A stretch of 25,144 bases of DNA from positions 1 through 25,144 of IMG/VR virus record IMGVR_UViG_3300048797_000071; one strand, given 5' to 3'. Position numbers and translations under genes: made by a program. Below the pieces are notes generated by a model. It saw only the letters and a program-made list of their open reading frames with translations, made no database searches and had not been told where the DNA came from. This document shows, piece after piece, positions 1-25,144 of this stretch; position 1 is the first letter of the stretch; each line of letters starts with the position of its first letter. Source of the DNA: a virus.

Positions 1-827
1 CCGCCCTGTGCTGGTGCGGTTGTCGCCCCAGCGCCCGGTCCGCCAAATCCGCCGACGGCGGTGATGGCCGTTCCGGTAATGTTTATTGAACAATTACCGC
101 CTTGCGCTCCGGCCGTTCCGCCCGACGATGAAATTCCGCCGCCCGCCCCACCGCCCGCTTGACAGTCGCAGGCCCAGTAGACGGTGCCTGGAGAGGGCGT
201 GTAGTAGTTGGTGCCGGCAGTAAAATAAGCGGAGGTCGGCCCGACCAGAGCTGAGGGGGTCTTGGGCTCCCAGGCGCTATCGGCGTTGACCCATTGCGCC
301 ACCTGGCCGTCGGTCGCCCCGCTTTGGTTTAAGGAGTTGAGAGGGAGCGTGGACCCCGTCACGTCGGGGCCGATGATTTGGCCCATGGCGTATGTCGTGC
401 CGTTGCTCGTCCTCATGACGCGGTTGGCGGTGCCGCCTGCGCCGGACAAATTGGTGCCGCCGTTGGCGATGGGGACCTGCCCCGTCAAGCCGGTGGCCGC
501 TGGCAACCCTGAGCCTTCGGACAAATCCCCGATGTAACCGGGCACGTTGGTGGCCTTGAACCATGGGGCGTTCACCTCGCCCGCGTTGACCACGACGCCG
601 GAGGCCGTGGCCACGCTGGGGTTGGTGCCGCTGCCGCCGTTGACCGTCAGGGTCGAGGTGATCGTTTCGCCGCCGGTTCCGGAGACGGTCATGCTTGAAA
701 TGCTGATGGCTGTCTGTGGGTTGATCTGATTCCCGTTGATGAGAACGCCCGCGCCCGCGCCGGTGAAGGCAAGCCCGGCGATTGCGACGATGAATCCGAG
801 GAGACGCGCTTTCATTAGTTTGTTCAT
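1..827 (-). CDS. Glycine-rich tail fibre-like protein, 3' end cut off by window edge
   Basis: The reading frame starts at ATG 827 and is still open at base 1, giving at least 275 residues. The N-terminus (MNKLMKARLLGFIVAIAGLAFTG) is basic then hydrophobic, like a signal peptide or membrane anchor. The middle carries a phage fibre-type stretch (LTGQVPIANGGTNLSG), and the visible end is Gly-rich (AGGGAGGGISSSGG), as in host-binding tips of phage tail fibres. The start shares its A with the TAA stop of the upstream gene (TAATG), so it is probably translationally coupled. Family assignment rests on composition and short motifs only. Confident that it is a virion surface protein; the exact role is inference. 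Confidence 0.72.
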   Translation of the reverse strand, partial: MNKLMKARLLGFIVAIAGLAFTGAGAGVLINGNQINPQTAISISSMTVSGTGGETITSTLTVNGGSGTNPSVATASGVVVNAGEVNAPWFKATNVPGYIGDLSEGSGLPAATGLTGQVPIANGGTNLSGAGGTANRVMRTSNGTTYAMGQIIGPDVTGSTLPLNSLNQSGATDGQVAQWVNADSAWEPKTPSALVGPTSAYFTAGTNYYTPSPGTVYWACDCQAGGGAGGGISSSGGTAGAQGGNCSINITGTAITAVGGFGGPGAGATTAPAQG

Positions 828-1438
828 TAGAAGGTGTCCCACCGCAATACGATACGGTCCCCGGTATTGAGATTTGATCCGAAAGTGATCGCCGTCGTCG
901 AAGTCTCCGTATAATCGAGCGTCACGGATTCGAGAAGGCCGTTGACGTACACGAAAATATTCTTCCCGTTGGCGACGTAGGAGCCGACCATGTTGATGAC
1001 GGTCAGGGACCCGGTGTAGTTGTTGAGGGCCGTCCCGGCGATATACGTCTCGATCTTTTGAACCGGCGTCGGCCCAACCGAGGACGTGACGACGATGCTC
1101 CCGTTATAGGTGAGCTGGTCGCTCCCGTTGATCGCCAGCGGGAGATTCGCGCCGTTCGCGTTGTTGCGCCAGTTGATTGCGTCCGTCTTGGCGAGACGGA
1201 GAACGCCAGTCGTGGCGATGAGTGCCGTCTCCGATTTCAGGTAGGCCGCGACAAATCCAAACGTCGCCCCGAAGTTCGCATCCGCCGTGAGCGTGAACGC
1301 CCCGCCCGAGATATCGAGCTTGTTCGTCGCCAGGGCGATGAGGTAGGACGAAAGGTTTCCCGCGCCCTGCGCCCAGCCCGAATCCCCGTATGCCGGGATC
1401 GAGTAGTTGCCGCCGCCCGTCGAGACTGTCGTGGCCAT
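827..1438 (-). CDS. Probable phage tail/virion structural protein (203 aa)
   Basis: 203 residues, beginning MATTVSTGGGNYSIPAYGDSG. The sequence is rich in Ala, Asn, Thr and Gly with alternating hydrophobics, typical of beta-rich fibre or baseplate proteins. The segment TGVLRLAKTDAINWRNNANGA near residues 78-98 resembles shaft repeats of phage tail fibre proteins, and the C-terminal 70 residues (from PVQKIETYIAG) look like a compact beta-sandwich ending in DRIVLRWDTF. It sits between two genes with signal-peptide-like N-termini but has none itself. It lies three bases after the upstream gene and shares one base with the next start. Function is inferred from composition and position. Confidence 0.7.
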   Translation of the reverse strand: MATTVSTGGGNYSIPAYGDSGWAQGAGNLSSYLIALATNKLDISGGAFTLTADANFGATFGFVAAYLKSETALIATTGVLRLAKTDAINWRNNANGANLPLAINGSDQLTYNGSIVVTSSVGPTPVQKIETYIAGTALNNYTGSLTVINMVGSYVANGKNIFVYVNGLLESVTLDYTETSTTAITFGSNLNTGDRIVLRWDTF

Positions 1439-1441
1439 GGT

Positions 1442-2536
1442 CTAGTACGGTCCGATGCCGTCCTGTTTGATGTACGGCGTCACTTGCATGAATAGCCCGC
1501 TCCCGGTCGGTGCCGTCACCTTGAGGCGGTAGTACCTAAATGTCGCCCACTGAAAATCATAATTGTTGTCATAAGGCGCGAGAGGTGTCACGCCCGCGCC
1601 GGTCGGGACTGGGATCGCGACGGAAGCCCCGGCGGTCGAGGCGGCGGTCCAGAAGTTCCCGTCGTTGGAAGCCTGGAAAATGTAGGCCGGGCTCCCGGCG
1701 AAGCCCAGCGGGGCGAGCGTGTAGTTGTTCTGCGTCAGGCCGGTATTGGTGGAAGCGACGACCACGAAATCACTGGCCGGTGTCCCTGCAACGGCTGAAG
1801 TCGAGTAGAGAGCCAACTGCCAGGACGTAGCGTTTATCGGCGTGTAGAAGTATGTCGTCCCGCCGGTCAAGCCGCCGATGGCCGGGGTTTGGTTCTTCGC
1901 GTAAAGGAGAGGCAGGCCAAGCGGGTAGCCTGTCGCCGGGGAGGTCGAGAACGACGTACCGCCCAGCGTGAAGTCCGGCGTGAAGCCTCCCGTCAAAGCC
2001 GCCCCGGAAGTGATAAGAGCCCCGCCGACCGTATTCGATGAGGAGGCCAACGTCCAGTTATAGACCGCGCCATTAAGCGTCGAGGTCGTGTAGACGATAC
2101 TCGCCGATCCGATCGCGCTCAAGCCGAGCGTCGTATTCGCCGCGATGGCCGTCGCGAGATTGGTCGCCGTCTGCGCGTTGCTCGTCACGGCTTGGAAGTC
2201 TAGGTTCGCCTTGAAAACCACGCCGCCGATGGTCACGGTCATCGAGCTGGTCCGAATCATCGTGTAGCTGCTGATCGCGATGTTGCCAACCGATTGCGCT
2301 CCGTCTTGAATCTTGGTCGTCGCGTAGCTCTGCGAGGAAGCGAGAACCTCGAAGGAAAGGTGGCTCCCCTGATACTGCGCCATGTCGAGCAAATAGGTCT
2401 GATTGTACGTCAGGCCGGACTCGTTGACCCAAAGCCCCGAATAGCTCGACGGGCTCGCGGGGAAAATCTGGCCGGCCGAGGCGGCGAAGGAAACCCCCGA
2501 CAGGAACATGAGGACGGCGGTCAAAAAGGTTTTCAT
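1442..2536 (-). CDS. Secreted-type beta-rich virion protein with N-terminal signal peptide
   Basis: 364 residues. The first 21 (MKTFLTAVLMFLSGVSFAASA) form a textbook Sec signal: Lys, a 13-residue hydrophobic core and small residues at a likely cleavage site after Ala21. The rest is Ser/Thr/Gly/Ala-rich and predicted beta, with one aromatic-rich end (NNYDFQWATFRYYRLKVTAP) resembling a discoidin/F5-8-like or fibre-tip strand pattern. The start codon overlaps the portal stop (ATGA). Position directly after portal would suit a tail, head-decoration or adhesion protein. A signal peptide on a late phage structural gene is unusual. Function unknown; a cell-surface role in the host cannot be excluded. 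Confidence 0.72.
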   Translation of the reverse strand: MKTFLTAVLMFLSGVSFAASAGQIFPASPSSYSGLWVNESGLTYNQTYLLDMAQYQGSHLSFEVLASSQSYATTKIQDGAQSVGNIAISSYTMIRTSSMTVTIGGVVFKANLDFQAVTSNAQTATNLATAIAANTTLGLSAIGSASIVYTTSTLNGAVYNWTLASSSNTVGGALITSGAALTGGFTPDFTLGGTSFSTSPATGYPLGLPLLYAKNQTPAIGGLTGGTTYFYTPINATSWQLALYSTSAVAGTPASDFVVVASTNTGLTQNNYTLAPLGFAGSPAYIFQASNDGNFWTAASTAGASVAIPVPTGAGVTPLAPYDNNYDFQWATFRYYRLKVTAPTGSGLFMQVTPYIKQDGIGPY

Positions 2537-4617
2537 GGCATGGCTCCTTGAGGCATCTTTGGCGGGGCGGGCATTGGCGGCTTGGCTTGCGGCTTGGGTA
2601 AAGGGGCCGCAGGAGGACGCCCTGGCACCGCGCCGAGCGGTTTGGGCCCTGCCTGCGGTTGCTGATTTCCCGGCATTGCCGGGGAAGCGGGGGCGGCTTT
2701 GGGTAGAACGATCGGGCTCGGCGTCCCAGGGGGCAGAGACGGCTGGCCGGTGATCATCGCGATGATCGGGTTGATCGGGCCGTGTTGCGCGTTGCCCGCG
2801 AGGAAATCGAGGTGCTGCTGGATATGCTCGACGACGACTTTGACGAGGCCGGGGTTGTTGCGGGCTTCCACCGAGGCGAGCAGGACTTTATGCTCGGCGA
2901 CGTGGGAAACGTGGTCGTCCACCGCGATCGCCATGACCTGTTTTCCGTCGCCGAGCGCGTCGTTTTCGTCCTTGATGAGCGAAATCTCCATCTCCGAGGA
3001 TTCAAGCATCGGGTCTAGGTTGCCGGTTTCGAGGACTTGGAGATATTCCTGGCGGTTCTCGACCCATCCCGCGGCCACAAGAGAAGCGGCGATCTGCGTC
3101 CGGCCGGCGATGGTCTGGGAGAGCGGGTTTCCCGTCTTAATTACCACCTTGTCGATCATCGAGAGGTCGGTGCCGGTGAACTGCTTCGAGTAGGGCTTGC
3201 CGCTCATCGCCATAACCCGGCCTTGACGCGGAACAACTGACCGCTTCGCCAGAATCTTGATGATGGCCGAGCCGACCCGCCCGGCAAGGGACTGGTACGC
3301 CTTGCAGAGATCGCTGTTGAACTGGATAGCCTGGGTTGACATTAAGGCCATGGCCTCGGCGTTGGCTTGGCCTTTCAAGACGAGATCGGGGTTGCCGCGG
3401 GTCACTTCGTTAATGCCCGAGAGCGTCCCGGCGGTCTGCGTGAGCGAGTCGATGTATTTGTACGTCTCGGGGGCGCTTTGAACCAGGTTCAGGGCTTCCG
3501 GCTTGAAATTGGGGCCTTTGGCGGCGTCCCATCCCAGGGCGGTCAGGCCGGTCCCGAGTTCGTTCTCCGTGATGTTGGAATCGTTCGGGACCAGGATATG
3601 CTGTAGGCCGAAGGTCAGGTTATTGGTCAGGACGGTCGAGTGAAGCCGGGAAATCGCGTTGCAGACGGGTTGAAGGTCAACGGTATCGGAATAGCCCCAC
3701 GGCGAGCCGGCCAGGTCCTCGGGGGCCATGCGGTGCCCAGGCAAGCCATAATACTCCTCGGGCAGCGGGCCGTCCTCAAGAATGATCGTGTCGTCGATGA
3801 ACTTTAGCATCCGGCCTTGAGGCATGGCCGCGGTGCGGTCGTGAAAGAGCGTCCAGACCCAAATGATATCCGACACCGGGGAAAGGCAGGGGTAAATCTG
3901 GCGGTCCTTGGTGTTCGCCTCCATCGAGTTGGACATGATATCCTCCTCGAATTGCGGGTACTCGACGGCCAAATCGACTTTGTTCACTTCCTGCCGGAGC
4001 ATCTGCCATTGATCGTTCGGCCGGGAGCGGTAAACGTCACGCACAACGTCCAGCGGGTCGTAGACCTGAATCGTCACGTCGCCTTCAGGAACCATCTTGT
4101 CGCCGTTGTCAAGGTCCATCGCCACCGGCTTGCCGAGCGTCTTATCCCAAAGGACGAAAACGAACGACTCCATGAACATCTGGCAGTATTGCGTGGCCTT
4201 CCGCATCTTGCCGTCGAGGTCGATATCCTCCCGGTCGGTGTAGAGATTCAGAAGGCCCTTGGCGAGCCGGACTTGCTCCATCGCGGCGTGGCTCCCGTCG
4301 ATAGCTTGCGGCTCATAGGATAGCTTCTGCTGGCAGACCGCCGCGACCCGATGCTTGATGAAATTGTGGAAGTTGTTGACCGTAATCCCGATCTGCTCGC
4401 CTTGAAGCCCTTTGCGTTGGAGAAGGCCACGCATGAGGAAGCCCTCGTAATAATCGTAGAAGGCCAGGCGCATACAGTCAAGACGGCCAGACATTTTCGC
4501 CTCGGCGTAGTAGCTGTTTATGAGGTCGATGCACCGCTCCACGCACTCGGAGGAAGGCAGGCGGGCGAAGTAATCGTCCACGCTCTCCATGCGGTGCGTC
4601 GAGTCGGAGCTTGCCAT
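2533..4617 (-). CDS. Portal protein
   Basis: 694 residues. Portal proteins form the dodecameric ring at the unique capsid vertex through which the terminase pumps DNA. The length, the start (about 130 residues of helix leading to NVNNFHNFIKHRV-type sequence), the central VWTLFHDRTA and DTVDLQPVCNAISRLHS segments, and the following helical region (LLNLYTDREDID, residues near 127) fit podovirus/P22-like portals. The last 60 residues are Pro/Ala-rich and low in complexity. It lies five genes downstream of TerL, in normal packaging-module order. The start shares one base with the upstream stop (TAATG); the stop overlaps the next start (ATGA). No single catalytic motif exists for this family, so the call rests on length, helical pattern and context. 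Confidence 0.85.
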   Translation of the reverse strand: MASSDSTHRMESVDDYFARLPSSECVERCIDLINSYYAEAKMSGRLDCMRLAFYDYYEGFLMRGLLQRKGLQGEQIGITVNNFHNFIKHRVAAVCQQKLSYEPQAIDGSHAAMEQVRLAKGLLNLYTDREDIDLDGKMRKATQYCQMFMESFVFVLWDKTLGKPVAMDLDNGDKMVPEGDVTIQVYDPLDVVRDVYRSRPNDQWQMLRQEVNKVDLAVEYPQFEEDIMSNSMEANTKDRQIYPCLSPVSDIIWVWTLFHDRTAAMPQGRMLKFIDDTIILEDGPLPEEYYGLPGHRMAPEDLAGSPWGYSDTVDLQPVCNAISRLHSTVLTNNLTFGLQHILVPNDSNITENELGTGLTALGWDAAKGPNFKPEALNLVQSAPETYKYIDSLTQTAGTLSGINEVTRGNPDLVLKGQANAEAMALMSTQAIQFNSDLCKAYQSLAGRVGSAIIKILAKRSVVPRQGRVMAMSGKPYSKQFTGTDLSMIDKVVIKTGNPLSQTIAGRTQIAASLVAAGWVENRQEYLQVLETGNLDPMLESSEMEISLIKDENDALGDGKQVMAIAVDDHVSHVAEHKVLLASVEARNNPGLVKVVVEHIQQHLDFLAGNAQHGPINPIIAMITGQPSLPPGTPSPIVLPKAAPASPAMPGNQQPQAGPKPLGAVPGRPPAAPLPKPQAKPPMPAPPKMPQGAMP

Positions 4618-4985
4618 TACGCTTTAGACTCCAAGTCGGCCCGGCTTCCCGTCCTCGGGAACTCGCCGCGGGCGAACGCGGCCCGCATGGCGGCGGATTC
4701 CGTCTGCTTCGGAGCGGTCAGGGCCTTGGCGAGTTCGGCAAGCTTGGCTTCGAGGACTTCGACGCGATCGAGGACCGCTTGCTCCGTCGCGGTTGCGAAA
4801 GTCGCGTCAATCCGTTGGATCATCTCCGAGCGCAACGTGTTGAGCCGGAGGTATTCGCCGGTGCTTTCCGTCTCAAGGTGTCCAATACGCCGCACAAGCG
4901 CGTCGAAACACTCCTCCGTCAGCATGACCTTCGGCGGGAATCGGTAGTAGAGCCACTGCGCCAGGCGTAGGAGGGCTTTGGTCAT
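4617..4985 (-). CDS. Small helical protein of the packaging/head module (122 aa)
   Basis: Starts MTKALLRLAQWLYYRFPPKV; residues about 40-95 are an amphipathic helix with heptad-like spacing (LETESTGEYLRLNTLRSEM, then VEVLEAKLAELAKAL), so a coiled coil is likely. I chose ATG 4985 because it overlaps the upstream TGA as ATGA, the rule in this operon, and has GGGGAG just upstream; a GTG at 4997 would add four residues. It lies immediately before the portal gene. It could be an accessory head or scaffold-associated protein, but it is far too short for a normal scaffold. No family recognised. Confidence 0.7.
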   Translation of the reverse strand: MTKALLRLAQWLYYRFPPKVMLTEECFDALVRRIGHLETESTGEYLRLNTLRSEMIQRIDATFATATEQAVLDRVEVLEAKLAELAKALTAPKQTESAAMRAAFARGEFPRTGSRADLESKA

Positions 4986-5080
4986 TCGCTCCCCCACCAG
5001 CCCTGGTTCTTCGGCGGGGCGGGATTGCCGTAGGGGTCGATCTCAAGAGGCCCCGGCGTCTGCTTGGAGATTCGCTTCAC
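4982..5080 (-). CDS. 32-aa conserved-position small protein with Trp-Trp C-terminus
   Basis: GTG start at 5080 overlapping the upstream TGA (GTGA), stop overlapping the next ATG (ATGA). The product begins MKRISKQTPGPLEID and ends NQGWWGSE; it is Pro/Gly-rich and basic at the N-terminus, with no membrane segment. Perfect overlap at both ends with genes on either side is the main evidence that it is translated. Small genes of this size between terminase and portal are common in podovirus-like phages, but I recognise no family. Confidence 0.55.
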   Translation of the reverse strand: MKRISKQTPGPLEIDPYGNPAPPKNQGWWGSE

Positions 5081-5388
5081 TTGGCCCTCTTGTTCAGCGT
5101 CCGGTCCAGCGCGGCCCGGGCCTCGTTGCCGCAAATGAACGTATCGACCCCATCGGCCAGAATCTTGCCCGGCTTCATCTTGCCCTTGGAGTCGAGGACC
5201 CACTCGCGGGCGTAGAATAGCCCGACCCCATCGCCGGAGCCGACGTAGCGGCCAAATTCGATAAAGAGCATCGCTTCCTTCTCCGGCCGCGGAGGGTTGT
5301 TCTGCCGCTCCCGCGCCGCCTTCTCCCGCGCCGGGCGTTCCCGTTCGCGTATGCGGTCCAGCTCCTGGATCGTCTGCGATTGAGCCAT
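5077..5388 (-). CDS. Hypothetical protein of the packaging module (103 aa)
   Basis: 103 residues in two parts. An Arg/Glu-rich N-terminal helix (residues about 8-30, RIRERERPAREKAARERQNN) precedes a compact domain (AMLFIEFGRYVGSGDG through AALDRTLNKRAK) that looks beta/alpha. The start ATG shares one base with the upstream TAA, and the stop overlaps a GTG start. No recognised family. Its place between terminase and portal suggests a virion-assembly role, by context only. Confidence 0.65.
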   Translation of the reverse strand: MAQSQTIQELDRIRERERPAREKAARERQNNPPRPEKEAMLFIEFGRYVGSGDGVGLFYAREWVLDSKGKMKPGKILADGVDTFICGNEARAALDRTLNKRAK

Positions 5389-5705
5389 TACGCCGCCACC
5401 GTATCCGTCTCGTCTTCGGGCTTGGAGGGAGAGAACGTCGCCTCGGGCTGAATCTTCCCGTAGATCTGCTGCCGGAGGTCGGCGGTCACGTTCTTGAGGA
5501 ACTGGAACAGCTCAGCGACGGCCAGAGCGTCGTGCCCCTCAAACGTCGCGTTCTTGAGAGCGCCGACGCCTTCCGTGATGATCGACAGAATCTTCTTGTG
5601 ATTCTCGCGCATCGCGGCGTTGACCATCTCGCCCTGGTTCGCGTTCGCGGGCTTCGGGAACTCCAAAGGCTCCACCTTCATCGCGGCTTTTTGGGTGTCG
5701 TTCAT
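5388..5705 (-). CDS. Hypothetical helical protein of the packaging module (105 aa)
   Basis: I place the start at ATG 5705 (MNDTQKAAMK) because it overlaps the upstream TGA as ATGA and has GGAG nine bases before it; an in-frame ATG at 5795 would run 90 bases into the upstream gene. The protein is mostly helical (KKILSIITEGVGALKNATF, then ALAVAELFQFLKNVTADLRQ) with an acidic, disordered tail ending DETDTVAA. No family recognised. Helical small proteins here can be head-assembly factors, but nothing in the sequence proves it. Confidence 0.68.
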   Translation of the reverse strand: MNDTQKAAMKVEPLEFPKPANANQGEMVNAAMRENHKKILSIITEGVGALKNATFEGHDALAVAELFQFLKNVTADLRQQIYGKIQPEATFSPSKPEDETDTVAA

Positions 5706-6004
5706 TTCTTTTGTCTCCGTTTTAGCAAAGCCGTTGGCGATTGCCGGAAGATAACGCGGGTTGTCGCGTGCTTCCCCTTGACGTTGTTTGCCCAATGCTT
5801 TGAGTGATTTTGCGACGTTTTCAGATTGTCCCAGTCGGCGGGGAGGAAGAACTTCGCCTGGTAAAGCGAGCCGTTACGCATCCAGGTCGAGAGCGTCAGG
5901 TTCGTCTCGTCATACTCAAAGGCCGCGATGAAAGACGACGTAGACGGCAAGTGATGAATCTTCGGGGCCGCGGCGGCTTTCGGCGGCTGAAAGATCGAGG
6001 CCAC
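5702..6004 (-). CDS. KTSC-like domain protein (100 aa)
   Basis: GTG start at 6004 sharing its first base with the TerL stop (TAGTG). Residues about 22-85 follow the KTSC pattern: Ser-Ser then a hydrophobic strand (SSFIAAFEYDE), a second strand with Leu-x-x-x-(M/F) and Gly-x-x-Tyr (WMRNGSLYQAKFFLP), then a helix and a basic segment (SKHWANNVKGKH). KTSC domains are small beta-barrel-like modules of unknown function, frequent in phages and sometimes fused to lysyl-tRNA synthetase. The N-terminal 20 residues are Pro/Ala-rich. The match is by eye and moderate. Confidence 0.6.
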   Translation of the reverse strand: MASIFQPPKAAAAPKIHHLPSTSSFIAAFEYDETNLTLSTWMRNGSLYQAKFFLPADWDNLKTSQNHSKHWANNVKGKHATTRVIFRQSPTALLKRRQKK

Positions 6005-7494
6005 TAGACCCGCCCCCGCATGAAGTCGGTACGGGCGTCCTGTTGGGCGCTCTTGGGCTTGAAGGCCCGAGCCAGGGCGTACTGCGCGGTCGGCGCGAGG
6101 TTCGGTTTGATCTCCATCGCGTGGGTCGTGTAGCTCTTGTTGTGCCAGGCCGGGACGGGGTTCGTGTTCGTGTCGATGTTTCGGACGAGGTAGACAAGCG
6201 CCATGAGCGCGTCGAAATGCCCGTAAGTCTTGGAGCGGGAGAGTTCCTTCTTGTGCTTATCCCAGATCGCGTTCTTGAGACAACCGAGCGTCTCTTTGCA
6301 GGCGGGGTTGACCAGGATTCGGCCGGCTTGGACCCAGAGCCTCAAGGCGTTTATCATCGCCGGCAGTTCGTCCTTGCTCGTCGGGAAGAAATTCAGCTTG
6401 TAATTGGAGTCGAGGTCGTTGATGAGGATGAGGTTGTTGTTGTCGGCCACGCGCAGGCGCATACGCTCGTAGTCCGCGAGGTTCGGGAACTTGGGGTCTG
6501 GCGCATGGACCGTCTGATACCCGAGCTGCCGCTCGTTCTCTTTCGTCAGTTCAGCGATACGGTCGGTCCGTACAGCTGCGTCAACCAGCACGAACTCGGA
6601 CTCGACAATAAGAGCCGCTCGTTGGAAATCATAAAACCCAAAAACGCCGACGGTTTTATCTCGCACCCCGGTGTCAAGACCGCAATACTTGTGATAGTAC
6701 GGGAAAAACTCGTCGCGTTCCACAGATCGCGCATAAGTGTCGCTCCACTCGGGGATGATGGTTTTCGTATGGTCCTTGACCCAGAGGGCCATGAACTCCC
6801 GGTCCCAGGCGATAGGGTCGGCCATCTCGCGCTTCCAGAGGGCGATCCGGTCGGCGGGAAACTCCTGCGGGTCGCTCCGGTTCGCGTCCTCGACCGTCCG
6901 GCGGATATACCAGCCCTCGCGCTCGGCTTGCTGCTTGATGGCGAATAGGGGATGATCCTCGGTATCGGCCGGCGTCGAGCTTACCATCGCCCGGCCTTCC
7001 GTGGAAAAGAGCGACGGGATCACAACGGAGTCGATCAGGTTGTCCAGGTCGTCTACGTCCCGGCCCTCATCGACAAAGACGCGCCGGAAGGCGTTGCCGC
7101 GCTTGGTCCGATGGGTCTGATTGTTCGACCCTCGAAAAAGAATCTTCGCGCCGTTTGGAAAGGTCAGCGTCAGGCTGGCGTCGAGGACCGGCTTCAAGTC
7201 CTCTGGGCAGTCGGAGTAGGTGTCCTCGACGATCGGGATGATGTAGTCGCGCAATCCTTCCTTGACCGGCGCGAAAAATGCCGAGACGCCGCCGGGGTTC
7301 TTGATACAGTCCTCGGTCAGCCAGATCAGGCCGAAGGTTGACTTGCCGGCGCGGCGGGTACATTCCACGTAGAACTTGATGAACTTCTCGAACGCCTTTC
7401 CCGCGGCCCACTTGATTTCCTTCTGAATCTCACGGAGGCGATAGCCGAGTTCTCCGGCCTGCCAGCGCTTCCGAATGTCGTCAGGCGTTAGCAT
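6004..7494 (-). CDS. terL: Terminase large subunit (ATPase and nuclease)
   Basis: 496 residues. TerL drives genome packaging through an N-terminal ATPase and cuts concatemers with a C-terminal RNase H-like nuclease. Visible motifs: a Walker A variant CTRRAGKST at 45-53; Walker B VFVDEG at 139-144, with D142 and E143; a coupling motif VSSTP at 171-175; nuclease acidic residues in GLDTG (D274), APDPK (D333) and GHFDAL (D428). Length is normal for the family. Its start lies 14 bases inside the upstream gene, so translation is probably coupled. The order TerL then portal (with five small genes between) agrees with a head-assembly module. Confidence 0.95.
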   Translation of the reverse strand: MLTPDDIRKRWQAGELGYRLREIQKEIKWAAGKAFEKFIKFYVECTRRAGKSTFGLIWLTEDCIKNPGGVSAFFAPVKEGLRDYIIPIVEDTYSDCPEDLKPVLDASLTLTFPNGAKILFRGSNNQTHRTKRGNAFRRVFVDEGRDVDDLDNLIDSVVIPSLFSTEGRAMVSSTPADTEDHPLFAIKQQAEREGWYIRRTVEDANRSDPQEFPADRIALWKREMADPIAWDREFMALWVKDHTKTIIPEWSDTYARSVERDEFFPYYHKYCGLDTGVRDKTVGVFGFYDFQRAALIVESEFVLVDAAVRTDRIAELTKENERQLGYQTVHAPDPKFPNLADYERMRLRVADNNNLILINDLDSNYKLNFFPTSKDELPAMINALRLWVQAGRILVNPACKETLGCLKNAIWDKHKKELSRSKTYGHFDALMALVYLVRNIDTNTNPVPAWHNKSYTTHAMEIKPNLAPTAQYALARAFKPKSAQQDARTDFMRGRV

Positions 7495-7765
7495 GGGTCC
7501 TGGGAATGCTCTCGGATTGCATGGCCTGTACTTCCGGTGCCGGGATCGTGGCGGGGTGATTGATGACGACTTGCGGCTGAGAGTCCTGCATCTTTCGAGC
7601 GACGACCGGCAAGAGGCAGAGGAGCAGCGCGGTCTTGCCTTTGAGCGCGTCGGCTTTCGCCCTCTCCCAAACGTCGCACCAATCTTTCTGCGACATCGTC
7701 GTATCGCAAGCCTGACGGATTCGAGTCTCGCACCCTTCGAGTTGAAACGTGGCTTTCTTGGTCAT
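7481..7765 (-). CDS. Hypothetical protein upstream of TerL (94 aa); small-terminase candidate by position only
   Basis: 94 residues, beginning MTKKATFQLEGCETRIRQAC, with Cys at 12, 20 and 29 and a hydrophobic segment (TALLLCLLPVVARKM) near residues 45-59 that could be a buried helix or weak membrane segment. It overlaps the TerL start by 14 bases. The Shine-Dalgarno is poor (ACGAG directly before ATG). The position is where small terminase genes usually lie, but there is no clear helix-turn-helix, and the length is short for TerS. An alternative start at 7696 (MSQKDWCDV) is possible. Confidence 0.5.
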   Translation of the reverse strand: MTKKATFQLEGCETRIRQACDTTMSQKDWCDVWERAKADALKGKTALLLCLLPVVARKMQDSQPQVVINHPATIPAPEVQAMQSESIPRTHANA

Positions 7766-7801
7766 CTCGTTTGTTTACACTCGCGCCCGCGTTCTCATAC
7801 G

Positions 7802-7969
7802 TTAAATCCTCGCCTCGTCCGGCCCGATGCCTTCCCGCGGCCCATCGGCCAGGATCATCGCGACGGGGGCCAGCTCGGCGAAAAGAGCGTCGAAAATCCC
7901 GGCGCGTTCGGATTCCGTCGTGTTGCCGAAAAAGACTTGCGGGAAGATTCTCACGCTACCACCGTCCAT
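7802..7969 (-). CDS. 55-aa hypothetical protein
   Basis: Starts MDGGSVRIFPQVFFGN and ends EGIGPDEARI, 55 residues with an internal helix (SERAGIFDALFAELAPVAM). The start has an excellent Shine-Dalgarno, AGGAG seven bases before the ATG, and lies 14 bases inside the upstream gene, as is typical here. No family recognised. About 36 bases separate it from the next start; I see no better gene in that gap, only a seven-codon open frame. Confidence 0.6.
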   Translation of the reverse strand: MDGGSVRIFPQVFFGNTTESERAGIFDALFAELAPVAMILADGPREGIGPDEARI

Positions 7970-8270
7970 AGCTCATCTCCTGGCCGGCGTGAGGGGCGGG
8001 GCGGCGGCCGGTGTTGAAGCCGACGGTCTTGTCGTAGTCGTGGGATTCGATGCGGCGGAGCTGTCTTTGAAACCAGGACCCGGCCCATCCGGTCTGATCT
8101 CGATGGCAGTAGAGCCGGCCGTTTGGCTTACGCCCGAATCCGTCGGGGCGAACGTCGGCGAATACTTCGGGGCGAAAGAGGAAGTGATCGCCCATGGACT
8201 TACCGCAGTTTTGGCAACAGAAAAGATTGAACGGGTTCCGCGGAACCAGGTCGCGTTGTCTCGCCATCAT
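7956..8270 (-). CDS. Putative zinc-binding phage protein (104 aa)
   Basis: 104 residues. A paired-cysteine knuckle near the N-terminus (FCCQNCGKSMGDHF, residues 17-30) and a second Cys-His pair (RLYCHRDQTGW, C55/H56) suggest one structural zinc site. Between them is a basic Gly/Pro-rich loop, and the C-terminal 35 residues are polar. Start: two successive ATGs at 8270 and 8267; GAAGAG lies upstream of both. It is preceded by a 41-base gap. Small Cys-pair proteins of this type are common in phage accessory regions; function unknown. Confidence 0.6.
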   Translation of the reverse strand: MMARQRDLVPRNPFNLFCCQNCGKSMGDHFLFRPEVFADVRPDGFGRKPNGRLYCHRDQTGWAGSWFQRQLRRIESHDYDKTVGFNTGRRPAPHAGQEMSYGRW

Positions 8271-8311
8271 CTCTTCACTAGGTTACAAGATGCAATGGCG
8301 TCCGGCTAGTG

Positions 8312-8473
8312 TTATCTTTTGCTTTTTTTTGCCCGCTTCCGTCGGGAGGTGGCAAACCGATCCGGCGAGCATCTGTAAATTGTGTGGATAGAGCAGCCGC
8401 TTTTCAATGCGAGCCACTTGGGCGTATAGCCTTCAGCGAGCATCGCGCAGACAAGGGCTCTGAAGCGTTCCAC
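8312..8473 (-). CDS. Small HTH-like basic protein (53 aa)
   Basis: GTG start immediately after the TAG of the upstream micro-gene (TAGGTG). The product, about 53 residues (VERFRALVCAMLAEGYTPKW and onward), contains a plausible helix-turn-helix (MLAEGYTPKWLALKSGCSIH, residues 11-30, followed by TIYRC as recognition helix end) and a Lys/Arg-rich tail (RRKRAKKSKR). This pattern fits a small DNA-binding regulator. The Shine-Dalgarno is weak, so expression may depend on reinitiation. Assignment by pattern only. Confidence 0.5.
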   Translation of the reverse strand: MERFRALVCAMLAEGYTPKWLALKSGCSIHTIYRCSPDRFATSRRKRAKKSKR

Positions 8474-8572
8474 CTATTCTCGCCCCCTCAAGTCGTCGAT
8501 CCACGCGCCGATCAAGTAGCCGGCGAGCCCGCAGGCGGCGCACCAAAGGACGACGGCGGCCGCGGCGGTCAT
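8474..8572 (-). CDS. 32-aa single-pass membrane micro-protein
   Basis: ATG at 8572 with GAGG five bases upstream. The product is MTAAAAVVLWCAACGLAGYL followed by IGAWIDDLRGRE: one transmembrane helix (residues about 3-24) and a short charged tail. Its stop abuts the GTG of the next gene. It is too short to be a normal holin and lies outside the lysis cassette. The function is unknown; superinfection control or membrane modulation would be guesses. Confidence 0.5.
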   Translation of the reverse strand: MTAAAAVVLWCAACGLAGYLIGAWIDDLRGRE

Positions 8573-8607
8573 CTGTCCCTCGGCTCGGTCTTGGTCGGCG
8601 GCTTCAC
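8569..8607 (-). CDS. Possible 12-codon coupling micro-ORF
   Basis: GTG at 8607 overlaps the upstream TGA (GTGA), and its TGA overlaps the next ATG (ATGA); GGGAGG lies four bases before the GTG. The peptide would be VKPPTKTEPRDR. It may serve only to carry ribosomes to the next start. Too short to be certain. Confidence 0.25.
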   Translation of the reverse strand: MKPPTKTEPRDR

Positions 8608-8765
8608 TCTCCCTCCCTTTTCGATACCCGGTCCGGCTCCCCCGCCTGAGAGGGCGGCACAGCGCGACGGCACCGACTGATCGGGTAATGCTTCCCCTGG
8701 TACATCAAGGTTTGTTCGCACTTTGGGCAGATTTGCAAGAGCCAGCACCAAAACCGCCAGATCAC
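8604..8765 (-). CDS. Small Cys-pair protein (53 aa)
   Basis: GTG at 8765 with GGAGG seven bases upstream and GTGA overlap with the micro-ORF before it. The start of the product (VIWRFWCWLLQICPKCEQ) has an aromatic/hydrophobic stretch followed by a CPKC knuckle; a further Cys (SRC) at residue 32 may complete a metal site. The C-terminal 20 residues are charged and Pro-rich. A longer reading from ATG 8804 is possible but its Shine-Dalgarno spacing is worse. No family recognised. Confidence 0.5.
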   Translation of the reverse strand: MIWRFWCWLLQICPKCEQTLMYQGKHYPISRCRRAVPPSQAGEPDRVSKREGE

Positions 8766-8809
8766 TTCGACCCCTCCGCTTGCTTCGACTGAGGCGGCGG
8801 GCATTTCAT
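8762..8809 (-). CDS. 15-codon micro-ORF, likely remnant of a larger gene
   Basis: The ATG at 8809 has GGAG five bases upstream and overlaps the HNH stop (ATGA). The peptide is MKCPPPQSKQAEGSK. Its C-terminal half matches the end of the gene at 10087-10344 (PPQSKQAEGK), and the underlying 28 bases (8772-8799 and 10094-10121) are identical. It therefore looks like a start codon joined by deletion to the tail of a paralogous gene. It also carries the ribosome binding site for the next gene. Confidence 0.35.
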   Translation of the reverse strand: MKCPPPQSKQAEGSK

Positions 8810-9162
8810 TTCTTCTCCGTAGTAGCGGGGAAAAGTATCTGCCCCGATTTTCTTGCTCTGGTTTCTCTTGCCGTTTCTGCGTGGTGATGGCGGTCATATC
8901 GTAAATGGCAACGCTGGCACATGGCCTTTAAGTTTTCATCGGCGCAGTTCTCGGGTTGATGATCGAGATGAGCTACCGTAAAAATGATCTTGCCTTTAGC
9001 GAAGAAAGCTTTATGGCGGTCACGCTCAACACATCGGCCCCAAGGATGCAAGCCACATTCCTCGACGCATTCACAGCGTCCTTGTGCGCGGTCTTTAATC
9101 CGTTGGCTTATGGCTTTCCAGTCTTTGGGATAGCGGGCCTTCTCGCTGGCGCGGATAGGCAT
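8806..9162 (-). CDS. HNH homing-type endonuclease
   Basis: 118 residues. Metal-dependent HNH nucleases cut DNA; phage copies act in homing or packaging. Visible: N-terminal basic region (RYPKDWKAISQRIKDRAQ), Cys cluster C30, C32, C36 and C44, the first H motif AHLDH at 64-68, the N of ENLKAMC (N77), and CQRCHLRYDRHHH at 82-94 containing C82, C85 and the last H. Length suits a stand-alone HNH. The ATG shares one base with the upstream TAA (TAATG). It is far from TerL and followed by micro-genes, so a homing or accessory role is more likely than the head-maturation HNH role. Confidence 0.85.
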   Translation of the reverse strand: MPIRASEKARYPKDWKAISQRIKDRAQGRCECVEECGLHPWGRCVERDRHKAFFAKGKIIFTVAHLDHQPENCADENLKAMCQRCHLRYDRHHHAETARETRARKSGQILFPATTEKK

Positions 9163-9830
9163 TATTTGTCCCCCGTAGTAGCGGGCTTGGGTGCGTGGGC
9201 GAGGGCGGCGAGAGCGTCAAAGTCCTCGCGGCGAACCATGACGTAGGAATCTTCTTTCCAAACGCCTACCGGAAATCCGACGTATCCACCGAGAGGGCCA
9301 CCGTTTCTCTCTAAAAGATTCTTCACCACGGCCTCTCTCGCCGCTTCCGAGTGGGACGAGGGAGCGGCTACCGCCTTCTTGAGCGTTTCAAGCGCGTCCC
9401 ATCCTTCGGCATAGTGCGGGCCTTCAAGAAGGTCCTCGAAAACTTTTAAGGCTTCTTCGGCGGTCATTTCTTCTCCGTGCGGCTCAAAGCAACTTGCCTT
9501 GGGCGCGGGGGATGACAAGAGGGCTTGGTAGGCGTCATCCAATGCCCGTAGCTCCGGTCCTGCTTCTATAGGCGCGTGAAGATGACCGTCGGGGTACGAT
9601 AGGGCATCCAGCGCCTCTCTCAACGCCGCCTCCGTCTGTGATGGCTCCGAGAGGGAGGGGGTGCGGCGGTTCCACTGTTCGGCCGCTTTTTCTTTTGACA
9701 GCTCTCTTGGCCCCTGAGCCTGACAAGGAACATCTCGACACTGGTAGTAGTTCCAGGTTCCATTTCGATTTTCTTCGTCGCAATGATCCGGTTCGTCTAG
9801 CCCGCAAAACGGACAAGGAAGAAGATTCAT
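9162..9830 (-). CDS. Lar-like zinc ribbon protein with modular C-terminus (222 aa)
   Basis: Start ATG 9830 has AGGAGG five bases upstream and ATGA overlap with the previous gene. Residues 1-54 form a Lar-type zinc ribbon: LLPCPFCG (C6, C9), then YYQCRDVPCQ (C31, C36) and the terminal EQWNRR typical of this family. In the Rac prophage, Lar relieves type I restriction. Residues 55-74 are a linker (RRTPSLSEPSQTEAALREAL) shared with two other genes here. Residues from 122 begin at an internal ATG (9467) preceded by GGAGAAGAA, and resemble a separate module (MTAEEALKVFEDLLEG). The gene looks like a fusion of reused pieces. Anti-restriction is an inference. Confidence 0.72.
   Translation of the reverse strand: MNLLPCPFCGLDEPDHCDEENRNGTWNYYQCRDVPCQAQGPRELSKEKAAEQWNRRTPSLSEPSQTEAALREALDALSYPDGHLHAPIEAGPELRALDDAYQALLSSPAPKASCFEPHGEEMTAEEALKVFEDLLEGPHYAEGWDALETLKKAVAAPSSHSEAAREAVVKNLLERNGGPLGGYVGFPVGVWKEDSYVMVRREDFDALAALAHAPKPATTGDK
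9612..9671 (-). repeat. 60-bp dispersed repeat (copy a)
   Basis: Identical over 60 bases to 11182-11241; lies within the linker of the Lar-like gene 9162-9830. Confidence 0.85.
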
Positions 9831-10090
9831 AGCGGCCTCCTGATCGTCGGGCACTTGACCCATCGCGCTTTTGCCCGCGCCACTGGATCAATACGACTCC
9901 CCCTCCCACGGCGGCTTTGTGAGGAACGAATGGCGGCGTAGTCCATCGCGGCGTCGATATCCCCGCGACTGTCCATGCAGCGGAAGAATTCGGAGCGTAA
10001 GTCCCCGTTCTTTTTACGCTTGAATCCCACGCAGGCAATCCATCCCCGGCTGATGATCCAGTTTACGCGTTGCTTGTCGTTGATCTTCAC
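9827..10090 (-). CDS. Hypothetical phage protein, paralogue of 11976-12152
   Basis: 87 residues from a GTG at 10090 (GTGA overlap, GGAGG four bases upstream). The N-terminal half (MKINDKQRVNWIISRGW through DIDAAMDYAA) aligns by eye with the gene at 11976-12152 (VKITDKQRLDWLFGD through AIDAAIKAS). The last 16 codons (ARAKARWVKCPTIRRPL) are read from a DNA segment that also occurs at 12714-12745, where it is read in another frame. Such small D-K-Q-R-x-x-W proteins are frequent in phage accessory regions; function unknown. Confidence 0.65.
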   Translation of the reverse strand: MKINDKQRVNWIISRGWIACVGFKRKKNGDLRSEFFRCMDSRGDIDAAMDYAAIRSSQSRRGRGSRIDPVARAKARWVKCPTIRRPL

Positions 10091-10344
10091 TTGCCCTCCG
10101 CTTGCTTCGACTGAGGCGGCGCGATAGTCAGAGCCTTAGCATTATTGGCCAGCGTCCTTTCTATCTGCGAAAAGGCGTTATCCATCTGCTCGTCACGAAC
10201 CCCGTCAACATCGCGGGAATACTTACCTTGATGATTGTACATTCGCCGGAAAAGGTCCTGCTGTGGCCCTGTACATTGTGTCAGCATCGTCGCCATTTGA
10301 TCGCGCAATCCGGCCCAGTAGTCCTTCATCGTTTCGCTATTCAT
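10087..10344 (-). CDS. Hypothetical phage protein (85 aa)
   Basis: Begins MNSETMKDYWAGLRDQMATM; mostly helical, with a Cys at 24 and a polar tail ending PPQSKQAEGK that is duplicated at DNA level at 8772-8799. The ATG overlaps the upstream TGA and the stop overlaps the next GTG, whose ribosome binding site lies inside this tail. No function recognised. Confidence 0.6.
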   Translation of the reverse strand: MNSETMKDYWAGLRDQMATMLTQCTGPQQDLFRRMYNHQGKYSRDVDGVRDEQMDNAFSQIERTLANNAKALTIAPPQSKQAEGK

Positions 10345-10886
10345 GGCTTCGGTCCTTCCGGCTCCGCTTGTTTCCCGGCTGAGGGGGCGAGGGCGGCGAG
10401 AGCGTCAACCGCCTTGGTCCAAACTCGCTCCGCTTCTATTCGCCGCTTGCTGGCTTCGACGGTGTAGGTCTGCTCGTTCATGGAAGCCGCCACCTTGTAC
10501 GCCGCCCGCTTTTCGAGGCTGGCGGCTATGACGGCCTCTCTCGCCGCCTCCGTCTGTGATGGCTCCGAGAGGGAGGGAGTGCGGCGGTGTAATTGTTCAA
10601 GGAGCCACGGAATGTCCTCGCGGGCATGGGCGATGAACTCGGCGGTTGCTTCGGTTAGCTTTTCGGCTTGCGTCAATTCTTCGGCGGAGTGGCAGGGCCA
10701 CTGCATCGTCAAGATTGATTCGGGGCAATCGAAAACCTTGAACGGGCTAGGGCCGTTCACGTTGATATACTCGCTCCCGGCTGAACCATATTCTTTTACG
10801 CCCCACGGCCCAGGGTGCGCCGCCTTGATCCTGTCCTCGATCTGGCGGGTACGATCTTCTGGCTTCGTCGCTTCTTCTCTCGTCAT
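10341..10886 (-). CDS. Ead/Ea22-like phage protein (181 aa)
   Basis: Residues about 13-100 follow the widespread phage pattern (A)AHPGPW…, then ATAEFIAHAREDIPWLLEQL, found in Ea22/Ead-like proteins of lambdoid and other phages; their function is not established. This is followed by the shared linker RRTPSLSEPSQTEAAREA and a helical C-terminus (ERVWTKAVDALAALAPSAG) whose end resembles that of 9162-9830 (DALAALAHAP). The ATG has GGAG six bases upstream. A possible terminator hairpin lies just upstream of the gene. Confidence 0.72.
   Translation of the reverse strand: MTREEATKPEDRTRQIEDRIKAAHPGPWGVKEYGSAGSEYINVNGPSPFKVFDCPESILTMQWPCHSAEELTQAEKLTEATAEFIAHAREDIPWLLEQLHRRTPSLSEPSQTEAAREAVIAASLEKRAAYKVAASMNEQTYTVEASKRRIEAERVWTKAVDALAALAPSAGKQAEPEGPKP
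10534..10588 (-). repeat. Dispersed repeat (copy b), 3-bp deletion variant
   Basis: Same sequence as copies a and c but missing three bases (one codon) and with one substitution; lies within the Ea22-like gene. Confidence 0.8.
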
Positions 10887-10898
10887 TTCTCGCTCCTG

Positions 10899-10928
10899 AA
10901 AAAATGTTGCGCGGATTACCCGCCGCGC
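10899..10928 (-). terminator. Possible intrinsic terminator or attenuator inside the accessory operon
   Basis: On the minus strand GCGCGG and CCGCGC form a perfect 6-bp GC stem (10923-10928 with 10909-10914) with an 8-base loop, followed after four bases by six T (10904-10899). It lies in the 55-base gap between 10942-11412 and 10341-10886. The four-base gap before the T-run makes it less than ideal. Confidence 0.4.
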
Positions 10929-10941
10929 CGGGTCCTACTCG

Positions 10942-11064
10942 CTACTTCGCCTGCTTGTTGCGCTGTTCGATTTCGAAAGCCTGCGCGTTACACAGGCGCG
11001 TCTGGGCCTTCGTCTGCTCGATTCCAGCCCTGGTAGCCTGGATGTTCGCTTCTTCTTGTGTCAT
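10942..11064 (-). CDS. Probable independent 40-aa gene inside the 3' end of the Lar-like gene
   Basis: ATG at 11064 with AGGAG seven bases upstream, in frame with the larger gene. The product begins MTQEEANIQATRAGIEQTKA and is one long polar helix with many Gln, Ala and Lys. The strong internal ribosome binding site suggests it was, or still is, translated separately. Confidence 0.45.
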   Translation of the reverse strand: MTQEEANIQATRAGIEQTKAQTRLCNAQAFEIEQRNKQAK

Positions 11065-11412
11065 TTGGTTTCTCCTGTTACTTCGGTGCGGGGATGGGAC
11101 GAGAGCGTCTTTAGCCGTATCCCACACGTCGGCATAATGGACCGGCTCGCCATTCGATACCATTTCTTCGATTTTCTCCAACGCCTCTCTCAACGCCGCC
11201 TCCGTCTGTGATGGCTCCGAGAGGGAGGGGGTGCGGCGGTTATTCCAAATCAGTACCGCGCTTTCAGGTCCCAGACATTTAGGGCCAATCGAATAGCAGG
11301 TGGGAATAGCACAATGAACCCACCACTGAGCGTTGTCATGTCCAATATTTTTTCGGCTATTCAACTCAGCTCGTCCCCCACAGAACGGACAATTCTTCAA
11401 TTCTTCCGTCAT
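10942..11412 (-). CDS. Lar-like zinc ribbon protein, apparently fused to a downstream small gene (156 aa)
   Basis: The ATG at 11412 has a strong Shine-Dalgarno, GGAGG seven bases upstream. Residues 1-58 are a Lar-type ribbon (LKNCPFCGGRAE, C8/C11; then VHCAIPTC, C33/C38; VLIWNNRR). A 20-residue linker (RRTPSLSEPSQTEAALREAL) follows, encoded by 60 bases identical to 9612-9671. Next is a helical segment and then, in frame, MTQEEANIQATRAGI…, which has its own AGGAG seven bases before an ATG at 11064. One base upstream in another frame the sequence reads IPAPK-stop, so a one-base deletion may have fused two genes. Anti-restriction role inferred from family. Confidence 0.68.
   Translation of the reverse strand: MTEELKNCPFCGGRAELNSRKNIGHDNAQWWVHCAIPTCYSIGPKCLGPESAVLIWNNRRTPSLSEPSQTEAALREALEKIEEMVSNGEPVHYADVWDTAKDALVPSPHRSNRRNQMTQEEANIQATRAGIEQTKAQTRLCNAQAFEIEQRNKQAK
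11182..11241 (-). repeat. 60-bp dispersed repeat (copy c), encoding the RRTPSLSEPSQTEA linker
   Basis: Bases 11182-11241 are identical to 9612-9671. A third copy at 10534-10588 differs by a 3-base deletion and one substitution. A degenerate trace lies near 9332-9357. All are read in the same frame inside three different genes. Confidence 0.85.
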
Positions 11413-11413
11413 C

Positions 11414-11626
11414 TTATTTCCTCCGAGTGCTTCGCTTTAGCGGCAACAATGGCCCCATGTTCTTGATCCAATCTTTCACTTCATCGTCGAAAACGGTTTG
11501 AAGCGCGGGGAGGTCGAACGCAACATCCTGAAATTTCGTTTCAATCATTTCGTCAAGATGGACGGCGATTGATCCCAGCTTGATAAGAAGTATGGCAGAC
11601 GGCTTTAGCGGGTCATTCTTTGGCAT
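11414..11626 (-). CDS. Hypothetical phage protein (70 aa)
   Basis: I place the start at ATG 11626 (MPKNDPLKPSAILLIKLGSI), two bases after the upstream stop with GGAAGG upstream. The product is helical with an acidic middle (DLPALQTVFDDEVKDWIKNM) and a basic tail (KRSTRRK). A longer frame upstream overlaps the real Cys-pair gene and is rejected. The order and spacing of this gene are typical of the accessory operon; function unknown. Confidence 0.6.
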   Translation of the reverse strand: MPKNDPLKPSAILLIKLGSIAVHLDEMIETKFQDVAFDLPALQTVFDDEVKDWIKNMGPLLPLKRSTRRK

Positions 11627-11627
11627 C

Positions 11628-11753
11628 TTATTTCCCTTCCTGTTTGCAGAATTTACAAGAGCGCGGATAGCCAGGGGATTTATGATCCGGGAATACCGCC
11701 CCGCACTCTTGGCACAAAGTTCCATCCACCATCATGTCGGCAACATCGCCCAT
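11628..11753 (-). CDS. Small zinc-finger-like protein (41 aa)
   Basis: ATG at 11753 with AGGAG seven bases upstream. The product starts MGDVADMMVDGTLCQECGAV and has two Cys pairs, LCQECG (C14, C17) and SCKFCK (C33, C36), which would bind one zinc. This layout (short acidic start, CxxCG, aromatic/Gly loop, CxxC) is a recurring phage small-protein type of unknown role. Confidence 0.68.
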   Translation of the reverse strand: MGDVADMMVDGTLCQECGAVFPDHKSPGYPRSCKFCKQEGK

Positions 11754-11764
11754 GTCAGTTCTCC

Positions 11765-11989
11765 TTACCAACCTTCAAATTCAGGCAACGCCGCTATTTC
11801 TTTTTTCGTCATCCGTAGGGCTTGAATCTTGAAATCCTCGCCATCGCCCGCTTCGACAAAACCTTTGACATCCTCGATGGCGTCTAAAAGTTTAAGGTGG
11901 ATGCACCACGCCCCACCCATGCTGGTCTTGTAGACGATGGGGCCAAAAGCCCAATCCATCAGGCGGTCAAACAATCTACGGGCGGTCAT
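11765..11989 (-). CDS. Hypothetical phage protein (74 aa)
   Basis: Starts MTARRLFDRLMDWAFGPIVY with AGGG close upstream. Contains WCIHLKLLDAIEDVKGFVEAG and ends ALPEFEGW. It overlaps the upstream gene by 14 bases and is followed by an 11-base space that holds the next ribosome binding site. Alpha/beta in appearance; family not recognised. Confidence 0.6.
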   Translation of the reverse strand: MTARRLFDRLMDWAFGPIVYKTSMGGAWCIHLKLLDAIEDVKGFVEAGDGEDFKIQALRMTKKEIAALPEFEGW

Positions 11990-12152
11990 TCACCCTCCCA
12001 CGGCGGCTTGCTTTGATGGCGGCGTCGATGGCTTGGCGCGGTGTGCGCTTTGAATCTTTCTCGTAATACACATTCTGGAAGTTAGACCAATTCCAGTAAT
12101 TTGTTCTGTCGCCAAAGAGCCAGTCTAGCCTCTGCTTGTCGGTGATCTTCAC
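11976..12152 (-). CDS. Hypothetical phage protein, paralogue of 9827-10090 (58 aa)
   Basis: GTG at 12152 with GGAGG four bases upstream. The start, VKITDKQRLDWLFGD, and the end, QAIDAAIKASRRG, match the paralogue at 9827-10090 in order and spacing. The upstream DNA (CCCTCC…CACTT… on the plus strand) also resembles that at 10083-10100, so gene and ribosome binding site appear duplicated together. Function unknown. Confidence 0.62.
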   Translation of the reverse strand: MKITDKQRLDWLFGDRTNYWNWSNFQNVYYEKDSKRTPRQAIDAAIKASRRGRVNDRP

Positions 12153-12168
12153 TTTCCCTCCACGGCGG

Positions 12169-13113
12169 TCATTTGTTCTCTGACTTCTTGTAGGTGACAG
12201 GATTTGCAAGGAACTCACAACAGCCAGGACCCCAGTGGCACTCATGCTTCCCTCGATGACCAGCGGGCTTGGCACAGGGATTATTGTTCATCGCTATCGC
12301 AAGACAATTCATCGTCGAGTATCCAGACTTCTTCACGGCTTCTCCTTTGGTGCCTGTCCCGCCTCCGCTCCCCGTAATGGGGCGGGGTTTCAGGAAGGCG
12401 AGTTCGGCCCGAAGTTCTTTTAAACGCAAGGCAATCCCTTCAGCTAAAGTCTTGTCGTCTGATCCGGGGGATTCGCCAACCGCAAGGTGGCAAGCATCTA
12501 GGTGCTTCCTCAGCGCGGCGGATTCGGCCTCGGCCTTCTCGACCATGCCTTGAACGTATTTATTCGCCGCCACTTCCAAGAGCAAGCCTTCGTTCTCTTT
12601 GTGTACGGTCGCCAGTTCTTCAACCTTGGCGCGGTAGGCGTCCGGCTTTTCTTTTTCACATAGCCAGCACTCGTCCCCCTTCCATACCCCATGACCGCAA
12701 CGATTGTCCTCGTCCTCCTGATCGTCGGGCACTTGACCCATCGCGACTTCTGCCCGCGCCTCGTCCCTCTCGGCTTCGGCGGCTTCGACACGTTCTAAGT
12801 TCACACGATTTTCGGTAATAACCTTAGACAGCGCAGACAAAGCACCTCGCAACTTTCGTTCGCTCGCTGTGGCGTTTTTCCATCGATCACACCAAGCCTT
12901 GTTAGATTCAAGAGCTTCGGATTTCGCTTTTGCCAGTTCTTCAACCTTGGCGCGATAATTGCTTGCAAGGATATTTAGCGCCATCTTCGCCCGATATGGG
13001 AGTCGGCGCGGATTGGCTTGTTCTGCCAGCGCCCATTCAAGACGCTCGGCGTCCCCTAGATGATCCATCGCCTTCTCGATTTCTTCCGGCGTCGGCTTCA
13101 AGGGTTCGGTCAT
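12169..13113 (-). CDS. Composite coiled-coil/zinc-knuckle accessory protein (314 aa)
   Basis: ATG 13113 chosen for ATGA overlap and GGAG five bases upstream. Three parts can be seen. Residues 1-125 are helical and coiled coil (YRAKVEELAKAKSEALES at 53-70). Residues 126-133 (MGQVPDDQ) come from a repeat shared with 9836-9867. Residues 139-157 hold CGHGVWKGDECWLCEKEK, a phage Cys/His knuckle, followed by a second YRAKVEELA (160-168) and another coiled coil. From V260 a Cys/His-rich end (PCAKPAGHRGKHECHWGPGC) has its own internal start (GTG 12336, GGAGAAGCC upstream). It looks like two or three genes fused. Role unknown. Confidence 0.65.
   Translation of the reverse strand: MTEPLKPTPEEIEKAMDHLGDAERLEWALAEQANPRRLPYRAKMALNILASNYRAKVEELAKAKSEALESNKAWCDRWKNATASERKLRGALSALSKVITENRVNLERVEAAEAERDEARAEVAMGQVPDDQEDEDNRCGHGVWKGDECWLCEKEKPDAYRAKVEELATVHKENEGLLLEVAANKYVQGMVEKAEAESAALRKHLDACHLAVGESPGSDDKTLAEGIALRLKELRAELAFLKPRPITGSGGGTGTKGEAVKKSGYSTMNCLAIAMNNNPCAKPAGHRGKHECHWGPGCCEFLANPVTYKKSENK
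12714..12745 (-). repeat. 32-bp dispersed repeat shared with 9836-9867
   Basis: The 32 bases are identical at 9836-9867. Just beyond (plus-strand 12746 and 9868 onward) the two copies differ by a one-base indel, which puts them in different reading frames. Confidence 0.85.
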
Positions 13114-13331
13114 GGCTTCTCCGGGGAGGGCGCGGGATGGGATAGGGCGGCAACGCATATCTGCAATATCTGGATGTCCTCTTTGAACGGGCCGCAGGAC
13201 ATCATTAGCTTTTCAAACATCGGCGTCACGGCCTCCAGTGCCTCGCGCATCCTATCGACTTCTGAATGGAGGCGGATTATCTCGGCTGTCTGCCTCTCGC
13301 ATAGACGGGCTAGGGTATCTTCGGTGGTCAT
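13110..13331 (-). CDS. Hypothetical helical phage protein (73 aa)
   Basis: ATG 13331 has GGAGG four bases upstream and ATGA overlap with the repeat-protein gene. The product starts MTTEDTLARLCERQTAEIIR, is a long amphipathic helix (RLHSEVDRMREALEAVTPMF), then ends AALSHPAPSPEKP, a tail similar to those in neighbouring genes (SSPAPK). Function unknown. Confidence 0.62.
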   Translation of the reverse strand: MTTEDTLARLCERQTAEIIRLHSEVDRMREALEAVTPMFEKLMMSCGPFKEDIQILQICVAALSHPAPSPEKP

Positions 13332-13714
13332 CTAACCTCCAACTTGGCGTTCGCGTTGATGGAGAGGTGCCCACCGACGGAGGTCAGCGCGTCGAGCTTG
13401 GCGTTCGCGTTGATGTCGAGGTCCCCACCGACGGAGGTCAGCGCGTCGAGCTTGGCGTTCGCGTTGATGGAGAGGTACCCACCGACGGAGGTCAGCGCGT
13501 CGAGCTTGGCGTTCGCGTTGATGTAGAGGTACCCACCGACGGAGGTCAGCGCGTCGAGCTTGGCGTTCGCGTTGATGTCGAGGTCCCCACCGACGGAGGT
13601 CAGCGCGTCGAACTTGGCGTTCGCGTAGATGTAGAGGTTGCCTGTGATCTTGGTATACGGGCAAATATCTCCCGCGTTAATGGTTAAGTTGCCTTCATAG
13701 ATTTCTTGTTTCAT
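13328..13714 (-). CDS. Tandem-repeat beta-solenoid-like protein (128 aa)
   Basis: First gene after the 13.7-kb promoter. After a 30-residue lead (MKQEIYEGNLTINAGDICPY…), residues 31-120 are five exact-length 18-residue repeats of the form ANAKLDALTSVGGxLxIN, with a partial sixth. Repeats with regularly spaced Leu/Val/Ile and Gly-Gly turns suggest a leucine-rich-repeat or beta-helix-like solenoid. Only the two x positions vary much (D/D, Y/Y, Y/S, D/D, H/S), so they would line one exposed face. I recall similar repeats in other phage proteins, with no known function. The Shine-Dalgarno GGAGG/GAAGAG precedes the ATG. Confidence 0.72.
   Translation of the reverse strand: MKQEIYEGNLTINAGDICPYTKITGNLYIYANAKFDALTSVGGDLDINANAKLDALTSVGGYLYINANAKLDALTSVGGYLSINANAKLDALTSVGGDLDINANAKLDALTSVGGHLSINANAKLEVR
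13355..13624 (-). repeat. 54-bp tandem repeat, five full copies
   Basis: Five head-to-tail copies of 54 bases, nearly identical except at the two variable codons and the first copy (TTC for CTC, giving Phe). A partial copy continues to about 13340. There are no spacers, so this is not a CRISPR array. Confidence 0.9.
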
Positions 13715-13717
13715 AGT

Positions 13718-13744
13718 CTACTCTTCCTCCGTGATTGGGTTCAT
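13718..13744 (-). CDS. Possible 8-codon upstream ORF
   Basis: ATG at 13744 lies 10 bases after the -10 box, near the predicted transcript start. It encodes MNPITEEE and stops at TAG three bases before the real gene start, overlapping that gene's Shine-Dalgarno. It could modulate translation, but may be chance. Confidence 0.2.
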   Translation of the reverse strand: MNPITEEE

Positions 13745-13748
13745 TGTC

Positions 13749-13764
13749 GTATTAATTATAATAC
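13749..13764. promoter_or_regulatory. Inverted repeat over the -10 box, candidate operator
   Basis: GTATTA and TAATAC flank four bases (ATTA), making a 16-base palindrome that covers the -10 hexamer and reaches the predicted start. A regulator bound here would block the promoter. AT-rich palindromes also arise by chance. Confidence 0.45.
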
Positions 13765-13783
13765 TACTTCTCTTTGTTGTCAA
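13755..13783 (-). promoter_or_regulatory. Consensus sigma70 promoter driving the accessory operon
   Basis: The -35 TTGACA (13783-13778) and -10 TATAAT (13760-13755) are both exact consensus with a 17-base spacer. The predicted start is near 13748, some 34 bases before the ATG at 13714. It lies in the only gap between the methyltransferase and the repeat-protein gene. Confidence 0.88.
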
Positions 13784-13786
13784 GGG

Positions 13787-14572
13787 CTAAAACAGCCTCC
13801 CATCTTCAAAGGCTTTCTCTGGCGGCAACACCGCGGCGCGGTTCATGCGCTCGGAGGCCATCGCATGGAAAACGGAGGCGAGTTCTATTCCGATCCATTT
13901 GCGGCCGATGCGGTTGGCGGCGTCCAGGGTTGACCCGCTTCCGCAGAACGGGTCGAGGACGATGTCGCCTGGCTTGGAGTGCAGGGCGATAAAGTGCTGG
14001 GCCAGCTTCGGCGACTTCTCGGTGGGGTGTTGATCGGCGGCGGGGATGATCTTCGGCACGGCCCCGGCGCGCAAAATGTTCTCGACAGCGTTGGTTTCGT
14101 CGTACCATCGGCAGGCGGCACCTGGCTTCTGGGCCACGAGCACCGTTTCGTAGCTTCGGCGATAGTGCCAGCCCATGCCCATCGGGCCTTTGTCCCAAAT
14201 GACCATCTGCTTGAAGTCAAGTTCTTCGTCGAGCCACAAAGACCAGCGGGCGAACTGTGGGTCGGGGCCGCCGCCGCAGCAGCAGCAGCAGCAGCAGCTC
14301 CCCGGCTTCAAAATCCGCCGTGCCTCTTTGAAAAATTGGCGAACCAAATCGTTTGCCTCGGCCCCGTCGTTTAAAATCGGACGGGCCTCGGTGGAACGAC
14401 GGCGATTGGGAGAAAGCCCTAGGGCGGCCTCTCGATTGTGAATCAGATCGCCGTCGTTGTTCTTGTGGCCGTAGGGCGGGTCTGTAAAAATAAAGTCGAT
14501 TGAATCGTCGTCGAAAGAGCGCATAATTTCAATGCACTCTCCCTGGTAAATCTTGTTTAGTTCAGGCGTCAT
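13787..14572 (-). CDS. Beta-class DNA methyltransferase (N6-adenine or N4-cytosine)
   Basis: 261 residues. The catalytic TDPPYG (DPPY at 31-34) comes before the SAM-binding DPFCGSGST (208-216), the motif order of beta-class enzymes. The HPTEKSPKL segment near 183-191 is the usual HPTEKP-like motif of phage and restriction-system methylases. Residues 93-99 are seven consecutive Cys from a TGC repeat, followed by GGG. I recall Cys-rich runs at this site in other phage methylases, but cannot check. No restriction partner is seen nearby, so it is probably an orphan that protects phage DNA. It overlaps the upstream gene as ATGA. Confidence 0.9.
   Translation of the reverse strand: MTPELNKIYQGECIEIMRSFDDDSIDFIFTDPPYGHKNNDGDLIHNREAALGLSPNRRRSTEARPILNDGAEANDLVRQFFKEARRILKPGSCCCCCCCGGGPDPQFARWSLWLDEELDFKQMVIWDKGPMGMGWHYRRSYETVLVAQKPGAACRWYDETNAVENILRAGAVPKIIPAADQHPTEKSPKLAQHFIALHSKPGDIVLDPFCGSGSTLDAANRIGRKWIGIELASVFHAMASERMNRAAVLPPEKAFEDGRLF
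14276..14296 (-). repeat. (GCA)7 trinucleotide run inside the methyltransferase
   Basis: Seven perfect GCA units on the plus strand give seven Cys codons (TGC). Slippage would add or remove residues without shifting the frame. Confidence 0.9.
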
Positions 14573-14988
14573 TCAAATGACTCACCGAAAGTATCGTCAT
14601 TCGCAGCCCGTTCTTGCGGGGCTTTTTTCTCGGGAACTTTTGCCGCGGCTTGCGGGGCGGGGGTTGCCTTGGACGGCACGCCCTTTGTCGGAATAACTTT
14701 TGACTCTGGCGCGTAGCCGTCTTTCGTCTTGACGAAATAATACGGCGGGTTTGGATGGGTCGCTACCATCGCGTCCCATGCGCTACGCGGAAAATCTCTT
14801 ATCGTGAATCGGTCGATCTTTAGTTGACCCGCGATCTGGCTGCATCCTTTCCAGTCGCCGACGCAACAGGAAATCGTCCCGATGATCTTCCGGCCGGTCG
14901 GCGTGTTGAGAAAAATCTCCTCCTCGTATCGGGACTTCCCGCAACAGGCCGACATTGTTTCTATTTTTACGTCAGGTTTGTCGTTCAT
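14569..14988 (-). CDS. Hypothetical protein with Cys-rich head and acidic tail (139 aa)
   Basis: ATG 14988 chosen for ATGA overlap (an upstream ATG at 15072 would overlap the replication gene by 88 bases). The N-terminal half has SACCGKS, SCCVGDWKGC and an alpha/beta core (IDRFTIRDFPRSAWDAMV); the C-terminal 50 residues are Pro/Ala/Lys-rich, ending NDDTFGESFE, an acidic aromatic tail reminiscent of phage single-strand-binding proteins. It lies between the replication gene and the methyltransferase. A DNA-metabolism role is plausible but unproven. Confidence 0.6.
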   Translation of the reverse strand: MNDKPDVKIETMSACCGKSRYEEEIFLNTPTGRKIIGTISCCVGDWKGCSQIAGQLKIDRFTIRDFPRSAWDAMVATHPNPPYYFVKTKDGYAPESKVIPTKGVPSKATPAPQAAAKVPEKKAPQERAANDDTFGESFE

Positions 14989-15752
14989 TCGCCCGCCTCG
15001 ATGTAGCATTCTTCGCAAGCCGCTTTCCCGCCAACCGTAGAGATCGCGGTGTGTTTTTTGCAGATTTCGCACTTCGGAGCCGCCGGCATTACGTAGGTTT
15101 TTTTGACCGCGGCGATATCCCCGGCGTCATCGAGCCATCGTTCTTGATTGAGCCAGGTCGCGGGATGGGGGATGTATTGGCCGTTTTCTTTTTGCCACTG
15201 AACGGACCCGGTTTGAGACTTTACGGCGGCCAGGATGGTTTTTACAAGGTCCTCGGTCAAGGTGATTTTGTTCCAGGCTTTGAGGGCGGCCCCCCGACCC
15301 ACCCGTTTGGGGTAAAGATTCCAAAACCCGTCAAAGCCTGTTGTTGGTTTGGTAGGGTTAGGTAGGGTAGGGTAGGGTAGGGTAGCCAAAGGTTTACGCC
15401 GTTTTGACGGACGTTTTACGGAAGATTTACGCCGTTGCTCGTTGTATAGCCTATCTCCGACGAGCCGACCTGCCCGTTCTACCCAATCATGGACCACGAA
15501 ACCGTCCAAAAAACCCACCTCGCGCAACGCTTTGACACATGCTCCTTTTTCACCTTCCCACCACGCCGCTCGCTCAATTTCCGCGTCTCCCCAGGGCTCA
15601 AGGTTGGCGTCTTTCCAGGCGTTTCGGAGAACGAAATGCCAGAGGCCGTGAAGGTGCCCGATCGCGGCGGCCCGGCCGATATTGAGCATGGCACAAAGCC
15701 TAATCGTTTTGTGATGCTCCCAAATAGTGTCATGCGACTCGATCCATGCCAT
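14985..15752 (-). CDS. Replisome-organiser/replication initiation-like protein with C-terminal zinc ribbon
   Basis: 255 residues. Residues 1-105 look like a winged-helix N-terminal domain of phage replication proteins (MAWIESHDTIWEHHKTIRL, then VKALREVGFLDG). A Pro-rich linker (TLPYPTLPNPTKP, 124-136) comes from a pentanucleotide repeat. Residues 139-210 match the pattern FDGFWNLYPKRVGRGAALKAW…YIPHPATWLNQERW seen in phage replisome organisers, which load the host helicase at the origin. A four-Cys knuckle ends the protein (C228, C231, C246, C249). The start has only a weak Shine-Dalgarno and follows a structured leader. Family is by pattern. Confidence 0.78.
   Translation of the reverse strand: MAWIESHDTIWEHHKTIRLCAMLNIGRAAAIGHLHGLWHFVLRNAWKDANLEPWGDAEIERAAWWEGEKGACVKALREVGFLDGFVVHDWVERAGRLVGDRLYNEQRRKSSVKRPSKRRKPLATLPYPTLPNPTKPTTGFDGFWNLYPKRVGRGAALKAWNKITLTEDLVKTILAAVKSQTGSVQWQKENGQYIPHPATWLNQERWLDDAGDIAAVKKTYVMPAAPKCEICKKHTAISTVGGKAACEECYIEAGE
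15351..15385 (-). repeat. Seven-unit pentanucleotide repeat (GGTAG) within the replication gene
   Basis: Seven tandem 5-base units on the plus strand, the second being GGTTA, encode part of the Pro-rich linker. Because 5 is not a multiple of 3, loss or gain of one unit would shift the frame. Confidence 0.88.
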
Positions 15753-15763
15753 TCTTTATCCGT

Positions 15764-15889
15764 TCAACGCCTCGCGTTAGCAATCGGGAGGTCCAGAAAA
15801 ATTAAGCCGCCGTACCGGCCGCTCGCCCGAGAAGGAGGGTAGCCAGGTACGGCGGGGAAGTCGGGTTGTCTCGTTTCTCGGGCGAGCAT
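15764..15889 (-). CDS. Possible 41-codon leader ORF at the transcript start
   Basis: ATG at 15889 coincides with the predicted transcription start of the 15.9-kb promoter (six bases after the -10 box), so translation would be leaderless. The product begins MLARETRQPDFPAVPGYPPS and stops at TGA 15764, 11 bases before the replication gene. The frame runs through both inverted repeats, so the sequence may be constrained by RNA or DNA structure instead. It could be a leader peptide. Confidence 0.3.
   Translation of the reverse strand: MLARETRQPDFPAVPGYPPSRASGRYGGLIFLDLPIANARR
15807..15887. promoter_or_regulatory. Two interleaved perfect inverted repeats (leader RNA structure or operator/origin)
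   Basis: Arms A (15875-15887) and A' (15821-15833) are a perfect 13-base inverted repeat. Arms B (15846-15855) and B' (15807-15816) are a perfect 10-base inverted repeat. In the transcript the order is A, 19 bases, B, 12 bases, A', 4 bases, B', so the pairs interlock as a pseudoknot or as alternative hairpins. B' is followed by a T-run (CTTAATTTTT), so the B hairpin resembles a terminator. A starts at the predicted +1. This may be an attenuator, riboregulator or origin element; no known class recognised. Confidence 0.7.
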
Positions 15890-15895
15890 GATCTG

Positions 15896-15924
15896 ATTTT
15901 AATTTATCGCGTGAACTTTGTCAA
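15896..15924 (-). promoter_or_regulatory. Sigma70 promoter for the replication gene
   Basis: TTGACA (15924-15919) and TAAAAT (15901-15896) with a 17-base spacer. Upstream (15925-15975) is AT-rich with long A-tracts, perhaps an UP element or an unwinding region. The predicted start is near 15889. Confidence 0.82.
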
Positions 15925-15975
15925 GAAAAAAATATATTTCCGTCGCAAAACCGTTACACGTCGAACCAAAAAAAA

Positions 15976-16503
15976 TCATTCGCCGATCCCTGTTCCATAC
16001 GCCGCTTCCAACTCAGCGAGCATCGCAACGAGGTCGGCGCGTTTCGCGTTGTGAATCGTCATTGAGGCGATTCTCCACCGTTCGTCCATGAACAGCTTGC
16101 CGAAAATCTTTTCGTGGACTTGCGCGAAGTAGGCGCGGCGCCGGCGTTCGGCTTCGTTGGCAGAACGACAGGCCCAGACCACGTTTGGGGGGTCAAGCCT
16201 TGCTGCCTCGCCTTCGTTTTGCGGGACCAAGTGATAGGCCAGCTCCCCTTCGTGCGGGCCGACTTCGTAGAAATGCGGGCAGTATTCTCCGAGTCGGCAA
16301 AGCGGCCCATTCAAGGCTTTATCGCGCAGGCCGAGGAGCCGGACGACCCGCTTCCTGATCTTGCCGAGGCTCCACGGCTTGCCGCGCTTGTCAAAACCCG
16401 GTTTACCGGCCCAGAGTTCCTTCCGCTTCGCGGCGCGGGAAACCTTGCGGGCCGCTGACTTCTGCTTTTCGGCCTTGGCTTGGGCGTAGGTCTTGGGGAT
16501 CAT
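15976..16503 (-). CDS. NinG/HNH-like recombination-region protein (175 aa)
   Basis: ATG 16503 overlaps the upstream TGA (ATGA). The N-terminal 55 residues are very basic (KTYAQAKAEKQKSAARKVSR), as in lambda NinG/Rap. A Cys pair (C69, C75), a central His (AYHLVPQ, H91), an R-x-D-x-x-N segment (RLDPPNVVWAC) and following helix fit a NinG-type HNH fold, a Holliday-junction or branched DNA nuclease. It follows the ERF/exonuclease genes, as NinG-like genes often do. Several family residues are not obvious, so the call is moderate. Confidence 0.55.
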   Translation of the reverse strand: MIPKTYAQAKAEKQKSAARKVSRAAKRKELWAGKPGFDKRGKPWSLGKIRKRVVRLLGLRDKALNGPLCRLGEYCPHFYEVGPHEGELAYHLVPQNEGEAARLDPPNVVWACRSANEAERRRRAYFAQVHEKIFGKLFMDERWRIASMTIHNAKRADLVAMLAELEAAYGTGIGE

Positions 16504-16877
16504 GCCATCCACTGCGCCCGGCGCATACGGGCTTTCAAGGCTTCGGAAAGCCCCTTGATCTTATCCCGGAGCATCCGAGGCCCTAGGCACTTGAACTTGA
16601 GAATTTTCTCGCGTTCGCCGGCCGTTCCGTGGTCCCGGTCCAGTTTCATAAGCTCGACGTATTCGTGCCAGTCCAGCCAGGCGTTCGCTTCGGCGAGGAT
16701 ATCGGTCACGCTCCGACATTTGTCCTCGGTCATCGTCGCTTGTGCTTCTTGCTCTGCCGGATTTTTCGATAGCGAATCTTCAAGCATCGCCTGGCCTTCG
16801 GCGATTTGCGGCGTTATGTCGCCGAGCCACTGCTCGAAAGTTTTCCCTGCCACCGGCGAGGCTGGTTGTTCGCTCAT
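16500..16877 (-). CDS. Hypothetical protein of the recombination module (125 aa)
   Basis: Begins MSEQPASPVAGKTFEQWLGD and is mostly helical, with an acidic first half (AEGQAMLEDSLSKNPAEQEA) and a basic end (LSEALKARMRRAQWMA). It overlaps both neighbours as ATGA between ERF and the NinG-like gene, so it is probably part of the recombination operon. No family recognised. Confidence 0.6.
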   Translation of the reverse strand: MSEQPASPVAGKTFEQWLGDITPQIAEGQAMLEDSLSKNPAEQEAQATMTEDKCRSVTDILAEANAWLDWHEYVELMKLDRDHGTAGEREKILKFKCLGPRMLRDKIKGLSEALKARMRRAQWMA

Positions 16878-17521
16878 TTGGGGGCCGCGTGTTGCCGCTC
16901 GATCCAGGCGAGAACTTTCGCGAGGTCGGCCTTTTTGATATCAGCGGTTGACGAAACCTCGAACTGGTCTTGAAGGTAAGCCGCGACGACTTCGTCGGGG
17001 ATTCCCTTCGCCTTCCAGGCGTTAAAAAGCGTCGTTCGCTCCGCGCCGGAGATTGTGTCGCCCGACTCAGGCTTCCCGGCCTTCGCTGCGCCCTTGAGCT
17101 TGTCGGCGAGTTTCTTCGTCTCAGCGGTCTTGCCGCCGCGGGTCATCGAGGCAATCCTGCCGTCGTCGTCGTCTTGTAATATCCCGACCATCGCGGCGAG
17201 GGAGTAGCGGCGGGCGTAAGTGAACGCCGACCCGTACCCCTGAGGATCGTCCTTGACGGGCCTGACGAGGTATTCCCCGCTGATGAACTGCCCCGAGCTG
17301 TGAACCAGAATTGTCTGGCAGAGTTGAACCCCGTCGCGGAAAACCGGCGATTGAATGACCGCGACTTCGTTCTTCGTCAGTTCTTCGTGGCAAGCCTCCC
17401 AGACCGCCGCGAGGTCGGCATACTTCGACTTAAAGAAGGGGTTCGTTTTGTCCTTCTTGGCGACTTTGATTTCGGCCTGAACGCGAATCATCGCCGCCGC
17501 GATCTTTTCTCTCGGTTCCAT
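16874..17521 (-). CDS. erf: ERF-family single-strand annealing protein
   Basis: 215 residues. ERF proteins (P22 Erf type) anneal single strands during phage recombination and circularisation. The family pattern is clear: NPFFKSKYADLAAVWEAC (27-44), then strands around GVQLCQTILVHSSGQFI, GSAFTYARRYSLAAMVGI (97-114) and DDDDG (117-121). The C-terminal 80 residues (from GRIAS) are a helical tail, including a SAP-like or HeH-like end (DEVVAAYLQDQFEVSSTADI). It starts on the TAA of the exonuclease gene (TAATG), and the pair form a two-component recombination system. Confidence 0.92.
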   Translation of the reverse strand: MEPREKIAAAMIRVQAEIKVAKKDKTNPFFKSKYADLAAVWEACHEELTKNEVAVIQSPVFRDGVQLCQTILVHSSGQFISGEYLVRPVKDDPQGYGSAFTYARRYSLAAMVGILQDDDDGRIASMTRGGKTAETKKLADKLKGAAKAGKPESGDTISGAERTTLFNAWKAKGIPDEVVAAYLQDQFEVSSTADIKKADLAKVLAWIERQHAAPK

Positions 17522-18450
17522 TATTTCGCCCCCTTTTTGACCTTGATTTCCGACACGCGCAATACTCTCGCGCTCCCTTCCTTGCCGAATCGATCATAAA
17601 TCGTCGGGTCCTCTTTCTTGATTCTTTCGAGGTCGAGCCGGACGCCGGTCGATTGGTTCTTCCAGGTCGCTCGGTAACTCCCGGCCGTGGCCTCGGAAGC
17701 TTCGCCGATAGCCTGGCGTATTTCGTTGGCGATCCGATCCCTCTTTTCTTCGAGTTCGTCAATGTCTTTGCCGAGAGACTTGTACAACGACATTCTTGAT
17801 TCGTACTCCGGCAGGACGATGACGCTCTCGTCTCCCTTCGGGAATAGCTTGTACAGCGTAGCGGAATCTCCGGCGCTGGCAGGAGGCATTTTCTTCGGCA
17901 GGACGTAGCGGTCCCAAAATTCAGCCGCTTGCTTCTCGATGTTCGCGATCATCTCGTCGTCGCGCTCGATCCGCTTGTAGAAAAAATCGCGGTTCCCACC
18001 GATCAGGCATGCGATGTAGCAGAGGTCCTTCCCGGTCACGGCTAACTGCCAGAGGCATTGAAGGACGTACTCCTGCGGAACGTCGTCGCCTTCCCATTCC
18101 TTTGCTTTGAACTCGCCGGCCGATTTGCACTCAAGGAGCGCGTCCTCGCCGATGACGAGACGGTCTACCTGGGCCTTGAAGTGCGGGAATTTCTTGTGCG
18201 TGAATGACTCAGCCGCCCGCTTGACCTTAAACCCGGTTTCTTCCTCGAACAACTCCGCGATGACGGGTTCAAGTTTGTGCCCGAGGCGAATCGGCAGCTT
18301 TTTGCTGATATCCTCCGGCGCGAGAGCCCCGGTCTTTTCGGCCCAAACGTCAACGGCTGTCCGATATCGCGAAAACCCCAAGATAGCAGCGATATCGCTC
18401 CCGCCGATGAAGGTCCTGCGCTCAGTCTGGCGCTGCGTCTCCGTGGTCAT
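17521..18450 (-). CDS. YqaJ-type lambda exonuclease
   Basis: 309 residues. Processive 5'-3' exonucleases of this family make the ends that ERF or Beta anneal. Motifs: GGSDIAAILG (16-25), G-H-K-LEP (E61), an active-site Asp in KAQVDRL (D96), the catalytic LECKSA (E107, K109) and the family Y-x-x-Q (YVLQ, 128-131). A helical C-terminus (from EYESRMSLYKSL) is typical of phage YqaJ proteins. GGGAG lies six bases before the ATG. It lies next to the ERF gene in the same operon. Confidence 0.93.
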   Translation of the reverse strand: MTTETQRQTERRTFIGGSDIAAILGFSRYRTAVDVWAEKTGALAPEDISKKLPIRLGHKLEPVIAELFEEETGFKVKRAAESFTHKKFPHFKAQVDRLVIGEDALLECKSAGEFKAKEWEGDDVPQEYVLQCLWQLAVTGKDLCYIACLIGGNRDFFYKRIERDDEMIANIEKQAAEFWDRYVLPKKMPPASAGDSATLYKLFPKGDESVIVLPEYESRMSLYKSLGKDIDELEEKRDRIANEIRQAIGEASEATAGSYRATWKNQSTGVRLDLERIKKEDPTIYDRFGKEGSARVLRVSEIKVKKGAK

Positions 18451-18758
18451 TTTTTTCTCCCTTTAAGTAGTCTCATTTCAAAGAGCTTCGCGAGGTCCGG
18501 CCGCTTGTCGCACAACAGGCGAACATAACGGCTCGTATAGTTGTTGTTGATCTTGTAGTCGTTGGCCGGGTCCGTTCCGCCGATCCAGGATTCCCACCGG
18601 ACCAGTTCTAGGAGAAATTTGGCCCCGACTCGGACCCGGCCTTTCGCTCTTGCATCTTCCGCGAGATGAACGAACTCCGCGAATACTTGCGGGTTGTTCG
18701 CGTGGTACTCCGCGAAGCGTTGGTCGAGCGACTTGACGTACAGATCGCATTGAGTCAT
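18447..18758 (-). CDS. Conserved phage hypothetical protein (103 aa)
   Basis: Begins MTQCDLYVKSLDQRFAEYHA; pattern F-x-x-F/Y-H-x-x-N-P…KFLLELVRWESWIGG…YKINNNYTSRYVRLL…LAKLFEMR, a well-known phage protein with unknown function found beside recombination and regulatory genes. It overlaps the exonuclease start and the Cro-like stop as ATGA. DNA-binding or nucleic-acid handling is possible but not visible in the sequence. Confidence 0.75.
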   Translation of the reverse strand: MTQCDLYVKSLDQRFAEYHANNPQVFAEFVHLAEDARAKGRVRVGAKFLLELVRWESWIGGTDPANDYKINNNYTSRYVRLLCDKRPDLAKLFEMRLLKGRKK

Positions 18759-18961
18759 TCGGCCTCGGGGAACTTGGTCCAGCCGTGACGCTTGCCGACG
18801 GCGTTGATCCGTAGAACGGCGCGGTTAGCGGGGTAGGAGTCGTCTTGACGCCATTTTGCGACGGCTCCGTGAGAGTAGGCGACGGCGTAAGCCAGGCTTT
18901 CGATGGTAAGCCCGTTTTCGTCCATCCACTTTGCGACGGGGGTTTTGGTTGCGGTTTTCAT
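18755..18961 (-). CDS. Cro-like helix-turn-helix protein (68 aa)
   Basis: 68 residues. The HTH is seen at LTIESLAYAVAYSHGAVAKW (18-37): helix, turn at YSHG, then recognition helix. Small Cro-type repressors of this length control early phage promoters. It is the first gene after the 18.97-kb promoter, whose spacer carries a short palindrome, so autoregulation is likely. The predicted transcript starts only about four bases before the ATG, and no Shine-Dalgarno is visible, so translation may be leaderless. Confidence 0.75.
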   Translation of the reverse strand: MKTATKTPVAKWMDENGLTIESLAYAVAYSHGAVAKWRQDDSYPANRAVLRINAVGKRHGWTKFPEAE

Positions 18962-18971
18962 ATCTATATTA

Positions 18972-19001
18972 AGGATACCAAGTTTAATAGTAAACTGTCA
19001 A
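18972..19001 (-). promoter_or_regulatory. Early promoter with operator-like palindrome in the spacer
   Basis: TTGACA (19001-18996), 18-base spacer, TATCCT (18977-18972, four of six). The spacer contains the palindrome GTTTACTATTAAAC (18995-18982; arms GTTTA and TAAAC), where a Cro-like protein could bind. It overlaps the end of the upstream gene. Confidence 0.68.
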
Positions 19002-19273
19002 TCGACTTGCAGCCGATGCCCCACCGTCCGCAAAAATCCGTCGTCCTCTTTGAGCGCGTGTTGAACGAGGTCGGGAAGGACAACCCCGCAAGCGTCACGG
19101 ACGGTCTGAACCTCAAAGACCCCCGGCGTTCCGTAGGCTTCCCACATATCGGGATGGCCTTTTCGGTTCGGCGGGATCGCGGGCTGGTACTCGCCTTCCA
19201 CGATTAAAGAGATGGGCGGCGCACTGTTTTCGTATGGCAGAACGTGTTCGACGTCGATTCGGAAGGGGATCAT
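18998..19273 (-). CDS. Hypothetical phage protein (91 aa)
   Basis: ATG 19273 overlaps the upstream TGA (ATGA). Product begins MIPFRIDVEHVLPYENSAPP and contains LIVEGEYQPAIPPNRKGHP and VRDACGVVLPDLVQHALKED. Looks like a small alpha/beta protein. Its 3' end lies in the -35 region of the next promoter. Function not recognised. Confidence 0.6.
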   Translation of the reverse strand: MIPFRIDVEHVLPYENSAPPISLIVEGEYQPAIPPNRKGHPDMWEAYGTPGVFEVQTVRDACGVVLPDLVQHALKEDDGFLRTVGHRLQVD

Positions 19274-19506
19274 CGGCCGGCCTGGACTTGCCCGCGCAAG
19301 CGTCTTTCGTGCCGTTCGAGGTCTTTCGCATGAGCGATGATCGAGCGAACCGTCATCGCAAAATTCGGCTTGATGTAATCGAGGTCTGCCGCAAGAGCCT
19401 TGACGAGCAAGACTTTCGCGTTGATTTCTTGGGCGTGTAGCAGGCCGGGGACGTTGTCGTGGCCTTGCCAGTCTCCGGTCTTGCGGCTGGGGTTTTTGGT
19501 TTCCAT
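19270..19506 (-). CDS. Hypothetical phage protein (78 aa)
   Basis: Begins METKNPSRKTGDWQGHDNVP. The segments GLLHAQEINAKVLLVKALAADLDYIKPNF and SIIAHAKDLERHERRLRGQV (split here) are helical with Lys/Arg; this resembles a recurring phage hypothetical protein. The ATG coincides with the predicted transcription start of the promoter at 19513-19541, with no Shine-Dalgarno, so a leaderless mRNA is predicted. Confidence 0.62.
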   Translation of the reverse strand: METKNPSRKTGDWQGHDNVPGLLHAQEINAKVLLVKALAADLDYIKPNFAMTVRSIIAHAKDLERHERRLRGQVQAGR

Positions 19507-19512
19507 ACCCCA

Positions 19513-19541
19513 ATTGTAGTATTAAAGTTACTCCCCGTCAA
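19513..19541 (-). promoter_or_regulatory. Sigma70 promoter
   Basis: TTGACG (19541-19536), 17-base spacer, TACAAT (19518-19513); each hexamer matches five of six. The ATG of the next gene is six bases after the -10, at the expected +1. Confidence 0.78.
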
Positions 19542-19602
19542 GACCTATTTTTAATCGAACCGAGAAATCCTCGCCGCGTGAAAGTCTATCGAGATTGAAC
19601 GC

Positions 19603-19770
19603 CTATCCTTCGTCGGCGTGTCGGTCGAAGGCTTCCTCGCCTTCCGCTTCGAGCGCCGCGTCGCTCTTGCCTTTGAGGTTTTCGATTCTAAACCGCCAGC
19701 CGCATGAGCAGCCGTAGCGGATAAGGCCGAAGTCAATTCGGACATGATTCACTTTGCGGCGACGGCTCAT
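19603..19770 (-). CDS. Small CxC-motif protein (55 aa)
   Basis: Begins MSRRRKVNHVRIDFGLIRYG, then CSCGWRF (C21, C23) and a helical acidic end (AALEAEGEEAFDRHADEG). A longer frame at 19551-19745 in another phase lacks such features and is rejected. Small CxCGW proteins recur in actinobacterial and other phages with unknown function. It starts three bases after the holin-like stop; AGG lies just before ATG. Confidence 0.6.
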   Translation of the reverse strand: MSRRRKVNHVRIDFGLIRYGCSCGWRFRIENLKGKSDAALEAEGEEAFDRHADEG

Positions 19771-19773
19771 TGC

Positions 19774-20076
19774 CTACGGAATCGCAATGGCCGCGGCGAC
19801 GGCCGAAACGTCGGCTCCCGGTTTCTTTGCGTCGGTCTGAACCGCCGGGCTGTTCGGGTTCGCCATGCGGCGAGCCTTGAACCACTCGAAGGCGGCGTTG
19901 GCAAGGAGCATTAGCTCGACCTGCAGCTTCGCCGGATCGACGGAAACGGAAACCCCGGCCTTGACCGCGAGGTTCTGAACGACCGGGCCGGCGACATAGG
20001 CGGCGATAATGAGGGCCGCGCGAGCGACGAGCTTCCCTAGGAATACGTTCAACAGCCAGCCTTCGATTTTGTCCAT
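19774..20076 (-). CDS. Holin-like membrane protein of the lysis cassette (100 aa)
   Basis: Beginning MDKIEGWLLNVFLGKLVARA, with one clear transmembrane helix (LVARAALIIAAYVAGPVV, residues 16-33) and perhaps a second hydrophobic segment (LQVELMLLANAAFEWFKARR, near 50-70). It directly follows the endolysin gene, so a holin or holin-related role is likely. A class II/III holin would usually have one to two segments; the exact class cannot be decided. Confidence 0.62.
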   Translation of the reverse strand: MDKIEGWLLNVFLGKLVARAALIIAAYVAGPVVQNLAVKAGVSVSVDPAKLQVELMLLANAAFEWFKARRMANPNSPAVQTDAKKPGADVSAVAAAIAIP

Positions 20077-20086
20077 AATTTCTCCT

Positions 20087-20512
20087 TTACGTTGTAGATG
20101 TCCCCGGAGCGGCGTAAAACCCGAGGAAGCCGGGCTGGGCGAGCCAAGCGGCGACGGGCCTCAAAATGACCTGATTGTGCGGGGCTCCCCGCGCCTCGAT
20201 GACGACGCCGTTACCGCAGGAGACGACGACGTGATCCACATTCGTACCGTCCGAGGCGAAGAAACCGAGACTTTTCGCCGGCGGGTTCTGTTGAAGGGAG
20301 CCAGGGAGCTTCTCGCAGACCTTGATTTGATTATAGGACCCGTCCGGGAGGGTGACGCCGTCCCAGAATAGGACCCATTGAGAAAAGCCCGAGCAATCGA
20401 CCGGCCCCCGTAGATTCGCGACGGGAGCGCCGGGGGTCCACTTCGACCCGAGATTGTAGGGCATCCCGACGGTCTGTAGAGCGGTCAGAATCGCCTGGGG
20501 GTATTCGCTCAC
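20087..20512 (-). CDS. NlpC/P60-like endolysin
   Basis: 141 residues from GTG 20512 (GTGA overlap). NlpC/P60 enzymes cut stem peptides of peptidoglycan. The catalytic Cys lies in VDCSGFSQW (C40), the His is probably H94 in NVDHVVVSCGNGVVIEARG (split here: VDHVVV, then GVVIEA), and a later polar residue would be near H112. Length suits a stand-alone lysis domain with no cell-wall-binding module. Its place between two small membrane proteins makes a lysis role strong. Confidence 0.85.
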   Translation of the reverse strand: MSEYPQAILTALQTVGMPYNLGSKWTPGAPVANLRGPVDCSGFSQWVLFWDGVTLPDGSYNQIKVCEKLPGSLQQNPPAKSLGFFASDGTNVDHVVVSCGNGVVIEARGAPHNQVILRPVAAWLAQPGFLGFYAAPGTSTT

Positions 20513-20718
20513 TTACTAACCCGCCCAAGGATCGTATCGAGTTTGGCATCCATCCGTTGAAGTTGCTGATCGAAATCTGCGTCTTTCGTTTCGAGGACGG
20601 ACATTCTCGTCGGGAGATCGGAGAATTTCAAGAAGGCCGCGCCGAGAACCAGGATCGCGACTCCGAGGATTATTTCCCGGAACGGGACCGCCATTCTCCT
20701 ATCTGTGTCAACATGCAT
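20509..20718 (-). CDS. Small membrane/coiled-coil protein of the lysis cassette (69 aa)
   Basis: Begins MHVDTDRRMAVPFREIIL; a transmembrane helix lies at FREIILGVAILVLGAAFL (13-30), followed by a coiled-coil region (MSVLETKDADFDQQLQRMDA). This TM-plus-coiled-coil layout resembles i-spanins or haemolysin XhlA-type proteins. AAGGAG lies eight bases before the ATG, and the gene shares one base with the upstream stop. Its exact lysis role is inferred. Confidence 0.62.
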   Translation of the reverse strand: MHVDTDRRMAVPFREIILGVAILVLGAAFLKFSDLPTRMSVLETKDADFDQQLQRMDAKLDTILGRVSK

Positions 20719-22268
20719 TATCTTTTCTCCTTTCCATATTTTGAAGTCAAAAAGTTGGAAAGGGCCTGGGCCGTCGCGCCCCCCGCGCCTTTCGGGGCGG
20801 TGAACGTCGGGCGCGTGTTGGCCATCGCCCGGACGGCCGGCGCGGTCTTGAGCGCGATATTCTTCCCGATCTGTTCGACCGGAGGGACTTGGCCCATTGA
20901 GGCGACATTGACGATGGTCGAGAGCAACCCTCGGAGGCTGAAATGCCCCGCCGGACCGCCGACCAATTCCCGGCCTTCGACATAGCGGAGCATCGGGAGA
21001 ATCCGGCTTGAATTGTGGTAGTCGAGTTTCGCTTTGTCGTAGACGGCTTTCAATTCGGGATTGTTGATAGATTGCCCGTAACTATCCACGAGTTTGTTCA
21101 TTCGGTCGGCCAGCGATCCGTAGACCTGGGCCATTTCGGGGTCTTTGGCGATTTGCTTCCCGGCCATTTCTTTGATCTGTTGCAGGGCCTCGAAGTCGGT
21201 TACGTTCTGCGTCCCCAAATGGTCGAGGGTTTTCCCGAGTTTAAGGATTCGCGCCTCGGTCGCCGGGTCGGCGGTGTTGAGCGCAAAATCCTTGAGTTCT
21301 TCCGCGAGTTCGCCGCCTTCGACTAGAGGATGACCGAGGACCGCCGCGGGCGGGGAGCTTGCCCCTACCTTGTCGATGATATCTCCGATCGTTTGCCCGG
21401 ATGTTTCGTGAATCGTGCTGATCTTCGAGAGGAGTTCCCCCGGACGGTCAAGCAGGCCGTGGAGAGACTTCCCGCCCGGCCCGGCGGTGTCCATCCACTC
21501 ACCCAGGTTGTTGAGGGCCTGGACCGGATTTTCCTTGCCGAAAACCTTCATGAGTTGCCGCGGCGTCCCGCCCAAGCCTTGAGCGAGTTGGGAGGCGTAG
21601 ACCCTTTGAGCCGATGGCCTGAAATTGGGGGCCGTGACCTTGCTCGGGACCGCTACTCCGGCGATATCCTTCGGAGGTGTTGCCGAGGGGGCTGCGGGCG
21701 CGACTGGCGCGGCCTTTGGTACGGCTTCCTCAGCGATAGGGGCCGCGGCTTCCTCCCCCGCTTCGGCGGCGGGCTCGGCACCTTTCGCAAAGAGCTTGCC
21801 GAGCCCTGAAAATGCCTTCCCCATGCCGCCGGCGAGCAGAGCGTTTCCCCCGACCTGGGCCGCATCGGCGGCGGTCGGCTTGGTCAAATTCACGTCAGAA
21901 GCGGCCTGCGCTGCCCCTAGGGCGGCGTTGCCGAGGAACGGCGCGGCCTCAAGGCCCTCCCCGACACCGGGAATCGCAAGGGGGGCCAGGGTTCCGGCGG
22001 TTGCCCCCGCTCCGTAGGCGACGGGGTGTTGACCCTTGGCCGTTTCGGCGGCTTGGGTCAGGTGTTCCATTTCGGAACTGTAATCCTGTTTGTCCGAGAA
22101 AGGATTGATCGGAGCCGCGGCGGCGGCGAGTTGTTGAGCCCCTGGGAAGTTGCGGAGCGCCCCGCGGCCGGCGGCGGCGAGCGCTCCCTCGTCGGGGACG
22201 GCCTCATGGTCCGGCGTCTCGAAAGAAGCGTCTACCGCTTCATGGTCCGGCGTCTCGAAATCGGCCAT
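20718..22268 (-). CDS. Internal virion/ejection-type protein (516 aa)
   Basis: The N-terminus has a duplicated 12-residue unit (FETPDHEAV twice, residues 4-24). Long Ala/Gly-rich helical stretches follow (VAYGAGATAGTLAPLAIPGV, then FLGNAALGAAQAAS), like membrane-penetrating segments of phage ejection proteins. After a Pro/Ala linker (about 170-200) the last 300 residues are helical (VYASQLAQGLGGTPRQL…, DKAKLDYHNSSRILP). In podoviruses such proteins lie inside the capsid and exit first to form a channel. Adjacent start and stop codons link it to its neighbours. Role inferred from composition and context. Confidence 0.7.
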   Translation of the reverse strand: MADFETPDHEAVDASFETPDHEAVPDEGALAAAGRGALRNFPGAQQLAAAAAPINPFSDKQDYSSEMEHLTQAAETAKGQHPVAYGAGATAGTLAPLAIPGVGEGLEAAPFLGNAALGAAQAASDVNLTKPTAADAAQVGGNALLAGGMGKAFSGLGKLFAKGAEPAAEAGEEAAAPIAEEAVPKAAPVAPAAPSATPPKDIAGVAVPSKVTAPNFRPSAQRVYASQLAQGLGGTPRQLMKVFGKENPVQALNNLGEWMDTAGPGGKSLHGLLDRPGELLSKISTIHETSGQTIGDIIDKVGASSPPAAVLGHPLVEGGELAEELKDFALNTADPATEARILKLGKTLDHLGTQNVTDFEALQQIKEMAGKQIAKDPEMAQVYGSLADRMNKLVDSYGQSINNPELKAVYDKAKLDYHNSSRILPMLRYVEGRELVGGPAGHFSLRGLLSTIVNVASMGQVPPVEQIGKNIALKTAPAVRAMANTRPTFTAPKGAGGATAQALSNFLTSKYGKEKR

Positions 22269-23402
22269 TTATTGCTTGACCCCCGGCTTACCCTTTGAGT
22301 CAACGTAGGGCGTCCCCTTCGGGAGAGCGGCCCATTGGCCCTTCGTCTTGACGACGGTCGGGACTCCGGCGGTCGCTTGAGGGCCTCCCGGCAACGGAGG
22401 GCCGAAGCCGATCTTCCGAGCGATGGCGTTCCAGAGCCCGGAGCCTTTCTGGCTCTCGTCGATGAAGGTTTTGTATTCCTCGTTCGTGATTTTCTTGGCT
22501 TCGAGCGCCTGTTGAGCCGTGAACTTCGCTTTCTCAAGATCTTGGGCCTGTTGCGTGAGGCCGCGGGCTTTGTCTGTCGCCTTTTCCTCCGCGACGTTGT
22601 GCCGCCCAGTTTCGCCGATCTCTTGGGACCGGAGGTTAAGGCCCTCGCGGGTGTTCTTGGCTTCGTACTTCTCACGCAAGGCTTGAATCAGGTTTTGCCG
22701 CTGATTCTGTTGGTTCTCCGCGATCTGTTTCCCAAAGCCGGGGTTCCCGGCCCGCGCCACGCCCTGCATGATGGCGTCTGCGAAGCTCCCGAGGCCCTGC
22801 GCGGCCCCTTGGCCGAGCCTTTGGCCCAATCCTGGCCTGAGAGACGCCATGAGGTCGGCCCACTCGTCTGGGGCCAGTTTTGAACCGTTTGGGGGGGTAT
22901 TAGGGGCCACTGGCGGGGCCGTAGGCGACGGGGGGATGGGCGGAAGGGGTGCCGAAACGGGCGGCGGGGCGTTTACGGGGGCTTTTTGAGAGACTAAGGC
23001 GTCCCGGAGTTGATCTTGGGGCGGTAGGGCGCTCCAATCGGTTTTCACCATCGCGCCGGCTGGTTCGGGGAGGCTCGGCTTCGCGTAGTTCCCCTGATCG
23101 TCAAATTGCGGAATTTCGGGGGCTGAAATATCCCCCCGCGTCTTGGCCGTGTCGCTCCCGGATTGAGCGATAGAGAAATCGCCGGCGCCCGTCACGTCGC
23201 CGCCCTCGTCGTAACCCTTGACGCCCGCGCCGTCGCATCCACCGGGGTGCCCGCCGGTACACCCCCCGCCCCGGCAAAGCCCTTGAGGCTTGAAATCGGC
23301 GGGTTTTTGCCCGCTGTCTTTCGACGGGTCGTAGAGTTCCTCGTTTCCGAGGTACTCGTACAGCGCGTCCTTATCTTCGTCGGAGAGATTCGAGGATTTC
23401 AT
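22269..23402 (-). CDS. Internal virion-type protein, Gly/Pro/Gln-rich (377 aa)
   Basis: Starts MKSSNLSDEDKDALYEYLGN. A Cys/Gly patch (LCRGGGCTGGHPGGCDG) and DEGGDV motif precede a Pro-rich region (residues about 140-175), then a long helical coil (AENQQNQRQNLIQALREKYE through AQQALEAKKITNEEYK), and a C-terminal motif QWAALPKGTPYVDSKGKPG common at the ends of phage ejection-type proteins. It follows a virion-interior gene and precedes another, so it is probably a virion-interior or assembly protein. Confidence 0.68.
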   Translation of the reverse strand: MKSSNLSDEDKDALYEYLGNEELYDPSKDSGQKPADFKPQGLCRGGGCTGGHPGGCDGAGVKGYDEGGDVTGAGDFSIAQSGSDTAKTRGDISAPEIPQFDDQGNYAKPSLPEPAGAMVKTDWSALPPQDQLRDALVSQKAPVNAPPPVSAPLPPIPPSPTAPPVAPNTPPNGSKLAPDEWADLMASLRPGLGQRLGQGAAQGLGSFADAIMQGVARAGNPGFGKQIAENQQNQRQNLIQALREKYEAKNTREGLNLRSQEIGETGRHNVAEEKATDKARGLTQQAQDLEKAKFTAQQALEAKKITNEEYKTFIDESQKGSGLWNAIARKIGFGPPLPGGPQATAGVPTVVKTKGQWAALPKGTPYVDSKGKPGVKQ

Positions 23403-24623
23403 TTAAGCGGCTCCCTGCCGTAAATTCCCGAGCGCCCGAAGCATGGCCGTTAAGTCGTCGGGGTGCGCGGCCATCCTGCCCGCCATGTCGGGGGCCTTGG
23501 CTTTGAGGAAATTCCCGAGGCTCCCCGGATTCTTGACGACGGTCCGGGGAAGAACCACTTCGCCGGGAGAAAGCATCGCCGGGACGGTGTCGTTGTCCCG
23601 AGAGTTCCCAGGGACGCGGGCCTGTCCGGGAACGCCGCCGCCCGCCTTGAAGTTGATCGGCGGGACCATCGGTTGCGGGGGGATTTCCCCGCCGTCAGCC
23701 GCCATGATGGCCGACCCGAGAATGTTGCTCCCCGCTCCAATAAGTCCACTGGCGACACCCGCATCCTGCTGACCGACAGCGGTTTGTTGTTTTGCCTGCG
23801 CGTTCCCGACTCCCGCTAATGCGTCTGCCTTCTGTAGCGCAAGCTTGGCCGCTTCCTGCGGAGCGTCAACTTGATTCTGAATTTGGACCTGATGCTCCCC
23901 GGTTACGTTTTGATTTGAAATTCCTTGAGCGTTGTTCGTGTCGTAGGTGTTCGCCGCCTGCGTCGTCGTTTGGTTCGCCGCGTTCGCCTGTTGCGTGTTC
24001 GCCGCGTTGAATTGGTTCAAAGCATTTTGAGCCGCCGCGACGGTGTTCGCCTGCCCCGCTTCTTGGCCGTACATTTGGCTCGCGAGGTTCCCTTCGTTCG
24101 AAAGGGCCGTGAGTCCTTGGTTCGCGGCTTGACCTTGCGCCTGCAAAGCCCCGAGGTAGTCGGTCTGCGCGTTCTGACCGGCCGCCCCGTTTTGAAGTGC
24201 GGCTGAAATCAAAGACTGAGGGACGCCACGCCCGGCGAAAGATTGCTCGATTGCCCCGCGTTGCCCCGCCGTATTCGTGTTGGAAGCATCTTCCGCCGCG
24301 GCGATCTGAGCCCGCTCTTGCGGGGTCATCCCCTGCGCGTTGGCGATCTGACCCTCTTGCGCGAGGGCCTGTTGCATCGTGGCCATCGGCACCGAGGAAA
24401 GATTCTCCGCGCCGTAAGCGGAAGGACCCGCCGCCGCCGCCTGCATCTGGGCCGGCGAAAGTTCTCCGGTGCTGACGTACTGCGCCAGCGGGGAAAGTTG
24501 AAGCTGTGCCGCCGTCGGGGTCTGGACGGCCTGAATCGCCGCGAGGGCGTTCCGAAGGTCTTCCTCGGCCTTGCCGTTCGTGCCGCCGGTGATGCTGTTG
24601 GTCAAGTCCGAAATAAAACTCAT
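23403..24623 (-). CDS. Gln/Ala/Asn-rich virion protein (406 aa)
   Basis: Beginning MSFISDLTNSITGGTNGKAE. Residues about 20-300 are Ala/Gln/Asn-rich helix (QMQAAAAGPSAYGAEN, AANTQQANAANQTTTQAANT), and the C-terminal quarter carries ADGGEIPP and then a phage-virion pattern NDTVPAMLSPGEVVLPRTVV. That pattern is common in phage virion and tape-measure-like proteins. It is too short for a siphovirus tape measure, so a podovirus internal or tail protein is favoured. Overlaps the upstream gene as ATGA. Confidence 0.7.
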   Translation of the reverse strand: MSFISDLTNSITGGTNGKAEEDLRNALAAIQAVQTPTAAQLQLSPLAQYVSTGELSPAQMQAAAAGPSAYGAENLSSVPMATMQQALAQEGQIANAQGMTPQERAQIAAAEDASNTNTAGQRGAIEQSFAGRGVPQSLISAALQNGAAGQNAQTDYLGALQAQGQAANQGLTALSNEGNLASQMYGQEAGQANTVAAAQNALNQFNAANTQQANAANQTTTQAANTYDTNNAQGISNQNVTGEHQVQIQNQVDAPQEAAKLALQKADALAGVGNAQAKQQTAVGQQDAGVASGLIGAGSNILGSAIMAADGGEIPPQPMVPPINFKAGGGVPGQARVPGNSRDNDTVPAMLSPGEVVLPRTVVKNPGSLGNFLKAKAPDMAGRMAAHPDDLTAMLRALGNLRQGAA

Positions 24624-25144
24624 TTTGCCCCCGCGAGATATTCCGACAAATTTTTAGGCTTCTTGGGAACTTCGCCGCCTTCCGCGAAGCCGAAGAAAGA
24701 ACCGATATCGCCCGCCGCGCTTGAGATCGCGCTGCCAAGGTCCTGATAGCCGCCAGCGATTCCGTTTAGGATCGAATTGTCAATGTTTTGAGTCGGGTCC
24801 CAGTTCCCCAGCGCCCCTTTCCCCGGCGGCGTCGGCGTCAATCCAGGCTGGCTGGGATAGGTCGGAGTCGACAAGTTGAATTTTGTCATCGCGGCGGTAA
24901 GCTGCGCGTTCAGACTCGCGATCTGATTGTTCGCACCCTGAATGAAGTTATTGAAATCTTCGGGGCTCACGCCGCCGGTGTTGCCCCCGGCGTACTGCGA
25001 GTTTTCGTAGCTCGCCTGACCTTCCACCGATTTAATGGAGTTGACGATGGGCGCGATGGCCATATTAAACTGCGCCTGCTCGTCGGCGTTGAAGCCGTTG
25101 AATTGATTCAGGCTCCCCGGCGTCGGCGCGGTCCCGGCTTCGTT
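24620..25144 (-). CDS. Virion-type protein, 5' end outside the window
   Basis: The reading frame stays open from the stop at 24620 to the right edge, so the ATG at 25063 is probably internal: codons upstream read …SLNQFNGFNADEQAQFN, in style with the rest. The product continues AIAPIVNSIKSVEGQASYEN, is Gln/Asn/Gly-rich, and ends FAEGGEVPKKPKNLSEYL. The EGGEVP motif recurs in the next two genes. Likely a virion-interior or tail component. Confidence 0.7.
   Translation of the reverse strand, partial: NEAGTAPTPGSLNQFNGFNADEQAQFNMAIAPIVNSIKSVEGQASYENSQYAGGNTGGVSPEDFNNFIQGANNQIASLNAQLTAAMTKFNLSTPTYPSQPGLTPTPPGKGALGNWDPTQNIDNSILNGIAGGYQDLGSAISSAAGDIGSFFGFAEGGEVPKKPKNLSEYLAGAK

Follow-up and report, generated by a model that had tools for sequence, protein, structure and literature searches.

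Small pseudoknots of the H type are located at the 5′ end of the preQ1-I, SAM-II, and fluoride riboswitches, where they are joined to an expression platform. In the phage P4 immunity leader and CI RNA, pairing of the leader RNA controls premature termination ahead of the replication genes, and at the HK022 put sites and in the lambda pR′/6S RNA leader a structured or terminated leader is found immediately past a strong phage promoter. The ompA leader provides 5′-terminal stabilization against 5′-end-dependent decay. Attenuators and transcriptional riboswitches that use intrinsic terminators are diverse and quickly evolving (PMC2965389).

The DNA analyzed here (the window) is a 25,144-base IMG/VR virus record from an unclassified phage, and the genes that we took as real are all on the minus strand. 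Two interlocked inverted repeats occupy an intergenic region of 223 bases (15753-15975), in the gene order RecE-like exonuclease, ERF, 125-aa protein, 178-aa protein, leader, rep, 167-aa protein, and DNA methyltransferase. They most likely form part of a structured leader RNA controlling rep, the replication initiation gene, and its fold probably limits the amount of replication protein made. The features of the locus are as follows:

about 15925-15940, minus strand: A/T-rich UP-like tract just upstream of the promoter, from the sequence
15924-15896, minus strand: sigma-70-type promoter, TTGACA-17-TAAAAT, 11 of 12 consensus matches
15890-15888, minus strand: predicted transcription start, 6-8 bases past the -10 hexamer, placed from the promoter
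15875-15887, minus strand: arm A, GCTCGCCCGAGAA, which contains the 10-bp near-palindrome CTCGCCCGAG
15846-15855, minus strand: arm B, CCGCCGTACC
15821-15833, minus strand: arm A′, TTCTCGGGCGAGC
15807-15816, minus strand: arm B′, GGTACGGCGG
15805-15820, minus strand: competing short terminator-like hairpin of 5 bp, GGCCG-GUACGG-CGGCU, compatible with A:A′
15797-15806, minus strand: U-rich tract, CUUAAUUUUU, where the putative leader RNA of about 90 nt would end, from the sequence and a terminator scan
14985-15752, minus strand: rep, downstream of the leader, 255 aa (phrog_9474, E 9.7e-44; phrog_270, E 1.2e-24)

A promoter, a structured noncoding leader, a putative terminator-like hairpin with a U-tract, and then the gene were found in the same order as in the attenuators and transcriptional riboswitches surveyed in PMC2965389. 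Unlike in those systems, the arms cross (A-B-A′-B′) instead of sharing a segment, and termination is compatible with A:A′. In contrast to transcriptional riboswitches, there is no ligand, no conserved aptamer, and no Rfam match. The preQ1-I, SAM-II, and fluoride riboswitches share with this locus a small 5′ pseudoknot, here predicted, and an expression platform; the helices here are larger (13 and 10 bp, joined by 19, 12, and 4 nt), match them in no sequence, and precede a phage replication gene. The predicted RNA pairing in a leader before a phage replication gene recalls P4. However, the arms would pair within one short leader, and neither a processed CI-like RNA nor repeated seqA/seqB/seqC elements were seen in the sequence. 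As in HK022 put and lambda pR′/6S, the structured leader directly follows a strong phage promoter, but put consists of two successive, uncrossed hairpins, and no Q-like antiterminator gene was identified in this phage. The leader would work like an attenuator or a pseudoknot leader, and we assign it to none of the described classes.

Both inverted repeats reported in the earlier note lie at the coordinates given there and are perfect (A/A′ 13/13, B/B′ 10/10), and their minus-strand order, A-B-A′-B′, is interlocked as it had described. The connectors on the minus strand are 19 nt (A-B), 12 nt (B-A′), and 4 nt (A′-B′), the last one (GGCC, 15820-15817) being absent from that note. This is the sole interlocked pair with arms of at least 9 bases in the whole window. 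In 2,000 windows simulated with an order-2 Markov model, a 13-base arm pair alone occurred in 6.4% and an interlocked pair with both arms of at least 10 bases in 1.25%; none of the 2,000 had an interlocked pair with summed arms of at least 23. When the intergenic region (223 bases) was simulated 20,000 times with an order-1 model, a pair of 13 or more bases appeared in 0.04% of the runs, and interlocked pairs of 10 or more bases each never did; the thresholds were chosen after the arms were known, and all these figures describe rarity rather than pre-registered tests. The interlocked arms are a real, nonrandom feature.

The promoter at 15924-15896 ranks second best in a scan of 8000-25144. Its position puts the predicted start 1-3 bases ahead of arm A, in agreement with the proposal that transcription begins at the first arm, and the phrog_9474 and phrog_270 matches bear out that the gene downstream encodes a replication protein. 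The promoter scan gave no plus-strand promoter near 15700-15900, and an antisense RNA over the leader was discarded on this ground. Three other strong minus-strand promoters (13755-13783, 18972-19001, and 19513-19541) have an operator-like motif in common (TAGTATTAAAGTT/AGTTTACTATTAAACT/GTAGTATTATAATTAATACGAC) that is absent at the rep-leader promoter, which is therefore probably controlled differently. This motif is perhaps the binding site of a 68-aa protein (18755-18961) that resembles a Cro-type regulator and for which the family search gave no match. The ATGs at 19506 and 18961 (minus strand) are about 7 and 11 bases past the -10 hexamers of promoters 19541 and 19001, a placement that suggests leaderless mRNAs.

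The 95-nt leader RNA had a folding z of -3.75, and none of 200 shuffles was as stable. The full 144-nt leader was less remarkable (z -1.21), so the folding signal is confined to the arms. The plus strand of the same stretch folded about equally well (z -3.33), as is expected of inverted repeats; thus, folding by itself cannot tell whether the element acts as RNA. In nested folding, the pair probability of A:A′ was 0.98 and that of B:B′ was <0.005, nested B:B′ being disfavored by 4.2 kcal/mol. With A:A′ formed, either the 15820-15805 hairpin fits or B:B′ can form as a pseudoknot. A rough estimate for A:A′ plus B:B′, with constants of the Dirks-Pierce model and geometry ignored, was about -41 to -42 kcal/mol at a penalty of 9.6, versus -38.1 for the best nested fold, and 0 of 1,000 shuffles reached the native value. 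At a penalty of 12 the pseudoknot roughly equaled the nested fold and at 15 the nested fold won, the advantage being gone at about 13 kcal/mol or more. If about 6 angstrom per nucleotide is taken as the simple reach of a connector, the 12- and 19-nt connectors can, by length, span the helices. The crossing helices are present, and for penalties of up to about 12 the rough energy is at or slightly below that of the best nested fold; by energy, the pseudoknot of A:A′ and B:B′ suggested earlier is plausible under this model.

The end of B′ is followed by one base and then by the U-rich tract. The tract, C-TTAATTTTT-C (also noted as C-UUAAUUUUU-C), is interrupted by AA, and for this reason we consider the terminator moderate only: the T-run that had been described after the last arm is there, and its likeness to a terminator is partial. 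The stem before it is GC-rich, whether B:B′ or the 15820-15805 hairpin. Terminator-like sites are not enriched in the window (22 observed vs. 28.6 expected). As both states place a GC-rich stem against the U-tract, partial termination after about 90 nt is the simplest reading.

The location of A at the predicted RNA start, the end of B′ one base before the U-tract, and the folding of the 95-nt leader, better than 200 of 200 shuffles, all favor a role as RNA. Our leading interpretation, a tentative one, is a cis-acting structured leader with a partial intrinsic terminator at its 3′ stem that restricts read-through into rep. RNA polymerase would begin 1-3 nt ahead of arm A at a good promoter, and the cis-acting structured RNA would be the leader of the rep transcript. 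Once A′ is transcribed, A:A′ would form a 13-bp 5′-terminal hairpin and then stay. B, in the 41-nt loop of A:A′, would pair with B′ to give the pseudoknot, or B′ would join the short 15820-15805 hairpin. In either state the GC-rich stem would abut the U-tract, and a fraction of the polymerases would terminate at about 15798, releasing an RNA of about 90 nt, while the remaining ones would read through into rep. In this way the leader would set how much Rep is made and may also regulate it, possibly through a factor that stabilizes or opens the pseudoknot. The sequence and folding analyses establish the arms, the promoter match, the U-tract, the order of the genes, and a nonrandom fold; from these we infer RNA production, termination, pseudoknot formation, and modulation by a factor or condition alike.

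An attenuator or riboregulator had been proposed for this region. The promoter, structured leader, U-tract, and gene order agree with that proposal, whereas a clean two-state switch does not hold, given nested A:A′ at 0.98 and the compatible hairpin. No mutually exclusive antiterminator and terminator were found, and A:A′ coexists with a hairpin at the same U-tract. Since the 15820-15805 hairpin fits with A:A′ formed, whether A:A′ is open or closed may make no difference to termination; A:A′ does not exclude the terminator in these folds, and a two-state attenuator is therefore not supported. The alternative of an origin element was weakened by iteron-like repeats inside rep (15346-15436), a location more typical of an origin, and the leader itself had no short-spaced direct repeats. 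The repeats in rep consist of CTACC pentamers, two AACGGCGTAAA-like copies, and further GTAAA units, and we regard them as a candidate replication origin.

The arms could instead act as DNA. In this explanation, which is unlikely and yet the foremost of the rivals, the two A-arm palindromes are the binding sites of a repressor, from the phage or its host, that shuts off the rep promoter, possibly through a DNA loop. The near-palindromes (CTCGSSCGAG) occur in two copies about 54 bp apart, or about five helical turns and near a whole number of them, at roughly +2 to +14 and +56 to +68, beside the start site. The exact palindrome CTCGNNCGAG occurs in the window only at the two A arms; the same site is thus not repeated at several promoters, as a repressor operator might be, and the motif common to the three other promoters differs, although an operator special to the rep-leader promoter is possible. 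Moreover, 10 bp is short for a phage repressor site, the flanks and center of the A arms also match in inverted form, a match that a pair of separate operators would not require, and B/B′ and the U-tract are left unexplained. Somewhat less probable is a trans-acting phage sRNA, in which the promoter mainly makes an abundant pseudoknotted RNA of about 90 nt that binds protein or RNA, with rep expressed mostly by read-through. The good promoter with its A/T-rich upstream tract, a stable noncoding RNA, and the terminator-like 3′ end would suit it, but its position directly upstream of rep is that expected of a leader, no relatives were found, and it overlaps the explanation that we prefer. More doubtful again is a phage-encoded, pseudoknotted leader RNA that belongs to no class described so far; it would respond to a factor of the phage or the host, such as Rep itself, a different phage protein, or a metabolite, gate rep transcription, and double as a regulatory RNA of about 90 nt.

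The 13-bp stem with a very short 5′ tail (1-3 bases) would also suit a 5′ stabilizer, in which A:A′ near the RNA end shields the rep mRNA from 5′-end-dependent decay and B/B′ is secondary; this explanation, which leaves B/B′ and the adjacency of B′ to the U-tract unaccounted for, we regard as improbable. Translation of the leader is very improbable. It would start from an ATG (15889) that falls on the predicted +1, as a leaderless 41-aa ORF that crosses the arms and ends 11 nt before rep, and would open A:A′ and be coupled to rep. The weak ribosome-binding site of rep is in keeping with such coupling, and promoters 19541 and 19001 likewise put an ATG about 7-11 bases from the -10. On the other hand, arm A starts with the G of this ATG, so that A:A′ begins inside the codon, the ORF had no family match, and its codon-usage score was -0.03, compared with 0.03 to 0.40 for nearly all gene ORFs, most of them >0.1; by this score we judged the leaderless ORF unlikely and the arm segment noncoding. 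There is hardly any chance that the arms are repeats that arose by accident or remnants of insertions, with no function. This is a single sequence, but the arms are positioned relative to the promoter and the U-tract, and the simulations gave 0 of 2,000 windows and 0 of 20,000 intergenic regions.

The search for relatives of the favored structured leader revealed no homologous leader in phage or plasmid records or in IMG/VR or GTDB contigs, collections that may lack records very close to that of the window. Two weak, short matches to the leader were taken as chance, as was the one match to the A′+B′ pattern, with no partner arms seen nearby. The full A/A′ arm pattern had no match in the search, and its core was found in six places that we took as unrelated. 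One of them, L029 (about 2087-2155), from an unrelated viral contig, has the core of arm A within a longer perfect inverted repeat, about 19 bp when extended by eye (AACACGGCTCGCCCGAGTT), and was read as a different element. The loci of distant Rep homologues (L002-L007 and L021-L025) had no interlocked repeats; in loci L008-L020 such repeats were short (9-11 bases), none of them at a rep leader. Rfam gave no family above the gathering score, in line with the earlier statement that no known class was recognized. At E values of up to 10, a Mg-II riboswitch (E 0.4), CRISPR-DR13 (E 1.6), and mir-2290 (E 3.5) appeared below the threshold and were taken as chance. The literature search named no matching system. 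Since attenuators are diverse and quickly evolving (PMC2965389), an orphan leader is not by itself surprising.

The terminase, the portal, Rep, and the protein upstream had no close relative among IMG/VR or GTDB contigs, and the nearest named phage, CP017838, shares 24-27% identity (terminase, portal). For now the leader is a single orphan, far from what chance would give and known from sequence alone. If it gates rep, it would be an unusual crossed-stem attenuator by which a small RNA element controls replication, in a phage group of which hardly any relatives are known.

The genes around the leader gave some further observations. The 178-aa protein upstream (15976-16512), which had no match in the family search, may be an HNH/NinG-like nuclease. 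A further small hairpin (AACGC-GAG-GCGTT, 15764-15776) closely precedes the start codon of rep, with a possible effect on translation of the gene. The methyltransferase gene (13787-14572, minus strand) encodes a run of seven cysteines (GSCCCCCCCGGG) at about 14230-14300, derived from a trinucleotide repeat that could expand or contract, and a 128-aa protein (13328-13714, minus strand) consists almost wholly of repeats of about 18-20 residues (INANAKLDALTSVGGYL).
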